Assembly (NCBI RefSeq): GCF_013280595.1 | Contig: NZ_JAAATY010000022.1 | Span: 62,001 to 126,000 of the forward strand | DNA length: 64,000 nt | Origin: Kibdelosporangium persicum | Lineage (GTDB): Bacteria; Actinomycetota; Actinomycetes; Mycobacteriales; Pseudonocardiaceae | Direction: 5' to 3' | In this document: one piece after another, positions 1 to 64,000 of the stretch | Position numbering within the stretch: position 1 is the stretch's first letter | How the letters are laid out: each line of letters starts with the position of its first letter | The notes under the pieces: generated by a model | Seen by the model: only the letters and a program-made list of their open reading frames with translations | Database searches by the model: none | What the model was told of the DNA's origin: nothing | Position numbers and translations under genes: made by a program

Positions 1-964
1 CGGGCAGGTCGAACACGATGCCCCGCCGGTCCGGCTCCTTGGCGAGGAATCGCACGAGCACCGAACCGTTCGCTCCGCCGATGTCGGCCACGACCGCACC
101 GGCGGGAAGCCGGTAGTCATCGAACATCCCGGCGCGCAGGCCGCCGGTCACGTTGGCCATCGTGCTCGTCTGCAACTCGACCAGCTCGGGTTTCTTGACG
201 ATCCAGTCGAAGAACGGCTCCCCGTAGTAGTGGTTGGCAGCCGTCTCGCCCGTGCGGACGTTGTGCAGCAGGTCGCTGAACGGGAGGTAGTGCGTCTCCA
301 TCCAGTACAGGGCAGCGGCTCGTGCGGAGTCCGGGCGGTTCGCGGACAGCGTCGCACCGAGCGGTGTGGTCTCGACGGTCCCGTCAGGCAGGTGCCGGAA
401 AACACCGACCGTGGCGAGGGACCGGATCAGCCTGCCCAACGGCTCCGGCTGCGCCCCACTGGCAGCCGCCAGATCAGCCACGGTCCTCGGCCCGTCGTCG
501 AGTCGCGTGGCGATGTCGAGCTTGGCCATGACGTACAGCGCCTGCGCGAGCTGGAACCCGCCGAGCAACTGGATCATCTGCATCGCCGGTGGAAGCGCGC
601 CACCGGGCTGTTCCTGTCCACCGGGGCCGCTCGGGTCGAGTACGTCGAACCGCTGAACCTCGTTGCGGATGCGCGGGCCCCACTTGGTGAGGAGCGCCGT
701 GACCACCGGCGTGGCCACGTGCCGATCGAGCGCCTCCTGGGACGTCCATTTCTCCAGCACGGTGACGATCCCGGCCGCCGCGTCCTCGACGCTGAACGAC
801 ATCAGCACGTTTCCCGGGTTCGCCGCCGCGACCGGGTACACCGTCCGCGCCTCGGCGATGAACGTCTCGAGATCACCGGGAGGAACGAAGACCCGGCCGG
901 CAAGAACCACGGTCGTCGGGGCGGCGTTCGTGTCCGCGGTGGCGGCATCCCGCACTGAGTTCAT
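1..964 (-). CDS. Antibiotic-monooxygenase / O-methyltransferase fusion (3' part outside window)
   Basis: The gene starts at ATG 964 and leaves the window at the left edge, so about 321 N-terminal residues are visible. Residues ~18-110 read as an antibiotic biosynthesis monooxygenase (ABM) fold: a beta-strand with VLAGRVFVPPG, then the VEDAAAGIVTVLEKW strand. A Methyltransf_2-type O-methyltransferase follows: a helical dimerisation segment (LLGGFQLAQALYVMAKLDIA, winged-helix DLAAASGAQPEPLGRLIR) and, near residue 290, the SAM-binding motif VVADIGGANGS. Enzymes of this methyltransferase class modify phenols or aromatic polyketides; ABM domains often act as cofactor-free oxygenases. Fusion of the two is inferred from one continuous frame. 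A purine-rich GAGAAGAGAG precedes the start. The palindrome at 986-1035 separates it from the upstream SDR gene on the same strand. The substrate cannot be told. Confidence 0.8.
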   Translation of the reverse strand, partial: MNSVRDAATADTNAAPTTVVLAGRVFVPPGDLETFIAEARTVYPVAAANPGNVLMSFSVEDAAAGIVTVLEKWTSQEALDRHVATPVVTALLTKWGPRIRNEVQRFDVLDPSGPGGQEQPGGALPPAMQMIQLLGGFQLAQALYVMAKLDIATRLDDGPRTVADLAAASGAQPEPLGRLIRSLATVGVFRHLPDGTVETTPLGATLSANRPDSARAAALYWMETHYLPFSDLLHNVRTGETAANHYYGEPFFDWIVKKPELVELQTSTMANVTGGLRAGMFDDYRLPAGAVVADIGGANGSVLVRFLAKEPDRRGIVFDLP

Positions 965-985
965 TGTTGTCTCTCTTCTCAGGAC

Positions 986-1035
986 CCCTCGTGAGTGTTT
1001 ATCAGGGTTAGAACACCGATAAACACTCACGAGGG
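986..1035. repeat. Palindromic repeat, copy 1
   Basis: Two 18-bp arms (CCCTCGTGAGTGTTTATC and its complement) flank a 14-nt centre, AGGGTTAGAACACC. It lies 21 nt upstream of the start codon at 964 and 30 bp downstream of the SDR stop, so on the minus strand it could be a terminator between the genes or part of the 5' leader of the methyltransferase gene. Three relatives occur in this window (47448, 54125, 58282). No T-tract follows it on the minus strand. Confidence 0.9.
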
Positions 1036-1065
1036 TGGGGTGTCAGGGGGAGGTGGGGAACGCGG

Positions 1066-1776
1066 TCACGCAGCGGCCGCTGTCTGCGGGTACAGGGCAC
1101 TGGGATCGAGGGCGAGCGCGGCTTTGACCTGTCGGCTGGCGTCGTCCACCAGGATCTCCAGCGCTCCGGCCGCCACGCCGTCGAGAGCGGTGCGCACGAC
1201 GTCGGCCGGGTCCAGCTTGTCCACGTCGTAACCAGCCGCCATGTCGGTGTCGACCAAACCCATGTGCAAGGCGGTGACCAAGGTGCCTTGACGGGCCAGT
1301 TCCAGGCGGGTGCCGTTGGTCAGCGCCCATTGCGCGGCCTTGGCGGACGCGTAGGAGTTCGCGCCGTCGTAGGAGAACCACGACATGGCCGACAGCACGT
1401 TGAGGACCGCGCCGCCCCCGTTCGCGGCGAGCACCGGCGCGAACGCGCGGGTCGTGTTCAACGTGCCCCAGAAGAGCGTCTCCAGCTCCAGCCGGATGTC
1501 GTCGAGATTCCCGTCGAGGTAGTTCTGGCTCAAGGAGACCCCGGCGTTGTTGATCAGCAGCGTGACGTCCGGCGACGCTGCCGCAGCCGCCGCGACGGAC
1601 GACGGGTCGGTGACGTCCAGCTGCAGAACATGTGCTCCGGCTATGTCGACACGTTCCGGATTGCGTGCCGTGGCGTAGACCTTCGTCGCCCCACGCTCAA
1701 GCAGTTGCTGTACGAAGTGACGGCCGATGCCACGGTTGGCACCAGTCACCAGCGCGACTACTCCCTTGATGTCCAT
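1066..1776 (-). CDS. Short-chain dehydrogenase/reductase
   Basis: This 236-residue protein has a classical SDR Rossmann fold: the nucleotide-binding motif TGANRGIG near residue 13, the NNAG strand motif near residue 76, and the catalytic YASAK (Tyr-x-x-x-Lys) near residue 142 preceded by the SAMSW serine region. It should oxidise or reduce a hydroxyl/carbonyl group with NAD(P)(H). A strong TAGGAGG site lies 5 nt before ATG 1776. It is the middle gene of a minus-strand run MerR, SDR, ABM-methyltransferase, separated from MerR by 141 bp. The order suggests a MerR-controlled oxidation/methylation function, but the substrate is unknown. Confidence 0.85.
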   Translation of the reverse strand: MDIKGVVALVTGANRGIGRHFVQQLLERGATKVYATARNPERVDIAGAHVLQLDVTDPSSVAAAAAASPDVTLLINNAGVSLSQNYLDGNLDDIRLELETLFWGTLNTTRAFAPVLAANGGGAVLNVLSAMSWFSYDGANSYASAKAAQWALTNGTRLELARQGTLVTALHMGLVDTDMAAGYDVDKLDPADVVRTALDGVAAGALEILVDDASRQVKAALALDPSALYPQTAAAA

Positions 1777-1917
1777 GAATTCCTCCTAGCCTGCGGTTGG
1801 GACAACGGCCGCAAAGCTAGGCACTGACATTGATGTGAGGGGCAACCGGGAGTGACGGGGTTCACACGCGCGAGCGGGTCGGCGGATGACGTCGGGGAGC
1901 CGCGGTGCGACTCCGGA

Positions 1918-2298
1918 TCACTGGCTGACCGCTGCCGCTTGCAGGGTCTCGCGGTGGGCCCGGTTCGCGGCGATGAGGTTGTCGAGCGAGTCGCGGGTGC
2001 GTTGCAGGTCGGCGATGTGGGCCGTCAGCCGGTCGCGTTCCAGCATCATTCGTTCGAAGGCGGCGTCCGAGTTGCCCTCGCTGGGGGATTCGACGCAGGG
2101 AAGCAGTTCGGCGATGGTACGGCTGGAGAGGCCGGCCGCGAACAGCCGCTGAATGAAGTCGACCCGCTCGATCTGGTCGGTCGTGTAGTGCCGTTGCCCG
2201 GTCGCGCTGCGGGTGCTGGCCAGCAGTCCCTGCTCCTCGTAGTAACGCAGGGACCGGATGCTCACGCCTGATCGTGATGCCAGTTCACCGATGCGCAT
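1918..2298 (-). CDS. MerR-family transcriptional regulator
   Basis: The 126-residue protein starts at ATG 2298, chosen because AGGAG sits 7 nt upstream and because MRIGELASRSGVS is the typical first line of MerR proteins. The winged helix (residues 1-70) carries SIRSLRYYEEQGLL and the RHYTTDQIERVDFI segment. A coiled-coil dimerisation helix follows (AAFERMMLERDRL to the end). There is no long C-terminal ligand domain and no cysteine cluster of the metal-sensing type, so it belongs with the small redox/drug-responsive members. It diverges from the monooxygenase gene at 2544 and lies upstream of the SDR, so both are candidate targets. Confidence 0.85.
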   Translation of the reverse strand: MRIGELASRSGVSIRSLRYYEEQGLLASTRSATGQRHYTTDQIERVDFIQRLFAAGLSSRTIAELLPCVESPSEGNSDAAFERMMLERDRLTAHIADLQRTRDSLDNLIAANRAHRETLQAAAVSQ

Positions 2299-2543
2299 AG
2301 CACGCTCCTGGGTGTGACATGCCCCGAAGGCTTCCACTGAGGCCGACATCGGATCTTAGCGCGGTTGACATGGCTTCCGCCGCCACCGCGTCTGGTCCGG
2401 GCGAAGCCACGCCCGGAGAACAGTGCGACAGCCGGTGATCCTTGCTGAAACTCGCCATTTTTTCTCAGGGCACGCCTCGTACTCTGACGGGCGCCTCCGA
2501 AATGTCACTCAGTAAGTCTTTTCTGTCATGCCTTAGGAGAACG

Positions 2544-2852
2544 ATGGGCAACGGTTACGTCACCATGGTCATACGCTTCGATGTGGCGCCGGAGAACCAG
2601 GCGAAGCTCGTGGAGCTCATGAGCGGGAGCCTCGGTGAGGTGCTCAGTCGTCAGGACGGATACATCGACGGGATGATCCTGCCCAGCGACGACGGAACAC
2701 ACGTCCTGAACTGCACCACGTGGCGCGACATGGACGCTGTGCAGGCGACCCGTGGCAACCCTGAAGCCAAGCGTTTCGCGGAGCTGATGGGCGCGATCTC
2801 GAAGCCCCATCCCGTCGCGTACTCACAACGCCGGGACTTTCCCAACGCCTGA
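2544..2852 (+). CDS. ABM-domain (antibiotic biosynthesis monooxygenase) protein
   Basis: The start at ATG 2544 is chosen over an upstream in-frame ATG because AGGAG lies 5 nt before it and the fold begins there. The protein is 102 residues, the usual size of a single dimeric alpha/beta ABM domain: VTMVIRFDVAPE strand, helix ENQAKLVELM, the GYIDGMILPS hairpin and LNCTTWRDMDA. Members act as cofactor-independent quinol or polyketide oxygenases. It is divergent from merR with a 245-bp intergenic region. It resembles the N-terminal domain of the fusion at 1-964 only as a fold relative. Confidence 0.75.
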   Translation: MGNGYVTMVIRFDVAPENQAKLVELMSGSLGEVLSRQDGYIDGMILPSDDGTHVLNCTTWRDMDAVQATRGNPEAKRFAELMGAISKPHPVAYSQRRDFPNA

Positions 2853-2927
2853 CGACGGGCGGACCCGGCCGATCATCGATCGACCGGGCCGGTTCCGGTC
2901 CGAAGGCCCCTGGCGTCGGCCAGGGCC

Positions 2928-5468
2928 CTAAAGCCGGGGATCGACTGGTTCCGACTCCAGTGCGAGCACGGCGAACACGCATTCGTGTACGCGCCAAAGC
3001 GGCTCGTTGCGGGCGACTCGGTCAAGGGCCTCCAGCCCGAGGGCATATTCCCGGCCGGCGAGCGACCGTTTGCGTCCCAGGCCACGTTGCCTGAGCCGCT
3101 TGATGTGGTGCGGCTCGGTGTAGTCCGGGCCGTAGATGATGCGCAGGTACTCCCGGCCACGGACCTTCATTCCCGGCTGCACCAGGCCTTTGGCACCGCG
3201 GACGAGGTTCGCGGCGGGCTTGACGACCATGCCTTCGCCACCGGCGCCGGTCATCTCCTCCCACCACGCGATGCCCGCGGCGACCGACTCTTCGGAGGTC
3301 GTGTCCACGAACAAGCGCTTGGTGGAAACGAACAGCGAAGGGTCCGCCGCGACCAGCCGGTCCGCGATGGCCAGATGCCAGGAATGGGGCTCGGTCGCGA
3401 ACGAGCGTCCCTCGGCGGCCAGCAGCTGGAACGGCGCCAGGCGGACGCCGTCCAGTCCGTCGACAGGCCAGCAGTAACGCCGGTAGGCGGCACGGAAACC
3501 AGCGGCGTTCGACGCCCGCGACCGCGTGGAAGCCAGCAGCGAACCGACATCCACGCCGCGGTCCTCGGCTGAGGACAACGCCGCCAGTGACGCCGAAAGG
3601 GCCGCCGAAGCCGCCGCACCGACCGGCGCGTACTGCCGGGTGATCAGCCCGCTTGCCTTGGCGCTCCACGGCATCAGCTCGGCGTCCAGCAGCAGCCAGT
3701 CCGTCCGGAGTTCGTCCCACAGGCCGTCGGCCGCGGCCCGGACGCGGGCAAGCAACTGCTCGGTCAACTCCGGCGAGAAGAACGACCGTCCGGTGCGGGT
3801 GTAGACCGCGCCCGCGCCGTCGATGCCGAACCGGGCCGCGCCGGAGTCCCGGCACACCAGCACGACCGCCCGGGAACCCATGTGCTTCTCCTCGCACACA
3901 ACGGACTGGACGCCGTCAGCGCGGTACCCCTCGAAGGCCTCACGGGGATGCTCCAGCACGTCAGGAAGCGGTGAAGTCGCGACCGGACTCATCGTCGGCG
4001 GCAGGTAGAGCAGCCACCGGGGGTCGACCGCGAACCGGCTCATCACCTCCAGTGCCGCCGCGGCCTGCTCCTCACGGACCGAAACGCGGCCGTGGTGCTG
4101 TGTCTCGACGATCCGGCGGCCGATCACGTCGTCCAGGTCGAGCACGTCGGGATCACGCCGGGCGACCGCGGGCGGCGGCAGCTCCGACGGGGGCAGCAAC
4201 GGCTTGGTTGGTTCGTACCAGACCTTGTGTGCGGCAACCGAGACGACTTCACGCTCCGGGTAACGCAAGGCGGTCAGCCGTCCACCGAACACGCATCCGG
4301 TGTCCAGGCACATGGTCCCGTTGATCCACTCCGCGACCGGCGTGGGGGTGTGTCCATATAGGACCATGGCGCGACCACGGTAGTCCTGTGCCCACGGGTA
4401 GCGCACCGGCAGGCCATACTCGTCCGTCTCGCCGGTGGTGTCGCCGTAGAGCGCGAAACTGCGGACCGCGCCCGACGCCCGGCCGTGGTAGTTCTCCGGC
4501 AGACCGGCGTGCGAGACCACGAGATTTCCGCCGTCCAGCACGTAATGCGCGATCAGGCCGCCGCAGAACGCCTCGACTCGCTTGCGGAACTCCTCGGGCT
4601 CCGCGCCCAGCTGCTCCAGCGACTCCGCAAGCCCGTGCGACACCCGGACATTGCGCCCGCGCAACGCCCGGACAAGCTTCTGCTCGTGGTTCCCGCAGAC
4701 GCACAAGGCGTTGCCCGCCTCGATCATGCCCATCGCCAGGCGCAGCACGCCAGGCGTGTCCGGGCCACGGTCGACGAGGTCGCCCACGAACACCGCGCGA
4801 CGCCCTTCCGGGTGCACGGCGCCGACCGGGCGGCCTTCGGCGTCCCGGTCCAGCACGTAGCCCAGCTTCTCGAGCAGTTCCTCCAGTTCGGCGCGGCAGC
4901 CGTGCACGTCGCCGATCACGTCGAACGGCCCGGTCTCGGACCGCTTGTCGTTCAGCAGCGGCTCGATCTCGATCTCGGCGGCCTCGACCTCCTCGGGCGT
5001 GCGCAGCACGTACACCCGCCGGAAGCCTTCCTTCTCCAACGACCGCAACGACTTCCGCAGCTCGTTGCGGTGCCGTCGGATGACGTGCGCGCCGAAGTCG
5101 CGGTCCGGTCGCGCCGCGTTGCGCTCGATGCACAGCCCTTCGGGCATGTCGAGCACGATCGCCACCGGCAGCACGTGGTGCTTCTTGGCCAAGGCGATGA
5201 GGTGACCACGCGACGTCCGCTGCACGTTCGTCGCGTCGATCACGGTCACCTTGCCCGCGGTCATCCGCTTGGCGGCGACGTAGTGCAACGCGTCGAACGC
5301 CGCCTCGGAGACGGTCTGGTCGTTCTCGTCGTCGGAGACCAGGCCGCGGAAGAAGTCGCTGGACAGCACCTGCGTCGACCGGAAGTGCTTGTGCGCGAAG
5401 GTGGACTTGCCTGAGCCGGACGCGCCGACGAGCACGACCAGTGCCATGTCTGGAATGGACAGTTTCAT
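2928..5468 (-). CDS. pnkp: Polynucleotide kinase-phosphatase-ligase, RNA repair
   Basis: This 846-residue protein has the three-module layout of bacterial Pnkp. Residues 1-170 form the 5'-OH polynucleotide kinase with P-loop GASGSGKST (15-23) and the IDATN motif. Residues ~180-410 form the 2',3'-phosphatase of the binuclear metallophosphoesterase class with GDVHG (186), GDLVDRG (229), GNHE (259), HAG (320) and GHT (372). The C-terminal half is an adenylyltransferase/ligase module with the lysine motif EEKHMGSR (Lys528) and GEGMVVKP. Family knowledge: it heals broken RNA ends, and Hen1 is needed for ligation and for 3'-terminal 2'-O-methylation. The start ATG 5468 overlaps the hen1 stop by ATGA, so the two are translationally coupled. 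All catalytic motifs appear intact. Confidence 0.95.
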   Translation of the reverse strand: MKLSIPDMALVVLVGASGSGKSTFAHKHFRSTQVLSSDFFRGLVSDDENDQTVSEAAFDALHYVAAKRMTAGKVTVIDATNVQRTSRGHLIALAKKHHVLPVAIVLDMPEGLCIERNAARPDRDFGAHVIRRHRNELRKSLRSLEKEGFRRVYVLRTPEEVEAAEIEIEPLLNDKRSETGPFDVIGDVHGCRAELEELLEKLGYVLDRDAEGRPVGAVHPEGRRAVFVGDLVDRGPDTPGVLRLAMGMIEAGNALCVCGNHEQKLVRALRGRNVRVSHGLAESLEQLGAEPEEFRKRVEAFCGGLIAHYVLDGGNLVVSHAGLPENYHGRASGAVRSFALYGDTTGETDEYGLPVRYPWAQDYRGRAMVLYGHTPTPVAEWINGTMCLDTGCVFGGRLTALRYPEREVVSVAAHKVWYEPTKPLLPPSELPPPAVARRDPDVLDLDDVIGRRIVETQHHGRVSVREEQAAAALEVMSRFAVDPRWLLYLPPTMSPVATSPLPDVLEHPREAFEGYRADGVQSVVCEEKHMGSRAVVLVCRDSGAARFGIDGAGAVYTRTGRSFFSPELTEQLLARVRAAADGLWDELRTDWLLLDAELMPWSAKASGLITRQYAPVGAAASAALSASLAALSSAEDRGVDVGSLLASTRSRASNAAGFRAAYRRYCWPVDGLDGVRLAPFQLLAAEGRSFATEPHSWHLAIADRLVAADPSLFVSTKRLFVDTTSEESVAAGIAWWEEMTGAGGEGMVVKPAANLVRGAKGLVQPGMKVRGREYLRIIYGPDYTEPHHIKRLRQRGLGRKRSLAGREYALGLEALDRVARNEPLWRVHECVFAVLALESEPVDPRL

Positions 5469-6862
5469 CGGGACACCTCGAACACGGCAAGCTGGGTCGG
5501 CGGGCCTACTTCCGGATCTTCTTGGCCGACCGGCAGGTAACGGACGGTGTAGCCGTAGCGTTGCGCCACGCCATCCGCCCACGTACGGAACTGGGCACGA
5601 GTCCACTCGAAACGGTGGTCCGAGTGGCGCATCCTGCCCACGGGCAAGGTCGGAAACCGGACGTTGTATTCGACGTTCGGCGTCGTGACCACGACCGTAC
5701 CCGGCCTTGCCGCACCGAAAACGCTGTACTCCAACGCAGGAAGGCGCGGCTCGTCGACGTGCTCGATCACCTCCATCAACACGGCGGCGTCGTACCCGGC
5801 GAGCGACTTGTCCACATAGGTCAAAGCGGATTGCCTGAGCGTCAGGCGGCTACGCACCCGTTCCGGAGTCCGCTCGAACCGTCGAGCGGCGACTTCCAGC
5901 GCACGCGCGGACACGTCCACACCGACGATCTCGGTGAAGGACGGCTCCTTGATCAAGTCACGCAGAAGCGCGCCACCGCCGCAACCGAGGTCGAGCACTC
6001 GGCGCGCACCGGCCGCTTTGAGCACGGCGACAACGCTTCCCCTGCGCTGCACGGCAAGCGGCACCGAGCGGTCCGGTTCCTCGGCGACCACCGGCTCGTC
6101 GAGCGCGTTGTCGAGCTGCTCTTCGTCGGATTCGTCCGCCTCCGCCAACCGGCTCAGCGCGAAGCGCACGTAGGCCTTGCGGTGCTTGAGGTACCGCTGA
6201 CTGATCAGCTCCCGCCTCGGATGGTCGGCCAGCCAGCCCTCACCCGCCCGCAGCAGCTTGCCGACCTCCTCCTCGGTCACCCAGTAATGCTTCGCGTTGT
6301 CCAGCACCGGCAACAGCACGTACAGGTGCCTGAGCGCTTCGGAAACGCGGTGGGTCCCGGTCAGCCGGACGTCCAGGTACGGCGAGTCGCCCCAGTCGGG
6401 GAACTCCGGGTCCAGCGGCACAGCCGTCGCGTCGACCTGCCAGCCGAGTGGTTCGAACAACGCCGTGACCAGGTCCGGACCACCGCGTGACGGCAGCGCC
6501 GGGAGGTGGACGGCCAGCGGGATGGCCGTGTCGGCGAGCTCCTGGTGCGACTTCGCGATGCCGTTCATCGCGGTCTTGAACACCGAGCTCAGCGCGACCG
6601 CCATCATCGACCCGGCGGCGTACGGCCGGTCGTTGACGTACTGGTTCAAGGTGAACGCACGGTCGTGCCTGCCACGGACCAACTCGACCGGGTCGATGTC
6701 GAGCAGCAGCGCCGCGGTGCATTCGTCCTCACGTGCCGTGGGGTAGAACACGTGCGCCGTGCCTGCCGCGACCGCGAACGACTGTGCCTTCTCGGGATGC
6801 TTGTGCAGCAGGAAGCCGAGGTCGGTCGCGGGCTGACGGGTCGTGGTCATGGTCAGGAGCAC
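5465..6862 (-). CDS. hen1: RNA 3'-terminal ribose 2'-O-methyltransferase Hen1
   Basis: The 465-residue protein starts at GTG 6862 (V-LLTMTTT, matching the usual LLT start of the family); no clear ribosome site is visible. Residues 1-240 are the bacterial Hen1 N-terminal domain (DLGFLLHKHPEK, HVFYPTA, CTAALLLDIDP). The C-terminal methyltransferase has VLDLGCGGGALL, the metal-binding EVIEHVDE segment, NVEYNVRFP and the HSDHRFEW histidines. It methylates the terminal 2'-OH of an RNA during repair so that the rejoined site cannot be cut again. It lies immediately upstream of pnkp with a 4-nt overlap, the standard arrangement. Confidence 0.93.
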   Translation of the reverse strand: MLLTMTTTRQPATDLGFLLHKHPEKAQSFAVAAGTAHVFYPTAREDECTAALLLDIDPVELVRGRHDRAFTLNQYVNDRPYAAGSMMAVALSSVFKTAMNGIAKSHQELADTAIPLAVHLPALPSRGGPDLVTALFEPLGWQVDATAVPLDPEFPDWGDSPYLDVRLTGTHRVSEALRHLYVLLPVLDNAKHYWVTEEEVGKLLRAGEGWLADHPRRELISQRYLKHRKAYVRFALSRLAEADESDEEQLDNALDEPVVAEEPDRSVPLAVQRRGSVVAVLKAAGARRVLDLGCGGGALLRDLIKEPSFTEIVGVDVSARALEVAARRFERTPERVRSRLTLRQSALTYVDKSLAGYDAAVLMEVIEHVDEPRLPALEYSVFGAARPGTVVVTTPNVEYNVRFPTLPVGRMRHSDHRFEWTRAQFRTWADGVAQRYGYTVRYLPVGQEDPEVGPPTQLAVFEVSR

Positions 6863-6930
6863 CGCGTGAGTGTCCCGCATCGGCGACCGGTTTTCACCCG
6901 GTTTCCGCGAAGGTCCGATGAGGACGGACG

Positions 6931-7716
6931 TCAGCCGCCGTGCGGATATCCCAGGGTGGAGCTGAGCCGGCGGGCGCCACCGATCACCATCTCGGCGAGT
7001 TGTTCCTTGGCTTCCTCGCGGAACCGCATCTCCGGGATGGTCAACGTCAGACTGCCGACCGCGACACAGTCCGCGCCGAGGATGGGCGCCGAGATGCCAC
7101 GCGAGCCGACGATCTTCTCGCCGCGGGAGAAGGCGTAGCCCTTCGCCCTGATCAGCGCCAGTTCCCGGCGCAGCGCGGCCGGGCTCGGCGGTTTCTCGCC
7201 GGAGCCGGGCGCGGGCGTGCGGTCGGCGAGGATGGCTTCGATCTCCTCCTCGGGCAGGAAGGCGAGGATCGCGCGGCCGGACGCACCCCACATCACCGAC
7301 ACGGGTGAGTTCAGCTCGATCCGGTACGAGAGCGGGTTCGGCGAGGTGTGCTCCGCCGCGTAGAACATCTCCCGGCGGCGCGGCAGGTACACACCCAGGA
7401 GACAGGCTTCCTCACTGCGCCTCACCACCTCGGCAAGGACCGGGCGGGCCAGCGCGACCAGGTCACGCTTGCTGGTCAGCAACGCGCCCAGCCGCTGGCA
7501 CTCCGCGGTGGGCCGCCAGCGCCGGGTGGCCGGGTCCGGTTCCAGCATGTCCTCCTTGGCCAGCAGATCCAGCAGCCGGTGCACGGTCGGGCGCGGCAGT
7601 CCCAGCTGCTCGGTCAGCTCGGCGACGCTGATGTCCCCAGGTGCCTCGACGACCGCGCGGAACACCGCCATGACACGCGCGACGGTCCCGCTCGGCGGCT
7701 CCACAGCGCTTCGCAT
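6931..7716 (-). CDS. IclR-family regulator of the adjacent catabolic operon
   Basis: This 261-residue protein begins at ATG 7716. The N-terminal winged helix (residues ~10-75) reads VARVMAVFRAV, GDISVAELTEQLGLPRPTVHRLLDLL. The C-terminal IclR effector (GAF-like) domain contains SEEACLLGVYLPRR, SVMWGASGRAILAF and RGISAPILG. Such proteins sense a small organic acid and usually control a divergent catabolic operon, which fits the MHS transporter operon starting at 7862. Operator-like palindromes fill the shared promoter region. hen1 lies 68 bp downstream on the same strand but is probably separately transcribed. Confidence 0.88.
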   Translation of the reverse strand: MRSAVEPPSGTVARVMAVFRAVVEAPGDISVAELTEQLGLPRPTVHRLLDLLAKEDMLEPDPATRRWRPTAECQRLGALLTSKRDLVALARPVLAEVVRRSEEACLLGVYLPRRREMFYAAEHTSPNPLSYRIELNSPVSVMWGASGRAILAFLPEEEIEAILADRTPAPGSGEKPPSPAALRRELALIRAKGYAFSRGEKIVGSRGISAPILGADCVAVGSLTLTIPEMRFREEAKEQLAEMVIGGARRLSSTLGYPHGG

Positions 7717-7727
7717 AGTGGACAAGC

Positions 7728-7830
7728 TTATCACTCAGCGGACATCCGTGAGCATTGACATCAGCGTATCGCCCGCCTAGCTTTAGCCCAATTCGTCCAC
7801 TCAATGAATGTTCTGTCCGCTGAGTGGACA
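7728..7830. promoter_or_regulatory. Repeated IclR operator-like sites in the divergent promoter region
   Basis: A 17-bp near-perfect palindrome, TGTCCGCTGAGTGGACA, lies at 7814-7830. A second copy in the other orientation, TTATCACTCAGCGGACA (7728-7744), matches its complement at 14 of 17 positions. A weaker half-site, GTCCACTCA, lies at 7795-7803, and AGTGGACA occurs again at 7717-7724 just before the IclR start. The spacing across one intergenic region fits autoregulation and control of the operon. Assignment to IclR is inference from position. Confidence 0.65.
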
Positions 7831-7861
7831 CTCGATCAAGGTTGATCGTGGGAGCCGAGTG

Positions 7862-9199
7862 ATGACAACGCAGTCCCCGGCCTTGGGCCGAGAACGACGC
7901 AAGGCGGCGCTCGCCGTCGGCGTCGGCAACTTCATGGAGTGGTTCGACTTCGCCGTCTACGGCTTCTTCGCGCCGATCATGGGCAAAGTCTTCTTCCCCG
8001 CGGGCGACGCGACCACCGGGCTGCTGGCCTCGCTGGCCGTGTTCGGCGTGGCGTTCTTCTTCCGGCCGGTCGGCGGGCTGGTGCTCGGTTCGCTGGGCGA
8101 CCGGCGCGGACGGCGGTTCACGCTGTCGGCATCGGTGCTGATGATGGGCGTGACGACGACGCTCATCGCGGCACTGCCCACCTACGCGCAAGTAGGCGTG
8201 CTCGCACCCGTACTGCTGGTGGTCCTGCGATGCCTCCAGGGCTTCTCGGCAGGCGGGGAATGGACCGGATCGGCGGCGTTCCTGCTGGAGTCGACGCCCA
8301 GCCATCGGCGCGGCATCTTCGCCAGCGTCATCTCGGCCACCGCGGCACTGGCCACCGTGGCAGGCAGCCTCGTCGCACTGCTGTTGCAGTCCACGCTGAG
8401 CGCCGACGCGATGGCCTCGTGGGGCTGGCGCATCCCGTTCCTGCTCGCCGCCCCGCTCACCGTGATCGGCCTGTACGTGCGGCTCAAGCTCGACGAGACG
8501 CCGGTGTTCCAGGAGCTCAAGGTCCTCGACAAGGTCGTCGACAAACCCCTGCGCACGGCAGGCAAGCGTGATCTGAAGCCGGTGCTGCTCACCCTGGCCA
8601 TCGCCGCGGTGCAGGGCCTCGGGTTCTACTACCTGGCCACTTACGTGGTGAACTACCTGTCCCAGACCGTGCAGCTGTCGCGCACCGAGGCACTGACGCT
8701 GAGCGTGATCGGCCTGACCGTCTACATGGCACTGTGCCCTGTTGCGGGCGCGATCTCCGACCGGTACGGCCGCCGCCGCGTCAACCTGACCGGCAGCGTC
8801 GGCTACGTGATCCTCGGCCTGCCCGCGTTCGTCCTGATGGGCCAGGGCGGCACGGTGCCGGTCCTGCTCGGCATGCTGCTGCTGATCGTCCCGCAGTCCC
8901 TGGTCAGCGTCACCACTGTGGTCATGCTCGTCGAGCTGTTCCCCGCCGCGACCCGCTCCAGCGGTAGCGCCACCGGGTTCAACATCGCGCTCGCGTTCGT
9001 GGCCGGCCCCGGCCCCCTGATCGCGAGCGCGATCGCCAGTGCCACGGGCAGCAGCGTCTGGCCCGCGTCCTACATGGTGCTCGTCGCCCTCGTGGCCACC
9101 GCGTTCCTGTGGAAGTTCCTGCCGGAGACGGCGGGCAGGCACATCGGCGCCGATGATGAACCTGTCACTGTGGACGAACGGGTGCGAGAGGCAACTTGA
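7862..9199 (+). CDS. MFS transporter, metabolite:H+ symporter (MHS) type
   Basis: The 445-residue protein starts at ATG 7862, preceded by GGAG. It has about 12 transmembrane helices and the MHS signature near the first one, VGNFMEWFDFAVYGFF, followed by the RRGRRFTLS loop between TM2 and TM3 and the second-half repeat DRYGRRRVN. MHS members import organic acids such as dicarboxylates, shikimate, protocatechuate or proline/betaine with a proton. As first gene of the operon it should bring in the pathway substrate. Its stop overlaps the next start (TGATG). The substrate cannot be read from the sequence. Confidence 0.88.
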   Translation: MTTQSPALGRERRKAALAVGVGNFMEWFDFAVYGFFAPIMGKVFFPAGDATTGLLASLAVFGVAFFFRPVGGLVLGSLGDRRGRRFTLSASVLMMGVTTTLIAALPTYAQVGVLAPVLLVVLRCLQGFSAGGEWTGSAAFLLESTPSHRRGIFASVISATAALATVAGSLVALLLQSTLSADAMASWGWRIPFLLAAPLTVIGLYVRLKLDETPVFQELKVLDKVVDKPLRTAGKRDLKPVLLTLAIAAVQGLGFYYLATYVVNYLSQTVQLSRTEALTLSVIGLTVYMALCPVAGAISDRYGRRRVNLTGSVGYVILGLPAFVLMGQGGTVPVLLGMLLLIVPQSLVSVTTVVMLVELFPAATRSSGSATGFNIALAFVAGPGPLIASAIASATGSSVWPASYMVLVALVATAFLWKFLPETAGRHIGADDEPVTVDERVREAT

Positions 9200-10014
9200 T
9201 GGAGGACACCTACGAGGTGATCGCCGTGCGTTACGGCACGCGGCAGACGGTGGCCAGCCAGGTCTACCTGAACTACCACCTGTACCACGAACCAGACCGT
9301 CCACTCGGGATGGACTACTTCTTCTGGGTGGTACGCGACGACAAGCGCACCATCATCGTGGACACCGGTTTCACCCCTGAGGTCGGCGAGCGGCGCGGCC
9401 GTACCATCACATGCCCGGTCCCGGAAGCCCTGACGCGACTGGACATCGACCCGCGGCGGGTCGAGCAGGTCGTGATCACCCACGCCCACTACGACCACAC
9501 CGGCAACGTGGACCTGTTCCCCCTGGCCCAGATCCTGATCTCCGCCCGGGAGCTGGACTTCTGGACCAGTCCGTACGCCGGACGCCTCCAGTTCGGACAC
9601 TCCGCCGAACCGCCTGACATCGCGGCGATCACCAAGGCGGACCGCGACGGCCGGGTCACCCGCCTGTCCGCACGACATGACCTCGCCCCCGGCATCGAGC
9701 TACGCGAGATCGGCGGCCACACGCCCGGTCAGCTGGCCGCCGTGATCCGGACCGACGGCGGAACGGTCGTGCTCGCCTCCGATGCCGTGCACTACTACGA
9801 GGAACTTGAGCGCGACCGGCCGTTCTTCGTGGTCGCCGACCTGCGGGCGATGTACCAGGGCTTCGACGAGCTCGGCGCACTGGCCGCGCGGCCGGACACC
9901 GTGCTGCTGCCCGGCCACGACCCGCTGGTGCTCGACCGGTTCGAACCGTGGGACCCGGCCGATCCGGGCTTCGCGGTCCGGGTCAGCCCACGCACGGAAA
10001 GGAAAAGCTCATGA
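9199..10014 (+). CDS. Metallo-beta-lactamase-fold hydrolase (AHL-lactonase-like), first copy
   Basis: This 271-residue protein carries the dinuclear zinc motif HAHYDHTG (HxHxDH) near residue 96, a second histidine in IGGHTPGQL, the bridging aspartate in LASDAVHYY and a last histidine in LPGHDPL. The layout is that of AttM/AiiA-type lactonases, which open lactone rings. Start ATG 9199 overlaps the transporter stop. A second paralogue closes the same operon (14187), sharing the FW(V)xRD and (I/L)LDTG landmarks, so the pathway may have two lactone or thioester-like hydrolysis steps. The role is inferred. Confidence 0.8.
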   Translation: MEDTYEVIAVRYGTRQTVASQVYLNYHLYHEPDRPLGMDYFFWVVRDDKRTIIVDTGFTPEVGERRGRTITCPVPEALTRLDIDPRRVEQVVITHAHYDHTGNVDLFPLAQILISARELDFWTSPYAGRLQFGHSAEPPDIAAITKADRDGRVTRLSARHDLAPGIELREIGGHTPGQLAAVIRTDGGTVVLASDAVHYYEELERDRPFFVVADLRAMYQGFDELGALAARPDTVLLPGHDPLVLDRFEPWDPADPGFAVRVSPRTERKSS

Positions 10015-10856
10015 CACGGTCGCTGGACGGCAAGGTCGCCGTGGTCACGGGCGCCGCGAGCGGGATCGGTGCGGCGACCGCACGGCGGCTGTCCGGTGCG
10101 GGCGCGAGTGTCGTCCTGGTGGACGTCGACGCCGACGGCGCCCGGCAGGTCGCCGCCGACGTTCCGGGCCGGTCGCTCGCCGTCCCGGGCGACGTGTCCC
10201 GGGAGGAGGACGTCGAGCGGTACGTGCGGTCGGCCGTCGAGGAGTTCGGGCGGCTCGATCTGCACCACCTCAACGCCGGTATCACCGGTCCGTTCACCGA
10301 ACTGCCCGAGATGAGCGTCGAGGACTTCGACCGGGTCGTGGGTGTGAACCTGCGTGGGCCGTTTCTCGGTGTGCGCGCGGCTTTCCGCCAGTACGCCGGC
10401 CAAGGCGGCGGCGGCGCGATCGTGATCACCGCGTCCATCGCGAGCCTGCGGGGAAGCCACGACCTGCTCCCGTATCAGACCACCAAACACGGTGTGCTCG
10501 GGTTGATGCGGGGCGCGGCGATGTACGGCGGACCGCTGGGTGTCCGGGTCAACGCGGTCGCTCCCGGTCTGGTCCCGACCGGCCTGTTCGCCGCGAACCA
10601 GACAGCCACGGGCGGCGGGGACGACATGATCCGGCGTGGCACGACGGTGCCGTTGCGCCGTACCGGTTCACCCGACGAGATCGCCGCTGTCGTGGCGTTC
10701 CTGCTCAGCGATGACGCCTCCTACGTCCACGGTGAGGTCATCTCGGTCGACGGTGGTTCCGCGATCGTCAGCACAGTGCGCCCGTCCGGTGGTGCGGGCG
10801 CTTGGGACACCGCGGAGGTCGACCGCCGGGTGTCGTTCGAAACGGAGAAACAATGA
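10011..10856 (+). CDS. Short-chain dehydrogenase/reductase of the catabolic operon
   Basis: The start ATG 10011 overlaps the preceding stop by ATGA, with GGAAA just upstream. The 281-residue SDR has TGAASGIG at residue ~14, the strand motif LNAG (usual N lost in the first position), ITASIAS with the catalytic Ser, and YQTTK with Tyr and Lys. The tail from about residue 255 (after the usual VDGG end) is roughly 25 residues longer than usual. Likely an NAD-dependent hydroxyacid or alcohol dehydrogenase acting on the pathway intermediate. It overlaps the next gene by ATGA. Confidence 0.82.
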   Translation: MTRSLDGKVAVVTGAASGIGAATARRLSGAGASVVLVDVDADGARQVAADVPGRSLAVPGDVSREEDVERYVRSAVEEFGRLDLHHLNAGITGPFTELPEMSVEDFDRVVGVNLRGPFLGVRAAFRQYAGQGGGGAIVITASIASLRGSHDLLPYQTTKHGVLGLMRGAAMYGGPLGVRVNAVAPGLVPTGLFAANQTATGGGDDMIRRGTTVPLRRTGSPDEIAAVVAFLLSDDASYVHGEVISVDGGSAIVSTVRPSGGAGAWDTAEVDRRVSFETEKQ

Positions 10857-11755
10857 GTACGCCAAGGGTCGGCGTGATCGGTCTGGGCAACATGGGCGGC
10901 CGGATCACCCGCCGGATAGTCGACAGTGGACAAACGGTGATCGGCTACGACCCGGTCTCCGGGCGTGCCGAGGAAGCGGGCGCCGAGGCCGCCGGCTCGA
11001 TCGCCGAGGTGACCGAGGCCGCCGACCACCTGCTGCTGTCCCTTCCGGACACTCCAGTGGTCGAAAAGGTAGTTCTGGGCGAGGACGGTGTGCTCGCACA
11101 CTGTCGTGCGGGACAGATCGTGGTGGATCTCAGCACCGCCGAGCCGTCCTCGACGGTCAAGCTGCACGCGGCCTTCGCCGAGCGTGGCGTGGAGTTCGTC
11201 GACGCGGGCATCTCGGGCGGCGCGGCCGCGGCCGAGAAGGGCACGCTGACGCTGATGGTCGGCGGTTCCGCCGCGGCCATCGACGCCCTGAAACCGACGC
11301 TGGAACCGTTCAGTGCCAGGGTGTTCGCGATGGGAGGCAGCGGCGCCGGGCACACCACCAAGGTGCTCAACAACTTCCTCAACGCCGTCAGCCTCGCCGC
11401 GACCGCCGAGGTGCTCGTCGCCGGGCGCAAGGCGGGCCTGGACATGCACCAGCTGCTGGACGTGTTCAACGCCAGCACCGGCATCAACTTCGCCACGCTG
11501 AACCGGTTCCCGCACATCGTCGACGGTGACTACCTCGAAGGCGGGCTGACCAGCACGCTGATGATGAAGGACATCGTGCTGTACGTGAACCGGCTGCGTG
11601 AGCTGGGCGTGCCGACGCTCAACGCCTCGGGACCGATGGCGAGTTTCGCGCTGGCGAACTCGCTCGGATACGCCGACCAGATCAGCAACCGTGTCGTCGA
11701 CGCGATCGGCGACGCCGCGGGCGGCGTGCGCCTGCACGACCAGGAGAAAGCATGA
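10853..11755 (+). CDS. 3-hydroxyisobutyrate-dehydrogenase-like oxidoreductase, first copy
   Basis: This 300-residue beta-hydroxyacid dehydrogenase has the Rossmann motif VGVIGLGNMG at the N-terminus, the substrate-binding DAGISGGAAAAEKGTL segment near residue 118 and the catalytic lysine in GHTTKVLNNFL near residue 168. The all-alpha C-terminal domain is complete. Known relatives oxidise 3-hydroxyisobutyrate, tartronate semialdehyde, gamma-hydroxybutyrate and similar acids. Its start overlaps the SDR stop, and its stop overlaps the cupin start (ATGA), so the genes are translationally coupled. A second paralogue lies at 12551. Confidence 0.85.
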   Translation: MSTPRVGVIGLGNMGGRITRRIVDSGQTVIGYDPVSGRAEEAGAEAAGSIAEVTEAADHLLLSLPDTPVVEKVVLGEDGVLAHCRAGQIVVDLSTAEPSSTVKLHAAFAERGVEFVDAGISGGAAAAEKGTLTLMVGGSAAAIDALKPTLEPFSARVFAMGGSGAGHTTKVLNNFLNAVSLAATAEVLVAGRKAGLDMHQLLDVFNASTGINFATLNRFPHIVDGDYLEGGLTSTLMMKDIVLYVNRLRELGVPTLNASGPMASFALANSLGYADQISNRVVDAIGDAAGGVRLHDQEKA

Positions 11756-12141
11756 AGATCATCCACGGCAGGGCCGAGGGCGCACAGACCGAACAGCGGG
11801 GTGCGACGTTCGACGGCACGGTATGGGCGGACCCGATTCTGCCCACCACCGACGGCGTCACGATCAACTCCGTCTACTTCACGCCCGGCGCCCGCACCCA
11901 CTGGCACCGTCACGAACGCGGCCAGATCCTTCAGGTGACCACGGGCAGCGGCTGGGTGTGCAGCGAAGGGGAAGCGCCGCAACGACTCCAGCCCGGTGAC
12001 GTGGTGTGGGTACCACCCGGCGAACGGCACTGGCATGGCGCGAGCACCGGTTGCGCGATGTCACACGTGGCCATCTCACTCGGCACCACCCAGTGGGAGA
12101 CACCGGTCAGTGAGGACGACTATCTCGCCGCACAGCGGTGA
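11752..12141 (+). CDS. Small cupin-domain protein
   Basis: The 129-residue protein is a single cupin barrel. The metal-binding first motif is HWHRHERGQILQV (His, His, Glu pattern) and the second motif is PPGERHWHG. Small cupins next to carboxymuconolactone-decarboxylase proteins are common in actinobacterial catabolic clusters and may act as isomerases, dioxygenases or lyases. The exact reaction is not readable. The start ATG 11752 overlaps the preceding stop; a GGAAAGGGGGA site then serves the next gene. Confidence 0.8.
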   Translation: MKIIHGRAEGAQTEQRGATFDGTVWADPILPTTDGVTINSVYFTPGARTHWHRHERGQILQVTTGSGWVCSEGEAPQRLQPGDVVWVPPGERHWHGASTGCAMSHVAISLGTTQWETPVSEDDYLAAQR

Positions 12142-12158
12142 AGAGGAAAGGGGGAACC

Positions 12159-12554
12159 ATGGACAAGGAACGGTTCGAAGCGGGCCTGGCGACACGCAAG
12201 GAGGTGCTCGGCGCCGAGCACGTCGAGCGTTCGCTGGCCAAGGTGACGGACTTCAGCCGGCCGGTGCAGGAGCTCGTCACCGAGTACTGCTGGGGTGAGG
12301 TGTGGACGCGTGACGGGCTGCCCAAGCGGACACGCAGCCTGCTCAACCTGGTGATGCTCACGGCGCTGAACCGGATGCACGAGCTCGGTGTACACGTCCG
12401 GGGCGCGGTGCGCAACGGCTGCACCCAGGCCGAGATCCAGGAAGCCCTGTTGCAGTCCGCGATCTACTGTGGAGTCCCGGCCGCGCTGGAGTCGTTCCGG
12501 GTCGCCGAGAAGGTGCTCACGGATCTCGCCGCCGAGGGGATCGAGGTCCAGTGA
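12159..12554 (+). CDS. Carboxymuconolactone decarboxylase (CMD) family protein, single domain
   Basis: The start ATG 12159 follows AAAGGGGGAACC. The 131-residue protein is a single all-helical CMD domain of PcaC type: RSLLNLVMLTALNRMHELGVH and GCTQAEIQEALLQSAIYCGVP. There is no CxxC redox pair, so it is not an AhpD-type peroxidase partner; the decarboxylase/lactone-isomerase branch fits better. It overlaps the next start (GTG 12551). In the classical beta-ketoadipate pathway this fold turns 4-carboxymuconolactone into an enol-lactone, but no other pca genes are seen here. Confidence 0.82.
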   Translation: MDKERFEAGLATRKEVLGAEHVERSLAKVTDFSRPVQELVTEYCWGEVWTRDGLPKRTRSLLNLVMLTALNRMHELGVHVRGAVRNGCTQAEIQEALLQSAIYCGVPAALESFRVAEKVLTDLAAEGIEVQ

Positions 12555-13438
12555 ACGCGCCACTGGCCCCCGGCGCGGTGATCGGCTTCGTCGGACTGGG
12601 CAACATGGGTACCCCGATGGCCCGGCGGCTCGTCGAGGCCGGGTACACCGTGCGCGGTTTCGACACCGATCCGGCTCGCCACAACGGGATCACCGTGTCC
12701 ACTCTGGACGAGGTGACGGCGGGCGCGGATGCGATCCTGCTCATGCTGCCCAACTCGGACGTCGTGGAACACGTGGTCTACCAGGAAGGTCTGCTCGAAG
12801 CCGTGCGCCGGGGCACCGTACTGGTCGATCTGGGGTCCTCCCGGCCGCACTCGACCCGGACTCTCGCCGAACGGGCCGCCGCGCGCGGTGTTCCAGTGGT
12901 CGACGCCCCGGTGTCCGGCGGAGTCGACGGCGCCGAGGCCGGCACGCTGACCGTGATGGCCGGCGGCGCGGCCGGTGACGTCGAACGCGTGCGTCCGGTG
13001 CTGGAGCGGTTCGGCAAGGTGCAGCACGTCGGCGCCGTCGGCGCGGGTCACGCGTTGAAGGCGCTGAACAACCTCATGTCGGCCACCCACTTGCTGGTCA
13101 GTTCGGAGGCGCTGCTCGCGGGCCAGGAATTCGGCCTCGATCCGGCCGTGATGCTGGACGTGGTCAACGGATCGAGCGGCCGCAGCGGCTCCACCGAGGC
13201 GAAGTGGCCGAAGTTCGTCCTGCCCGGCACGTTCGACTCCGGCTTCGGGCTTCGCCTGATGCTCAAGGACATGCGCATCGCCGTCGAGCTCGCCCGGGAG
13301 ACCGGCGCGCCTTCGCTGCTCGGCGAGTCCGCCGTCGAACTGTGGGCCAAGGCGGCCGAGGACCTGCCGCCCACGGCCGACCACACCGAGATCGTCCGTT
13401 GGCTTCAGGCCTCGCAGCACCGGGAGGAACGTCCATGA
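12551..13438 (+). CDS. 3-hydroxyisobutyrate-dehydrogenase-like oxidoreductase, second copy
   Basis: The 295-residue protein starts at GTG 12551, overlapping the previous stop. It has IGFVGLGNMGTPMARR, the DAPVSGGVDGAEAGTL motif and the catalytic lysine in GHALKALNNLM. It is a paralogue of the gene at 10853 but clearly divergent, so the two probably act on different intermediates rather than being a recent duplication. Its stop overlaps the start of the next gene (ATG 13435). Confidence 0.85.
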   Translation: MNAPLAPGAVIGFVGLGNMGTPMARRLVEAGYTVRGFDTDPARHNGITVSTLDEVTAGADAILLMLPNSDVVEHVVYQEGLLEAVRRGTVLVDLGSSRPHSTRTLAERAAARGVPVVDAPVSGGVDGAEAGTLTVMAGGAAGDVERVRPVLERFGKVQHVGAVGAGHALKALNNLMSATHLLVSSEALLAGQEFGLDPAVMLDVVNGSSGRSGSTEAKWPKFVLPGTFDSGFGLRLMLKDMRIAVELARETGAPSLLGESAVELWAKAAEDLPPTADHTEIVRWLQASQHREERP

Positions 13439-14190
13439 CCACGAACCTGACGACACGCCAGGAGGAACTGAAGGCGGAGTTCATCAAGGTGCGCGGCACC
13501 TGGAGCGACGCCTGGGAGAGCATCCTGCGGCTCGACCCCGGTTTCCTTGAGGCGTACCTGAAGTTCTCCGCCGTGCCGTGGCGCCGCAACCACCTCGAGG
13601 ACAAGGTCAAGGAGTTCGTCTACATCGCCGCGGACGCCGCCGCTACGCACCTCTACACGCCCGGAATCCGGCAGCACATCCGTGCCGCGCTCGCTTTCGG
13701 TGCGACGAAAGAGGAGATCATGGAGGTGCTCGAACTGACCTCCACGCTCGGCATCCACGCCGCGAACATCGGCGTCCCGCTGCTGCTGGAAGTCCTGGAG
13801 GAGGAAGGACTCCGCACCGGGCCCGCGCCGCTGGACGAGCGGCAGGAGAAGCTCAAGGCCGAGTTCACCGAGAACCGCGGCTACTGGCACTCGTTCTGGG
13901 ACGGCCTGCTGGAACTGGACCCGGACCTGTTCGAGGCGTACACCGAGTTCTCCTCGGTGCCGTGGCGGACCGGCGTGCTGTCACCGAAGGTCAAGGAGCT
14001 GATCTACACGGCGTTCGACGCCTCCGCGACGCATCTCTACGTCCCCGGGCTGAAACTGCACATCCGCAACGCGGTGCGGTACGGCGCGACCAAGGAGGAG
14101 ATCATGGAGGTGCTGGAGATCGTCAGCGTGATCGGCATCCACGCGGCGACCGTCGCCGCCCCGATCCTGGAGGAAGAGGCCGCGCGGTGA
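13435..14190 (+). CDS. Tandem carboxymuconolactone-decarboxylase-family protein
   Basis: This 251-residue protein contains two CMD domains in tandem: residues ~5-125 and ~130-250. Both halves share RQE(E/K)LKAEF, FLEAYLKFSAVPWR / LFEAYTEFSSVPWR, the strings ATHLY(T/V)PG, AFGATKEEIMEVLE / RYGATKEEIMEVLE, and a GIHAA end. No CxxC is seen in either half. The internal duplication makes a pseudo-dimer in one chain. It precedes the last hydrolase gene with a GTGA overlap. Confidence 0.8.
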   Translation: MTTNLTTRQEELKAEFIKVRGTWSDAWESILRLDPGFLEAYLKFSAVPWRRNHLEDKVKEFVYIAADAAATHLYTPGIRQHIRAALAFGATKEEIMEVLELTSTLGIHAANIGVPLLLEVLEEEGLRTGPAPLDERQEKLKAEFTENRGYWHSFWDGLLELDPDLFEAYTEFSSVPWRTGVLSPKVKELIYTAFDASATHLYVPGLKLHIRNAVRYGATKEEIMEVLEIVSVIGIHAATVAAPILEEEAAR

Positions 14191-14975
14191 CCGGATTCGA
14201 AGTGCTCCAGGTCCGCTACGGGGAACGCGTGACCCAGAAAAGCGTTGTGCTGCACGACTATGCCTCGTATGGCCAGCCGGACGGCGATCTGCAGATGGAT
14301 TACAACTTCTGGGTCCTGCGCGACGCGTCCACCACGATCCTGCTGGACACCGGCTACGACATCAGCGAACGCGACTGGCTCGGCGAGCAGCCGGTCATCT
14401 CCACACCGGACGCGCTGCGCCTGCTGGACATCGACCCGGCCGCCGTGTCGATGGTCGTCACCTCGCACTTCCACTATGACCACATCGGACACCTCGGCCT
14501 GTTCCCCAACGCCCAGGTCGTCGCGGGAGCGGCGGAGTACGAGTACTGGCACGGCAAGTGGCGCGACGGCAAGCTCGCAGGCGAGTTCGCCACGGCCGAA
14601 CACCTCGACGCGGTCTGGAAAGCCGAGGAACGGGGCCGCCTGCGGCTCGTCGAGCGCGCGACCGAGGTCCATCCGGGCGTGACGGTCCACCCGGTCGGCG
14701 GGCACTGTCCCGGCGAGCTGGTCGCCGTGGTCCAAGGCCGGTCGGGCCCGCTGATCCTCGCCTCGGACGCGGCGCATTTCTACGAGCAGATCGAGCACGA
14801 GTGGCCGTTCTTCGCGTTCACCGATCTGGACGAGATGCGTCGCGCCCTGTCGTTCCTCAACCGGCTGGCAGCCGAAACGGGAGGGACGATCGTGCCCGGC
14901 CACGACGGGCGGACGCGCGAACGTTTTCCCGCGTTGGACGGCCCGGCCTCGCAGGTCACGACCGTCCTCGGCTGA
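14187..14975 (+). CDS. Metallo-beta-lactamase-fold hydrolase, second copy
   Basis: Starting at GTG 14187, the 262-residue protein has the zinc motif SHFHYDHIG near residue 94, VGGHCPGEL, LASDAAHFYEQ and VPGHDGR, so all ligands of an active dinuclear lactonase-like enzyme are present. It is the last gene of the nine-gene operon and a distant paralogue of the enzyme at 9199. It ends 6 bp from the converging TetR gene. Confidence 0.8.
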   Translation: MTGFEVLQVRYGERVTQKSVVLHDYASYGQPDGDLQMDYNFWVLRDASTTILLDTGYDISERDWLGEQPVISTPDALRLLDIDPAAVSMVVTSHFHYDHIGHLGLFPNAQVVAGAAEYEYWHGKWRDGKLAGEFATAEHLDAVWKAEERGRLRLVERATEVHPGVTVHPVGGHCPGELVAVVQGRSGPLILASDAAHFYEQIEHEWPFFAFTDLDEMRRALSFLNRLAAETGGTIVPGHDGRTRERFPALDGPASQVTTVLG

Positions 14976-14981
14976 GGACTG

Positions 14982-15542
14982 TCAGTTCTCCGCGATCAAC
15001 CGCCGGATCGCGTCCACCACGAGGGCACGGCGTTGCTCCCGAGGGATGGCGGCGTGTTCGTCGAGTTCCGGATTGGTCGTTGTCCATGCGGTTGAGACGG
15101 ACTGGATCAGCACCAGCAGTTCGACGGGCGTGTAGTGAGTGGACAGACGTCCTTCCTCCTGCGCACGCCGAAGGTCGTGCAGGCGCACGTCGTTCGCCTG
15201 CATGACCTCGTTGAGGCCCTTGCCTTTCGGGCGTTCCAGCCGGTGCCAGATCGACAACCGCAGCGCCTCGGGGCGTTGCTCGTAGCGGTCGAAGAGCCTG
15301 CCCGCGTAGCCAGGCAGGTCGTCGGTGTCCATCGGGACGTCGGCGACGAAGCGGGCGACGGCCTCGCCGAACACGGCGTCGAACAGGTCGTCCTTGCTGC
15401 CGAAGTAGCTGTAGATCATCGCCTTGTTGCAGCCCGCCGCGGCCGCTATGCGGTCGACGCGGGCGCCTGCGATGCCTCGCTCCGCGAACTCCTCGGTGGC
15501 CGCGGCCAGCAGTTTGCGCTTCGTCTCCGCCGCGTCTCTCAT
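14982..15542 (-). CDS. TetR-family repressor
   Basis: The 186-residue protein starts at ATG 15542. The N-terminal helix-turn-helix reads GIAGARVDRIAAAAGCNKAMIYSYFGSKDDLF. The C-terminal ligand domain contains LRLSIWHRLERP, of a type common among actinobacterial regulators. It is divergent from the SDR gene at 15644, and two near-identical palindromes lie between them, so it most likely represses that gene and itself. Confidence 0.87.
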   Translation of the reverse strand: MRDAAETKRKLLAAATEEFAERGIAGARVDRIAAAAGCNKAMIYSYFGSKDDLFDAVFGEAVARFVADVPMDTDDLPGYAGRLFDRYEQRPEALRLSIWHRLERPKGKGLNEVMQANDVRLHDLRRAQEEGRLSTHYTPVELLVLIQSVSTAWTTTNPELDEHAAIPREQRRALVVDAIRRLIAEN

Positions 15543-15557
15543 GCCGCCCAGCCTAGT

Positions 15558-15622
15558 AACTAACCGGTTGGTTGACAAACGCCTCAGCGCGGTGTTCCCT
15601 GGAAGCAACTAACCAGTTAGTT
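15558..15622. promoter_or_regulatory. Two TetR operator palindromes
   Basis: AACTAACCGGTTGGTT (15558-15573) and AACTAACCAGTTAGTT (15607-15622) are 16-bp palindromes, each with one mismatched pair. Their centres are 49 bp apart. They flank the divergent start sites of the TetR gene (15542) and the SDR gene (15644). Repression by the adjacent TetR protein is inferred. Confidence 0.75.
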
Positions 15623-15643
15623 GGTCGAGTGGAAGAGGACATC

Positions 15644-16480
15644 ATGAGCAGGACCTGGCTGATCACCGGCAGTTCTCGCGGGTTCGGGCTGGAGCTGGCC
15701 CGGGCGGCGCTCAAGGCCGGCGACAAAGTGGTCGCCACCGCCCGGCGGCCGGAACAGCTCAACGAGCTGGTGGCTGAACACGGTGCCGCGGTGCGGACGT
15801 TCGCGCTGGACGTCACCGACCCGGCCGCCGCGCGTGAAGCCGTGGCGTTCGCGATACGCGAGTTCGGCGGGCTCGACGTCGTGGTCAACAACGCCGGTTA
15901 CGCCAACAGCGCGCCCATCGAGGACATGCCGGAGGACGACTTCCGGGCGCAGGTCGCAGCGAACTTCTTCGGCGTGGTCAACGTCACCCGCGCGGCTCTG
16001 CCGGTCTTCAGGGAGCAGCGCTCGGGGTACTTCATGCAGTTCTCGTCGGTCGGCGGCCGCGTCGGCGGATCGCCGGGCCTCGGGGCCTACCAGGCCGCCA
16101 AGTTCGCCGTCGAGGGCTTCTCCGAAGTGCTCACCAACGAGGTGAAGCCGCTGGGCATCCGGGTCACCATCGTCGAGCCGGGCGCGTTCCGCACGGACTG
16201 GCAGGGCGCGTCGATGGAGCGTGCCTCGGTCCGGCCGGAGTACGACGCGTCGGTCGGCGAAATGCACAGGTTGCGTGACGCGAGCGACGGCAAGCAGCCG
16301 GGTGACCCGGTACGCGGTGCCGGCATCCTCGTCGACCTGGTCAACCTGGAGACGCCTCCGTTGCGGCTGCTGCTCGGTGCCGACGCGGTCGAAGCGGTGC
16401 GGAGGTCGGACCAGATCCGCGGCGCGGAGGTCGAGGAATGGGCCGAGGTGAGCCGGTCGGCGGCCTTTCCGGTGAGCTGA
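15644..16480 (+). CDS. Short-chain dehydrogenase under TetR control
   Basis: ATG 15644 follows GAGGACATC. The 278-residue SDR has TGSSRGFG, VVNNAGYAN, the serine in QFSSVGG and catalytic AYQAAK. The C-terminal part (RTDWQGASM, SDGKQPGDPVRGA) is that of the classical SDR branch often annotated as oxidoreductases acting on small carbonyls. Such TetR/SDR pairs usually respond to reactive carbonyls or xenobiotics. No physiological substrate can be assigned. Confidence 0.83.
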   Translation: MSRTWLITGSSRGFGLELARAALKAGDKVVATARRPEQLNELVAEHGAAVRTFALDVTDPAAAREAVAFAIREFGGLDVVVNNAGYANSAPIEDMPEDDFRAQVAANFFGVVNVTRAALPVFREQRSGYFMQFSSVGGRVGGSPGLGAYQAAKFAVEGFSEVLTNEVKPLGIRVTIVEPGAFRTDWQGASMERASVRPEYDASVGEMHRLRDASDGKQPGDPVRGAGILVDLVNLETPPLRLLLGADAVEAVRRSDQIRGAEVEEWAEVSRSAAFPVS

Positions 16481-16524
16481 CGATCCAGGTCTTGCTGTGA
16501 ACGTTTTCGGGGTAGTCCAGTGCC

Positions 16525-17259
16525 ATGTCACCGTACGAGGCACGTTGGGACGACGTGGGCGGCCGCAAGGTCCGGAGTTTGACCGCGAGCAATGGCGACG
16601 GCACGGCGCCGCCTGTGGTGCTGGTTCCCGGGCTCGGCGCACTGGGCTACCTCATCGACACGATGCTGGGATGTTCGGTCTCGGGCCCGGCGTTTCTCGT
16701 GGACGTGCCCGGGTTCGGGCATCGGCGGCCCCGGCCCTGTCCCCCTGAGCTGCCGGATATCGCGGCGTTGACCGTCGACTGGTTACGCGCGGTGGCCAGG
16801 CGTCCGGTGGTCCTTTTCGGACACTCGACGGGTGCTCAGGTGGCGCTGCACGTGGCCCGATCAGCGCCGGAGTCGGTACGTTCGGTGGTGCTGGCCGGGC
16901 CGACGTTCCCGCCCGCCTTGCGCGAGCCGAAAGCCCTTCTCAGGGCGTTCATGCGCAACTCCCGCTACGAGCCGCAAGGGTTGATCCCGATCACCTGGCC
17001 GTACTACCTCAGGGGCGGTCCCGTTGCCCTGACGAGGTTCGTCCGGTCCGCGCAACAGGACCGGCCCGAGGAGGTGATCAAGTCGATCGGCTGCCCGGTC
17101 ACGGTCATCCGCGGCCGGCACGACGCCTTCAGCCCGGCGGAGTGGTGCCGTGACCTGGCCGGCGAGCGGGTGATCACGGCTCCCGGCGCGCATACGTTCC
17201 CGTTCCGGCGAGGCGGTCTCACCGCTGCGCTTGTCGCCAGTTCACGCGACGGGACGTGA
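16525..17259 (+). CDS. Alpha/beta hydrolase
   Basis: This 244-residue hydrolase has the oxyanion-hole strand VVLVPGLGALGYL, the nucleophile elbow GHSTG (Ser near residue 100), an acid in RGRHDAF and the terminal histidine in PGAHTFPF, so the triad is complete. A small cap domain lies in residues ~125-190. Its 3' end overlaps the convergent SpoIIE gene by 41 bp, which is long for independent genes and may mean the last residues are not essential. Function beyond ester or amide hydrolysis is unknown. Confidence 0.82.
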   Translation: MSPYEARWDDVGGRKVRSLTASNGDGTAPPVVLVPGLGALGYLIDTMLGCSVSGPAFLVDVPGFGHRRPRPCPPELPDIAALTVDWLRAVARRPVVLFGHSTGAQVALHVARSAPESVRSVVLAGPTFPPALREPKALLRAFMRNSRYEPQGLIPITWPYYLRGGPVALTRFVRSAQQDRPEEVIKSIGCPVTVIRGRHDAFSPAEWCRDLAGERVITAPGAHTFPFRRGGLTAALVASSRDGT

Positions 17260-18451
17260 CCATACGGCGTTCGCGGTGACTGCGCCATTCCACCAACAGC
17301 ACTGTCGCGTCGTCCTGCAACTCGCCGTGCTGGTATTCGAGGATCTCGTGCATCAGGCGGCGCAGGGTCTCCGGCGCGGACAGCCCGTCGGCCTCCCGCC
17401 GGACCACGAAGTCGGCGAAGCGTTGCAGGCCGAACAGCGTGCCTGACGGGGCGCGGGCCTCCACGATCCCGTCGGTGTAGAACAGCAGGCGGTCGCCCGG
17501 TTCCAGGTGCTGCCCGCATTCCACGGGCTCCTGCGGCAACCGGAACCCCATCGGCGGGCTCGTCCGGCAGGACAACTCCTTCAGCCAGCGGCCCTGCCGG
17601 ATCAGCAACGGCGGTGGGTGGCCGCGGTTGACCCAGCTGAACATCCCGGTCCGGTGGTCCAGGTGGGCCAGGATGCCGGTGGCGAACCTGCGCCTGCCGA
17701 ACTGCTCGGCGATCGCCTCGTCGATGGCCACACTCGTCTCCGTCAGGCTCTTGTTCCGCCGCCGGGAATTCCGGCACGTACCGACCGCGAGCGCGACGGT
17801 CAGGCCCGCCGCCCGGTCATGGCCCATGGCGTCGAAGATCGACAGGTGCACGGCGTCACCGGTCATCGCGTAGTCCAGCGCGTCGCCGCCGATCTCGTAG
17901 GCGGGTTCGAGCTTGCCCGTGACCACGACGTCCTCGGTGGCGAACGCCAGCGGCGGGATCAGCGGCCACACCAGGTCGGCGGACACCGACATGGGCCGGC
18001 TCCGCACGAGTTCGGCGTAGGAGTCGCTGTGCGGCTTCTTGCTGACCAGGATCAAGGCGACCGCTGACGCGAGCGCACGCAGTCGTTCCACTGTGGACTT
18101 GTCGTGCACGGGCGCGACCACGCCGAGCACGCCGACCCGTTCGGTCCCGTCCAGCAGCGGAAGCCAGAAGTGGTGGCCGGCGGTCCCCCGGTCGGACGCG
18201 ATCAGTTCGACGTGCCGGTAACACCGGCCCGCCATGCCCGCGTCCACCGGCGACACCTCGGTACGACCCATGGATGGGTCCAGCATGATCAGGTTCTCCT
18301 GGCGCAGGTCGGGGACCAGGATCGTCACGCCGGAGAACCCGGCCGCCGCGCAATGCCTGGTGACCAGCGCGGGCAGCGCTTCCATGGACGCCAGGTGGCT
18401 CGCTTCGAGCAAGCCCGCCAGCATCCGGAAGCCACCGCCGTCGACCGTCAC
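17219..18451 (-). CDS. GAF-SpoIIE (PP2C-type) serine phosphatase
   Basis: The 410-residue protein starts at GTG 18451, overlapping the DUF2243 stop (GTGA). Residues ~10-165 look like a GAF sensor (HCAAAGFSGVTILVP, HHFWLPLLDGTERVGVLGVV). Residues ~190-400 are the SpoIIE phosphatase: AYEIGGDALDYA, HLSIFDAMGHDRAAG (metal-binding Asp), SWVNRGHPPPLL, LLFYTDGIVEAR and LQDDATVLLVEW (last Asp pair). Such proteins dephosphorylate anti-sigma-factor antagonists to control stress or developmental sigma factors. No partner anti-sigma gene is adjacent. It is expressed with the DUF2243 gene. Confidence 0.88.
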   Translation of the reverse strand: MTVDGGGFRMLAGLLEASHLASMEALPALVTRHCAAAGFSGVTILVPDLRQENLIMLDPSMGRTEVSPVDAGMAGRCYRHVELIASDRGTAGHHFWLPLLDGTERVGVLGVVAPVHDKSTVERLRALASAVALILVSKKPHSDSYAELVRSRPMSVSADLVWPLIPPLAFATEDVVVTGKLEPAYEIGGDALDYAMTGDAVHLSIFDAMGHDRAAGLTVALAVGTCRNSRRRNKSLTETSVAIDEAIAEQFGRRRFATGILAHLDHRTGMFSWVNRGHPPPLLIRQGRWLKELSCRTSPPMGFRLPQEPVECGQHLEPGDRLLFYTDGIVEARAPSGTLFGLQRFADFVVRREADGLSAPETLRRLMHEILEYQHGELQDDATVLLVEWRSHRERRMVTSRRVNWRQAQR

Positions 18452-18891
18452 CCCGGCTCCCTCACCCGCCCCCGGCCGAGCAGAGTGCCGATCGCGACGA
18501 GCGCGGCCCCGAAGGCCAGGAAAGCCAGGTCGTACGCGAGTTGCCCCGCACCGGAACGGACATGGTGGACACCGAGCACGAGGTGGTCGATGACGCCTTC
18601 GACCAGGTTGAACCAGCCCCAGCCGGCGAGTATCCAGCCGAACGCACGCCTGCCACGGTCCGGCGGGGCCTGCGGCGCCGCCCGGACCAGCAGCGCGACA
18701 CCTGCCATCACCAGAATCAGGCACAGCAGGTGGAACAGGCCGTCGGCGAGCATGTTGGCCTGCATGTCCCGCGGGTACCAGCCGGACAGCATGTGGTGCC
18801 ACTCCAGCAGCTGGTGCAGCACGATCCCGTCGATGAACCCGCCGATCCCCAGGCCGAGCAGCAGGCAGGCGGACGGGAAGAGGGTGCGCAT
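18448..18891 (-). CDS. DUF2243 membrane protein
   Basis: The 147-residue protein has four hydrophobic helices (FPSACLLLGLGIGGF, LFHLLCLILVMAGVALL, AFGWILAGWGWFNLVEG, LAFLAFGAALVAIGTLL) and the family landmark HQLLEWHHM after TM1. Histidines in this loop and in VIDHLVLGVHHV could bind a metal or haem, but no function is known for the family. It lies between the SARP gene (33-bp gap) and the SpoIIE phosphatase (4-nt overlap), so the three are likely one transcript. Confidence 0.8.
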   Translation of the reverse strand: MRTLFPSACLLLGLGIGGFIDGIVLHQLLEWHHMLSGWYPRDMQANMLADGLFHLLCLILVMAGVALLVRAAPQAPPDRGRRAFGWILAGWGWFNLVEGVIDHLVLGVHHVRSGAGQLAYDLAFLAFGAALVAIGTLLGRGRVREPG

Positions 18892-18923
18892 GTCTTCGGC
18901 TACCCGGCGCGGCGCCCGGAAAA

Positions 18924-19634
18924 CTAGACGTGCCTGAGCAGCGGCCTGACCAGGTCGTGGATCTGTGGCGACGGGCTGAGCCCGAGTTCGTCGCGCAAGC
19001 GGGTGCGGTAGGTCGCGTACTGGCGCACCGCGGCGGCCGGATTGCCGTCGGCGATGTGCAGCTCGACCAAGGTCCGGTGCGCGCTTTCCCGCAACGGATC
19101 CGTCCGCACCACCGCCATGGCCGCCGCATACGCCTGGTACCGGTCGCCGGACGACCACAGCCGGTGGCTCAGCGCCTCCAACGCACGCAACCGCGCCTGC
19201 CGCCACCAGTCCTGCTCCGCCTGCACCCAGTCGTGGTCCCAGCCCGGCAACAGATCGGCTTTCAGCAGCGTGACGGCGCCTTCTTCCGAGGGGGACTCGC
19301 GCGCCGCGACCACGGCCGCGAGCCGGCGAGCCCGGTGGAAGTCGACCTCGACACCGGAGCCGAGTTCGAGCATGTTCTCGTTGGACAGCACCAGCGGTTG
19401 GGACGGTTTGACCAACCGCCACAGCATCGACCGCAGGCACGCCGCGGCACGCCTCGCGGTGGCGTCCGGCCACAACAAGGCGGCCGCGGCCGTGCGTTCG
19501 ATGGGAGTTTCCTGCAGCGCGAGCAAGGCCAGGAGTCTGCGGACGCCAGGCACCACGTGCACGGGCCGGCTGTCGCAGTCGAGGCGGAAACCGCCGAGCA
19601 GGCGGATCCGGGGCGGTGGCGAGGTGTCTGTCAT
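18924..19634 (-). CDS. SARP-like regulator with BTAD domain
   Basis: The 236-residue protein has an N-terminal OmpR-like winged helix (RIRLLGGFRLDCDSRPVHV, then LLALLALQETPIERTAAAALLWP) and a bacterial transcriptional activation domain from ~95 to the end (AEQDWWRQARLRALEALSHRL, PLRESAHRTLVELHIADGNP, RLRDELGLSPSPQIHDL). It lacks NB-ARC and TPR parts, as small SARPs do. SARPs activate secondary metabolism or development, but none of the adjacent genes is biosynthetic. It may control the downstream DUF2243 and SpoIIE genes. Confidence 0.82.
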   Translation of the reverse strand: MTDTSPPPRIRLLGGFRLDCDSRPVHVVPGVRRLLALLALQETPIERTAAAALLWPDATARRAAACLRSMLWRLVKPSQPLVLSNENMLELGSGVEVDFHRARRLAAVVAARESPSEEGAVTLLKADLLPGWDHDWVQAEQDWWRQARLRALEALSHRLWSSGDRYQAYAAAMAVVRTDPLRESAHRTLVELHIADGNPAAAVRQYATYRTRLRDELGLSPSPQIHDLVRPLLRHV

Positions 19635-19835
19635 CGGGGTCGCCCATCGGTTCAAGTTGGCTGTCAGACCCGTCGGATGCCCACGAAACGTGCTGTAACA
19701 CGGGAATCGGCGGAAATTTTCGGCCTGCTGAGCTGCGGCGGTGACGCGCCCGTCGCGCGGCGGTGGCACGGGCGAGGCGCCGCGATCACACGCCGTTCCT
19801 AACGTCTGCGACCGTCGAATCCAAAGGGAGGCAAC

Positions 19836-20699
19836 ATGTTCCTGCACACCAGCAGGTTGCAGTTCGAGGCCAGGCCCGCGCGCCCGGACGCGCTCTACGC
19901 CCGCAAGCTCCAGGAACTCATCGGCGGTGCGTACGGCGAGATGACCGTGACCATGCAGTACCTGTTCCAGGGCTGGAACTGCCGGATCGAGGGCAAGTAC
20001 AAGGACCTGATCATGGACGTGGCGACCGAGGAGATCGGCCACGTCGAGATGCTCGCCACCATGGTCGCCCGGCTGCTGGAGGGCGCGCCCGCCGAGACGA
20101 CCGCGGCGATGGTGGACAACGACCCGGTGGTGGCCGCGGTGATCGGCGGGATGGACCCGCAGCAGGCGATCGTCAGCGGCGGCGGGCCGACGTTGTCCGA
20201 CAGCAACGGGGTGCCGTGGAACGGCCGGTTCATCGTGGCCAGCGGCAACCTGATGGCCGACTTCCGGGCGAACGTGGCGGCCGAGGCGCAGGGCAGGCTG
20301 CAGACCGCACGGCTGTACAACATGACCGACGACCCGGGCGTGCGCGACATGCTCAAGTTCAACCTCGCCAGGGACACCGCGCACCAGAACATGTGGCTCG
20401 CGGCGATCGAGGAGCTCCAGGAGGACGGGCTGGAAGGCCCGGTCAGCCCGAGCACGCTGTTCGACGAGGAGCACCAGGAGCACGCGGGCACGATCTGGCA
20501 CAACTCCGACGGCACGCACGGCCCCGAGGGCCGGTGGGCCAGCGGACCGGCCCCGGACGGCATGCACGAGTTCTCGTACAAGATGGACGCGGAACCGCTG
20601 GGCGGCAAGGCATCGGCTCCCAAGCCGGACCCGTTGCTGTACGCGACCAGCCCGGAGAACCTCGGCCTGATCGAGAAGGCGATCAAGAAGCTCACCTGA
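19836..20699 (+). CDS. Manganese catalase
   Basis: The 287-residue protein matches non-haem dimanganese catalases. The ligand set is visible: a Glu in GAYGEMTVTMQYLFQGW, Glu and His in ATEEIGHVEML, Glu in VAAEAQGRLQ and His in RDTAHQNMW. It breaks down hydrogen peroxide in the cytoplasm. AAGGGAGG lies 5 nt before ATG 19836. The 201 bp upstream, shared with the divergent SARP gene, show no obvious operator. The neighbouring NRAMP transporter can supply manganese, a functional pairing inferred from context. Confidence 0.93.
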   Translation: MFLHTSRLQFEARPARPDALYARKLQELIGGAYGEMTVTMQYLFQGWNCRIEGKYKDLIMDVATEEIGHVEMLATMVARLLEGAPAETTAAMVDNDPVVAAVIGGMDPQQAIVSGGGPTLSDSNGVPWNGRFIVASGNLMADFRANVAAEAQGRLQTARLYNMTDDPGVRDMLKFNLARDTAHQNMWLAAIEELQEDGLEGPVSPSTLFDEEHQEHAGTIWHNSDGTHGPEGRWASGPAPDGMHEFSYKMDAEPLGGKASAPKPDPLLYATSPENLGLIEKAIKKLT

Positions 20700-20751
20700 G
20701 GTGTCCGCAGTGACGCGGCCGCCGTGAACCGGCCTTCACGCGGCTGTGTCC

Positions 20752-20780
20752 CGCCGGCCGCCGGTCTCCGGCGGCCGGCG
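20752..20780 (+). terminator. Strong hairpin between Mn catalase and NRAMP genes
   Basis: A perfect 13-bp GC stem with a 3-nt TCT loop (arm CGCCGGCCGCCGG) lies 53 bp after the catalase stop and 26 bp before the NRAMP start. It has no T-tract. It may end or attenuate catalase transcription, or set different amounts of the two proteins from one mRNA. Confidence 0.6.
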
Positions 20781-20805
20781 CCTTCGTGTCGAGGAGAACG
20801 CTTGC

Positions 20806-22032
20806 ATGGTCGCCACTTCAGTGCGAACACCCGTCATGGCGAGGCTGCGCTCGGCGGCCGTGGTGATGGGTCCGGCGTTTGTCGTCGCGGTCGCCTACGT
20901 CGATCCCGGCAACTTCGCCACCAACATGGCCGGCGGCGCCGCACACGGTTACCTGCTGCTCTGGGTGATCGTCAGCGCGAGCCTGCTGGCCATGTTCATC
21001 CAGTACCAGTCAGCCAAACTCGGCGTCGTCACCGGGCGCAACCTGCCGCAGTTGTGCCGTGAGCACTATTCCCGGCCGGTGACGGGCATGTTGTGGGTGC
21101 AGGCCGAACTGGTCGCGATGGCCACCGATCTCGCCGAGTTCGTCGGCGCGGCGGTGGCGCTCAACCTGCTGTTCGGCATACCGCTGCTGCCCGCGGCGAT
21201 CATCACCGCGATCGTGTCGGCCGGTATCCTTGTGCTGCAACCGTTGCGGCGCAGGCGGTTCGAGTCGGTCATCGTCGGGCTGCTCGCGGTCGTGCTCGGC
21301 GGGTTCCTCTACCAGACCCTGCAACTCGGCCCGTTGACCGGCGCCGCGAGCGGCCTGCTGCCCGGCTTCGACGGCGCGGACAGCGTGCTGCTGGCCACCG
21401 GCATGCTCGGTGCCACCGTGATGCCGCACGTCATCTACCTGCACTCGGCGCTGACCCAGCAACACCACAACCCCCAACTGACCGACCGTGCGCTGCGGAC
21501 CAGCAAGGCGGACATCGCCGTGGCGCTCACCATCGCCGGTGCTGTCAACGTCAGCATGCTCGTCGTGGCAGCGGGTGCGTTCCACACCGGAACGTCCGCT
21601 CCGCCGGAATCGCTTGAGCAGATGCACAGCGGCCTCGGCGCTCTGCTCGGGCCGGGGGCCTCGCTGGCGTTCGCGTTGGCGTTGCTGGCCTCGGGGCTGG
21701 CGGCGTCCAGCGTCGGCACGTACTCCGGGCAAGTGGTGATGGAGGGGTTCCTGCGCCGCCGTATCCCGCTGGGCCTGCGCAGGCTCGCCACCATGGCGCC
21801 CGCGTTGGCCATTCTCGCCCTCGGCGCGGACCCCACGCAGGCGCTGGTGATCAGCCAGGTCGTGTTGTCCTTCGGCATCCCGTTCGCCCTCGTCCCGCTC
21901 GTGCTGCTCGGCAAACGCCGGGACGTGATGGGCGTACACGCGAACAAACCCCTGGTCACGGCGATCGGAGCTGCGGCGGCCGTGGTCGTGTCGGGGCTCA
22001 ACGTGTTCCTGCTCGTCCGCACCTTCCTCTGA
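20806..22032 (+). CDS. mntH: NRAMP-family manganese/divalent metal transporter
   Basis: This 408-residue integral membrane protein has about 11 helices and both metal-binding signatures: AYVDPGNFATN in TM1 (DPGN) and ATVMPHVIYLHSAL in TM6 (MPH). ATG 20806 follows AGGAG at an 8-nt spacing. NRAMP proteins take up Mn(II) with protons. Its position directly behind the dimanganese catalase strongly suggests manganese as substrate. No Mn riboswitch is seen upstream. Confidence 0.9.
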   Translation: MVATSVRTPVMARLRSAAVVMGPAFVVAVAYVDPGNFATNMAGGAAHGYLLLWVIVSASLLAMFIQYQSAKLGVVTGRNLPQLCREHYSRPVTGMLWVQAELVAMATDLAEFVGAAVALNLLFGIPLLPAAIITAIVSAGILVLQPLRRRRFESVIVGLLAVVLGGFLYQTLQLGPLTGAASGLLPGFDGADSVLLATGMLGATVMPHVIYLHSALTQQHHNPQLTDRALRTSKADIAVALTIAGAVNVSMLVVAAGAFHTGTSAPPESLEQMHSGLGALLGPGASLAFALALLASGLAASSVGTYSGQVVMEGFLRRRIPLGLRRLATMAPALAILALGADPTQALVISQVVLSFGIPFALVPLVLLGKRRDVMGVHANKPLVTAIGAAAAVVVSGLNVFLLVRTFL

Positions 22033-22085
22033 ACTGTCGTACCCCTCCGCTATCACTACATCGGGACGAGAGTGGAGGTCGTGGG

Positions 22086-23162
22086 ATGCCGTTCGCCGAC
22101 GAGATGCTCGGTGCCGACGTGGTCAAAGCGCTGGCCCAGTGCCTGGCGCGGGCCGGGCGCACACCGGGCAAGGTCAAGGGCGTCAAGCTGGCGGGGCTGA
22201 CCCTGCGCGAGCGCGTGGACCTGGTGCGGGACGCGCTGCTGGCGGACGCGGGCGGCTGGCCGGACCTGGAGGCGTTGGTCCGTCAGTGCCTGACCGACCC
22301 GGCGTTCACCGGGTGGATGCTGTGGCCGGTGACCGAGGCGGTGTCCGTCAGCGCGCTGGACCACGGCGGTGCCAAGGCGTTCACGTCCGCGCTCGGGTTA
22401 CAGGCCTCGCTCACCACCCGGCTGACCGCCGAGTTCGGGATTCGTGCGCTGCTGGACGCCGACCTGGATCGCGCGCTGCCGATCGTGCTCAAGTGGACGG
22501 GACACCCGAACGAGCACGTCCGGCGGCTGGCCTCCGAGGGCACGCGGCCGTTCCTGCCCTGGGCACGGCGCGTCAAGGCGATCGTCGGCCGTCCGTCGGC
22601 GGCGGTCCCGATCCTCGACGCCCTGTACCGGGACGAGTCCGCGTACGTCCGGCGCTCGGTGGCCAACCACCTCAACGACATCAGCAAGGCCGACCCGGAC
22701 CTGGCCGTCGAGGTCGCCGCACGCTGGTCGGCCGACGGCAGCCCGCAACTGATCAAGCACGGGCTACGTACCCTGATCAAGAAGGGGTATCCGCCCGCGC
22801 TGGAACTGCTGGGATTCACGCGGCCCGAAGGCATCACGCTGACCGGGCCGGCCTTACCCGTGGACGTCGTGCGGATCGGCGATCGGCTGGCGTTCTCGTT
22901 CACCGTGCACAACACCGGCTCGGCCCCGGCGAACCTGGTGATCGACTACGTCGTGCACCACCGCAAGGCCAACGGCACGCAGACGCCCAAGGTGTTCAAG
23001 CTCGTCACCCGGAAGCTCGCGGGTGGCGAACAGTTCACTGTGGACCGTGCCCACTCGTTCAAGCCGATCACCACGCGCGTCTACCACCCGGGCAGACACG
23101 GCCTGGAGATCCAGATCAACGGCGAGTCGTTCGGACGCAAGGAGTTCGACCTGGTCGACTGA
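22086..23162 (+). CDS. AlkC/AlkD-like DNA alkylation repair protein
   Basis: The 358-residue protein consists of helical HEAT-like repeats (residues ~1-250) of the alkylpurine glycosylase superfamily: FTGWMLWPVTEAVS, VLKWTGHPNEHVRRLASEGTRPFLPWA, YVRRSVANHLNDISKADPDL. The C-terminal ~100 residues form an all-beta, Ig-like domain (LAFSFTVHNTGSAPANLVIDY, FGRKEFDLVD), an arrangement described for AlkC. It should excise or recognise N3-methylated purines in DNA. It stands alone between the NRAMP gene and unassigned membrane proteins. Confidence 0.82.
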   Translation: MPFADEMLGADVVKALAQCLARAGRTPGKVKGVKLAGLTLRERVDLVRDALLADAGGWPDLEALVRQCLTDPAFTGWMLWPVTEAVSVSALDHGGAKAFTSALGLQASLTTRLTAEFGIRALLDADLDRALPIVLKWTGHPNEHVRRLASEGTRPFLPWARRVKAIVGRPSAAVPILDALYRDESAYVRRSVANHLNDISKADPDLAVEVAARWSADGSPQLIKHGLRTLIKKGYPPALELLGFTRPEGITLTGPALPVDVVRIGDRLAFSFTVHNTGSAPANLVIDYVVHHRKANGTQTPKVFKLVTRKLAGGEQFTVDRAHSFKPITTRVYHPGRHGLEIQINGESFGRKEFDLVD

Positions 23163-23270
23163 GGGGATTCGGAGCTGGTCGCGAACCTGCGCGAACGCGG
23201 GTGACCACCGGCAAGTGCGGCGGCGGACCTGTGGCATCGTGTCGGCACACCGGCGGGAGGAGAGAAACCT

Positions 23271-24857
23271 TTGCAGAGTTCTCGTCCGATGCGCTTCGAC
23301 GGAGCCGACCAGCTGACCGAGCTGATCGATGAGTTGTCTCGCGCTCCGCGGACCGGTGCACGCCCCCTCAGGTCGAGCGAGTCAGGCCGGTGGACATCGG
23401 GCGGCAAGCGGGACCCGTCACCGGGTCGTCAGGGTCTGCCCATAGTGTGTCTGGTGCGTTCGGTCCCGCACCAGGACGTGCTCGGGCACCTCAGTCGATT
23501 GCTGGCGACGGCGGAACCGGAGCCTGTCCGGCACGCCCACGTCGTCCTTGACATGGATCGAGACGACGGCGTTGACAATGGTGTTGAAGCCATCCGGGAC
23601 ATCCTGTGGCGTGCCAGCGACCAGCTCACGAGCAGCTCCTGGTTCCGCGGCCGGTTGCGGTTCAAGCTGTTCACGCTGGTCGCATGGTTGATGAGCCTGG
23701 CGATCCCCCACGACGATCTCATGCCGGACCGCGAGCTGTCGCGCCGGATTCAGGTGCACACTCTGCTGGAGCGGTTCGGTTCACCAGTCGACGACCTCCG
23801 TCACGGGCCCGCCAGGACGCCTTGGTGGATGCGTCCCCTGCTGGTCCTGACCTCGGTGTGGTTCTGGCTCGCGGCCACCGGGCGGGTGCCACTGTTGCCG
23901 AGCCGGTACCGCTGGTTCATGCGGCAGCCGTACCTGACACCGGCGATGTCCGGCAGTTTCCTGTCCTTTGCCCGGCGTCTGGCCTACGGGGTATTTCAGC
24001 AGGAATCACCGGACCAGCTTTCGCGGTTGCTGGTCAACGCCTTTCTGGAGGACCTGCGCAGGGCCTACCGGCGGCGGCCGTGGCACGTGTGGCGCACCCG
24101 GCGGCGGACCTATCCGGTGTTGCTGCTGGACAACATCACCGTCACCAACGGCGGCTACCAGCTCCTGCGGTTGATCAACGACGTCCGCAACGAGACAGGC
24201 CGGTCCGACCCGCTGCTGGTGATCAGCGCCAGCCGGAAGGTGCCGCCGGGCGCAGGCAACGACGGCGCCTGGACCGCCCGTGAGGCGGTCGATGGGTATC
24301 ACGCCTGGCGGACCAGGCTCCGCGACGCCCACCGACGGCGCGAGGAGAGCGAGTGGTACCTCCCGATCCGGATTCCGGACAGCGAGTCCGAGAACCCGTC
24401 CGAATGGTGGCCGGGATTCGAGCCCGGCAGACAGACGAGGACGCCATCGCGGCCCGCCACTGCACTGCGAACGCTGGCACGAACCGATCTGCTGATCGGA
24501 GTCTTCGCTGCCGCCCTCTACTGGACTATCGCCGGGAACGTCGCCTACACCGCGATCGCAGTCGTCGCCCTTGCCGCATCGGCAGCTCTTCTCTGGGGCC
24601 TGGACAGGTTTTCGGCCCGTCCTCGGTCGACCGGATTCTCACCCAGTCTGGCTATCCCGCAGAGCCGTGCACAACGCGGACGTGCGGCGACGCAGGACCT
24701 GGCCGTCGCGGACCGGGATGCGGCGCAGGCGGCTGACAACACCCTAAGAGGCCTGGAACGCCTGTTCGTCAGACTTGGCCCGCCGCCGGCCGAGTTGCTC
24801 ACCACCCCACCGGAACCGACCTACGACGATGACCCACGGGGATCCGCCCATGAGTGA
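23271..24857 (+). CDS. Unassigned membrane protein, possible degenerate ATPase
   Basis: I chose TTG 23271 because GGAGGAGAG lies in front of it; ATG 23289 is the alternative. The 528-residue product is not recognised with certainty. It has a hydrophobic segment near residue 135 (LFTLVAWLMSLAI), one near 188 and a pair near 405-445 (IGVFAAALYWTIAG, IAVVALAASAALLWGL). The region GLPIVCLVRSVPHQDVL occupies the place of a P-loop strand but lacks GxGK(S/T), while YPVLLLDN and PLLVISASRK look like Walker B and sensor strands. It may be a non-hydrolysing relative of an AAA/STAND-type protein. The next gene overlaps by 8 nt, so they act together. Confidence 0.55.
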   Translation: MQSSRPMRFDGADQLTELIDELSRAPRTGARPLRSSESGRWTSGGKRDPSPGRQGLPIVCLVRSVPHQDVLGHLSRLLATAEPEPVRHAHVVLDMDRDDGVDNGVEAIRDILWRASDQLTSSSWFRGRLRFKLFTLVAWLMSLAIPHDDLMPDRELSRRIQVHTLLERFGSPVDDLRHGPARTPWWMRPLLVLTSVWFWLAATGRVPLLPSRYRWFMRQPYLTPAMSGSFLSFARRLAYGVFQQESPDQLSRLLVNAFLEDLRRAYRRRPWHVWRTRRRTYPVLLLDNITVTNGGYQLLRLINDVRNETGRSDPLLVISASRKVPPGAGNDGAWTAREAVDGYHAWRTRLRDAHRRREESEWYLPIRIPDSESENPSEWWPGFEPGRQTRTPSRPATALRTLARTDLLIGVFAAALYWTIAGNVAYTAIAVVALAASAALLWGLDRFSARPRSTGFSPSLAIPQSRAQRGRAATQDLAVADRDAAQAADNTLRGLERLFVRLGPPPAELLTTPPEPTYDDDPRGSAHE

Positions 24858-25257
24858 CGAGCCGCAGCAGGCCAAGCCGTCATCGCATGCCTTGCAGATC
24901 GCCCAGATGTGGGCGAAGCTGCCACCCAAGCACCTCGAAGCGGCACTCAGGGCGCTGGAGCCGGAACTGCGGCGCGAACACGAGCATCGCCTCGCGCGGA
25001 TGGCCCATGTTCGCTACATGTGCGGCCTGGGGGCGGGATTTGTCATCGCCATCGGAATGCTGACATCCGCTGTGTTCGTCGGCATCAACGGGCAGCCGTG
25101 GCTGGCCGCGCTGTTCACCGGCCCGAGCATGCTCGCCCTCGCGAAACTGTTCGTGATCCGCCGTGCGGATGCCGCGGACGCACGGCAGATCACACGAGCC
25201 CAGCAGAACGCTCTGGCCGGAGCTCCGGTCGAGCCGACCCCGCGCACACCGTTGTAA
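24850..25257 (+). CDS. Small two-TM membrane protein (DUF2335-like)
   Basis: The 135-residue protein has a helical, charged N-terminus (HALQIAQMWAKLPPKHLEAAL, then an amphipathic helix of arginines and glutamates) and two membrane helices (GAGFVIAIGMLTSAVFVGI, AALFTGPSMLALAKLFVI). Order and length resemble DUF2335 proteins, whose function is unknown. ATG 24850 lies inside the end of the preceding membrane protein gene, which suggests translational coupling. Confidence 0.55.
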   Translation: MSDEPQQAKPSSHALQIAQMWAKLPPKHLEAALRALEPELRREHEHRLARMAHVRYMCGLGAGFVIAIGMLTSAVFVGINGQPWLAALFTGPSMLALAKLFVIRRADAADARQITRAQQNALAGAPVEPTPRTPL

Positions 25258-25419
25258 GCGACATCCTGGATGGACTCAGCGGACAGAGGGCGGTCGCCGA
25301 AGCCGGTGCGCGGTCAAGGTGTCGACGTCGGATTCCGCACCGGCCTGGTGGACCTGGGCGTGCCGAGGCGGCACCACGGCACGCGATGTCCTCGTATACC
25401 TGCACTTTCCTCGTGGGCC

Positions 25420-26025
25420 CTACTTGTCGGCCGTGGCCGGGGTGCGCAGCACTCGCAGCGCACGGGACCATGCGAGGACTTCGTCCAGCATGGTGGTGAG
25501 GGTGGTTTCGTGGCGTTCGCCGGGAGCGACGGCACCGAGTGGAGAGTCACTGAAGTCGAAGTCGTGATACAGGCTGATCGCGACCTGGGCGTGCACGTCG
25601 GCGATTTTGATCTCGCCCATGGTCTGCCGTAGTTGTTCGGCGGCGCGGATGCCGCCGAAGGCCCCGTAGCTCACGATTCCGGCGGCCTTGTCGTTCCACT
25701 CCGCGTACAGGTAGTCGATGGCGTTCTTCAGCGCGGCAGGGATGGCGCTGTTGTACTCCGGGGTGACGAACACGAACCCGTCGAACCTGTCGATCGTGGC
25801 CGCCCATCGCTTGGTATGTGCGTTCAGGTAGCCGTAACCGGTGGCTGCCGGGGCGGGCTCGTCCAGCATCGGCAGCTCGTAGTCGGCAATGTCGACGAGT
25901 TCGAGGCTGGCTTCTCCAGCCACGGCGGCGGGGTGCCGTCCGGCGGCCTCGGCGACCCACCGCGCCACGTCCACGACGCGGCGCCCGGGACGGGTGCTCC
26001 CCAGAATGATCGCGATCCGGATCAC
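25420..26025 (-). CDS. NADPH-dependent FMN reductase
   Basis: GTG 26025 is preceded by AAGGAG at a suitable distance. The 201-residue flavodoxin-fold protein has the FMN phosphate loop ILGSTRPGRR at the N-terminus, FVTPEYN near residue 85 and the YGAFGGIRAAEQLRQ segment, as in the NADPH-dependent FMN/azo reductase family. It reduces flavin or small quinone/azo compounds. It is co-oriented with the TetR gene at 26163, 137 bp away. The convergent gap 25258-25419 shows nothing else. Confidence 0.88.
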   Translation of the reverse strand: MIRIAIILGSTRPGRRVVDVARWVAEAAGRHPAAVAGEASLELVDIADYELPMLDEPAPAATGYGYLNAHTKRWAATIDRFDGFVFVTPEYNSAIPAALKNAIDYLYAEWNDKAAGIVSYGAFGGIRAAEQLRQTMGEIKIADVHAQVAISLYHDFDFSDSPLGAVAPGERHETTLTTMLDEVLAWSRALRVLRTPATADK

Positions 26026-26162
26026 GGGCCTTCTCCTTGGATTCTGGTGTGCTCCAACGCGGGATGCCCGCAAGCTTCCCGGCACTGGGCGAGACCGGGC
26101 CAGACCGCTGCCTTGCTAGCCCTGACAGGGCCACGCTCACCGAGAGCGGTTCGATGGCACTG

Positions 26163-26786
26163 TCACACGGCATAGGCGGCAAGGAAGACCCGCACGGCCT
26201 CGTCAGCGAACCGGTCGAGATCGTCCGAGGTGAAGCCGGTGTCGTCGCCGTGGAACATGGCCTTGTTCAACGGGATGGACAGCACCAGCCAGTTGAAGTT
26301 CTGAGCGGCCAGCAGGGGGTCGTCCACCCGCATCAGGCCACGCCGGGCAAGCGCCTCGAACTGGGTGGCGAGCATGGCATGGGCGCGTTCGGCACCGGCG
26401 GCGTACCAGGCACGGGCCAGCTCGGGGAACCGCTCGGCCTCCGCGATGATCAACCGGCGGAGGCGGATCAGGTGCGGCTTGGTCACCTCGACGATGTGCC
26501 TGCGGGCGAACTCGCGCAGGTCGGCCTGGAGATCTTCGCTGTCCGCGAGTGCCTCGACCATCTCGTGGGTCAGCGCCGCGGTCGCGCTGATGTCGTTCCG
26601 GACGACCTCGATGTACAGCCGTTCCTTGTCGGCGAAGTGGTTGTACACCGTCACCTTGGACACGCCGGCGACAGCCGCGACCTCGTCCATGCTGGCGCCG
26701 CCGTATCCCTTGCGCAGGAACAAGGTGCGGGCGGCGTCGAGGATCGCACTCCGCTTGGCCGCGGTTCGGGGGTTCACGTCCGGCAT
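26163..26786 (-). CDS. TetR-family regulator
   Basis: The 207-residue protein has an N-terminal helix-turn-helix (GYGGASMDEVAAVAGVSKVTVYNHFADKERLY) and a C-terminal domain of the AefR-like/TetR_C type (PHLIRLRRLIIAEAERFPEL, then NWLVLSIPLNKAMF). It diverges from an alpha/beta hydrolase gene; a perfect palindrome between the starts is its likely operator. The FMN reductase downstream on the same strand may be part of its regulon. Confidence 0.88.
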   Translation of the reverse strand: MPDVNPRTAAKRSAILDAARTLFLRKGYGGASMDEVAAVAGVSKVTVYNHFADKERLYIEVVRNDISATAALTHEMVEALADSEDLQADLREFARRHIVEVTKPHLIRLRRLIIAEAERFPELARAWYAAGAERAHAMLATQFEALARRGLMRVDDPLLAAQNFNWLVLSIPLNKAMFHGDDTGFTSDDLDRFADEAVRVFLAAYAV

Positions 26787-26789
26787 ATC

Positions 26790-26810
26790 TGAACTGTACA
26801 GTACAGTTCA
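26790..26810. promoter_or_regulatory. Perfect TetR operator palindrome
   Basis: GAACTGTACAGTACAGTTC (26791-26809), extended by one T-A pair on each side, is a perfect odd-length palindrome directly upstream of the TetR start (26786) and 29 bp before the hydrolase start. The sequence is of the AefR-like operator kind. Binding by the adjacent TetR is inferred. Confidence 0.8.
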
Positions 26811-26838
26811 GTTCACATAAAACTTCCGGGGAGCTGCC

Positions 26839-27624
26839 ATGAACGTGAGATCGCACGACGGGACGCAGATCGCGTACGAGCTGCTGGGTACCGGGCAACC
26901 GCTGCTCCTCGTGGCGGGCGCGCTGCAAGGACGGGCTGGTCATCGTCCGTGGGCGGAAGAGCTCGCGCGGCACTTCACCGTGATCAGCTACGACCGCCGA
27001 GGCCGCGGTGACAGCGAGGACACGCCGCCCTACGCCGTCGATCGGGAAGTCGAAGACCTGGCGGCACTCATCGCCGCATGCGGTGGCACGGCCTCGGTCT
27101 ACGGCCACTCATCGGGAGCGGCCCTGGTGATGCACGCCGCCGCCCGCGGACTGCCGATCGACAAGATCGTCCTGCACGAGCCGCCCTTCGGCGACGGCAG
27201 CGACGAAGAACGCCAGCGCGAGGACAAGGAAGCCGCGCACATCGCGGACTTGCTGGCGCAAGGCCGCAACGCCGACGCGGTCAAAACCTTCTACGCCCCG
27301 ATCGGCATGCCGCCCGAGATTCTCGACCACATGGCGAACGACCCTGCCATACAGGCGAACGCACCCACGATCCTGTACGACCCCTACGCGGTCATGAGCC
27401 CTCGAAGCCGGAACGGCATGACGCCCGTCGAGCAGGCCCGCGGCATCACGACACAGGCACTCGTGCTCGCGGGTGACGCAAGCCCGCCGTGGATGATCGA
27501 CGCGAGCAGGCAGATCGGGGAAGCGCTGCCGAACGGGCGTTTCCGGCTACTCGAAGGCCAGCAGCACGTCGTTCCGCCCGACGTACTCACGCCGGTGCTG
27601 ACCGGCTTCTTGCTCGGTCGGTGA
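26839..27624 (+). CDS. Alpha/beta hydrolase, TetR-regulated
   Basis: The 261-residue protein has PLLLVAGALQG (oxyanion strand), YDRRGRGDS, the nucleophile elbow GHSSGA (Ser near residue 95), the acid in LAGDASPPW and the histidine in EGQQHVVPP, a complete triad. The HSSG variant is common in the actinobacterial branch of small-molecule hydrolases. It probably removes a toxic ester or lactone sensed by the divergent TetR; this is inference. Confidence 0.85.
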   Translation: MNVRSHDGTQIAYELLGTGQPLLLVAGALQGRAGHRPWAEELARHFTVISYDRRGRGDSEDTPPYAVDREVEDLAALIAACGGTASVYGHSSGAALVMHAAARGLPIDKIVLHEPPFGDGSDEERQREDKEAAHIADLLAQGRNADAVKTFYAPIGMPPEILDHMANDPAIQANAPTILYDPYAVMSPRSRNGMTPVEQARGITTQALVLAGDASPPWMIDASRQIGEALPNGRFRLLEGQQHVVPPDVLTPVLTGFLLGR

Positions 27625-27632
27625 CCGCTGGG

Positions 27633-28199
27633 TCAGTACTCCACACACCAGCTGTTGCCTTCGTAGATGTAGCTGTGCGGCACGCCCTCGCTGGAGCCGC
27701 CTTCGATCTTCATCTGCACCGTGGCGGACGTCTGGGAGAACATCGTGACCTTGCCGACGACGAACTTGGGGTTGGGCTCCTTCTCGAAGACCTCGTACAT
27801 CGCGCCGGTGTCGCGTTGACGGCACACCAGGGCTTTCGCCGCCGCGGCGTCCTTACGGGCCACGGCATCCGCGTAGGCCTGTGCCACCGCCTTGACCGCT
27901 TCCTCGCCGCCTGTGTTCTGCGCCGTGGTCGGCTTCGCGGTCGGTTTCCGGGTCGGCGTCGGGACGTGCTCGTCGTTGGCCGTCGGCCGCGAAGTCGAGG
28001 CCGTGGGCGTGCCATCCCGGGTGGTCAGCACAATGACCGTGACTACGCCACCGATCAGCAGCAACGCCGCCACGACCACCGCCACGATCAGACCCGTGTT
28101 GCTCTTCCGCGGTGGTGGCGGAGGCGGATACCAACCGGGAGGAGGGGGTCCGTACGGACCAGGCGGCTGCTGCGGTGGCGGGTACGTCACGGTGTGCAT
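27633..28199 (-). CDS. Proline-rich single-pass membrane protein with extracellular domain
   Basis: The 188-residue protein starts with ~30 residues rich in proline and glycine, followed by a lysine/arginine stop and one transmembrane helix (TGLIVAVVVAALLLIGGVVTV). A Thr/Pro linker leads to a ~100-residue outer domain with two cysteines (LVCRQRDTG and NSWCVEY) that may pair, and sequence like the DUF4878/NTF2-type lumazine-binding fold (AVKAVAQAYADAVARKDAAAA). No function is known. It is the last gene of a minus-strand run with 28246 and the HAD gene. Confidence 0.65.
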   Translation of the reverse strand: MHTVTYPPPQQPPGPYGPPPPGWYPPPPPPRKSNTGLIVAVVVAALLLIGGVVTVIVLTTRDGTPTASTSRPTANDEHVPTPTRKPTAKPTTAQNTGGEEAVKAVAQAYADAVARKDAAAAKALVCRQRDTGAMYEVFEKEPNPKFVVGKVTMFSQTSATVQMKIEGGSSEGVPHSYIYEGNSWCVEY

Positions 28200-28245
28200 G
28201 ATGCCCCAGACGGACGCCGCCAGTCCGGCGTTTCCCCTAACGGCG

Positions 28246-29268
28246 TCATTCGATGCCGGAGTACAGCAGTCTCATGTACGCGCTGAAGGAGTCGCTGTCC
28301 TTGCGGTGCTCGGTCCGCCAGAGCTCCAGCTCGGCCTCGGTGATCTCGTCCCCGGTGATCTGCCGCAGGTGCCCGAGCAGGAACCGGTCGTCGTGGCTGG
28401 CCTTGAAGGTCACCTTGTCGTCGGACATCTCGAACTTGCGCATCAGGTCCAGCCGGAACACGGAGTACACAAAGGACTCACGGCCGAACCGGTACGACTC
28501 CGGCAGCTCCATCTGCGCCGACTTCGGCCCGAAGTACCACGAGACGTACACCGCCTGGTCCAGCATGACGTAGCGGTAGACCGCCGTGCTGTCGGTGTAG
28601 AGGATCTCGATCGGGCAGATGTGCCGGCACTCGAACAGCGCCACCACGTTGACCAGCAGTTCCCTGCGCAGGTCCCGCTTGATCTGGTCGATCGTCTGGC
28701 CTTCGTTGCCCACCCAGGACCGCCGGTCGAACGCGCGGCGCTGGATGGCCGCCTCGTTCGCCGGGCCGATCATCGCGATCCGGATGTGCGTCGGGTGGTG
28801 CCGCGCGGCCAGCAACCGGGCGGCGACGTAGCGCGCGCTGGGACCGTTGAACGCGAAGAAGTCCGACTCCTCCAGGTCCCTGGTGACGTCGATGTTGAAC
28901 TCGTCGCCGTAGTTGCTGCCGGGGTTGACCGGCTCGTACGTCTTCTGCGGGACGAACAGCCGGTCGGTCGTGGCCGCGTTGTTCCTGACCTGTTCGCCGA
29001 GTTCCTTGAAGCCGTCCCGGATCGTGCTCTGCACGTTGCGGTCCTGCACCCAGTTGGCCAGTGCCACGAACATCAACGCGAACACCACGCTGGCGATCAG
29101 GTTCAGCCCGATCGCCGAGGAGATGTCCTCGGCGCTCAGATCGTCGTCCAGCGCGGCCAGCAGGACGCCGACCGCCAGCGCGACGCTGCATGCGGTCCCG
29201 AACGAGTACCAGACGAAGGTCCGGCTGAGCGAGCGTGTCCTGCGCTTCGGTTTGTCACTACTTGTCAT
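28246..29268 (-). CDS. Unassigned two-TM membrane protein
   Basis: ATG 29268 overlaps the end of the HAD gene by 11 nt; GTG 29280 is an alternative start. The ~340-residue protein has two membrane helices close to the N-terminus (VWYSFGTACSVALAVGVLLAAL and LIASVVFALMFVALANWV) and a large soluble remainder. That part carries landmarks FFAFNGPSARYVAARLLA, RIAMIGPANEAAI, CRHICPIEILYTDSTAVYRYVMLDQAVYVSWYFG and a final RLLYSGIE. The last pattern resembles the C-terminal half of a degenerate nuclease/phospholipase-like fold, but I cannot assign it. It is coupled to the HAD phosphatase gene. Confidence 0.6.
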   Translation of the reverse strand: MTSSDKPKRRTRSLSRTFVWYSFGTACSVALAVGVLLAALDDDLSAEDISSAIGLNLIASVVFALMFVALANWVQDRNVQSTIRDGFKELGEQVRNNAATTDRLFVPQKTYEPVNPGSNYGDEFNIDVTRDLEESDFFAFNGPSARYVAARLLAARHHPTHIRIAMIGPANEAAIQRRAFDRRSWVGNEGQTIDQIKRDLRRELLVNVVALFECRHICPIEILYTDSTAVYRYVMLDQAVYVSWYFGPKSAQMELPESYRFGRESFVYSVFRLDLMRKFEMSDDKVTFKASHDDRFLLGHLRQITGDEITEAELELWRTEHRKDSDSFSAYMRLLYSGIE

Positions 29269-29947
29269 GCGTGTCACCACTGAGCTCGTCGACGACGGTC
29301 AACGCCCACCGGACCGCGCCGGACAGGCTCGACACGATGGGCACGGCAAGGTCCTGTGCCCTGGCCAGGCTCACTAATGCCTGATCACCAGGGTGGTAGA
29401 ACACGGCGGCGAGGCCACAGGCTTCGGCGGCACGCACGTCGTCGACGTTGTCGCCGACCATGAGCACCCGTTCCGGGCTGAGGTCCAGGTGTGCCAGGTG
29501 CTTGCGCAGATGCGGTTCCTTGAGGTGGATCTCGTCGCCGGTGGTTCCGTCCACCCGGGAGAAGAACCGCGCGATCGGCCCGAGCTGCCGCATCGCCATG
29601 AGCTGACCGTGCGGGTACATCGACAGCAGCGACTGCGTCCGGCCCGCGTCACGCCACATCGTCAACGCGTTCACGGCATCCTTGTGCAGTGTCGCGACGG
29701 CCATCCGGCGGGCGTACGAGAGTTGGAACTGCCGGTCGAGCGTGGCCTGCTCGGCCGCGCTCAACGTCCGTCCGGCCAGGTTGTCGTAGAAGAGGGTGAT
29801 CGGCCGGGTGAAGTGGTCCCGGTACCGCTCCGTGGTCACTTCCGGCAGGCCGGCGGCGGCGAACGCGTCGGCTGTCGCGAGCACGAGCGCGGAGCCGTCG
29901 TCGAACAGCGTGCCGTTCCAGTCCCACACGATATGGTCTATCGCCAA
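29258..29947 (-). CDS. HAD-superfamily phosphatase (phosphoglycolate-phosphatase-like)
   Basis: TTG 29947 is chosen because GGAGGG lies 9 nt upstream and no ATG is available. The 229-residue HAD hydrolase has the nucleophile motif IVWDWNGTLFDD (first Asp), motif II serine in LLSMYPHG, a lysine in IHLKEPHLRKHL and motif III VLMVGDNVDDVRAA. The alpha-helical cap (residues ~20-85) is of the small Cof-free type. It hydrolyses a small phosphate ester. It diverges from the methyltransferase at 29981 with only 33 bp between starts. Confidence 0.83.
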   Translation of the reverse strand: MAIDHIVWDWNGTLFDDGSALVLATADAFAAAGLPEVTTERYRDHFTRPITLFYDNLAGRTLSAAEQATLDRQFQLSYARRMAVATLHKDAVNALTMWRDAGRTQSLLSMYPHGQLMAMRQLGPIARFFSRVDGTTGDEIHLKEPHLRKHLAHLDLSPERVLMVGDNVDDVRAAEACGLAAVFYHPGDQALVSLARAQDLAVPIVSSLSGAVRWALTVVDELSGDTHDK

Positions 29948-29980
29948 GTTCTCGAGCCCTCCGGATGCGATGCTGGGACA

Positions 29981-30685
29981 GTGAGCCGAATCCAAGCCCG
30001 TGCCACGGCGGCGAACCGGGAGCGGTACCAGCACGACGAGGTCGCCGGGTACCTGACTGATCCGTACCACCGCCGTCGGCTCGAACTGGCGATCACGGTG
30101 CTGGCCAAGCACTTGCGGCCCGGCCGGACCGTCGTGGACCTCGGCGCGAACGAAGGGCAGGCGTGCAGCGCGTTGGCCGGCAGAGGTTTCCGCCCGATCG
30201 CCTGCGACATCGTGCCGGACGCACGGCGTGCCGCGCGTGACCGCGGCCTGCTCGCGGTGGGCTTGGACGCCGGTGCCGCCTTGCCGTTCCGGACGGCCAG
30301 CCTGGACGGCATCCTCGCGGGCGAGATCATCGAGCATCTCTACGACCCGGCTTCGCTGCTGCGCGAATGCGGTCGCGTGCTGCGCCCCGGCGGCGTGGTC
30401 GTGATCACCACGCCCAATCTGGCCACGGCACAGGACAGGTTGCGGTTCCTGCTCGGGCGCTCGCCGAGGCAGGTCGACCCGTTCCATGAGTACCTCAGCC
30501 TGCACATCCGCCCGTTCACGTACGAACTGCTGGCCACCGGCCTGCGCAAGGCGGGGCTGACGCCGAAGCGGCCGCTGTCCAACTACGTGGTCTGGCGCAC
30601 GCGGCGCGGTGAGATCCGGTCGGCGTGGGCCGCCCGGCGCTGGCCGACGCTGGGCGGTTCGCTGATCGTGGCGGCGGTGCGCTGA
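29981..30685 (+). CDS. Class I SAM-dependent methyltransferase
   Basis: This 234-residue protein starts at GTG 29981. The SAM motif I is VVDLGANEGQAC, motif II ACDIVPDA, and the UbiE-like EIIEHLYDP and LRPGGVVVITTPN follow. The end of the protein (HIRPFTYELLATGLRKAGL) resembles Methyltransf_11/12 enzymes acting on small molecules. Its target is unknown. It converges on the large STAND gene. Confidence 0.83.
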   Translation: MSRIQARATAANRERYQHDEVAGYLTDPYHRRRLELAITVLAKHLRPGRTVVDLGANEGQACSALAGRGFRPIACDIVPDARRAARDRGLLAVGLDAGAALPFRTASLDGILAGEIIEHLYDPASLLRECGRVLRPGGVVVITTPNLATAQDRLRFLLGRSPRQVDPFHEYLSLHIRPFTYELLATGLRKAGLTPKRPLSNYVVWRTRRGEIRSAWAARRWPTLGGSLIVAAVR

Positions 30686-30692
30686 ACCGCGG

Positions 30693-33600
30693 TCAGAACG
30701 GTTCATCGGCGGGTACCGTGTGCACGTTGCGAAGTACGGTGTCGAGTTCGCCGATCTCGAACCGGCACAACCCGATCACGTGCCAGAACTCGCTGGTGAG
30801 TTTGCCTTCGGTCTTGTACCGCCCGTCCGGGGCCACGGCGGCCCACGCGCCGCGCAACCCGAGCAGGGTCAGCGACAAGCGCGGCCGTGACCGGTCGCCG
30901 ACGTCCCACAACCGGGTCGTCCCGTCGTCGGCCCCGCTGGCCAGCATCCGCCCGTCCGGGCTGAAGTCGATCGACCAGATCCGCCGGGTGTGCCCGGCCA
31001 GCGCGTGCAGGTGCGCACCGGTGCCGAGGTCCCAGAGGTGGATCAGGGTGTCGTCGCCCGCGGTGGCGAACACCTGCCCGTCCGGGCTGATCCGGCCGGT
31101 CCACAGCTTGCCGCGCTGACCGGCCAGGGTGTGCAGGGCCGCGCCGGTGGCCACGTCCCAGAGAATGGCCGTGCCGTCGTTGCTGACGCTGGCCAGCACC
31201 GTGCCGTCCGCGGTGAACTGGACCTCGTACACGCGGTCCGAGTGTCCCAACAGGACCTTCAGGTTCTCACCGGTGTCGGCGTCGAACAGCCGGACCTTCG
31301 AGTCGTCACAACCCGTTGCCACGGTACGGCCGTCCGGGCTGAACGCGACGGAACGAACCCGGCCACGGTGGTCGTGCAGGATCAGTTTCCGCCGCCCGGT
31401 CGGGCGCCACCACAGCCGCACCGAGTCGTCGTCGTTGGCCGTGGCCAGGACGTTGCCGGTGGGGTCGAACGCGCTGGCCCACACGTGGTCGGTCTCGACG
31501 TCCAGTTCCTGGTCGGATTCCCAGCTGCCGAGGTGCCACATGTGCATGCCGCCGTCGTTGCTCGTGGTGGCCAGCAACGGTTTTGTCGGCGAGAACACCG
31601 CGGAGGTCAGTTGGTCGGCCCGCCCCTGCAACGGATCGGTGACCAGCTTGCCCAGGTGCGGGTCCCACACCCGCACGCGACCGTCGTTCCCGCTGACCGC
31701 GAGCAGGTCGCCCGCGGGGTTGAAGTTCACCTTGGTGATCCGGCGGCCGTGGCCGTACAGCTCGTGGATCTGCCTGCCGTCCTCGGGCTCCCAGATCCGT
31801 ACTGTGCCGTCCTTCCCGGTGGTCGCGATCTGACGCGAGTCCGGCCGGAACGCGGGCGGCCACACCGCTCCGCGGTGTGCCTGCACGTCGAACCGTTCCT
31901 GACCGGAAGGGATGTCCCAGACACGCAACCCGCCGTCGGCGTCACCGCTCGCCAGGGCGGTGCCGTCCGGGCTGAAGGCGAGTTGGTACACGGACGCGGC
32001 CTCGGAACGCAGCGGCGACATCCGGGCCTGCGCGCCGGACAGCTGCCATAGCCGGACCGCACCGACCGTGTCGCCCGTGGCCAACAGGGCGCGTTTCGGG
32101 TGGAACTCGACCGAGTAGATGTCGCCGGGATGACCGGTCAGGTGATGGGTGCGGGCGCCGGTGTCTGTGTCCCAAATGGACAGTCTGCCGTTGCGGCCGC
32201 CCGCCGCCAGCAGCCTGCCGTCGTGGCTGAAGCTGAGCGAGTAGATCGCCGCGGCACCCGGCACGTTCATCCGGTGTGCCTCGGTCCCCGTGACCAGGTC
32301 CCAGATCCGTACGGTCCCGGCGTTGTCCGCGGTGGCGAGCAACGCGGTGTCCGGCGCCGGGTGGAAGGCCAGTGCCCAGATCCGCTCGATGTGGCCCGGC
32401 AACTGCTGCAGCACCTGCCCGTCGGGCATGGCGCGTACCCAGACGACACCGGCCGCGTCGCCGTACGCGACCAGTTTGCCGCGACGATCCTGTGTCAGCG
32501 GCCAGACCGGCGCCTCATGGTCGGTGAACACGGCGTGCTGTTCGCCGGTCGACGGGTCCCAGCAGCGCACAGTGCCGTCCGCGGACCCGGTGACCAACGC
32601 ACTGGCGCCGTACGTCACCGCGTACACACGGTCGAGATGCCCCTTCAAGGTCCGGATCGGCAGGCCTTTGTCCGTGTCGCACAACAACACGCCGCCGTCC
32701 CCGTTGCCCACCGCGAGCAGGGAACCGTCCGTGCTGTACGCCAGGGGCCGGGGCAGCCGGCCGACCTCGAAGCCGAACGGCACGCCGACCCCGGACGGCT
32801 GCAACCCGACGAGCACCGGCTGCCCTGGCGCCACGGCCGCGCCGCCCAACTGGGCGGACGTCCGCAAAGCGTTGTCAGCGGTGACGTTCAGCAGGGCCGC
32901 GCGTGACCACCGGCATCCCGTGGCTTCCACACCACGCAGATCGGTTCCGGAGAGCCGTGCCTCGGTCAGGTCCGCCCCGGTGAGATCCGCGCCGGACAAC
33001 ACGGCGTCGTCCAGCCGGACGCGCCTGAGCTGGGCGTCCCGCATGATCGCGCGGGACAGCTTGGTCCCGATCAGCCGTGCGTCGGTCAGGTCCGCGCCGG
33101 TCAGGTCGACTCCGCTGAGATCCCGGTACGAGAAGTCCTCGCCGCGCAGCGACGCACCCCGCAGATCCGCCTTGGCCGGTGTCCGCAACCGCTTGCTCAC
33201 CTTGAGGGCGTTGGTGTTCGCGATGTGCTCGCTGTCCGGGTGCATGGCCCAGGCGCGCAGCCGGTGCGGATCGGCGAGGTCGCACAGGAAGTCGACGGTC
33301 AGCTGGGACAGCACCTGGCGGCCGAGCAGCGGCGGATTCTCGTCGCCACGGTTGAACTGCGCGGCGATCTCGTTGGCCACCAGCCACTCCATCACCGAAC
33401 CGTGGATGAAGCCGAACATCTCCTCGGTCCGCACCAGCAGGCTGCCCGCGCCGACCGCGTGCGTGGCCTGCGGCGGGGACAGCGGCGTGTCGGCCAGGCC
33501 GGTCAACGCCTGCGCGATCTCGGCCACGTCGTCCAGCCGCAGCAGGACCTCGTTGGACTCCCACATCCGCACGGCCAACGTGGTGACCGCGTGCCAGAGC

Positions 33601-36600
33601 TCGTCGATCGACAGACCGGTGGGGCTGCCCCGCATACCGTGCACCCGCCGGTACTCGAAGGCGAGCCACGAGCTCAGAACCTCCTGGTAGAGCCCGGCCG
33701 CGCTCATCGCCTGCCGTGCCCTGGCCGCCGCCGCGAGCCGGTCGGCGTCCAGATCGGCGACGAAGCTGAGCATCCGCGGGTTGCGCGCCAGGCCGCCCAG
33801 GTCCTCGATCCGGCTGACCAGATCGAGCCGTTCGTGCGCGGCCCGCTGGTCGTGGCCGTACCGGTTGACCAGGTACCTGCCCATCTGTTCCGGGGTGAAG
33901 TCCTCCAGTTGCAGAATCCGGCGGTGCGCCAGGACACCGACCCGTTCGCCGAGCGCGGTACGGACCTGCTCGTCGTTCTGGAAGTGCTGCGTCCGGCTGC
34001 TCACCACGATCTTGGCCTGCCCCTGCGCCGCGGCGAGCAGCGTCTGCAGGTGGTCCGCGGCACGCTCGTAGGTGACCCTGCTGGCCAGTTCGTCGAACCC
34101 GTCGAACAACAACACGACTCGGCCTTGCCGCAACAGGTAAGTGAAAGCGCGCAGGTCGATCCGCGCCTCGCCGTGGTTGGCCAGGTGCGCGGCCACCAAC
34201 GTCTCGACCCGGTGCGCCTTGTCCAGCGTGCGCAGCTCGATCAGGATCGGGGTCACTCCCGGCAGCCTGACGGGCAGCTCCATCGCGAGCTTGCGCATGG
34301 CGAACGTCTTGCCCCGGCCGAAGTCGCCCATCAGCAGGATGAAACTGCCTTCGTCCGCCGACAGCAGCTCGATCATCTCGGCCACGACGTCCTGACGCAC
34401 GGACGAGTCCACCCCTGCCACCTCACGGAACCGCTGCGGCACATACAGATCCGGTGGGTAGACGAGGTCCTTGCGCAGCCGTTCGGTCTGTGCGGTCACG
34501 TAGTCGCGCAGATCCAGCAGCCCCTGGAACTCGGCGAAACTGCGTACCCGCACGCCGTCGCGCACCGCGTCCTCCAGCAGCGCGGTTCCCGGGTTCGGGC
34601 CCTGGTAGACGAGTTCGGCCCCCTGTTCGGTGCCGCTGCCCCGGAGCACCCGGACGAACGCGTCCACGTCGTCACCGCTCAGCGCGCCAACGTGAGCCGC
34701 CACCCGGAACTGGTGCACCGCCTCCCCATCGGGATAGGTGACCAGCAGCGACGCCGGCCGTCCGGCCAGCCGGCGGATCCGGGCGCCCGGGTAACGGACC
34801 TCGCACACCTCGGTGATCCGTTGCAGCAACAGGCTGACCGGGTCTTCGCCCGGTTCCACGGTGGGTTGCGGTTCCTGGTCCAACGGGCCGCTGTCGGCGG
34901 CGGGGAACGTCCGATCCACCGCGTGCCAACGACGGTTCACGCGAACCGCCTCGGCTGGGGACCCGGCTCCCAGCGACCAGGACGTCAGGCCGTCACGGGT
35001 GATGGTCAGGATCTGCGCACCATTCCGCGGCGGACGCACGACAGGCACGCCCGAGGGCAGTTCACCCGCGGGCCCGGACGCGCCTTCGGTGTGCAGCAAC
35101 AGGTTCAGGTGCGGCGCGAGCACCCGGTCGAGTTCCGCGGTGTCACGCAGCTTGTCCGCGGCCGGGTCCTGCGTCGACGTCGGCGCGTGCTGCAGGACCC
35201 CGATCCGCAGGTGGCCGGACTGCGCGAAGCCGGCCATGCTCTGCGCGAACCAGTCCAGTTGCGCGGGACCGAGCCAGCCCGGCTCGTCGAGCGACAGGTG
35301 GGTGTGCGAGATCGTGGAGTTGAGCCCCGCCACGGCGATTCTCAGATCGGCGACGGCGTACAGCGTCCACGGCAGGCCGTCGACGAACACCGGGCTGTCG
35401 ACGTCCGGGTACAGCTGGCCGAACAACCGGCTGAAGTGCCGCCACTTGCGGAAGTACGGCGCCTGCGGCTCGATTCCGTCCGCCCGGCAGTCGGCGAAGT
35501 ACGCTTCACACGCCGCCACCGTGATGTCGCCGATGCCGGGAACGACCACGACCCGGTTGGCTTCGAGGCCGAGCATGGAGCGCAAGCCGGTGATGAAGCT
35601 CATCGCCTGCTCGAACTGCGCGGGCGATCCGGACTCCGTCAGGCTGCCGCCCACCACGATCAGATCAGGGTCAGCCGCCTCGTCGAGCGCGGACCGCAAC
35701 TGCGCCAACCGTTCGACCGGTCCGTCCGGTCCGGCGCCGAACCGCGGGGCGGCGACATGCAGGATGCTCACCTGCTGCCGCTCGCCGGACGTGTGCGCGA
35801 TCGAGGGCGGGAACCGCGTCGCCTGCGTGGGAACCCGGTTCACGGCAGGCGGTTCCGTCTGCGGCAGCCGTGGATACCTGGGGGTGTCGTCCGGCTTCGC
35901 GCGGCCGGACAACGCATGCCGGATGCGGTCGAGCAGCCGGGCCCGTGCCACGGCGGGATCGGTCAACCCGACCAGGTCGACAAACGTGATCGGCGCCAGC
36001 AGCCCGTCGAGCACGACTTCCTCGATCCGGACAGGCAGCAGCTTGGTCGTCGAGTCGTTGTGCGCGGCCTGTAGCGCGGCGATCCACTCCATCTTGCCGT
36101 ACTTGGAGCCCAGGTAGTTCTGCGACAGCACCGCGATGACCGCGGACGCCTCCCGGATGCCCCGGTCGATGAACTCGAAGAAGTTCGTGCCCGGCACGAA
36201 GTCCCAGGACTGGATCATCACGTGGTAGCCGGCGTCCTCGAGTTCGTGGGCGATCCACGTCGCCCAGTCCTCGTTGGCCAGCGAGTAGCTGATGAAGAAG
36301 TCGACCGTGCCCGAGTCGGGCGGGCGCGGCGCCCTGGCCGGGAGGACCACCGCGGCACCAGGGTCCACATCGGACGCCTGGTCGGCCGCCTTCGTGGTGA
36401 CCGACGCGGTCAGCGTGGCCGCTTCGTCCGCGGGGACACCGAAGACGTGCGCGAGCACTTTGAGCTCGTGCACACCGACCGGCCTGAGCTGGTTCTCGAT
36501 CTCGGTGAGCGCGTCCTCGGTCAGGGAATGGCCGCCCGCCACCTCGCATTCACGTGCCAGGCGCGTGAGCGACCAGCCAAGCCGCTCCCGTCGCGTGCCG

Positions 36601-36641
36601 ACCCAGGTCGCCAGCGTCGCTTTGTCCGGCTGCTGTCGCAC
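30693..36641 (-). CDS. STAND NTPase: TIR - pseudo-phosphoesterase - NACHT - pentapeptide - WD40
   Basis: A 1,982-residue signalling/defence protein. Residues 1-75 look like an XRE-type DNA-binding fold (WVGTRRERLGWSLTRLARECE). A TIR domain spans ~112-245: DFFISYSLANEDWATWIAHEL, IMQSWDF-like strand, SAVIAVLSQNYLGSKYGKMEW with Glu185 at the NADase position. Residues ~288-560 follow a calcineurin-like phosphoesterase, but its metal motifs are altered (LHVAAPRFG, VVGGSLTESG, VVPGIGDI, LQHAP). Residues ~600-715 may be a degenerate nuclease-like domain. NACHT follows: GDFGRGKT (772-779) and VVLLFDGFDEL. Then come pentapeptide repeats (DLTGADLTDARL, ~1155-1250) and about 15 WD40 repeats to ~1950. 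WD40 sensing, STAND oligomerisation and TIR NAD+ cleavage are inferred. It follows the 2H phosphoesterase gene by 34 bp. Confidence 0.88.
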   Translation of the reverse strand: MRQQPDKATLATWVGTRRERLGWSLTRLARECEVAGGHSLTEDALTEIENQLRPVGVHELKVLAHVFGVPADEAATLTASVTTKAADQASDVDPGAAVVLPARAPRPPDSGTVDFFISYSLANEDWATWIAHELEDAGYHVMIQSWDFVPGTNFFEFIDRGIREASAVIAVLSQNYLGSKYGKMEWIAALQAAHNDSTTKLLPVRIEEVVLDGLLAPITFVDLVGLTDPAVARARLLDRIRHALSGRAKPDDTPRYPRLPQTEPPAVNRVPTQATRFPPSIAHTSGERQQVSILHVAAPRFGAGPDGPVERLAQLRSALDEAADPDLIVVGGSLTESGSPAQFEQAMSFITGLRSMLGLEANRVVVVPGIGDITVAACEAYFADCRADGIEPQAPYFRKWRHFSRLFGQLYPDVDSPVFVDGLPWTLYAVADLRIAVAGLNSTISHTHLSLDEPGWLGPAQLDWFAQSMAGFAQSGHLRIGVLQHAPTSTQDPAADKLRDTAELDRVLAPHLNLLLHTEGASGPAGELPSGVPVVRPPRNGAQILTITRDGLTSWSLGAGSPAEAVRVNRRWHAVDRTFPAADSGPLDQEPQPTVEPGEDPVSLLLQRITEVCEVRYPGARIRRLAGRPASLLVTYPDGEAVHQFRVAAHVGALSGDDVDAFVRVLRGSGTEQGAELVYQGPNPGTALLEDAVRDGVRVRSFAEFQGLLDLRDYVTAQTERLRKDLVYPPDLYVPQRFREVAGVDSSVRQDVVAEMIELLSADEGSFILLMGDFGRGKTFAMRKLAMELPVRLPGVTPILIELRTLDKAHRVETLVAAHLANHGEARIDLRAFTYLLRQGRVVLLFDGFDELASRVTYERAADHLQTLLAAAQGQAKIVVSSRTQHFQNDEQVRTALGERVGVLAHRRILQLEDFTPEQMGRYLVNRYGHDQRAAHERLDLVSRIEDLGGLARNPRMLSFVADLDADRLAAAARARQAMSAAGLYQEVLSSWLAFEYRRVHGMRGSPTGLSIDELWHAVTTLAVRMWESNEVLLRLDDVAEIAQALTGLADTPLSPPQATHAVGAGSLLVRTEEMFGFIHGSVMEWLVANEIAAQFNRGDENPPLLGRQVLSQLTVDFLCDLADPHRLRAWAMHPDSEHIANTNALKVSKRLRTPAKADLRGASLRGEDFSYRDLSGVDLTGADLTDARLIGTKLSRAIMRDAQLRRVRLDDAVLSGADLTGADLTEARLSGTDLRGVEATGCRWSRAALLNVTADNALRTSAQLGGAAVAPGQPVLVGLQPSGVGVPFGFEVGRLPRPLAYSTDGSLLAVGNGDGGVLLCDTDKGLPIRTLKGHLDRVYAVTYGASALVTGSADGTVRCWDPSTGEQHAVFTDHEAPVWPLTQDRRGKLVAYGDAAGVVWVRAMPDGQVLQQLPGHIERIWALAFHPAPDTALLATADNAGTVRIWDLVTGTEAHRMNVPGAAAIYSLSFSHDGRLLAAGGRNGRLSIWDTDTGARTHHLTGHPGDIYSVEFHPKRALLATGDTVGAVRLWQLSGAQARMSPLRSEAASVYQLAFSPDGTALASGDADGGLRVWDIPSGQERFDVQAHRGAVWPPAFRPDSRQIATTGKDGTVRIWEPEDGRQIHELYGHGRRITKVNFNPAGDLLAVSGNDGRVRVWDPHLGKLVTDPLQGRADQLTSAVFSPTKPLLATTSNDGGMHMWHLGSWESDQELDVETDHVWASAFDPTGNVLATANDDDSVRLWWRPTGRRKLILHDHRGRVRSVAFSPDGRTVATGCDDSKVRLFDADTGENLKVLLGHSDRVYEVQFTADGTVLASVSNDGTAILWDVATGAALHTLAGQRGKLWTGRISPDGQVFATAGDDTLIHLWDLGTGAHLHALAGHTRRIWSIDFSPDGRMLASGADDGTTRLWDVGDRSRPRLSLTLLGLRGAWAAVAPDGRYKTEGKLTSEFWHVIGLCRFEIGELDTVLRNVHTVPADEPF

Positions 36642-36675
36642 GGTACCTCCCCGCCCGTTGACACGGACACACCGA

Positions 36676-37395
36676 TCAAGCTCCGTCGTCCACGGCGACC
36701 GCGGCGCCTAACTGTGCTGTCCCGTACAGAGTCGTGCATGTGCCATAGGGACTCATTCCGTACACGGCCAGTTCGGTCAGCGTCCCGCTGAAGTCCCGCG
36801 CCGGTGGCAGGCCGCTGAGATCCACCCGGAACGTCGGGTCGACCGGCCACGCCAACGTCACATGCGGGTTGAACCGGTCCCGTCCGTCGTCGTCGGTCAC
36901 TTCGTCGTAGCCGAACCGCCGCAGTTGCGCCCGCTGGCCAGGATCCGTGCGCGGGTCGTCGATCAGGTCACGGAGCCGCAGTCCGGCCGGGTCTGTCTCG
37001 CGAAGACGTCCCTGCCGCAGCGGCTCCACCTCCGCGATCACCGCGCGTTGCAGATCGATCCATTTCGCTGTCTTGCGAAAAAACAGTTCCGGCGCGCCGA
37101 ACGGATTGTGCCGATACTCCTGCCCTTCGGCGGGCAGAACCGGGAGCGTGCCGGCGAGCCGCCGGGTCGCGTTCACCACTTCGCCGATTTCGTCCTCGGC
37201 GACGGCGAGCATGAAGACCGAGACGTGCGGCTCGCACACCCCGGCCCCCACCGAGGTGAACGGCTGCCCCAGCCGGAAGTGCGCGGCATGACCGTGTTCG
37301 GCCATCCGGCCGACCATCCGGTCACCGAGTTCGAGCGAGGCCCGCCGCAACTCCGGGGGCAGAACAACGACGACATCCAGGACCACCAGTGTCAT
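36676..37395 (-). CDS. 2H-family phosphoesterase, partner of the TIR-STAND gene
   Basis: The 239-residue protein has the two His-x-Ser/Thr motifs of 2H (LigT-like) phosphoesterases: EPHVSVFML near residue 62 and FNPHVTLAW near residue 175. The two halves give the bilobal fold. AAAGGA precedes ATG 37395 by 8 nt. Family members cut 2',3'-cyclic phosphates, cyclic ADP-ribose-type esters or cyclic oligonucleotides; phage anti-CBASS Acb1 is a 2H enzyme. It is the first gene of a two-gene unit with the TIR-STAND gene, so it might degrade or edit the signal made by the TIR domain. That link is a hypothesis. Confidence 0.8.
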   Translation of the reverse strand: MTLVVLDVVVVLPPELRRASLELGDRMVGRMAEHGHAAHFRLGQPFTSVGAGVCEPHVSVFMLAVAEDEIGEVVNATRRLAGTLPVLPAEGQEYRHNPFGAPELFFRKTAKWIDLQRAVIAEVEPLRQGRLRETDPAGLRLRDLIDDPRTDPGQRAQLRRFGYDEVTDDDGRDRFNPHVTLAWPVDPTFRVDLSGLPPARDFSGTLTELAVYGMSPYGTCTTLYGTAQLGAAVAVDDGA

Positions 37396-37636
37396 CGATG
37401 ATTCCTTTCCGAACGGAAGAGCGACTTCAGCGGCAAAGGAGCACGGCGGCTTCGGGCGGATAGTCTAGCTACTTACCACTAGCGCAGGAAGCGGGTTTTC
37501 GTTTCGCATTCGACTGGAAGTACGGTCGATATTCATGCATTCGGGTGAGTGACGCATTCTGAGGCGTGGGCTAGCGCTTACCATGTCGGTCAGAACTGAC
37601 CAAGACGCGCTCACAGCCGAGGGTGGCTGTGGGACG

Positions 37637-38929
37637 ATGACGGCTATGCCAACGCCAGGAAGGCGGTCAGCTGCCCAGATCAACGAGGACGAGGCCGCGG
37701 AACCATCCGGGGAGCCGCCCTCCTCGATGACGCGCTCCCGGTGGCGTTTGCCTCGCCTGCATGCTCTCGACTGGATAGCGATCGGACTGCTGCTCGTCGG
37801 CTGTCTGTGTGTCGCCTTCGGCGCGTTGCCGGTGGCCGACGCGCGGGCCACGGTCGTCCGGCTCGTGCCGTTGTTGCTGTTCCTCGGCTCCGTGATCATC
37901 CTGGCCGAGCTGACCGCGGCGGCCGAGGTGTTCGACGTCGTCGCCATCCGGCTGTCGATCATCGGCCGCGGCCGGTACGTCCTGCTGTTCCTGCTGTGCG
38001 TGACGCTGGCGTCGGTCACCACGATCACGCTGAACCTGGACACCACGGCGGTGCTGCTGACGCCGGTCATCCTCGCGCTGGCGTCCACATTGGGCATATC
38101 GCCGCTGCCGCTGGCGATGACCACGGTGTGGTTGTCGAACACGGCCAGCCTGTTGCTGCCGGTCTCCAACCTGACGAACCTGTTGGCGGCCGACCGGGTC
38201 GCGCTGTCGCCGTCGGAGTTCGCCGCCAAGATGTGGGCGCCGCAACTGGCCGCGATCGTCGTCACGGCGGCATGCCTGTGGATCTGGTACTGGCGGCGAG
38301 GCCGGCGCGGCGGGCAGCTCCGCTATGAGCTGCCGCGCAGGCGGGAGCCCGCGGACAAGCCGTTGTTCACCGTGGCCGCGGTGGTCTGCCTGGTTTTTGT
38401 GGTCGGGATTCTGGTCGGCGTGCCGATCGGGGTGGCGTCGTCGATCTCGGCGGGCGCGCTGCTGATCGCGTTTCTCGTGCGCAGGAAGTCGGAGCTGCGC
38501 TGGGCGCTCATCCCGTGGCGGCTGCTGGTCTTCGTGATCGGGCTGTTCCTGGTGATCGACACGATCAGCCTGCACGGCCTGGACGCGCTGCTGCACGGCC
38601 TGATGGGAACCGACGACAACGCACTCGGTGCCGCCCGCGCCGCGGCAGCGGGCGCCGGGCTGTCGAACGTGGTGAACAACCTGCCCGCGTACGTCGCGGG
38701 TGAGTCCGTGATCCCGGTGGACAACCACACCCAGTTGCTGGCGCTGTTGGTCAGCACGAACGTCGGGCCGGTGATCACGCCGTGGGCGTCATTGGCGACG
38801 TTGCTGTGGTACGAACGGTGTCACGCTTCCGGCGTGAAGGTGCCGATGGGGCGGTTCATGTGGACCGGAGCGATCCTCGCGGTGACCGCACTCGTCGCTT
38901 CCGTCGGCGTCCTGGTGGTGATGAGCTAG
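37637..38929 (+). CDS. SLC13/ArsB-like ion transporter
   Basis: I prefer ATG 37637; ATG 37583 and 37646 are also in frame. The ~430-residue protein has a 45-residue hydrophilic lead and about 11 membrane helices. Two half-repeats are visible: LFLGSVIILAELTAAAEVFDV with NLDTTAVLLTPVILALAS, and VVNNLPAYVAG with TNVGPVITPWASLATLLW. These are typical of the ion-transporter superfamily (ArsB, NhaD, CitM). No arsR or arsC is nearby, so arsenite is not supported over other anions. The promoter region shared with the 2H phosphoesterase gene (37396-37636) shows no clear operator. Confidence 0.78.
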   Translation: MTAMPTPGRRSAAQINEDEAAEPSGEPPSSMTRSRWRLPRLHALDWIAIGLLLVGCLCVAFGALPVADARATVVRLVPLLLFLGSVIILAELTAAAEVFDVVAIRLSIIGRGRYVLLFLLCVTLASVTTITLNLDTTAVLLTPVILALASTLGISPLPLAMTTVWLSNTASLLLPVSNLTNLLAADRVALSPSEFAAKMWAPQLAAIVVTAACLWIWYWRRGRRGGQLRYELPRRREPADKPLFTVAAVVCLVFVVGILVGVPIGVASSISAGALLIAFLVRRKSELRWALIPWRLLVFVIGLFLVIDTISLHGLDALLHGLMGTDDNALGAARAAAAGAGLSNVVNNLPAYVAGESVIPVDNHTQLLALLVSTNVGPVITPWASLATLLWYERCHASGVKVPMGRFMWTGAILAVTALVASVGVLVVMS

Positions 38930-38930
38930 G

Positions 38931-39123
38931 TTAGGTCGTGTTTCGAATGTCCCGGTCGATGAGAGTCTGCCCCGGCCGGAGGCCGGAATCGGCTCGGTGG
39001 GGCGGTTCCTGGCGTCGCCGCGGGATCGCCGCGAATACTGGTTGTCTTTGGGCGGTCCCGCGGTGGCGTCAGGGGCCGCATCCGGCCCGGCTATCGCGAT
39101 CGGGCATTTGAAACACGGCCTAG
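38931..39123. mobile_element. MITE-like element, copy A
   Basis: A 193-bp non-coding element with imperfect terminal inverted repeats of ~22 bp: left TTAGGTCGTGTTTCGAATGT, right (complement) CTAGGCCGTGTTTCAAATGC. It shares nearly the whole sequence with the copy at 56155-56322, but holds ~25 extra bases near 38967-38995. It starts 1 bp after the transporter stop, and its right end supplies the TAG stop codon of the cupin gene on the other strand. CTAG ends fit elements moved by an IS5-type transposase; no such transposase is in the window. Confidence 0.75.
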
Positions 39124-39797
39124 CCGTTGCCGGTCATGGCGTGATCGGCGATGGCTCTGCTCGCCTCCTCAGCGGCGGCTATGGTCTCCTCATCGCCGCA
39201 GGTTTCCCGCCGGACCTGGTGATCGGCGACGTCCAGGGCGGCCAGCGAACGGTCGACGGCTTCCGGGTTGGTCAGTCCGAGCGCGACCGTGACGACCAGT
39301 TCGTCGCGGTCCGGCACGACCGTCTGGTGGAAAACACCAGCCGGCAACTGGTAACAATCGCCGGAACCGTAAACGTCGACGGTTGCCGTCTCATAGCGGA
39401 CCAGCCGCCCGGTCGCCCGCAACCGGTCACCGTCCGCGCTGCTGTGCACTTCGAAAACCTGGTGCGTCGGCGCCTCGGTGTCGTCGATCACCCGGATGAC
39501 CTCGTTGTGCAACTCCCCGGTGAGCACACAACTCAACAGTTCCCAGCTGTGACAATGCGTCGGTAACGTTGTCAGCGATGTGTGCCACCGCGGCCCCCAT
39601 ACGTGAATGCACACACCCTCATCACCTTGCCGATGCACGGGCAGGCAGAGAAAACCCAGTGGGTGTTTTACCGCCCTGATCGGGCGGCGCCCCGACGCCA
39701 CCGCGCCGAGCACGTCGACAGCCCATTGTTCGACCTGGTCGACGGAACGCTTCTTGATCGCCTCGGACAGTTCGAAGTACAGCGTCATACCGTACAC
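39120..39797 (-). CDS. Cupin-fold protein (cysteine-dioxygenase-like)
   Basis: The ~225-residue protein (ATG 39797, or 39788; neither has a clear ribosome site) has metal-binding features of a cysteine-dioxygenase-type cupin: THCHSWELLSCVLTGELHNEV (two His) and the strand pair QLPAGVFHQTVVPDRDELVV with a third His. Relatives oxidise thiols or act as sensors. The last codons and the TAG stop lie within the right end of the MITE-like element, so the C-terminus (after about EETIAAAEEAS) may have been reset by the insertion. Confidence 0.65.
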   Translation of the reverse strand: MYGMTLYFELSEAIKKRSVDQVEQWAVDVLGAVASGRRPIRAVKHPLGFLCLPVHRQGDEGVCIHVWGPRWHTSLTTLPTHCHSWELLSCVLTGELHNEVIRVIDDTEAPTHQVFEVHSSADGDRLRATGRLVRYETATVDVYGSGDCYQLPAGVFHQTVVPDRDELVVTVALGLTNPEAVDRSLAALDVADHQVRRETCGDEETIAAAEEASRAIADHAMTGNG

Positions 39798-39898
39798 CCG
39801 GAGAAGAGGATCATTACGGAGAGTATATCCGACATGACGCCGCTAATACCACCGCGTTAATCGGGTGCCGTTCTGTGTCCTTTTCCCTTGACACGGCA

Positions 39899-41674
39899 TC
39901 AGCCGCCGCAGCGGCCGGTGAACACGTCGGCCTTGCCGTCACCGGTGAAATCGGCGAGGGCGAGGCTGTTCTGCGGGCACGACCCAGTCCGCAGCTGCGC
40001 CCACGACTTGGCGCCGCCGGACGAGAAGTACCAGCCGCTGCTGTCCGCACGGAACACGTCGGTCCGGCCGTCGCCGTCAAGGTCGCCGAACTTCAGCGCC
40101 GAGGCCGGCGTGCCGGAGAGCGCAAGCGGTTGCCATGGGCTGACGCCGCCTGCCGAATAACGCCAGCGACTGTCGACCATGGCGAACACGTCGGTCTTCC
40201 TGTCGCCGTCGAAGTCACCGAAGCCCAGCGATTCCACCGGCAGGCTCGCTCCGGCCAGCGGTGCCCACGATGCCCGGCCGGCCGCGGAGAAGTACCACTT
40301 TCCGTTGTCCACCTTGAACACGTCCGTCCGGCCGTCGCCGTCGAAGTCGCCGAACCGCAGGTCGGCCAACGGCACGGCCGAAGTGGCCATCGGCTGCCAT
40401 GAGGTCACCGCGCCCGAGGAGAACATCCACTGCTCTCCCTGCACGGTGAACGTGTCCGTCCGGCCGTCACCGTCGAAGTCACCGAACCGCAGGTTGTGCC
40501 GGGTCGTGCCGGACTGCGCCGCGGGAACCCAACGGCCGGTGCCGCCCGGCGAGTAGTACCAGCGGGCTCCGGTGGCGCGCAGGACGTCCGTCCGGCCGTC
40601 GCCGTCGAAGTCGCCCAGCCCGATCTCGGAGACGTCGAAGGTGTACGGCGCGAGCGGGGCCGGCGCCGCCGTTCCGCCGTCGGAAAGCTGCCACGCCACC
40701 GGTTTCGGCGACGTGTGACAGTTGGTGGTCGTGGTGTTGTACGTGTTCGGCCCGATGTTCATGTTGCCGGTGAACAAGGTCTGCTGGATCGCGGTACTCG
40801 CGGACGTGTGCGCGAAGCAGTTGCCGGACACGTAGGCGCCGGTGGCAGGCCGGCCACGAACCTTGACCGCGGTCTCCACTTTGGACCGGAAGGTGTTGTG
40901 CTTGATGTGGATGACGTCACCGGCGTACGGCGCGCCGTTGCCCAGGGCCTCGTCCTCGCCGTGCATGTCGAAGCCGTGGCTGCGAGCGTTGTCCACCACG
41001 AGGTTGTATCTGGCCTCGTAACGCTGGGTTCGAATCCCGTTGCCCGCGATGGCGTGGCGGTTCTGCGTGAAGGTGTTGTACTCGATGACCGCGCTGGAGT
41101 GGCCCACCAGCACGATGCCGTACCCCAAGCCGGTGCGCCGGTTGTGGTGGACGTTGTTACGGCTGTACCGCGCCTCGATGGTGTCGCGGATGACGACGGC
41201 GCCGTGCGACCAGGCGGACAACTCGTTGTTGTCCACGGTCAGATCGGACGCACTGACCGCTTCGATACCCCGCGAATTGTCGTACTGGTACGCGTTGTCC
41301 CTGATCTCCGAGTCGGGGCCGCGCAGCCGCAGGCCGGTGACCCGGGTGCCGCTGCCGGTCACGCGGAACTGTGCCCACGACTCGTTGCCTTGGCCAAGGT
41401 CCAGCTCGGTGTTGTACAGCAGCGCGCCTGGTGCGCCGCTCGTGCCGCGGTCGCTGGCCAGCGTCACCCCGGCCGGGATCACGATGCCCTTGTGGCCCGT
41501 CAGGTCGATGGACGCCGTACCGGCGACGAACACAGTGTCACCGGCTGTCGCGTTGGCCAAGGCCGCGATCAGCTCGTCCCGCGTGCCGACCGTGACGGTT
41601 CCGGCCGCTGTGGCCGGGGCCGCCAGCGTCGCGGTGACCAGCAAGGCACCCGTGAGCACACCCAGAATCCGCAT
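39899..41674 (-). CDS. Secreted right-handed beta-helix protein with FG-GAP/VCBS repeats
   Basis: ATG 41674 follows GGGGGATCG. The 591-residue protein has a Sec signal peptide (LGVLTGALLVTATLAAPATAA, cut after ATAA). Residues ~25-330 are a pectate-lyase-like parallel beta-helix (VAGTASIDLTGHKGIVIPAG, GLRLRGPDSEIRDNAY, VIEYNTFTQNRHAI). Residues ~345-591 hold six FG-GAP-type repeats with the calcium motif GDFDGDGRTDVF. The helix part may be a polysaccharide lyase or a structural binder. No catalytic residues can be pinned down. The repeats suggest an extracellular, calcium-stabilised protein. Confidence 0.82.
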   Translation of the reverse strand: MRILGVLTGALLVTATLAAPATAAGTVTVGTRDELIAALANATAGDTVFVAGTASIDLTGHKGIVIPAGVTLASDRGTSGAPGALLYNTELDLGQGNESWAQFRVTGSGTRVTGLRLRGPDSEIRDNAYQYDNSRGIEAVSASDLTVDNNELSAWSHGAVVIRDTIEARYSRNNVHHNRRTGLGYGIVLVGHSSAVIEYNTFTQNRHAIAGNGIRTQRYEARYNLVVDNARSHGFDMHGEDEALGNGAPYAGDVIHIKHNTFRSKVETAVKVRGRPATGAYVSGNCFAHTSASTAIQQTLFTGNMNIGPNTYNTTTTNCHTSPKPVAWQLSDGGTAAPAPLAPYTFDVSEIGLGDFDGDGRTDVLRATGARWYYSPGGTGRWVPAAQSGTTRHNLRFGDFDGDGRTDTFTVQGEQWMFSSGAVTSWQPMATSAVPLADLRFGDFDGDGRTDVFKVDNGKWYFSAAGRASWAPLAGASLPVESLGFGDFDGDRKTDVFAMVDSRWRYSAGGVSPWQPLALSGTPASALKFGDLDGDGRTDVFRADSSGWYFSSGGAKSWAQLRTGSCPQNSLALADFTGDGKADVFTGRCGG

Positions 41675-41747
41675 CGATCCCCCAGGATCTCGAAGAAACA
41701 CCCCATGTAACCACAGCGTCGGCTACGATGGCGTCATCATCTGGATG

Positions 41748-42377
41748 TTATGACCATCTAGACTGGCCGAGGGTGGTGAGCAGGTCTTCGTGCAGGTGGA
41801 ACCAGACGGAGTGGTACGAGTCCATCCGTTCGCTGAGGTAGTCCGGCTCGCCCGCGTTCGCCCTGGCCAGAGCCGAGCGGAGGCGGATCGGGTGGCGCTC
41901 GAACCGCGAGATCGCCGACGTCAGGACCGCGCAGACAGCCTCGGCTCGCTGGTGGAACTCGTTGAACAGGCGGAGCACGCGGGCGTCGTACGCCGAGTCG
42001 GCGTGGTCGTTCAGCGTCGCGACGCCGTCGACCGAACGCATCTGCCATGCGGTGCACAGGTCGAGCAGTTCCGGGTTGAGGACGAGGAAGTCTTCGTACG
42101 CCCTGGTCACCCTCTCCCGGGCGCCCGAGGTCTCCAGTTCCTCGGCGACACGCTCGGAGTCCGCCGCACGGCCGGCGTCGGTGACGCTCCAGCCGCCGAA
42201 CCCGCCCGGCTCACGGGTGACGAGCCCGTCCACCGCGAGGTCGATGAGCTCGGATTCCACAGCGGACGGTGTGAGCCCGGCGGCGTCGGCGATCCGGCCG
42301 AGGTCCGCCACGCCGATGCAGCGAAGAGTGTGCAACACCAAAAGATCGGACGTGGTCTGATGCGAAGAGTTCGACAC
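41748..42377 (-). CDS. Winged-helix regulator divergent from the PPDK-like gene
   Basis: The 209-residue protein has a MarR/PadR-like winged helix at the N-terminus (VLHTLRCIGVADLGRIADAAGLTPSAVESELIDL, wing GGWSVTDAG). The remainder is helical (VTRAYEDFLVLNPELLDLC, RVLRLFNEFHQRAEAV), possibly an effector or protein-binding domain. Its start is 17 bp from the start of the PPDK-like gene on the other strand, so they share a promoter region and the regulator probably controls that gene. Confidence 0.7.
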   Translation of the reverse strand: MSNSSHQTTSDLLVLHTLRCIGVADLGRIADAAGLTPSAVESELIDLAVDGLVTREPGGFGGWSVTDAGRAADSERVAEELETSGARERVTRAYEDFLVLNPELLDLCTAWQMRSVDGVATLNDHADSAYDARVLRLFNEFHQRAEAVCAVLTSAISRFERHPIRLRSALARANAGEPDYLSERMDSYHSVWFHLHEDLLTTLGQSRWS

Positions 42378-42394
42378 GGGCCCAGGTTACCGCG

Positions 42395-43630
42395 ATGAAG
42401 TGGATCCACAAGCTCACCGCGGACCTCGACGAACCAGCGGATCTCATTGGTGGCAAGGCTTTTGGCCTCGTGACACTGATGCGTCTCGGCCTGCCCGTGC
42501 CACCTGCGTTTGTCATCACGACGGAGGCATGCCGTGAATTCCTTCACACCGGACGGTTTCCTGACGATCTGACGGCCGAGCTCGCTCGCATGGACCTCAG
42601 CGGCCCTGTTTCCGTGCGATCCGGCGGCAAGATTTCCATGCCCGGCATGATGAACACGGTCCTGAACGTGCGCGACGGGTTGGAACAGGCCGTCACCGCG
42701 GTGTTCGAGTCGTGGAACACACCACGCGCCAGGACTTATCGCGCACTCCACGACATCCCTGACGACCTCGGCACAGCCGTGATCGTGCAGTCGATGGTGC
42801 ACGGCGACCGCGACGACCACAGCGGCGCAGGCGTAGCGTTCAGCCGCAATCCCAACACCGGCGCTCCAGTTCCCTACGGAGATGTCCTGTTCGGACAGCA
42901 GGGGGACGCCGTCGTGTCCGGGGCCGAGCCCACGTTGCCGCTGACCGAACTGTCCAGAGAACCTCAGGTGTGGGACGGACTTCGTAAGGCACTGACGAGG
43001 ATCGAACAGCACTACCGTGACGCCTGCTACGTGGAGTTCACGTTCGAAGCCGGAGAGCTGTGGTTCCTGCAAGTACGGCCCGGCAGGTTCGTCGGGAGCG
43101 CGGCGGTTCGTCTCGCGGTCGACCTCGCGGACGAAGGAATGATCAGTCGTGACGAGGCGGTGGACAGAGTGTCCACGACAGACATCCGGAACGCCCGGAC
43201 GCCTCGGGTCGTCGGGGCGAACGTCCTCGGCCGTGGGATCGGCGCGTGTCCCGGGGTGGCCGCGGGCGCAGTGGTGACCACTTCGGACAAAGCCGCCCGC
43301 GCCGAGGGTCCGGTCATCCTCGTCCGGCCTGAGACGTCCCCCGTCGACATGCACGGCCTTGCTGCCGCCAAGGGAATCGTGACCGCACGAGGTGGACCGG
43401 CCAGCCACGCCGCCGTTGTCGCACGGTCGATGGGCAAACCGGCCGTCGTGGGCGTCACCGCCCTCTCCGTCGCTGACGGCGCGATCACCATCGGCACGCG
43501 AACCATCCCCGAAGGCACGCCGATCACCATCGACGGCACCAGCGGAACGATCTTCATCGGTCACGCCGACGTGTCGACCGCCGGGAACGACCCGCACCTG
43601 AACCGTTTGCTCAGCTGGAAGCGAACGTGA
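42395..43630 (+). CDS. Miniature pyruvate,phosphate dikinase-like protein
   Basis: The 411-residue protein matches PPDK in two parts. The ATP-grasp region has DLIGGKAFGLVTLMRLGLPVPPAF-type start, VRSGGKISMPGMMNTVLN, AVIVQSMVHGDRDDHSGAGVAFSRNP and YVEFTFEAGELWFLQVRPG. The swivelling phosphohistidine domain has VRPETSPVDMHGLAAAKGIVTARGG and ASHAAVVARSMGKPAVVG with the catalytic His. The C-terminal PEP/pyruvate TIM barrel of PPDK (normally ~870 residues in total) is missing. It may transfer phosphate from ATP to the histidine and on to another acceptor. This lets it act as a phosphotransfer or antibiotic-modifying (rifampicin phosphotransferase-like) enzyme, unproven. Confidence 0.78.
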   Translation: MKWIHKLTADLDEPADLIGGKAFGLVTLMRLGLPVPPAFVITTEACREFLHTGRFPDDLTAELARMDLSGPVSVRSGGKISMPGMMNTVLNVRDGLEQAVTAVFESWNTPRARTYRALHDIPDDLGTAVIVQSMVHGDRDDHSGAGVAFSRNPNTGAPVPYGDVLFGQQGDAVVSGAEPTLPLTELSREPQVWDGLRKALTRIEQHYRDACYVEFTFEAGELWFLQVRPGRFVGSAAVRLAVDLADEGMISRDEAVDRVSTTDIRNARTPRVVGANVLGRGIGACPGVAAGAVVTTSDKAARAEGPVILVRPETSPVDMHGLAAAKGIVTARGGPASHAAVVARSMGKPAVVGVTALSVADGAITIGTRTIPEGTPITIDGTSGTIFIGHADVSTAGNDPHLNRLLSWKRT

Positions 43631-43644
43631 CCGACCGGCGGCGA

Positions 43645-44343
43645 TCACCCAGCGGGCACGGCCACCTCAGCCCGGCCGTCCATCATGATCCGGCCGAGGT
43701 CGACGTACGGCCCGACCCGCATCTCCCGCAACAGCGACCGCCAGGCGTCCTCGGCCGCCAGCGAGACGATCTCCGTGGTGGGCATCGACACGCAGAACTG
43801 CTCGCCGTCCGTCGACCACAACACGAAGGTCACCGACTCCGCGGAAGCCTCCACCACGCGAGGACGGCGTCCAGGCGACATGACCGCACCGGTCTGCTGC
43901 ACGATGGCCAGTTTGGCGACCTCGACCGCGCGGTCGTCGATGCCGGCGTCGAGCAGGCGGATCTTTTCGGCCAGCGCGTCGAGGCCGAAGACCGCCCGGA
44001 CCGTGAACCCGTCGGCCTCGGCACGCAGGAAGGCGGGCGCGAGGTCGATCAGCGACTGCCGGAACACGTCCATCGGCTGCTGTTCCAGGTTGGCCCAGCC
44101 GGGTTCCATCGTGCGCGGGAACTCGCCGATCCAGCGTTTGCGGTCGAAGTCGACGTAGATCAGCGGCCCGTCCGCGCGATACTCCAGGCCGCAGCCCGCG
44201 CAGGTGAAGCACTGGAACGTGCCCGCGACGATCGCCGCCACGATCTGCGGCACCCGCGAGCCGTGCAGGCTCATCGCGACCGTCTCGACATTCGCTGTGC
44301 CGCAGGCGGTGCAGACTATCGACTGTGGACGGAAAACGGACAT
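43645..44343 (-). CDS. CpXC zinc-ribbon protein
   Basis: The 232-residue protein has two cysteine pairs at the N-terminus (IVCTACG and CAGCGLEYRADG) of the CpXC domain, probably a zinc ribbon, followed by VDFDRKRWIGEFPR. The rest is helical (LIDLAPAFLRAEADGFTVRAVFGLDALAEKI). The function of CpXC proteins is unknown; they are often found near secreted or conflict-type genes. It follows the lipoprotein gene by 2 bp in a three-gene unit with the metallopeptidase at 44900. It converges on the PPDK-like gene with a 14-bp gap. Confidence 0.78.
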   Translation of the reverse strand: MSVFRPQSIVCTACGTANVETVAMSLHGSRVPQIVAAIVAGTFQCFTCAGCGLEYRADGPLIYVDFDRKRWIGEFPRTMEPGWANLEQQPMDVFRQSLIDLAPAFLRAEADGFTVRAVFGLDALAEKIRLLDAGIDDRAVEVAKLAIVQQTGAVMSPGRRPRVVEASAESVTFVLWSTDGEQFCVSMPTTEIVSLAAEDAWRSLLREMRVGPYVDLGRIMMDGRAEVAVPAG

Positions 44344-44345
44344 GG

Positions 44346-44897
44346 CTACCTCCCGCCGGGCAGTTCCTGACGTACCTCGAAGGTGCCGTCCGGTTCGCGC
44401 AGGATCCGGGAACGCCAGAAGGGCCTGCGCGAAGTCATGTTCCAGTACTCGACGACCTGCTGGCCGTCGACGGACACCAGTCTCGGCAGCGTCATCACCG
44501 CGGGATTGCCGGACTGCTCGATGGCGAAGCCGGTGAGGAACGGCGTTCCCGGGTTGCCTTCGAGTTTGCCGATCGCCCCGGCGACCAGCATCGGGTCGAC
44601 CTCACGCGCACCGTAGCCGAGGGCTCGCAGGACAAGGGCCACGTTCTCCTCGAACGAGAAGTGCAGCCTCCCGTCGAAGACCCCGGTGGCGCCGCTGCGC
44701 GGGTCCTGCGGGTCGTACGCGTGGAACACCAGCAAGCCGGGGACTTCCGGCCCGATGTCCACGCGCATCCGGTCCTTGTCCAGCCGGAGCTCGCGGTGCA
44801 ACGCCGTTCGCAGCTCTGCCTCGTTCACCATTCCCGTTCCTTCTGGACCGCACGCCACGAGCAGCAGCGCGACCGTGAGTATCCTCAGTAGACACAC
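44346..44897 (-). CDS. Putative lipoprotein
   Basis: The 183-residue protein starts at GTG 44897, 2 bp after the metallopeptidase stop. A short signal sequence ends in the lipobox LLLVAC (cysteine near residue 16). The mature part is a ~165-residue domain with no clear family (LRTALHRELRLDKDRMRVDIG, LHFSFEENVALVLRALGYG, VEYWNMTSRRPFWRSRILR). It could be an immunity or inhibitor protein for the upstream zincin, suggested only by position. Confidence 0.6.
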   Translation of the reverse strand: MCLLRILTVALLLVACGPEGTGMVNEAELRTALHRELRLDKDRMRVDIGPEVPGLLVFHAYDPQDPRSGATGVFDGRLHFSFEENVALVLRALGYGAREVDPMLVAGAIGKLEGNPGTPFLTGFAIEQSGNPAVMTLPRLVSVDGQQVVEYWNMTSRRPFWRSRILREPDGTFEVRQELPGGR

Positions 44898-44899
44898 TG

Positions 44900-46546
44900 T
44901 CAGGGGAAGCCGGGTCCGGTGCTGCCGTCCGGCAACGCGGGTCCTGGCCCGGCCGCGCCCTCCCCACCGGTCGCCTGGTCGACGTGCACGTCGAACCACG
45001 CCTTGGTCGCCGGGTCGGCCGCGGCCAGGATCGCTCCCTTGGTCGGTGGAGCGTAGTACGCGTTGTACGCCTCGGCGATCCATTCACCCGGTGCGCGGAA
45101 CTGGTACGACGACACCTTCCTGGTCCGCGTCGCCGGGTCGTAGCTCCACCACTGGGATGCGTACGCCTCCTGGTAGACCCGGCCACCGATCGCGACACCA
45201 CCGTCGTCCGCCGGGCGGTACCACGGGTTACCGGGGCTCTTGTCGGCGAAGCAGACCTGCAGCGCACGGACCGCGTCGTCGGCGAGAACCGCTGTTTTCG
45301 TGGCCGCGTCGAGGGCCGACCAGAACGGCAGCGCTTCGAGGCGCGTCTGGATCTGATCAGGGACGCGGTCGTTGATGACGTCCTGCAGCGCGTCGGTGAT
45401 CGCGGTCTTCTGTTCCGGCGGCAGGCCGTTGATGGCACCCGCACTGCCCGAGACCAGCGTCGCGGCCAGCGAACCACCGTCACCGTGAGCCTGCCAGTTG
45501 CCGCCCGCGGCGTTGCCGATGCAGTACGAGTCCGACAGGCCGAGCCTGCGGTCGACGGCATGGCCGACCTCGTGCCGGACCACGCCGTCGAAGAGGTTCT
45601 GGCCCTGTAGCGGCGCCGGAACGACGCTCATGCCGCCGCCGTAAGGGTTCGCCGTCGCGTCGACAACGCCGTCACGGGCCCGCAGATCGCCGTAGCCCAT
45701 GGCGATTCGGCGGTCGCTGCCGTAGTACCCGCCCGCGGGTCCGGTGTCCTGGTAGCGGTCGATCCGCAGCAGTTCGGGGTTGCCTTCGACCGCGCCAGGC
45801 GGCAACGACTGCAACACGTTGTACATCCGGCGCAGGCTGGCTCCGTCCCATTCCTCGGCGACCTCGCCGCCGGAGGTCTGGGTCCCGAACTCGATCCGGA
45901 ACCGCAGTCTCATCCACAGCTTCAGCGTCTCGACTTCGGCATCCGGTGTGGCGTCGAACAACACGCGCAGCGCGCCGTGCTCGGCCTCACCGATCGCCGA
46001 CGAGCGGGCGAGGTTCTCGGCCAGACGGGAACGGCTGGTGCTGCCGAGTTTCTGCGCGAGCGTGGTCTGCTGGGCCGGTTGCAACGCGACGAGGATGCGG
46101 AACACTCCGGCCGCGTCCTCATCGGTGATCGCCCAGTCGAAAACACCGTAGCTGAGCAGGCTGTCCACGTACGGCTGGACGGCGTCAGGCCCCATGGCCA
46201 CGAGCACCTTGGTGAACGCGGACGTCTGCCGGGCACTGGACGGCAGGTTGTCCAGCAGGCGGGTCTTGGCGGTCTGCGAAAGCCTGCCCAACGCGGCGGT
46301 CAGCGCGGGCCCGGGAAGAGTCGCCAGGTCGTTCAACGACTCCACGGCCTCGGTGTCGGTGACCGCCCAATCCGTGACCCCGTAGGACATGCGGTCCTCG
46401 ACGTCGCTCACCACGTCGCGCTGTACCGACAGCAGCCGGGACATCGCCGCGTTGCCCGCGCCCTGCAGGCCGGCAACGCTCCTGGGTAAGGCGGATGTGG
46501 CCGGTGTCCGATCCTCAGGCTGCTGCCCGATTCGCCTGTCCATCAC
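44900..46546 (-). CDS. Zincin metallopeptidase with eCIS-cargo-like leader
   Basis: The 548-residue protein begins with a disordered lead and the motif SVAGLQGAGNAAMSRLLSVQR (residues ~24-43), of the LQRxxGNxAVxxLLQ type found in many actinobacterial proteins linked to extracellular contractile injection systems (eCIS). Two imperfect repeats follow, each led by MSYGVTDWAVTDTEA and LSYGVFDWAITDEDA. The catalytic zinc motif is VVRHEVGHAVD (HExxH), near residue 325, then a C-terminal domain with WIAEAYNAYY. It is likely a toxin or processing peptidase. It leads an operon with a lipoprotein and a CpXC protein. No eCIS sheath or spike gene is present in the window. Confidence 0.75.
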   Translation of the reverse strand: MMDRRIGQQPEDRTPATSALPRSVAGLQGAGNAAMSRLLSVQRDVVSDVEDRMSYGVTDWAVTDTEAVESLNDLATLPGPALTAALGRLSQTAKTRLLDNLPSSARQTSAFTKVLVAMGPDAVQPYVDSLLSYGVFDWAITDEDAAGVFRILVALQPAQQTTLAQKLGSTSRSRLAENLARSSAIGEAEHGALRVLFDATPDAEVETLKLWMRLRFRIEFGTQTSGGEVAEEWDGASLRRMYNVLQSLPPGAVEGNPELLRIDRYQDTGPAGGYYGSDRRIAMGYGDLRARDGVVDATANPYGGGMSVVPAPLQGQNLFDGVVRHEVGHAVDRRLGLSDSYCIGNAAGGNWQAHGDGGSLAATLVSGSAGAINGLPPEQKTAITDALQDVINDRVPDQIQTRLEALPFWSALDAATKTAVLADDAVRALQVCFADKSPGNPWYRPADDGGVAIGGRVYQEAYASQWWSYDPATRTRKVSSYQFRAPGEWIAEAYNAYYAPPTKGAILAAADPATKAWFDVHVDQATGGEGAAGPGPALPDGSTGPGFP

Positions 46547-46657
46547 GTGCCCCTTCGACGCTCCAGGCGGACGCTAGGGCATCCCCGGTGGGCCGCGACA
46601 TGCCCAGAAGGGCAGACCGGCGGACGCCGTTTCGGCCGGACACGGCATGATCAGGCG

Positions 46658-47440
46658 GTGAACGCATTGATGGTCACCGTCCTGGCCCCGCTGATCCTGG
46701 TCGCCGTCGTGGTCGTGATCGTGGTGTCCACCAAGAACAAGCGGCAGGGGCCGCCGAACCAGTTCTACGGCCCGCCCGGCGGCTATCCCCCGCCAGGACC
46801 CGGGCCCCAGGGATACGGACCGCCAGGGTACGCACCGCCGCCACCCGGGTACCCCTCGCAGGGATACGCGCCGCCACAGCCTCCGGGCTATCCACCGCAG
46901 CCGCCGCTTCCTCCGCAGCAGCCGCCGCCTCCTGCCGCGATGCCGCCGGGGTACCAGCCGCAGCCGCAGGACCAGGTCGTCACCGCGGCCAACGGCTACC
47001 AGCTGTTGCTGCCGCAGTTCGCGCCCGGCCAGCAGGCGATCATCAGCCTCGCGGTGGTGGCACAGGGAAAGGTGTGGTTCCGCGCCATGCCCAACGGCAC
47101 CGGCGTGTTCGGCGGCGGCCTGGACATCATCAGTGGCCGTCGGCAGCCGACCGAGGACGTGCTGACCAGCGTGCGCCGCATCCTCGCCGAGGAGACCGGC
47201 GGGCTGACCGGCCGTCCACTGGCGACGGTCGGGCACGCGCAGTGGGATCTCGGCTCGGGTCAGGAGAACGAGGTCTGTTACGCGGTACTGCTGGACATCC
47301 AGCCGGGTGCCCCGTTGCCCGCGGTGGGCATGACCACGTGGGCGAGCAGGCAGGACCTGGCGACGTTCCGGGATCTGGGGCCTCGCGCGCCGGTCGCGTG
47401 CGACTTCGCCGACAAGGCCCTGTCCGCCGCCGGGGTGTGA
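46658..47440 (+). CDS. Membrane-anchored proline-rich protein with Nudix-box-like segment
   Basis: GTG 46658 (no strong ribosome site). The 260-residue protein has an N-terminal transmembrane helix (VTVLAPLILVAVVVVIVVS), a basic stretch, and ~75 residues of Pro/Gly/Tyr/Gln repeats (GYGPPGYAPPPPGYP). The C-terminal ~140 residues are globular. Residues ~159-181 read GRRQPTEDVLTSVRRILAEE then TGGL, close to the Nudix box GX5EX7REUXEEXGU with the RE glutamate replaced by isoleucine. The remaining EE pair is present. It may be a Nudix-fold protein with altered activity. It is divergent from the metallopeptidase. Confidence 0.55.
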   Translation: MNALMVTVLAPLILVAVVVVIVVSTKNKRQGPPNQFYGPPGGYPPPGPGPQGYGPPGYAPPPPGYPSQGYAPPQPPGYPPQPPLPPQQPPPPAAMPPGYQPQPQDQVVTAANGYQLLLPQFAPGQQAIISLAVVAQGKVWFRAMPNGTGVFGGGLDIISGRRQPTEDVLTSVRRILAEETGGLTGRPLATVGHAQWDLGSGQENEVCYAVLLDIQPGAPLPAVGMTTWASRQDLATFRDLGPRAPVACDFADKALSAAGV

Positions 47441-47447
47441 TCTCATT

Positions 47448-47497
47448 CCCTCGTGAGTGTTTGTCAGTGTTAGAACACTGACAAACACTCACGAGGG
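47448..47497. repeat. Palindromic repeat, copy 2
   Basis: This copy is almost fully palindromic: two 24-bp arms (CCCTCGTGAGTGTTTGTCAG plus TGTT) around a 2-nt AG centre. Compared with the other copies it has G instead of A at stem position 16 and the matching C on the other arm, a compensatory change. It lies 7 bp after the stop at 47440 and 43 bp before the P450 start. A terminator role for the upstream gene is plausible. Confidence 0.9.
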
Positions 47498-47540
47498 TGC
47501 CGACGATGGTTGACGGGTCGTTGCAGGAGAGGGAGAAGAC

Positions 47541-48707
47541 ATGGCTGCCGACGGGCGCAAAGTCGATCGAGGCCCGGCACCGGCCGGCTGTCCCGTTCAG
47601 CACAATCCGGACGGGACCTGGCAGATCAACGGATACGTGGCCGGTCGCGCGTTCTTACGCGACCACGACACAGTCCAGGCAGGTCTCGGCATCGAGACCG
47701 TGGAAGGGTTCCCTGAGAAGATCCGCCGGCCCGTGCTCTACCGGGACGGTCCTGAGCACCGGGAACACCGTAAGCAGACAGCCAGGTTCTTCACGCCCAG
47801 ACGGGTGGACGAAGCGTACCGCACGGTGATGGAGCGAGTCGCCGACGAACAGATCGCGTTGCTGCGCAAGGGCGGCGCGGTCCACTTGGCCGACATGAGC
47901 TTCCAGGTGGCCGTGGACGTCACGTCCGCGGTGATCGGCCTGACCAACAGCAAACCGGGGATCAAGCAACGGCTGGACTACTTCTTCCCGGAGAAGTTCG
48001 GCACGCCGGGTTTCACCAGCCTGCACGGCCTCTACTGGGTGTGGCGGCAGCTCAGGGGCTGGTCCCAGATCTACTTCGCGGACGTCCGGCCGGCCGTGCG
48101 GGCCCGGCGGGCGCAGCGGCGGGACGATCTGATCTCGCACCTGATCGACGAAGGCTGCTCGGCCGCCGAGATCCTGGGCGAATGCCTGACGTTCGCGGCG
48201 GCGGGAATGGTCACCACCCGTGAGTTCATCGTGATGGCCGCGTGGCACATGTTCACCAATGACGAAGTGCGGGCCACGTACGTGGCCGCCGACGAGCCTG
48301 AGCGGCTGTCGATCCTGCACGAGGTACTGCGGCTCGAACCGGTCCTCGGTCACCTGAAACGACGGACCACCAAGGACATCCAGGTCGATTCGGTGACCGT
48401 GCCGTCCGGTTCGGTCGTCCGGATCCAGATCGACCACGCCAACCTGGACACCGAAGTGGTCGGCGAGGAGCCGTTGGCGCTGCGCCCGGGCAGGTCCATG
48501 GCCCACGGCGGCAGCCCGACCGGTCTGTCCTTCGGGGACGGTCCGCACAAGTGCCCCGGCTCGCACATCGCGATCATGGAGGCGGACATCTTCCTGCACA
48601 GGATGTTCTCGTTGGACGGCATCCGGATGGTCCAGCCGCCGCGGATCACGTTCAAGGAGGACATCGCCGGGTACGAACTGCGCGGCATGCAGGTCGCGGC
48701 CGGTTAA
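47541..48707 (+). CDS. Cytochrome P450
   Basis: The 388-residue P450 starts at ATG 47541 (GAGAGGGAGAAG upstream). It has the I-helix CLTFAAAGMVTTREF (AGxxTT-type oxygen groove), the K-helix ExxR in ILHEVLRLEP, and the haem loop GLSFGDGPHKCPGSHIA with the cysteine ligand. It is a soluble bacterial type needing an external ferredoxin and reductase, neither of which is adjacent. The likely role is oxidative tailoring or degradation; the substrate is unknown. It shares the TTAA of its stop with the convergent PLD gene. Confidence 0.92.
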   Translation: MAADGRKVDRGPAPAGCPVQHNPDGTWQINGYVAGRAFLRDHDTVQAGLGIETVEGFPEKIRRPVLYRDGPEHREHRKQTARFFTPRRVDEAYRTVMERVADEQIALLRKGGAVHLADMSFQVAVDVTSAVIGLTNSKPGIKQRLDYFFPEKFGTPGFTSLHGLYWVWRQLRGWSQIYFADVRPAVRARRAQRRDDLISHLIDEGCSAAEILGECLTFAAAGMVTTREFIVMAAWHMFTNDEVRATYVAADEPERLSILHEVLRLEPVLGHLKRRTTKDIQVDSVTVPSGSVVRIQIDHANLDTEVVGEEPLALRPGRSMAHGGSPTGLSFGDGPHKCPGSHIAIMEADIFLHRMFSLDGIRMVQPPRITFKEDIAGYELRGMQVAAG

Positions 48708-50128
48708 CCGTCGACCAGCAATCCGCGCAGCGGCCCTTCGAGCCGTTCGGAACGCCGTGAGACGCCGGGCAGCATGGTCAGCCGATGGGAATCGTGCTGC
48801 TCGGCGTACTGGCGCCACAGGTGGTCGACCACGTCCGCGGGATCGCCGCCCACCTCTTCCTCCGGCAGTTCCAGGTGTTCCGCCCACAGTCGCAGTCTGG
48901 TCTGCCGGATGAGTTTCTCGTCGTCGGTGACGAGGTTGGCCTCGGTGTCGTTGAAGAGCGAATGCTCGTTGAGGTTCGCTGAACCGACGGTCATCCAGGT
49001 GTCGTCGACGATGCCCAGCTTGGCGTGCACGTACACGGGCACCGAGTTGTCGCCGTCGTGCGAGGTCAGCGTGACCGCCAGGAGGCGGTGGCCGCCGTCG
49101 TCGGCGTCGAGCAACCTGCTGAGCTGGCCGCGGGTGGTGTCCGCGCCGTTGCTGGGTTTGCGGGGCAGCAGCAGGACCACTCGGAACCGGTCGTCGGGCG
49201 GGTCACGCAGCTTGTCGATCAGCACCTCGGTGATCTCCGGCGACCACAGGAACTGGTTCTCCAAGTACACCAGGCGTTTCGCCGACCGCAACGCACGCAG
49301 GTACGCGTCGAGCAGGCTGAAGTCGCCGCGCGGCTTGAAATCGTAGGTCTTCTCCGGGATCGTGCGGACGAACTGGACCGTCGAGTCGCCTGCCGGGTCC
49401 GGCACGCGCGGCTCCGGCAACGTCTCCCCGGCCACTTCCATCCAGCGCTGCCGGAAGTGTTCGGCGACGTCGGCGACCACCGGTCCCTCGACCCGCATCG
49501 TCAGGTCGTGCCAGCCGATCGGCCGGTCCGCCGGGTGTTTCGGGCTGTCGTGCCGGTCGCCCTCCATCGCGGTGAAGTCCATCCCGCCGACAAACGCGAC
49601 CTCGTCGTCGACGATCAGCAACTTCTCGTGATGGCAGTGCAAGGTCCGCTCACGTGAGTCAAGAACACACTGGATCTTGGTGTCCCGCATGAACTCCTCG
49701 CGGGCGAGCCGCGCTCTCTTCCTGGTCGGCTCGAACGCGGGGACCGGCGGCCCCGCCCACAGCAGCGCACGGACGTCCGCGTGCCCGGTCACGGACGACA
49801 GGATCTCCCGCAGGGTCCGCGAGTCCGGTCCACGGGTCGGCCGGAAGTCCGGGCTGGAATGCCAGCCCGCGAGATGCACGTGCGACCGTGCGCCGGTGAT
49901 CGCCTCGACCATGGCGGGCAACGCCTGCTCACCGTCCACAAGCACGTCCGCCCGGCAACCCGCACGGATCGGCGCGTGCTCGGAAAAACCGCCTCCCTTG
50001 GCGGTGTCCATCACGTCGGCCCACCCGAGCCGCCGCAACCGGCGAGCGTGGTGCGAGCACAGCACCTTCTCCAGCCCGTCGCCGAGCCGGTCGTCGATCC
50101 AGTCGAGGAAGCCGGACACAAGGGCCAT
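48704..50128 (-). CDS. Phospholipase D-family protein
   Basis: The 474-residue protein has two HKD motifs: CHHEKLLIVDDEVAFVGG near residue 165 and VHAKLGIVDDTWMTVGSANL near residue 370, with EHS after the latter, so both active-site halves are intact. No signal peptide is seen, so it should be cytoplasmic. Between the motifs lies a GWHDLTMRVEG strand and a helical insertion. It hydrolyses or transfers a phosphodiester: lipid or nucleic acid. It is the last gene of a four-gene minus-strand unit (ankyrin, MoxR, VWA, PLD) and starts directly at the VWA stop. Confidence 0.85.
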   Translation of the reverse strand: MALVSGFLDWIDDRLGDGLEKVLCSHHARRLRRLGWADVMDTAKGGGFSEHAPIRAGCRADVLVDGEQALPAMVEAITGARSHVHLAGWHSSPDFRPTRGPDSRTLREILSSVTGHADVRALLWAGPPVPAFEPTRKRARLAREEFMRDTKIQCVLDSRERTLHCHHEKLLIVDDEVAFVGGMDFTAMEGDRHDSPKHPADRPIGWHDLTMRVEGPVVADVAEHFRQRWMEVAGETLPEPRVPDPAGDSTVQFVRTIPEKTYDFKPRGDFSLLDAYLRALRSAKRLVYLENQFLWSPEITEVLIDKLRDPPDDRFRVVLLLPRKPSNGADTTRGQLSRLLDADDGGHRLLAVTLTSHDGDNSVPVYVHAKLGIVDDTWMTVGSANLNEHSLFNDTEANLVTDDEKLIRQTRLRLWAEHLELPEEEVGGDPADVVDHLWRQYAEQHDSHRLTMLPGVSRRSERLEGPLRGLLVDG

Positions 50129-51304
50129 TTACCCGGCGGACGAATCCGGCAAACTAGGGCGGATACGCACGGCCTCGATCCACGCAGGTGGCTCGGGCGG
50201 AGTGTCGCCGACGAGCCCGGCGATCACGCGACACGAAGGGGTCTCCTCCGGCCACGGTGTGTGGCCGTCGGTGAGCACGATGACCACCTGTGGCCGGTCC
50301 GGCGCGGTCAGCGCGGCCTGGATGCCCACCCGCATGTCGGTGCCGCCACCGCCAGCCAGTTCGATGTCGGCGGTTCTGGTCACGCGTGCGACGGTGTGCA
50401 CGTCGGCGTCACAAGCGAGCACCGTGACTCGGTCACCCCGGATGCCCACCTCCCGCAGGACGCCCGTGACCTCGGACAACGCCGTGGCCAACTCGGCCTC
50501 GCCCATGGATCCGGACGTGTCGATGACGATCGCGACTCTGGGCAACGGACGGCGCAGGCTCGGCAGCACCACACCGGGCATCGCCTTTGCTCTGCGTGAC
50601 GGACGCCGATACGTGTAGTCCATCGCGCCGCTGGCCCACACGACCGCTTCGCGCACCGCCCCGGCGAGCACGACCCGCCAGTCGACCACCGGTTCCAGCA
50701 GCTGGCCGGCCCATCGCTGCCAGCCTCTCGGGAGGGTGCCGCCGGCCTTGTGGTGCGCCCGCATGGCCTCGGCCGTCTGCCGCCGGATCGCATCCGCCTC
50801 GACGGGGCTGACGGCAGGACCTTCCTGGGTCTCCCACGGCGCGGCGTGTCCGTGCGCACCGGAACCGCAGTCGTGGTCCCCCTTCGTCGGCGGGATGTGC
50901 GGCAGGTACTCCTCGAAGAGCCGGCCGGCCGACCGGCCGAAGTCGCCGGGGACGACCCGGAACGCCGGCAAGGGGACGCCGTCGGTGATCAGGTCGTCGT
51001 TGATCTCGCAGTCCTGGGCGACGTTGACCCGGTGGTGGTCGCGGGTCGGCACCCGGCTCGCTCGTCCGTGGTGATCACGCAACAGGTGGGCGACCTCGTG
51101 CATCCACACCCCGGCCAGTTGCTCGACCGGCGTGCGCGCCACGAAGGCAGGCGAGACGTAACACCGCCAGTTCTTGTCCACACCCATGGTCGGCACGTTT
51201 TCACTGACCACAATGGACAGTGCGTACATCGCCGTGGCCAGATACGGGCGGTCACTCGCCGCCCGGTACCGCGCTGCCAGCAGTTTGGTGCGGTCGAGTT
51301 CCAT
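50129..51304 (-). CDS. VWA-like protein with N-terminal metallopeptidase-like domain (DUF2201)
   Basis: The 391-residue protein has an N-terminal peptidase-like domain with VWMHEVAHLLRDHHGR (HExxH near residue 68), then QDCEINDDLI, as in DUF2201_N. The C-terminal ~150 residues are a VWA-like domain with the metal-site motif IVIDTSGSMGEAEL (DxSxS) and VVIVLTDGHTPWP. Such proteins work with MoxR AAA ATPases. Its ATG 51304 overlaps the moxR stop (TAATG), which supports a complex. Confidence 0.88.
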   Translation of the reverse strand: MELDRTKLLAARYRAASDRPYLATAMYALSIVVSENVPTMGVDKNWRCYVSPAFVARTPVEQLAGVWMHEVAHLLRDHHGRASRVPTRDHHRVNVAQDCEINDDLITDGVPLPAFRVVPGDFGRSAGRLFEEYLPHIPPTKGDHDCGSGAHGHAAPWETQEGPAVSPVEADAIRRQTAEAMRAHHKAGGTLPRGWQRWAGQLLEPVVDWRVVLAGAVREAVVWASGAMDYTYRRPSRRAKAMPGVVLPSLRRPLPRVAIVIDTSGSMGEAELATALSEVTGVLREVGIRGDRVTVLACDADVHTVARVTRTADIELAGGGGTDMRVGIQAALTAPDRPQVVIVLTDGHTPWPEETPSCRVIAGLVGDTPPEPPAWIEAVRIRPSLPDSSAG

Positions 51305-52473
51305 TACAGCGCACCGGACATGTCGAGCAGGTCAAGGAACGCCTCGATCCCGCTGGGCACCGGCCATTCCGGCTTACGCATCACGGCCAGATCGGTGGCC
51401 GCCCTCGCCGCCACGTCCGGCACACCCGCGTCGACCGCCTTGGCCAGGACCGTCCAGCCCGCCTCCCACCGCTGTTGCGTGAGCCTGCCCTGCACGGCCG
51501 CCACGACCGCGGTCAGGAACGCCAACTGCCGGTCGCCACGATCCGGCAAGGCGAACCTGGCCGGGTCGGCCAGCACGTGGTCCGGATCGGGCAGGTCGAG
51601 TTCTTCCATGTACGCCAGGAACTCCATGCCGGCCGCCTGGCCGACCGCGCCGACCAACGCGGTCGCCAGCGGTTCACGCTCGGCGCCGCAGGCGTAGCCC
51701 ACAGCAAGGAGTCTGAGCGCCATCTCCCATGTCCTGGGCGACGGCCATGCCCGCCCACGTGCCTCGGCATCCGACGGAAGGTGGTGCACGAGACCCGGTC
51801 GTGCGGTCAGGAAACCGGAGACCGTGCCACGTGCTTTCGCGACGGCGTTGGCCGTCCTGCTCCGCTCGACGACAGGGACTGACAGCGCGGGCCACGTGCC
51901 CGCCATGCCGCGCGCGACGACGCGAGCGTCGAACGTCCAGTCCAGGTGCACGAAACGGTTGGCCAGTGGCGGGCTCAGGTGCCACCCGTCCGCCGCGCTG
52001 GACGGCGGATTGGCCGCCGCGACGACGCGGACCGTCTCCGGCAGCCGCAGACTGCCGACCTGGCGCTCCAGCACCACTCTGAGCAACGCTGCCTGAACGG
52101 CAGGCGGCGCCGAGGAAAGCTCGTCGAAGAACACCAGGCCTTTGCCTGCCTTGACCAGCCGCACGGCCCAGTCCGGCGGCGCCATCGTGACGCCTTCGTG
52201 CGCCGGGTCAGCGCCGACCACAGGCAGTCCGGCGAAGTCGGACGGCTCGTGCACACTGGCGATCACCGTTTCCAGCGACACACCGAGGCCGTCCGCGAGC
52301 TGCCGCATGCCCGCGGACTTGCCGATGCCCGGCTCACCCCACAGCAACACGGGCAGGTTCGCCGAGACGGCCAACGCCAGGGCCTGGAGCTGGCCGCTGA
52401 CACCGGCTTCGGTCCGTGTCGCCCGGAGCATCCCGGTCAGCTCGTCGGCGGCGTCAAACCCAGTGGTGCTCAT
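51304..52473 (-). CDS. MoxR-type AAA+ ATPase
   Basis: The 389-residue protein has Walker A GEPGIGKSAG near residue 46, Walker B KGLVFFDEL near residue 110, and the sensor-1/arginine region VRVVAAANPP and LSPPLANRFVHLDW. This is the MoxR branch of helix-2-insert AAA+ ATPases, which remodel or insert cofactors into VWA-domain clients. It lies between the ankyrin gene (4-bp gap) and the VWA gene (overlap). Confidence 0.9.
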   Translation of the reverse strand: MSTTGFDAADELTGMLRATRTEAGVSGQLQALALAVSANLPVLLWGEPGIGKSAGMRQLADGLGVSLETVIASVHEPSDFAGLPVVGADPAHEGVTMAPPDWAVRLVKAGKGLVFFDELSSAPPAVQAALLRVVLERQVGSLRLPETVRVVAAANPPSSAADGWHLSPPLANRFVHLDWTFDARVVARGMAGTWPALSVPVVERSRTANAVAKARGTVSGFLTARPGLVHHLPSDAEARGRAWPSPRTWEMALRLLAVGYACGAEREPLATALVGAVGQAAGMEFLAYMEELDLPDPDHVLADPARFALPDRGDRQLAFLTAVVAAVQGRLTQQRWEAGWTVLAKAVDAGVPDVAARAATDLAVMRKPEWPVPSGIEAFLDLLDMSGAL

Positions 52474-52477
52474 CGGT

Positions 52478-54103
52478 TCATCGTTCCCTACCGACCCGCG
52501 GATACCGCGAGACCAACTCCGTCATGAGGAAGTCCAGGTCGTATCGGCACATGAGGGTGATCAGGCGCCGGAGACCGAGGTTGGCGCGGTTCACCACGTC
52601 GATCCGGGCGCCGGCGTCGACGAGAGCCCTGACCACGTCGGCTGATCCGTACTCGTAGATGGCCACGAACAACGGCGTGCGGTGCTCGTGGTCGTAGGCA
52701 TCCAGGTCAAGACCAACGTCGAGCAGGCGCGACAGCAACAGCTCGTGGTCAAGCAGGTGGACGTAGTGCAGCAGTGTGCGTTTCCCACTGTCGCGGACTC
52801 GTGGGTCGATTCCCGCGTCCAGCAACTCGATCACGCCCGCGGTGTCACCATGCCGGGCACGGCCGAAAATCTCCTTGCGCAGCATGTGTAGGTGCTTCGG
52901 CAGTTGCTTGCCCTCCGCCCACGCCGTGCGGGCACGGAAACACCCGGACGCGGTCCCGCCCAGCGCTTGCAGCGCCTGCTCACGCCGGTGCTCCTGCTCG
53001 GTGTGCGGACCGCTGAGAACGCCGTCACGTGGCGCGATCAGATGCCACACACCCTGGCACCGCACTCTGACCAGCGGCACCGTGTACCGAGGCACAGGCT
53101 CCGGCTCCGGCATCGCCGGGAACAAGGAGGTGCGGACCAACGGATGCAGCTCGCCGGGCGTCATCCGGCCGGTCCGCAGCAGGTCCAGGTCAGGCAGCAG
53201 GTGAGCGATCACGTGCGGCAGCAGCGGCTGCCAAGCGGATGCCGCATGAACGTTCACCGCGAAGACGGGCACGTCCGCACGGAGGTCCACCGACATGCTG
53301 GAGTAGTAGGTCATGGGGTGCCTGAACTGGCTGTGCCCGGTTCGCTCCGCGAGCCCGCGTGTTTCATCGGCGAACCTGGACCACACGAAGGGCCACGTCC
53401 TGAGAACGTCATAGGTCCAGTTCGGCCTGCCGTCCGAGAACGTCGGCCGCGTACGCACCTCGAAACCCGCCTCCGCGAACGCCTCCTCAAGGTCGCCGCG
53501 TTCCTGCAGGACCGTCAGCCATTCCGTACGCGCCGCGGGATCACCTGTACCCGGATCGGCCGTCGGCAATTCGGCGAGCTCGCCGTCCGCGGTGAAGAAC
53601 GGCGCCCGGTCTGTTCCACCGCCGCACCGCATCCGCAGCTCGTGCGCCTGAGTCGCGTCCCAGAGGTACCGGCTGGTGACCCAGCTCTGCAGGTGCGCGA
53701 CGTTCTCCACAGAACCGACCGCGAGCCGCAACCGCTGCGGCGCCCGCGCCGACGAAGGCGTCTGAAGGTACAGCTCCGGCCCGTCCGGATAACTCGCGAG
53801 CACGATATTGCGTTCGGCCACAATGGTGTCCGGGCCGGACGCGTACCTCGGCATATGCCAGCGAGCCAGATCAGGCGCCAGCACAAGCAGGTCCTCCAGC
53901 ACCTGGCCCGCCACCTCGGCACCGTACTTGACCGTCACCTCGTCCAGGTCGAACGTGACGCCGACGTTGGCGGCCGCGCACGCACCCCGCCAGTCTCCCG
54001 CAACCCGCCGCTCAGTCGCCTGCCGGATCATCGAGACAGGCACCGCGAACCGGCGAACCCGCCCCCAGTTGCCCATCGCCACCGGGCCAAGCGACGCCTT
54101 CAT
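52478..54103 (-). CDS. Ankyrin-repeat protein of the MoxR-VWA operon
   Basis: ATG 54103 follows GGGGAGTGGAG. The 541-residue protein has a large unassigned N-terminal region (MGNWGRVRRFAVPVSMIRQA, GVTFDLDEVTVKYG, APDLARWHMPRYASG), a middle part with a Pro-rich linker (PAMPEPEPVPRYTVPLVRV), and three C-terminal ankyrin-like repeats (HGDTAGVIELLDAGIDPRV, HELLLSRLLDVGLDLDAYD, SADVVRALVDAGARIDVVN). It resembles the 'variable' partner placed before MoxR-VWA cores. It may be the recognition or scaffold protein of the unit. The N-terminal half is not recognised. Confidence 0.7.
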   Translation of the reverse strand: MKASLGPVAMGNWGRVRRFAVPVSMIRQATERRVAGDWRGACAAANVGVTFDLDEVTVKYGAEVAGQVLEDLLVLAPDLARWHMPRYASGPDTIVAERNIVLASYPDGPELYLQTPSSARAPQRLRLAVGSVENVAHLQSWVTSRYLWDATQAHELRMRCGGGTDRAPFFTADGELAELPTADPGTGDPAARTEWLTVLQERGDLEEAFAEAGFEVRTRPTFSDGRPNWTYDVLRTWPFVWSRFADETRGLAERTGHSQFRHPMTYYSSMSVDLRADVPVFAVNVHAASAWQPLLPHVIAHLLPDLDLLRTGRMTPGELHPLVRTSLFPAMPEPEPVPRYTVPLVRVRCQGVWHLIAPRDGVLSGPHTEQEHRREQALQALGGTASGCFRARTAWAEGKQLPKHLHMLRKEIFGRARHGDTAGVIELLDAGIDPRVRDSGKRTLLHYVHLLDHELLLSRLLDVGLDLDAYDHEHRTPLFVAIYEYGSADVVRALVDAGARIDVVNRANLGLRRLITLMCRYDLDFLMTELVSRYPRVGRER

Positions 54104-54124
54104 CTCCACTCCCCGATCAGTAAG

Positions 54125-54176
54125 CCCCTCGTGAGTGTTTATCAGGGTTAGAACACGGATAAACACTCACGAGGGG
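54125..54176. repeat. Palindromic repeat, copy 3
   Basis: Two 19-bp arms (C plus CCCTCGTGAGTGTTTATC) around AGGGTTAGAACACG. It ends 21 nt upstream of the ankyrin gene start (54103), nearly the same distance as copy 1 from its downstream gene. The sequence is the exact reverse complement of copy 4 over 50 bp. The remnant peptidase ends a few bases to its right. Confidence 0.9.
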
Positions 54177-54189
54177 GGCTGGTGATCAG

Positions 54190-54488
54190 TGGGGGCAGTG
54201 GACGTCATGTGGTGGTCGCTGACCTGTGACAAGGAACGTGGTCCCAACTGGTCCCCGCACACGTTGCCCAGTTGCAGGTACACGCCGTGCCCGCCGGTTC
54301 CGACCGTGGTCATCCTCGCGCGATTCCCCAGCAGCTGGCCGGAGCGCTGCGGCCGGTGCCTCGCGGGTCGAATCCGATGATGTCGTAGCGATCCTTCACC
54401 TGTTGCGGCAGTCGAGTGCCGTGTCCGCCATCGCGGCCGCCGTCGTGAACAGCGCCGCGACGGCGATGAGAACCGCCGGTTTTCGCAT
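54190..54488 (-). pseudogene. Decayed S33 (tripeptidyl-aminopeptidase-type) alpha/beta hydrolase
   Basis: A reading from ATG 54488 gives a secretion-type start, MRKPAVLIAVAALFTTAAAM, ending at a stop (54396-54398). In a shifted frame right after comes RYDIIGFDPRGTGRSAPASC (~54325-54390), a hallmark of secreted actinobacterial tripeptidyl aminopeptidases. In a third frame GHGVYLQLGNVCGDQLG (~54225-54295) matches the C-terminal domain of the same family. So N-terminal, early catalytic-domain and C-terminal pieces of one gene remain in ~300 bp, instead of ~1,500 bp; most of the gene, including the catalytic Ser, has been deleted. Confidence 0.72.
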
Positions 54489-54558
54489 GCGCCCAGGCTG
54501 GCCTTCCGGCCTGTTCCTGGCCATCAGGCCAGCCGGACGATCACCGGTGAGGACAGCC

Positions 54559-55191
54559 CTACGGTTTGCGGGCCATGTAAAAGCCCTGCGGTTGCTTTTC
54601 GTTGGTGTCCGCCGCCCGGTGCAGCCGCGCGACTTCGACAAAACCGGCTTCCTCGGCAAGAGACGCCACCCGTTCCAGCGGCATCCAGTACACGTCCAGG
54701 GAAATGTCGTGACCGTACCCGTGGGACAAATGCCTGCGCTCGTCACCCACCTTGAACGCCAGCAGCAACTGCCCGCCGGGCTCCAGCACCCGGAAGAACT
54801 CGGCGAACACGCCCGGCAGCTGCTCGGGCGGCAGGTGGATGATCGAGTACCAGGCGACCACGCCGCCGAGCGAGCCGTCCGGCACGTCCAGCGCGGTCAT
54901 CGACCCCGTCTCGAACCGGAGCCCGGGATGCGAGCGCCGGGCCTGCTCGAGCATCCCGGGCGAGAGGTCGATGCCGAACACGTCCAGTCCCAGTCCGGCG
55001 AGGTGCCCGGTCACGATGCCGGTGCCGCAGCCGATGTCGGCGATCTTGCCGTGCACACGTTCCGAGAACGCGGCCAGCATCGCCCGGTCGAAGGGCAGCC
55101 GCTCGAACACCTCGCCCACCAGCGTGGCGTAGTTGGCGGCGGCGATGTCGTACGAATTCCGGATTTCAGCGAGGTACGCGGGTTCGGTCAC
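54559..55191 (-). CDS. Class I SAM methyltransferase
   Basis: GTG 55191 gives a 210-residue protein. SAM motif I is IADIGCGTGIVTGHLA, motif II VFGIDLSPGMLEQAR, motif III PDGSLGGVVAWYSIIHL, and GGQLLLAFK closes the fold. It is a Methyltransf_11/25-type small-molecule methyltransferase, frequent in actinobacteria. A second methyltransferase lies upstream, with an empty 122-bp gap (55192-55313). The acceptor is not known. Confidence 0.82.
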   Translation of the reverse strand: MTEPAYLAEIRNSYDIAAANYATLVGEVFERLPFDRAMLAAFSERVHGKIADIGCGTGIVTGHLAGLGLDVFGIDLSPGMLEQARRSHPGLRFETGSMTALDVPDGSLGGVVAWYSIIHLPPEQLPGVFAEFFRVLEPGGQLLLAFKVGDERRHLSHGYGHDISLDVYWMPLERVASLAEEAGFVEVARLHRAADTNEKQPQGFYMARKP

Positions 55192-55313
55192 GAAGCCAGA
55201 CCCTAGTCCGGGGCAGGCTCGGGCCGTGGCCGGATGTGGATGTGGATGTCGGCGCCGGCCCGATGTGCCACCGTGGGTGACTCGACCGGGACGGACCGTG
55301 TTCCCGGCCCGCA

Positions 55314-56099
55314 TCAACCCCGGCAGAGAATCTCACCGTGCAGAAGGCTGAACCAGCCGTCAGGGGCGGCCGCCCATTCCCGCCAGCCTTCGGAGATCCG
55401 CTCGAGATCGGCGCGCGTGGCGTAGCCGTGGCCCACGGCTTGGTCGGCGATCGCGGTCTTCAGGATGCGGTCCGCCCACATTCCGCCCCACCACGAGCGT
55501 TCTTCCGGCGAGGCATAACACCACACCGACGCACTGGCGGTCACTTCGGTGAATCCGGCCTGCCGGGCCCAGGAGAACAACCGGCGGCCCGCGTCGGGCT
55601 CACCGCCGTTGCGCCGCGCGACTTTCCGGTACAGGGCCATCCAGTCGTCCAGCGCGGGTACCTCGGGATACCAGGCGAACGCCCGGTAGTCGGAATCCCT
55701 CGCCGCCACAACGCCTTTGCTCACCCGGCGCATTTCCCGCAGCGCACCGATCGGGTCATGAAGGTGTTGCAGGACTTGGTGCGCGTGCACTACATCGAAC
55801 GTACTGTCGTCGTACGGCAACGCATGCACGTCCGCGACCTCGAACCGGACGTTGTCCTGCCGCACGAAGTCCTGCGCCAGAGCCAGCGCCTCGGCCACGG
55901 GTTCGATCGCCGTCACCTGCGCCACCAGACCGGCGAAGCCGGCGGTGATCGTGCCGGGACCGCAACCGACGTCCAAAAGCGACATCTCAGGAGTCAGGTG
56001 CGGCACCAGGTATGCCGCGGAGTTCGCCACTGTCCGGTTGCGGTGCGACCGGAGAACGGCCTCATGGTGTCCATGGGTATAGGTCGGCACATTCACCAC
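55314..56099 (-). CDS. Class I SAM methyltransferase (UbiE-like)
   Basis: Start GTG 56099 (GGAGG 10 nt upstream; GTG 56096 equally possible). The 261-residue protein has LLDVGCGPGTITAGFA, VTAIEPVAEAL, LPYDDSTFDVVHAHQVLQHLHDP, and the RRVSKGVVAARDSDY strand. The remainder adds a helical acceptor domain (RRLFSWARQAGFTEV, AWGGM-like WWGGMWADRI). It acts on a small molecule. The 55-bp gap to the MITE-like element holds its ribosome site. Confidence 0.83.
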   Translation of the reverse strand: MVNVPTYTHGHHEAVLRSHRNRTVANSAAYLVPHLTPEMSLLDVGCGPGTITAGFAGLVAQVTAIEPVAEALALAQDFVRQDNVRFEVADVHALPYDDSTFDVVHAHQVLQHLHDPIGALREMRRVSKGVVAARDSDYRAFAWYPEVPALDDWMALYRKVARRNGGEPDAGRRLFSWARQAGFTEVTASASVWCYASPEERSWWGGMWADRILKTAIADQAVGHGYATRADLERISEGWREWAAAPDGWFSLLHGEILCRG

Positions 56100-56154
56100 G
56101 ATAACTCCGCCTCCTACATTTTGGGAGAAATATCCCGCAATATGGACACGGCGA

Positions 56155-56322
56155 CTAGGTCGTGTTTTGAATGTCCCGGTCGATGAGAGTCGAGATCGAG
56201 GCGGTTCCTGGCGTCGCCGCGGGATCGCCGCGAATACTGGTTGTCTTTGGGCGGTCCCGCGGTGGCGTCAGGGGCCGCATCCGGCCCGGCTATCGCGATC
56301 GGGCATTTGAAACACGGCCTAG
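56155..56322. mobile_element. MITE-like element, copy B
   Basis: A 168-bp element with ends CTAGGTCGTGTTTTGAATGT and (complement) CTAGGCCGTGTTTCAAATGC. From ~56180 on it is practically identical to copy A (38931), and lacks the ~25-bp internal stretch near the left end. It lies between a methyltransferase promoter and the chitinase gene, touching no coding region. The adjacent segment 56323-56491 (169 bp) contains only the chitinase leader and no further signals that I can support. Confidence 0.75.
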
Positions 56323-56491
56323 CTCGCCCTGCCGCCCCTCAAGCCACAGCCGCCGAGTGCCATGACGGCCCGGATCCACCGATCCTCCCCGAGACCGGGC
56401 CAGGCGCCGGTTTGGTCTAGACAACTCGCCGATCCGGTCCACACAATGTGAGTCCGGTGGCACCCTGCCTCGCCACCTGATGGAGGCCGCA

Positions 56492-58273
56492 ATGTCGCGA
56501 TCCAGCCCGCGGAGGTTGTCCGCGCTGTTCACCGCGTTCGCTCTGACCGTCACGGCCCTGGTGGCCGGCGCCGCGCCGGCCGGTGCGGCCAATCTGCTGA
56601 ACAACCCGGGCTTCGAGGCCGGGTCCACGTCAGGCTGGACATGCCAAAGTGGCGCCGTCGTCGCCAGCCCGGTCCGCACAGGCAGTTACGCGCTCGCGTC
56701 GACCGCGACCGGGCAGGACATCGGCAAGTGCTCGCAGACGGTTTCAGTCGTGCCCAACACGACCTACGCCGTCTCGGCGTGGGTCCGCGGCAACCCCGTG
56801 TACCTCGGGATCACCGGCGGCCCGTCGACCTGGACCGCGGCGACCGGCTACGCCGAGCTGAAGCTGAGCTTCACCACGGGCGCGAACCAGACGTCAGCCG
56901 AGCTGTACCTGCACGGCTGGTACGGCGCCGGAACGTACAACGCCGACGACATCAGCCTGGACGGCCCGGGCGGCGGGCAACCGGGAGCTCCTGGTACGCC
57001 AGGGAATCCGAGCGTCGGCGCGGTCACGAACTCCTCCATCGCCTTGTCGTGGGGTGCCGCTGCGGGCACAGTGACGGGCTACCGCGTGTACGAAGGCAAC
57101 ACCGTCCGCGCGACCGTCACAGGCACGTCGACCACGATCACGGGGTTGGCGGCGTGCTCGACGCACAGCTACTCGGTGGCGGCGTACAACTCCGCAGGTG
57201 AATCGGCCAAGACTTCCCAGGTCTCCGGCACCACCACCGGCTGCACGTCCGTCGGCCTGCCGAAGCACGCGCTGATCGGCTACCTGCACGCGAGCTTCGC
57301 CAACGGCTCCGGCTACGTGCGGATGGCCGACGTGCCGGACACGTGGGACATCATCAACCTCGCGTTCGGCGAGCCGACCTCGGTCACGTCCGGTGACATC
57401 CGGTTCCGGCAGTGTCCCGCCGCCGAATGCCCGAACGTCGAACCGGAGGCCGACTTCATCGCCGCGATCAAGGCCAAGCAGGCCAAGGGCAAGAAGGTGC
57501 TGATCTCGATCGGTGGCGCGAACGGCCAGGTCCAGCTGACCACGACCGGCGCGCGGGACGCGTTCGTCAGCTCGGTCAGCGCGATCATCGACAAGTACGG
57601 CCTGGACGGGCTGGACATCGACTTCGAGGGCCACTCGCTGTACCTGAACGCGGGCGACACCGACTTCCGCAACCCGACCACGCCGGTGATCGTCAACCTG
57701 ATCCAGGCACTGCGGACGCTGAAGAACAAGTACGGCTCGCGGTTCGTGCTGACGATGGCGCCGGAGACGTTCTTCGTGCAGGTCGGTTACCAGTTCTACG
57801 GCGGCGCGGGCGGTGGCGACAACCGCACCGGCTCGTACCTGCCGGTGATCCACGCGATGCGGGACGCGTTGACCGTGCTGCACGTCCAGGACTACAACTC
57901 CGGTCCGGTGATGGGCCTGGACAACCAGTACCACAACATGGGCGGCGCGGACTTCCACATCGCGATGACCGACATGATCAAGGCGGGGTTCAAGGTCGCG
58001 AACACCGGGCACACGTTCCCCGGCCTGCGGGAGGACCAGATCGCGTTCGGCCTGCCCGCCGCGGTCAGCGCCGGAAACGGCTACACCGCACCGGCCCAGG
58101 TGCATGCTGCGGTGAACTGCCTGGCCCGTAACCAGAACTGCGGCGGCTACACCCTGCGGGGCGGTGCCTCGCCTGCGTTCCGCGGACTGATGACGTGGTC
58201 GATCAACTGGGACCGTTACTACAACTGGGAGTTCCAGAACAACCACGAGCCCTTCCTCAACGCCCTCCCCTAG
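56492..58273 (+). CDS. Secreted GH18 chitinase with CBM and FnIII domains
   Basis: ATG 56492 follows GGAGGCCGCA. The 593-residue protein has a Sec signal (LSALFTAFALTVTALVAGAAP, cut near AGA|AN). A carbohydrate-binding beta-sandwich (~35-165: NLLNNPGFEAGSTSGWTC, YAVSAWVRGN) is followed by a fibronectin type III domain (~172-255) and the GH18 TIM barrel (~260-593) with the catalytic DGLDIDFEG near residue 371 (Glu as acid). The final barrel strand is RGLMTWSINWD. It cuts chitin outside the cell. The layout is that of Streptomyces-type family 18 chitinases. Confidence 0.93.
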   Translation: MSRSSPRRLSALFTAFALTVTALVAGAAPAGAANLLNNPGFEAGSTSGWTCQSGAVVASPVRTGSYALASTATGQDIGKCSQTVSVVPNTTYAVSAWVRGNPVYLGITGGPSTWTAATGYAELKLSFTTGANQTSAELYLHGWYGAGTYNADDISLDGPGGGQPGAPGTPGNPSVGAVTNSSIALSWGAAAGTVTGYRVYEGNTVRATVTGTSTTITGLAACSTHSYSVAAYNSAGESAKTSQVSGTTTGCTSVGLPKHALIGYLHASFANGSGYVRMADVPDTWDIINLAFGEPTSVTSGDIRFRQCPAAECPNVEPEADFIAAIKAKQAKGKKVLISIGGANGQVQLTTTGARDAFVSSVSAIIDKYGLDGLDIDFEGHSLYLNAGDTDFRNPTTPVIVNLIQALRTLKNKYGSRFVLTMAPETFFVQVGYQFYGGAGGGDNRTGSYLPVIHAMRDALTVLHVQDYNSGPVMGLDNQYHNMGGADFHIAMTDMIKAGFKVANTGHTFPGLREDQIAFGLPAAVSAGNGYTAPAQVHAAVNCLARNQNCGGYTLRGGASPAFRGLMTWSINWDRYYNWEFQNNHEPFLNALP

Positions 58274-58281
58274 CGCCCACC

Positions 58282-58331
58282 CCCTCGTGAGTGTTTATCC
58301 GTGTTCTAACCCTGATAAACACTCACGAGGG
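58282..58331. repeat. Palindromic repeat, copy 4
   Basis: The exact reverse complement of copy 3. It sits between the convergent chitinase (stop 8 bp to the left) and GH79-like (stop 3 bp to the right) genes, directly followed by TTTT on the plus strand. This is the most terminator-like placement of the four and could serve both genes. Confidence 0.9.
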
Positions 58332-58334
58332 TTT

Positions 58335-59780
58335 TCAGCGGAGGGTGATGACGACGGCGCTGCCTGCTTTCAGGTTCAGGCTGAGCGAGCCGTTGCTGAC
58401 GCGGACGTTGTCCGGGCGTGCCTTGAGGTGCCCGCGACGGTCCACAGTGGCGCCTTGGATCGCGGTGGCCTCCTCGGCCAGGTTCGTGCCGGTCATGGTC
58501 AGCACTTCGGCGCCGCGGACCCGGTCACCCACCCTGATGTCCAGCTTCACCGGTGCCGCGGTGGTGTCTTCCTTCTGCACCACGGCGATGCGGGTGCGGC
58601 CGTCGTCGCCCTTCACGGCGTACGCGGTGATGTTGCGGTCGGTGGTCAGGTTCAACGGCAGGAACCGGCCCGGCCCCATCTGGCGGGCCATCCACAGGCC
58701 GTAGTAGATCGGCATGGCCTTGTAGACCTGGGCCCGCTCGTCCTCTTTGGTCGCCGCGCAGAACGGCGTGTACCGCTGGAACTTGCCGTTCCAGATCGGC
58801 TCGTTGCAGACGCCGAGGCCGCCGTGGATGTTGATGCCGTCAACGCCGCCCTGGGCCAGTTGCAGCGCGTAGTCCATGCTCCACAGCGCCGAGGCGTACT
58901 TGTTGCTGACGCCGTCGATGCCGCCGCTGTACGTGGAGTTGGCCTCGTCGACACGGAACGGCAGGTTCTGCGCCTTGGCCGCCGCGAGGTTGGTCTGCAG
59001 TTCCTTGAGCTGCTTGGTACGCAACTCCGGCGAGAGCAACGTCGGGATCGTCGTCGTGGCACCCGCCGGATACTGGTGCACGGTCACCATCGAGAGCTTG
59101 TCGCGCTCGTCCTTGGCGAGGTTCGCCGCCCAGGAGGACGACGTACCAGCGATGTCGGGACCCGCGATGCGGTTGTTGCCGACGGCGGCGGCACAAACGG
59201 CCCAGTCCTTGCGGTAGTCGGCGTACGCGTAACCCGTCGGCTTGTACCCGCGCATGGCCCACTGGTCGGGCTCGTTGCCGCACTCGGCCGCGGTGAGCCG
59301 GTCACCGAGGATCCTGAACATCTCCTTGGCCTGGTCCGGGCCGAGCGCCGGGTCCCAGCGGCCGACGTTGATGCCCACCTCGGCCTGCCAGCCGGTGGCC
59401 TTGAGCAGCCGGTTGAGCCGTTCGATGTCCTCGGGGGTCAGGGTGTTGGCGACCCATTCGGGCAACGGGTTCGGTGGCTGCTGGCCGCGTGGCACCCAGA
59501 GCGTGTCGCGGTCGAGCGTGTTGCCCGCCAGGCGGATGTTGCTGTCGCGGCCCAGGGTCCTGAACATCTGGAGCACGTTGCCCTTGCTGATGTCCAGGTT
59601 GCCGATGCCCAGCTCACGGATCTCGAACGACAGGCCGACGAAGTCCTTCGGCAGTGGTCCGGCCGGGTTCGCGCCGTCGATCGTGATGCCGGCCGTCGAT
59701 TCGGCCGCTGAGGCGGGCTGGCTGGCCCCGATCATCGCCACGGCGGCGGCCGCGCACACGGCCGCCCTGAACTTGCGCAT
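58335..59780 (-). CDS. Secreted GH79-like glycoside hydrolase (beta-glucuronidase/heparanase type)
   Basis: ATG 59780 starts a 481-residue protein with a Sec signal (FRAAVCAAAAVAMIGASQPA). The TIM barrel (~30-370) has the acid/base in AECGNEPDQW and the nucleophile in FRVDEANSTY, the GH-A pair. The C-terminal beta-domain (~385-481: LDIRVGDRVRGAEVLTMTG, SLSLNLKAGSAVVI) matches the GH79 C-terminal domain. It should remove glucuronic acid or related sugars from glycans outside the cell. It is convergent with the chitinase. Its upstream region (59781-59961) carries no clear operator. Confidence 0.83.
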   Translation of the reverse strand: MRKFRAAVCAAAAVAMIGASQPASAAESTAGITIDGANPAGPLPKDFVGLSFEIRELGIGNLDISKGNVLQMFRTLGRDSNIRLAGNTLDRDTLWVPRGQQPPNPLPEWVANTLTPEDIERLNRLLKATGWQAEVGINVGRWDPALGPDQAKEMFRILGDRLTAAECGNEPDQWAMRGYKPTGYAYADYRKDWAVCAAAVGNNRIAGPDIAGTSSSWAANLAKDERDKLSMVTVHQYPAGATTTIPTLLSPELRTKQLKELQTNLAAAKAQNLPFRVDEANSTYSGGIDGVSNKYASALWSMDYALQLAQGGVDGINIHGGLGVCNEPIWNGKFQRYTPFCAATKEDERAQVYKAMPIYYGLWMARQMGPGRFLPLNLTTDRNITAYAVKGDDGRTRIAVVQKEDTTAAPVKLDIRVGDRVRGAEVLTMTGTNLAEEATAIQGATVDRRGHLKARPDNVRVSNGSLSLNLKAGSAVVITLR

Positions 59781-59961
59781 ACCGGTCTCCTCGGATGTGA
59801 AGCGTGAAAACCGGCGGCGCGCCCGCACGGGCGGTCGAGGGGACCCTACGTGGTGGCAGACCGGGGAGGCAAGATCGCCGGAAAATGAGATTGACGTTCC
59901 CGGCAGGCATGCGCGATAGTTTTCCCATCAAACACCGATTCGAGCAGGCGGAGGGAAAGTC

Positions 59962-60027
59962 ATGATCAGCAAGCTGGTCTGTCCGTCATCCCGGCTCGAA
60001 TCGAAGCCGGAACGGCTCCCGCTATGA
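59962..60027 (+). CDS. Possible 21-residue leader peptide before tRNA array
   Basis: A short frame, MISKLVCPSSRLESKPERLP plus L, is preceded by GGAGGGAAAGTC. Its stop overlaps a small hairpin (ATGACC/GGTCAT, 60024-60040), and a strong hairpin follows at 60049-60080. It may be a leader peptide for attenuation or a chance reading frame. There is no homology to judge by. Confidence 0.3.
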   Translation: MISKLVCPSSRLESKPERLPL

Positions 60028-60048
60028 CCTGAGCGGTCATGACCAGGG

Positions 60049-60085
60049 AGCCGCCCGTCGGAATACCGACCAGGGCGGCTTTCTT
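60049..60085 (+). terminator. Intrinsic-terminator-like hairpin before the tRNA array
   Basis: Arms AGCCGCCC (60049-60056) and GGGCGGCT (60073-60080), with an inner GTCG/CGAC pair, are followed by TTCTTGTT. This looks like a factor-independent terminator on the plus strand, ending 19 bp before the first tRNA. Confidence 0.65.
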
Positions 60086-60103
60086 GTTCCAGGCCGCTCG
60101 CCA

Positions 60104-60175
60104 GGCCGATTCGGCCAACGGTCAGGCCGCCATGCTTTCACCATGGAAACCCGGGTTCGACTCCCGGATCGGCTG
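60104..60175 (+). tRNA. tRNA-Glu (anticodon UUC)
   Basis: Acceptor GGCCGAT pairs ATCGGCT (one G-U). D-stem GGCC/GGCC, anticodon stem CCATG/CATGG with loop CTTTCAC (TTC), and T-arm CCGGG-TTCGACT-CCCGG are all present. No CCA is encoded. This is the first member of an array of eight tRNAs. Confidence 0.85.
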
Positions 60176-60191
60176 CGGTTCTCTGTTTCGG

Positions 60192-60263
60192 GGCGCGTTG
60201 GTCCAGCGGAACGGACATTGGTCTCTCACACCGAAGACACGGGTTCGACTCCCGTACGCGTCA
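60192..60263 (+). tRNA. tRNA-Glu (anticodon CUC)
   Basis: Acceptor GGCGCGT/ACGCGTC, D-stem GTCC/GGAC, anticodon stem TTGGT/ACCGA around CTCTCAC (CTC), T-arm ACGGG-TTCGACT-CCCGT. No encoded CCA. It differs from the neighbouring Glu tRNA in all stems. Confidence 0.85.
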
Positions 60264-60268
60264 CCTGT

Positions 60269-60345
60269 GCGGTCCTAGCCCAACTGGGAGAGGCACCAGG
60301 CCGAGATCCTGGCCAGTGGGGGTTCGACTCCCCCGGACCGCACCA
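60269..60345 (+). tRNA. Atypical class I tRNA, anticodon GAG (Leu codon), C33
   Basis: Acceptor GCGGTCC/GGACCGC with encoded CCA (60343-60345), three-pair D-stem GCC/GGC, anticodon stem CCAGG/CCTGG, T-arm GGGGG-TTCGACT-CCCCC. The 7-nt loop CCGAGAT puts GAG at 34-36, which would read the Leu codon CUC. Yet the variable loop is only 5 nt (CCAGT) rather than a leucine long arm, and position 33 is C, not the near-universal U. It may be a non-standard or decaying tRNA. Confidence 0.6.
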
Positions 60346-60346
60346 C

Positions 60347-60419
60347 ACCCCTGTAGCCCAACGGAAGAGGCAGCGCGCTCAGAACGCGTCCAGTGCAGGT
60401 TCGAATCCTGCCAGGGGTA
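60347..60419 (+). tRNA. Atypical class I tRNA, anticodon CAG (Leu codon)
   Basis: Acceptor ACCCCTG/CAGGGGT, D-stem GCC/GGC, anticodon stem GCGCG/CGCGT around CTCAGAA (CAG), T-arm GCAGG-TTCGAAT-CCTGC. It has a 5-nt variable loop CCAGT, the same as its neighbour at 60269, so the two are paralogues. A leucine anticodon without the long variable arm is unusual. It starts 1 nt after the encoded CCA of the preceding tRNA. Confidence 0.65.
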
Positions 60420-60426
60420 CGAGTGG

Positions 60427-60498
60427 TCCCGGTTGGTGCAACTGGCAGCACAACGGATTTTGGATCCGTTGATCCAGGTTCGAACCCTGGACCGGGAG
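60427..60498 (+). tRNA. tRNA-Gln (anticodon UUG)
   Basis: Acceptor TCCCGGT/ACCGGGA, D-stem GTGC/GCAC, anticodon stem ACGGA/TCCGT around TTTTGGA (TTG), T-arm CCAGG-TTCGAAC-CCTGG. This is a clean cloverleaf of typical tRNA-Gln appearance. Confidence 0.92.
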
Positions 60499-60508
60499 CG
60501 CGGGGAAA

Positions 60509-60595
60509 GGAGGATTGGCCGAGCCCGGAAAGGCAGCCGTCTCGAAAACGGTAGTCGGCGGAAACGTCGCGCAGGTTCGAATCCTGCATCCTCCG
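60509..60595 (+). tRNA. tRNA-Ser (anticodon CGA)
   Basis: An 87-nt class II tRNA. Acceptor GGAGGAT/ATCCTCC, anticodon loop CTCGAAA (CGA) in stem GCCGT/ACGGT, long variable arm at 60553-60571, and T-arm GCAGG-TTCGAAT-CCTGC. Confidence 0.9.
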
Positions 60596-60644
60596 CGTCC
60601 TCGGCGCAGGTGTGTCCACGGAAAGAATGCTCCTGCGTCGCGTC

Positions 60645-60718
60645 GGGTTGCTAGCTCAATCGGTCAGAGCTGCTGACTCTTAATCAGCAGGTTCGGGGTT
60701 CGAGTCCCCGGCAACCCA
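60645..60718 (+). tRNA. tRNA-Lys (anticodon CUU)
   Basis: Acceptor GGGTTGC/GCAACCC, D-stem GCTC/GAGC, anticodon stem GCTGA/TCAGC around CTCTTAA (CTT), T-arm CGGGG-TTCGAGT-CCCCG. A clean cloverleaf. Downstream are two small hairpins (CGTTCGCG/CGCGAACG, 60736-60756; GCCGGGC/GCCCGGC, 60776-60792) before the next tRNA. Confidence 0.92.
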
Positions 60719-60800
60719 CAGGTTCAGGGGACTCACGTTCGCGGAAAACGCGAACGAAGTCGCCGACCTGGCGATGCCGGGCTTCGCCCGGCAGCTGCCT

Positions 60801-60871
60801 GGCCCATGTCACGACGGTCGTGTGATGGTCTGCAACACCATTGGTACCGGGTTCGACTCCCGGATGGGTCT
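60801..60871 (+). tRNA. tRNA-Cys (anticodon GCA)
   Basis: Acceptor GGCCCAT/ATGGGTC (one G-U), D-stem CACG/CGTG with a short loop, anticodon stem ATGGT/ACCAT around CTGCAAC (GCA), T-arm CCGGG-TTCGACT-CCCGG. At 71 nt it is slightly short, with a compact D-loop and an extra base between D and anticodon stems. Confidence 0.7.
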
Positions 60872-60903
60872 CAACTGATTGACGGAAGCCGACGAGTTCA
60901 GGA

Positions 60904-60933
60904 GGAGCCCGGTGACTGGGGTGACCGGGCTCC
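60904..60933 (+). terminator. Hairpin after the tRNA array
   Basis: A perfect 10-bp stem GGAGCCCGGT/ACCGGGCTCC with a 10-nt loop lies 33 bp after the last tRNA. There is no T-tract. The remaining stretch to 61093 shows no gene. Confidence 0.55.
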
Positions 60934-61093
60934 CGGAACACATCTTGCCGAGCCGGCATTTCATATCCCTGTCATCACGTTGACAGCCGTGACACCCGGC
61001 TCCTCGGTGCGCCGGGCCGGAAGCAACCTGACGTGTGGGGCATGTCGGTTTCGCGCGTCCTCGTTCGTCGTATTGGTAGACGAAGGAGGACGC

Positions 61094-61990
61094 GTGACCT
61101 ACGTAGAGCTGTCCCCGGAAGACCAGCTCCGGCTGATGTACACCTGTTGTCACCCGGCGCTGTCCCTCGAAGCGCAGGTCGCGCTGACGTTGCACACGCT
61201 GGCCGGGTTGTCGGCAGCCGAGATCGCCAGGGCTTTCCTCGTCGGCGAGCAGGACATGACCGAGCGGCTGGACCTGGCACGGCGCACCGCGTGGAACGCC
61301 GAGGACGTTCCGGGGCACGACCGCACGCCGGCCGTGCTCACGGTCTTGTACCTGCTGTTCAACGAGGGCTATTCGGCGAGCCGGCGCAAGCTGGCCGACG
61401 AGGCCATCCGGCTGGCGAGGGTGATCGCCCGGTCCGATCTGCCCGAGGCGATCGGATTGCTGGCGTTGATGTTGCTGCAACACTCGCGGCGGGACGCCCG
61501 CGTGTCGGCCGACGGTGACCTGGTGACGCTGGACGCGCAGGACCGATCGCTGTGGCACCGGGAGAACATCGCCGAAGGCCTCCGGCTGCTCGACGCCGCG
61601 GACAAGCACGGCCGCCCCGGGCCGTATCAGGTCCAGGCCGCGATCGCCGCATGTCACGCGACGGCGCGCCGGGCCGAGGACACCGACTGGCCCAGGATCG
61701 CCGGGCTCTACGGCACGCTCATGCGGTTGACGCCGTCGCCTGTGATCGAGCTGAACCGGGCGGTGGCGATCGGGATGGCCGACGGCCCGGCCGCGGGTCT
61801 CGTGCTGGTGGACGCGTTGGCCGATCGGCTCGACGGCTATCACCTGATGCACGCGACACGGGCGGATTTCCTGCGCAGGCTCGGCCGCCGCACCGAGGCC
61901 GCCGAGGCGTACGCGCAAGCGCTTGCTTTGGCGTCCACCGCACCGGAACGGCGTTATCTGGTCCGGCGATTACGTGAGACGGGCGGCTAG
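61094..61990 (+). CDS. ECF42-like sigma factor lacking region 2 (5'-truncated)
   Basis: GTG 61094 has a strong GAAGGAGGA site. The 298-residue protein matches the ECF42/DUF6596 sigma family from the region 2-4 linker onward: QLRLMYTCCHPALSLEAQVAL, region 4 GLSAAEIARAFLVGEQDMTERL, then the C-terminal helical extension (VLYLLFNEGYSASRRKLADEAIRLAR, SPVIELNRAVAIGMADGPAAGL, FLRRLGRRTEAAEAYAQAL). The N-terminal sigma region 2, which melts the -10 element, is absent, as are ~10 residues in the linker after region 4. It cannot be a normal sigma factor. It may be a remnant or a regulator with only the -35-binding and extension parts. Confidence 0.75.
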   Translation: MTYVELSPEDQLRLMYTCCHPALSLEAQVALTLHTLAGLSAAEIARAFLVGEQDMTERLDLARRTAWNAEDVPGHDRTPAVLTVLYLLFNEGYSASRRKLADEAIRLARVIARSDLPEAIGLLALMLLQHSRRDARVSADGDLVTLDAQDRSLWHRENIAEGLRLLDAADKHGRPGPYQVQAAIAACHATARRAEDTDWPRIAGLYGTLMRLTPSPVIELNRAVAIGMADGPAAGLVLVDALADRLDGYHLMHATRADFLRRLGRRTEAAEAYAQALALASTAPERRYLVRRLRETGG

Positions 61991-64000
61991 GTCGCCCGGC
62001 GGGCACGCCGGGCCGTACCTGTCGCCGATCGCGAAGTCGGCGCCGGCCATGGCCCACCAGTCCGCCTGCTCGTCGGTGTGCACGCCGTCGACGATGACCT
62101 TCGCGCCGGAGCGGTGCACCAGCGGTACGAGCGTGGTCAGCGCCGCGGTGAGTGGCGAGTCCGTGGCCGACTGTGCCTGGCGCTCAACGAGCCTGCGGGC
62201 GAAGCGGACACAGCTGACCGAGACGTCCTCGAGCGCGGCCAGTTCGTCCGGTGCCGTGCCGAAGCCCTCCAGCATCGTCCGGATGCCCATGTCGGCGAGG
62301 GTGTTCAGGTTGTCGACGACCTCAGGCGAACGCATCGCGCTGACCGGGAACCCGACCATCCAACTGGTCCGCCGCGCCGACCGTGCGCAGGATTCGCGAG
62401 ACCAGGTCCGCGTCCGCGGCTTGGTTCGTGGTCAGGCCGACGACGAGGTGGAAACCCCGGGTGGCTCGCTGCCGCCACCACCCGGCCTGCCTGCTCGCGG
62501 TCCGCAGCAGCCACTCGCCCAACGGCAGGATCAGCCCGGTGTGCTCGGCCAGCTCCACGCACTGGTCGTGCCCCAGCACGCCGACATCCGGCCGCTCCCA
62601 GCGCAACAGCGCTTCCACGTGCACGATCCGGCCGTCCTCGATCGCCGCCACCGGCCGGTACACCACGCTGATCTCGCCGATCTCCCACGCGCCCGGCATC
62701 GCGGCGGCGAGCGTGTACTTCCGGCGGTCGCGCTCGTCCTGGTCGGCGTGGAACAGTTCCCACTGGCCACGGCCGGCCGCCTTCGCCCGCCGCAGGGTGA
62801 AGTCCGCCGCCCGCAACAACTCCGACGGATCCATCGCGGGTGACGGCTTGTGCACCACGCCGATGCTCGCGGACACCGCGACGCCGTGACCGTCCACATA
62901 GATCGGTTCGGCGAGTTCGCTGTTGATGTCCTCGACGAGGGTGGCGACGCGGGGCGTGTTCTCGGTGTTCTCGACCAGGATGCCGAACTCGTCGCCGTCG
63001 AACCGGGCGACCATGGCCTTCTCCGCCGCGACGACCGCGCGCAGCCGCTGGGACACCGAGACGAGCAGCTGGTCACCGACCCGGCGGCCGAGGCCGTTGC
63101 AGATCATCGCGAACGCGTCGAGGTCCAGGTGAAACAGTGTGACGCCGTACCGCGGGTCGGCCCGGCGCAGCGCGATCTCGACGTTCGTGCTGAAGTACTG
63201 GCGGTTGGGCAGGCCGGTGAGCACGTCGTGCAACGCCTGCCGGTTCAGTTCTCCTTGCAGCAGCATCAGTTCTGTGCCGTCTTCGATGACGGTCACGAGA
63301 TGACTGGGTCCGTGTTCGTTGCGCAGCACCGAGGCGGTGAGGGTGATCCGGGCGACGTCGCCGTCCTTGCGGATCAACCGCTGCGCTTGCCTGACGCGGT
63401 CCTTCCGGCCCGCGAGCAGATCGCGGTAGTCGTCCCGCAGGATGGTGGCGAGATCCGGGTGGATGAGGTCGAAGAGGGTGCGGCCGGCCAGTTCCTCGGA
63501 GGTGTAGCCGAGGATGTCGGCGATGGCGCCGTTCGTGCGGACCAGTCTGCCGTCCGGGTCGGTGATCAGGATGCCGCTCGCCGACGACATCGCGACCTCG
63601 TCGAACCGGGCCTCGCTCTGCCTGAGCCGCCACTTGGCGTCCCTGACCGCCTTGAGCAGCGAGAGCTTCATGGTCTCCTGCTGGTCCAGGGTGGCCTGCC
63701 GGTTGGCCTTGCTGAAACCGCCGGACAGCGCGCCCAGGGCGAGCACGATCGGTTCGGCGTACCGGGTGACCGGCTGGAACTCCGGCAGCGCCAACAGCCC
63801 TTTGCCCAGGGTGTCCATCGTGCACGGCAACGCTTGGTCGCTCGTGCAGCCGAGCTCGACCAGCCGCGCCCCCGCCTCACTCGCGGGACCCACATCGAGC
63901 GGCTCACCTCGCACCACGTCGCACAGCACGTCGAGCACCGCGGACAGTTCACGTTCCAACTGGCCCTGCTCGAACGTGAGAAAGACGTTGCTGTGCAACA
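61970..64000 (-). pseudogene. PAS-GGDEF-EAL cyclic-di-GMP protein with frameshift
   Basis: The gene enters from the right edge, so its 5' end is missing. Visible in order: an N-terminal helical region (~63998-63560), a PAS domain (~63630-63290: ILITDPDGRLVRTNGAIADILGY), a GGDEF domain with the degenerate FDGDEFGILVENT site (GGDEF to DGDEF) and an EAL-type domain (VYRPVAAIEDGRIVHVEALLRW). Near 62355-62361 the frame shifts: DQL is followed by DGRVPGQR in one frame, while the expected MVGFPVSAM and the rest (ADMGIRTMLEGFGTAPDELAAL to the stop at 61970) are in another. Removing one G restores it. The EAL part also lacks the canonical ExLxR set, so it would be a binder at best. A sequencing error or a second start at ATG 62359 are alternatives. 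Confidence 0.72.

Follow-up and report, generated by a model that had tools for sequence, protein, structure and literature searches.

The locus described here raises the question of whether a 2H phosphoesterase-like gene and the neighboring gene of a TIR-NACHT-WD40 protein of the STAND class belong together in Kibdelosporangium persicum (Pseudonocardiaceae), and, if so, on what the 2H enzyme would act. The window, i.e., the whole stretch of DNA analyzed, comprises 64,000 nucleotides (assembly GCF_013280595.1, contig NZ_JAAATY010000022.1, positions 62,001-126,000). In the original prediction, the two genes could constitute an immune unit of their own, in which the 2H enzyme would degrade or edit the cyclic ADP-ribose (cADPR) signal of the TIR domain.

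The two genes and the domains of the STAND protein

The 2H gene (36676..37395, 239 aa, ATG start) and the STAND gene (30693..36641, 1982 aa, GTG start) are both located on the minus strand, the former 34 bp upstream of the latter, and both reading frames are open, as had been proposed. In two genomes of the same genus, the gap between the genes amounts to 34 and 31 bp and GGAGG precedes the STAND start; among the 11 genomes with this upstream order, the gap ranges from 31 to 155 bp as counted from the ORF starts. An Rfam scan of positions 26000-42000 gave nothing above the gathering score, while a promoter scan of positions 36500-37800 revealed no sigma-70-type site and a single terminator-like site, at chance level.

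A Pfam scan of the STAND protein (best 25 of 68 families listed), together with the motifs, defined the following order of domains, all encoded on the minus strand. The N-terminal helix-turn-helix (residues 16-77, 36411..36596; PF13560, HTH_31, 31.1 bits, cut-off 27), which was not seen at the N-terminus of some relatives, is followed by the TIR domain (residues 115-234, 35940..36299; PF13676, TIR_2, 108 bits, cut-off 28), a catalytically decayed calcineurin-like phosphoesterase (MPP) region (about residues 290-560, 34962..35774), the NACHT-associated inactive REase NA-iREase3 (residues 604-711, 34509..34832; PF22739, 116.1 bits, cut-off 27), the NACHT NTPase (residues 768-928, 33858..34340; PF05729, 43.8 bits, cut-off 26.7), pentapeptide repeats (about residues 1157-1258, 32868..33173; Pfam, 81.2 bits, cut-off 20.2) and the WD40 propellers (about residues 1421-1914, 30900..32381; PF00400). 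The features of the STAND class are thus present, namely a NACHT domain with Walker A and B motifs, an N-terminal effector and C-terminal repeats. All of the domains named in the original prediction were recovered, but it had overlooked the helix-turn-helix, the decayed MPP region, NA-iREase3 and the pentapeptides, as well as the adjacent transporter gene described below. Its estimate of about 15 WD40 repeats came close to the 13 stretches that were found; two seven-bladed propellers would mean 14. At the DNA level, the only tandem repeat in positions 30600-37700 is one 29-bp array, and there is therefore no sign of recent propeller amplification.

The motifs claimed for the NACHT and TIR domains were confirmed. 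Walker A (GDFGRGKT) occupies residues 772-779 and Walker B (LLFDGFDE) begins at residue 844; Walker B and the GKT of Walker A are kept in 24 of 24 STAND proteins, two of which (G013 and G973) show small changes before the GKT. In the TIR domain, Glu185, which by analogy we take to be the catalytic residue, is kept in 22 of 22 STAND proteins, counting those whose TIR domain is uncut by a contig end. In view of the TIR profile and this glutamate, the protein is a predicted NADase. With dN/dS values of 0.15-0.26 in four species pairs, the STAND gene looks to be under selection.

The MPP region of the window copy, the metal motifs of which are degraded, matched NF053862 at E=4.5e-11, far below the cut-off, and failed to pass PF00149 (Metallophos); the region was identified as such because the less decayed relatives G013 and G853 pass that Pfam cut-off. 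When compared with what we take to be the canonical metal motif of this family, the first MPP metal motif shows decay in each of the 27 aligned proteins that share the chassis. Since this decay is seen whether the 2H gene is present or absent, the idea that the 2H enzyme substitutes for a lost MPP activity was rejected.

The 2H protein carries both of the HxS/T motifs ascribed to it (HVS, residues 57-59, and HVT, residues 178-180), and H57, S59, H178 and T180 are invariant in 22 of 22 homologues. Its Pfam score for the 2H clan is 15.7, under the cut-off of 27, whereas the homologue in G1230 reaches 27.2; PF13563 matches 16 of 16 members of the 2H family at E<=1, the best at 2.8e-5. The 2H assignment of the window copy, in which no Pfam score passes, is based on the two motifs together with these weak 2H-clan matches. 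A structural model built from two sequences (the window copy and that of L007) had a pLDDT of 38. Four of five species pairs show clear purifying selection on the 2H gene (dN/dS 0.19-0.22); in the fifth it is weak (0.68).

Linkage of the 2H and STAND genes among relatives

The occurrence of both genes was analyzed in a family sample of 297 genomes, the STAND protein being defined as a TIR-MPP-iREase-NACHT protein. The 2H gene was detected in 14 genomes and the STAND gene in 19, both counts being lower bounds (part of the first-look candidates were scored per genome). All 14 genomes with the 2H gene carry the STAND gene, no more than 1.6 kb away, and the STAND gene is present in 5 of the other 283 (Fisher p 3e-20, uncorrected for phylogeny). 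In these five (G988, G908, G013, G869 and G973, in the last of which a contig end cuts the protein before the TIR domain), a whole-genome search, which gave 2H matches in 8 of 24 genomes, found no 2H gene, and the pair is therefore not obligate. Similarly, Nonomuraea gerenzanensis has the STAND gene and the transporter, with no 2H gene in the 19.8-kb stretch read.

Matches to the 2H protein were obtained in 7 of 296 genomes of the class sample, including the window genome, and five of the six others have the STAND gene within 1.4 kb. The order sample yielded matches in 8 of 397 genomes, of which six were true homologues, the window genome again among them, and two were weak and partial; a set of 150 relatives gave 5 (one weak), and a single-protein query of the phylum sample gave 2 of 396 (one weak). 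The weak partial matches in G021, G554 and G362 (E 3e-4 to 5e-4) were excluded from the 22 homologues. True homologues thus number 22 genomes, and in 19 of these the STAND gene lies within 1.6 kb of the 2H gene, a linkage that spans three families. The 2H gene thus stays with the STAND gene among relatives, as the original prediction would have it, and is not a housekeeping gene. Conversely, G099 carries the 2H gene alone in a 19.9-kb stretch, and neither this genome nor G759 yielded a STAND match genome-wide. In G1139, there is no STAND gene in the 17-kb stretch around the 2H gene, and elsewhere in the genome only TIR or small partial matches to the STAND protein were observed. Two f104 genomes have extra TIR and MPP matches elsewhere, yet one 2H gene each.

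The strongest argument for a tie between the two genes is their changing order. In 11 genomes (genera g1, g22 and g45), the 2H gene is directly upstream of the STAND gene on the same strand, as in the window. In three genomes of genus g3, it is located at the 3' side of the STAND gene in convergent orientation, with a 64-bp overlap in G863 and G882 and a distance of 1.6 kb in G853. Four f104 genomes show the order STAND-transporter-2H on one strand, and in G1222 (f103) the 2H gene lies behind the transporter, with the STAND gene divergent. The main clades of the STAND and 2H trees match, although several 2H forks are weakly supported and some rows are on long branches; pairwise distances of the two proteins are correlated across 19 genomes (Mantel r 0.88, p 1e-4). 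The simplest history would be an old association, followed by rearrangements and losses.

The transporter, other neighbors and the trypsin-type sister group

The notion of a closed two-gene unit did not survive, owing both to the STAND genomes without a 2H gene and to a third constant member. Divergent from the 2H gene, on the plus strand, an ArsB/CitMHS-type membrane transporter is encoded at 37583..38929 (PF03600, 121 bits; PF02040, 91 bits), and its only PDB match, at E=1e-26, is an arsenical pump membrane protein. The transporter gene either adjoins the STAND gene or is parted from it by the 2H gene alone in every family STAND locus in which that side is uncut (18 of 18, four of them without the 2H gene). 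The transporter was also found at five STAND loci of the class sample.

The transporter is nonetheless not exclusive to this STAND type. Among 100 family genomes sampled, 41 have some transporter homologue; in 12 it is nearly full-length with >=50% identity, and G081 carries a fragment. Five of these 12 adjoin this type of STAND gene. Two others, from a single genus (L119 and L120), end operons of VMAP-C/EAD2, AAA and WD40 proteins, the domains of L119 being assigned by Pfam and L120 being matched to L119 gene by gene (61-84%). One (L121) is divergent from a WD40-KAP protein, and in four no conflict gene was recognized among the neighbors listed.

On the other flank, a methyltransferase gene (29900..30685, start approximate, plus strand; Methyltransf_11, 56.2 bits) is located at the 3' end of the STAND gene; its homologue is present in 11 of 11 loci with an upstream 2H gene and also adjoins the 2H gene in L083. 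A membrane protein, recognized by eye and without a Pfam match, is encoded at 28246..29280 (minus strand) and was seen in 8 of these 11 loci as fetched; its proposed homology to the product of L052:2868-3779 was dropped (hhalign probability 0.6%). Beyond the transporter, a conserved gene on the minus strand (39120..39797) encodes a product that is cupin-like by eye and has no match in Pfam, NCBIfam or PDB. In some loci the module is adjoined by an inositol-monophosphatase (IMPase) gene, the product of which resembles CysQ nucleotidases among others, below the cut-off. A NUDIX gene and, below the cut-off, a macro-like gene occur in L083. The IMPase, NUDIX and macro-like neighbors fit nucleotide processing, though they are not constant among the loci. 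The extended neighborhood (IMPase, cupin-like, methyltransferase and HAD) has a metabolic appearance, which counts against a conflict module.

A sister group of proteins shares the MPP-iREase-NACHT-WD40 chassis but lacks the TIR domain. The comparison was based on 13 TIR-less proteins with long reading frames, in loci of 18 to 19 kb each, and three shorter TIR-less MPP matches (a second one in G028 and in G944, and one in G913) were kept outside this set. All 13 have a trypsin-like N-terminus, one according to Pfam (Trypsin_2) and the other 12 by similarity to that one. The 2H gene accompanies 14 of 19 TIR forms versus none of the 13 trypsin forms (p 3e-5), and the transporter is likewise absent from all 13 trypsin-type loci. 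This absence suggests that the 2H enzyme and the transporter serve the output of the TIR domain rather than the sensor. The contrast may reflect a single evolutionary switch, and both this comparison and the co-occurrence test rest on few independent events.

Known systems and candidate roles of the 2H enzyme

To our knowledge, little is known of what keeps bacterial TIR receptors in check between infections or once one has passed. A 2H gene that tracks one TIR-STAND lineage through rearrangements, and is absent where a protease takes the place of the TIR domain, is a candidate for host-encoded signal handling. The association is real and conserved, on a chassis that is known; in keeping with the original prediction, no 2H gene combined with a TIR-NACHT-WD40 protein was found in titles and abstract starts among the literature matches listed, subscription journals being mostly outside the scope.

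Several described systems bear a resemblance to the locus, as judged from excerpts of the sources cited here. The TEP1/DUF4062-NACHT-WD40 and Swarozyc systems likewise have a TIR-like NADase next to a NACHT domain, TEP1 also with WD40 repeats, and abortive infection driven by the NADase was shown for Swarozyc (PMC13174449). In contrast to these, the K. persicum locus has a TIR_2 domain, a profile that fits the region, along with the decayed MPP, iREase3 and pentapeptides, and the 2H enzyme and transporter as partners. In multicellular bacteria, STAND conflict proteins, like the MoxR-vWA ternary systems, also join NTPases and repeats to N-terminal effectors of varying type (TIR, calcineurin-like and others) (PMC7159879, PMC8195603). 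In term searches, "2H phosphoesterase" was absent from both sources, and PMC7159879 made no mention of ArsB, citrate or antiporter. An enzyme that handles the signal and is encoded together with a TIR system has also been envisaged for macro domains, which are predicted to control such anti-phage systems via cADPR (PMC9503650), although their fold and chemistry differ from those of 2H enzymes.

A precedent for cleavage of immune nucleotides by a 2H enzyme is Acb1, a phage anti-CBASS nuclease with HxT/HxT catalysis, about 97% of whose relatives are predicted phage proteins (PMC9117128). The window 2H gene, in contrast, adjoins an immune-type gene, and its relatives were absent from the phage collection and the plasmids searched; 15 pattern matches in viral contigs included none confirmed as a relative. 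Together with the lack of a PADLOC match and the marginal matches of single members only to PHROG, this led us to reject membership in a phage 2H family such as that of Acb1. Thoeris was also rejected, in that the ThsB model matched at only E=0.0018 and Pfam revealed no SIR2/SLOG match in four window neighbors; among the same four, no CD-NTase was recognized.

What can be read from the sequences is the set of domains, the intact catalytic motifs, the joint inheritance of the genes and a linkage that persists in rearranged form. On this basis we infer, tentatively and at somewhat less than even chances, a TIR-STAND conflict module of the immune type, comprising the STAND protein, the transporter as a membrane arm and the 2H enzyme as an accessory acting on a phosphodiester product. 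By analogy to known STAND and TIR proteins, the WD40 propellers would sense a trigger, ATP binding by the NACHT domain would drive oligomerization, and the clustered TIR domains would turn active on NAD+ or nucleotides, with the decayed MPP and iREase domains possibly serving as adaptors. The 2H enzyme would hydrolyze a direct or indirect product of TIR activity, either a phosphodiester or a 2',3'-cyclic phosphate, thereby limiting or ending the response. As a membrane partner, an ArsB/CitMHS-type transporter would be an unusual one. A more explicit version is unlikely as a whole: the TIR domain, acting on nucleic acid or NAD+, would generate a messenger of the 2',3'-cyclic-phosphate type that gates the transporter as effector, and the 2H enzyme would destroy this messenger, setting a threshold and ending the response.

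The partner of the 2H enzyme may instead be the transporter, since the 2H gene directly follows it in f103 and f104. The transporter, the 2H enzyme and the IMPase-like, cupin-like and methyltransferase proteins could then form a small-molecule pathway of uptake or export and phosphoester processing, which the STAND protein guards or regulates, the 2H enzyme itself being metabolic. IMPase and cupin-like genes do recur in f1, f104 and Nonomuraea; moreover, the transporter (shortened, and directly ahead of the 2H gene) and the 2H gene persist without the STAND gene in G1139, and a distant ArsB-type homologue lies about 1.4 kb from the 2H gene of G759. However, the same type of transporter occurs in other conflict operons without a 2H gene, the trypsin-type loci lack the set, the 2H gene heads the STAND operon in genera g1, g22 and g45, and no IMPase homologue is present in positions 22000-48000 of the window. 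We consider such a pathway unlikely, though the most probable of the rival readings.

Somewhat less likely still is a role in RNA-end healing, whereby the 2H enzyme would open 2',3'-cyclic phosphates made by RNases during infection and so protect or reset the cell. The processing of RNA ends is a standard 2H role (PMC9503650), and the best PDB match of the 2H profile was the C-terminal domain of rotavirus VP3 (weak, E=0.0031), followed by a 2'-5' RNA ligase (E=1.4). Yet no RNase, RNA ligase or KptA was recognized in the loci read, where few neighbors were profile-scanned, and the link is to a TIR protein. Plain synteny, in which the two genes are merely old neighbors without a joint function, agrees with the vertical inheritance and conserved flanks of the 11-genome clade, but is improbable given that the linkage outlasts at least three changes of order across three families and that the 2H gene, rare in the samples searched, is mostly confined to holders of the STAND gene.

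The originally proposed degradation or editing of cADPR, for which the adjacency of the genes and the frequent production of cADPR isomers by bacterial TIR proteins (PMC10022894) would speak, is the least probable of all on chemical grounds, since 2'cADPR and 3'cADPR are ribose-ribose linked and exceptionally stable, a phage glycosidase being the first enzyme known to break them down (PMC13232231), and offer no bond of the usual 2H kind, i.e., a phosphodiester or cyclic phosphate (PMC9117128, PMC9503650). For the conflict module, better candidates as 2H substrates would be 2',3'-cyclic nucleotides, ADP-ribose cyclic phosphate and RNA ends. Of these, 2',3'-cyclic nucleotides are a product of some plant TIR proteins, an activity that is dispensable for the receptor SNC1 (PMC9706416, in excerpt). 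Because 2H enzymes are confined to a narrow range of bonds, this one could reveal the product of the TIR domain.

Effector exchange on the STAND chassis

The N-terminal TIR domain of the module's STAND protein precedes a decayed calcineurin-like phosphoesterase region (MPP) and an inactive REase, followed by NACHT and WD40 regions. At loci L065, L066, L067 and L132-L141 from other genomes, a trypsin-like N terminus replaces the TIR on the MPP and inactive-REase STAND chassis, and the alternation of trypsin-like versus TIR N termini on one chassis is an effector swap. A search with the TIR and MPP parts of the protein returned 26, 30 and 32 matches in three genomes of one bacterial family (f104), the majority of which span the TIR part only.

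The transporter at other WD40 conflict loci

Homologues of the ArsB/CitMHS-type transporter (window 37583-38929) form the final gene of two VMAP-C/EAD2-AAA-WD40 operons (L119:2512-10338 and L120:8706-16560), and another is divergent from a WD40-KAP NTPase (L121:8590-13788). These arrangements suggest that transporters of this type serve WD40 conflict NTPases in general as a membrane partner.

Neighboring genes

Genome G1122 encodes a further TIR protein, of 475 aa, ∼1 kb behind its 2H gene (L086:11195-12622). At L083:11547-13347, a NUDIX gene and a macro-like gene (below the cut-off) are close to a STAND-transporter-2H set. In a genome from another family, a 2H homologue occurs without STAND (L010:12853-14606), ∼100 bp behind a gene that appears ATP-grasp-like by eye.

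Two uncharacterized, apparently membrane-anchored protein families adjoin the module (window 28246-29280 and L052:2868-3779); direct comparison of the two did not demonstrate homology. A 600-aa, secreted-looking protein (window 39899-41701) was judged, by eye only, to carry FG-GAP blade-like repeats and a beta-helix-like N terminus. The window also contains eight plus-strand tRNA genes within 769 bp (60104-60872), in the order Glu, Glu, Leu, Leu, Gln, Ser, Lys, Cys.
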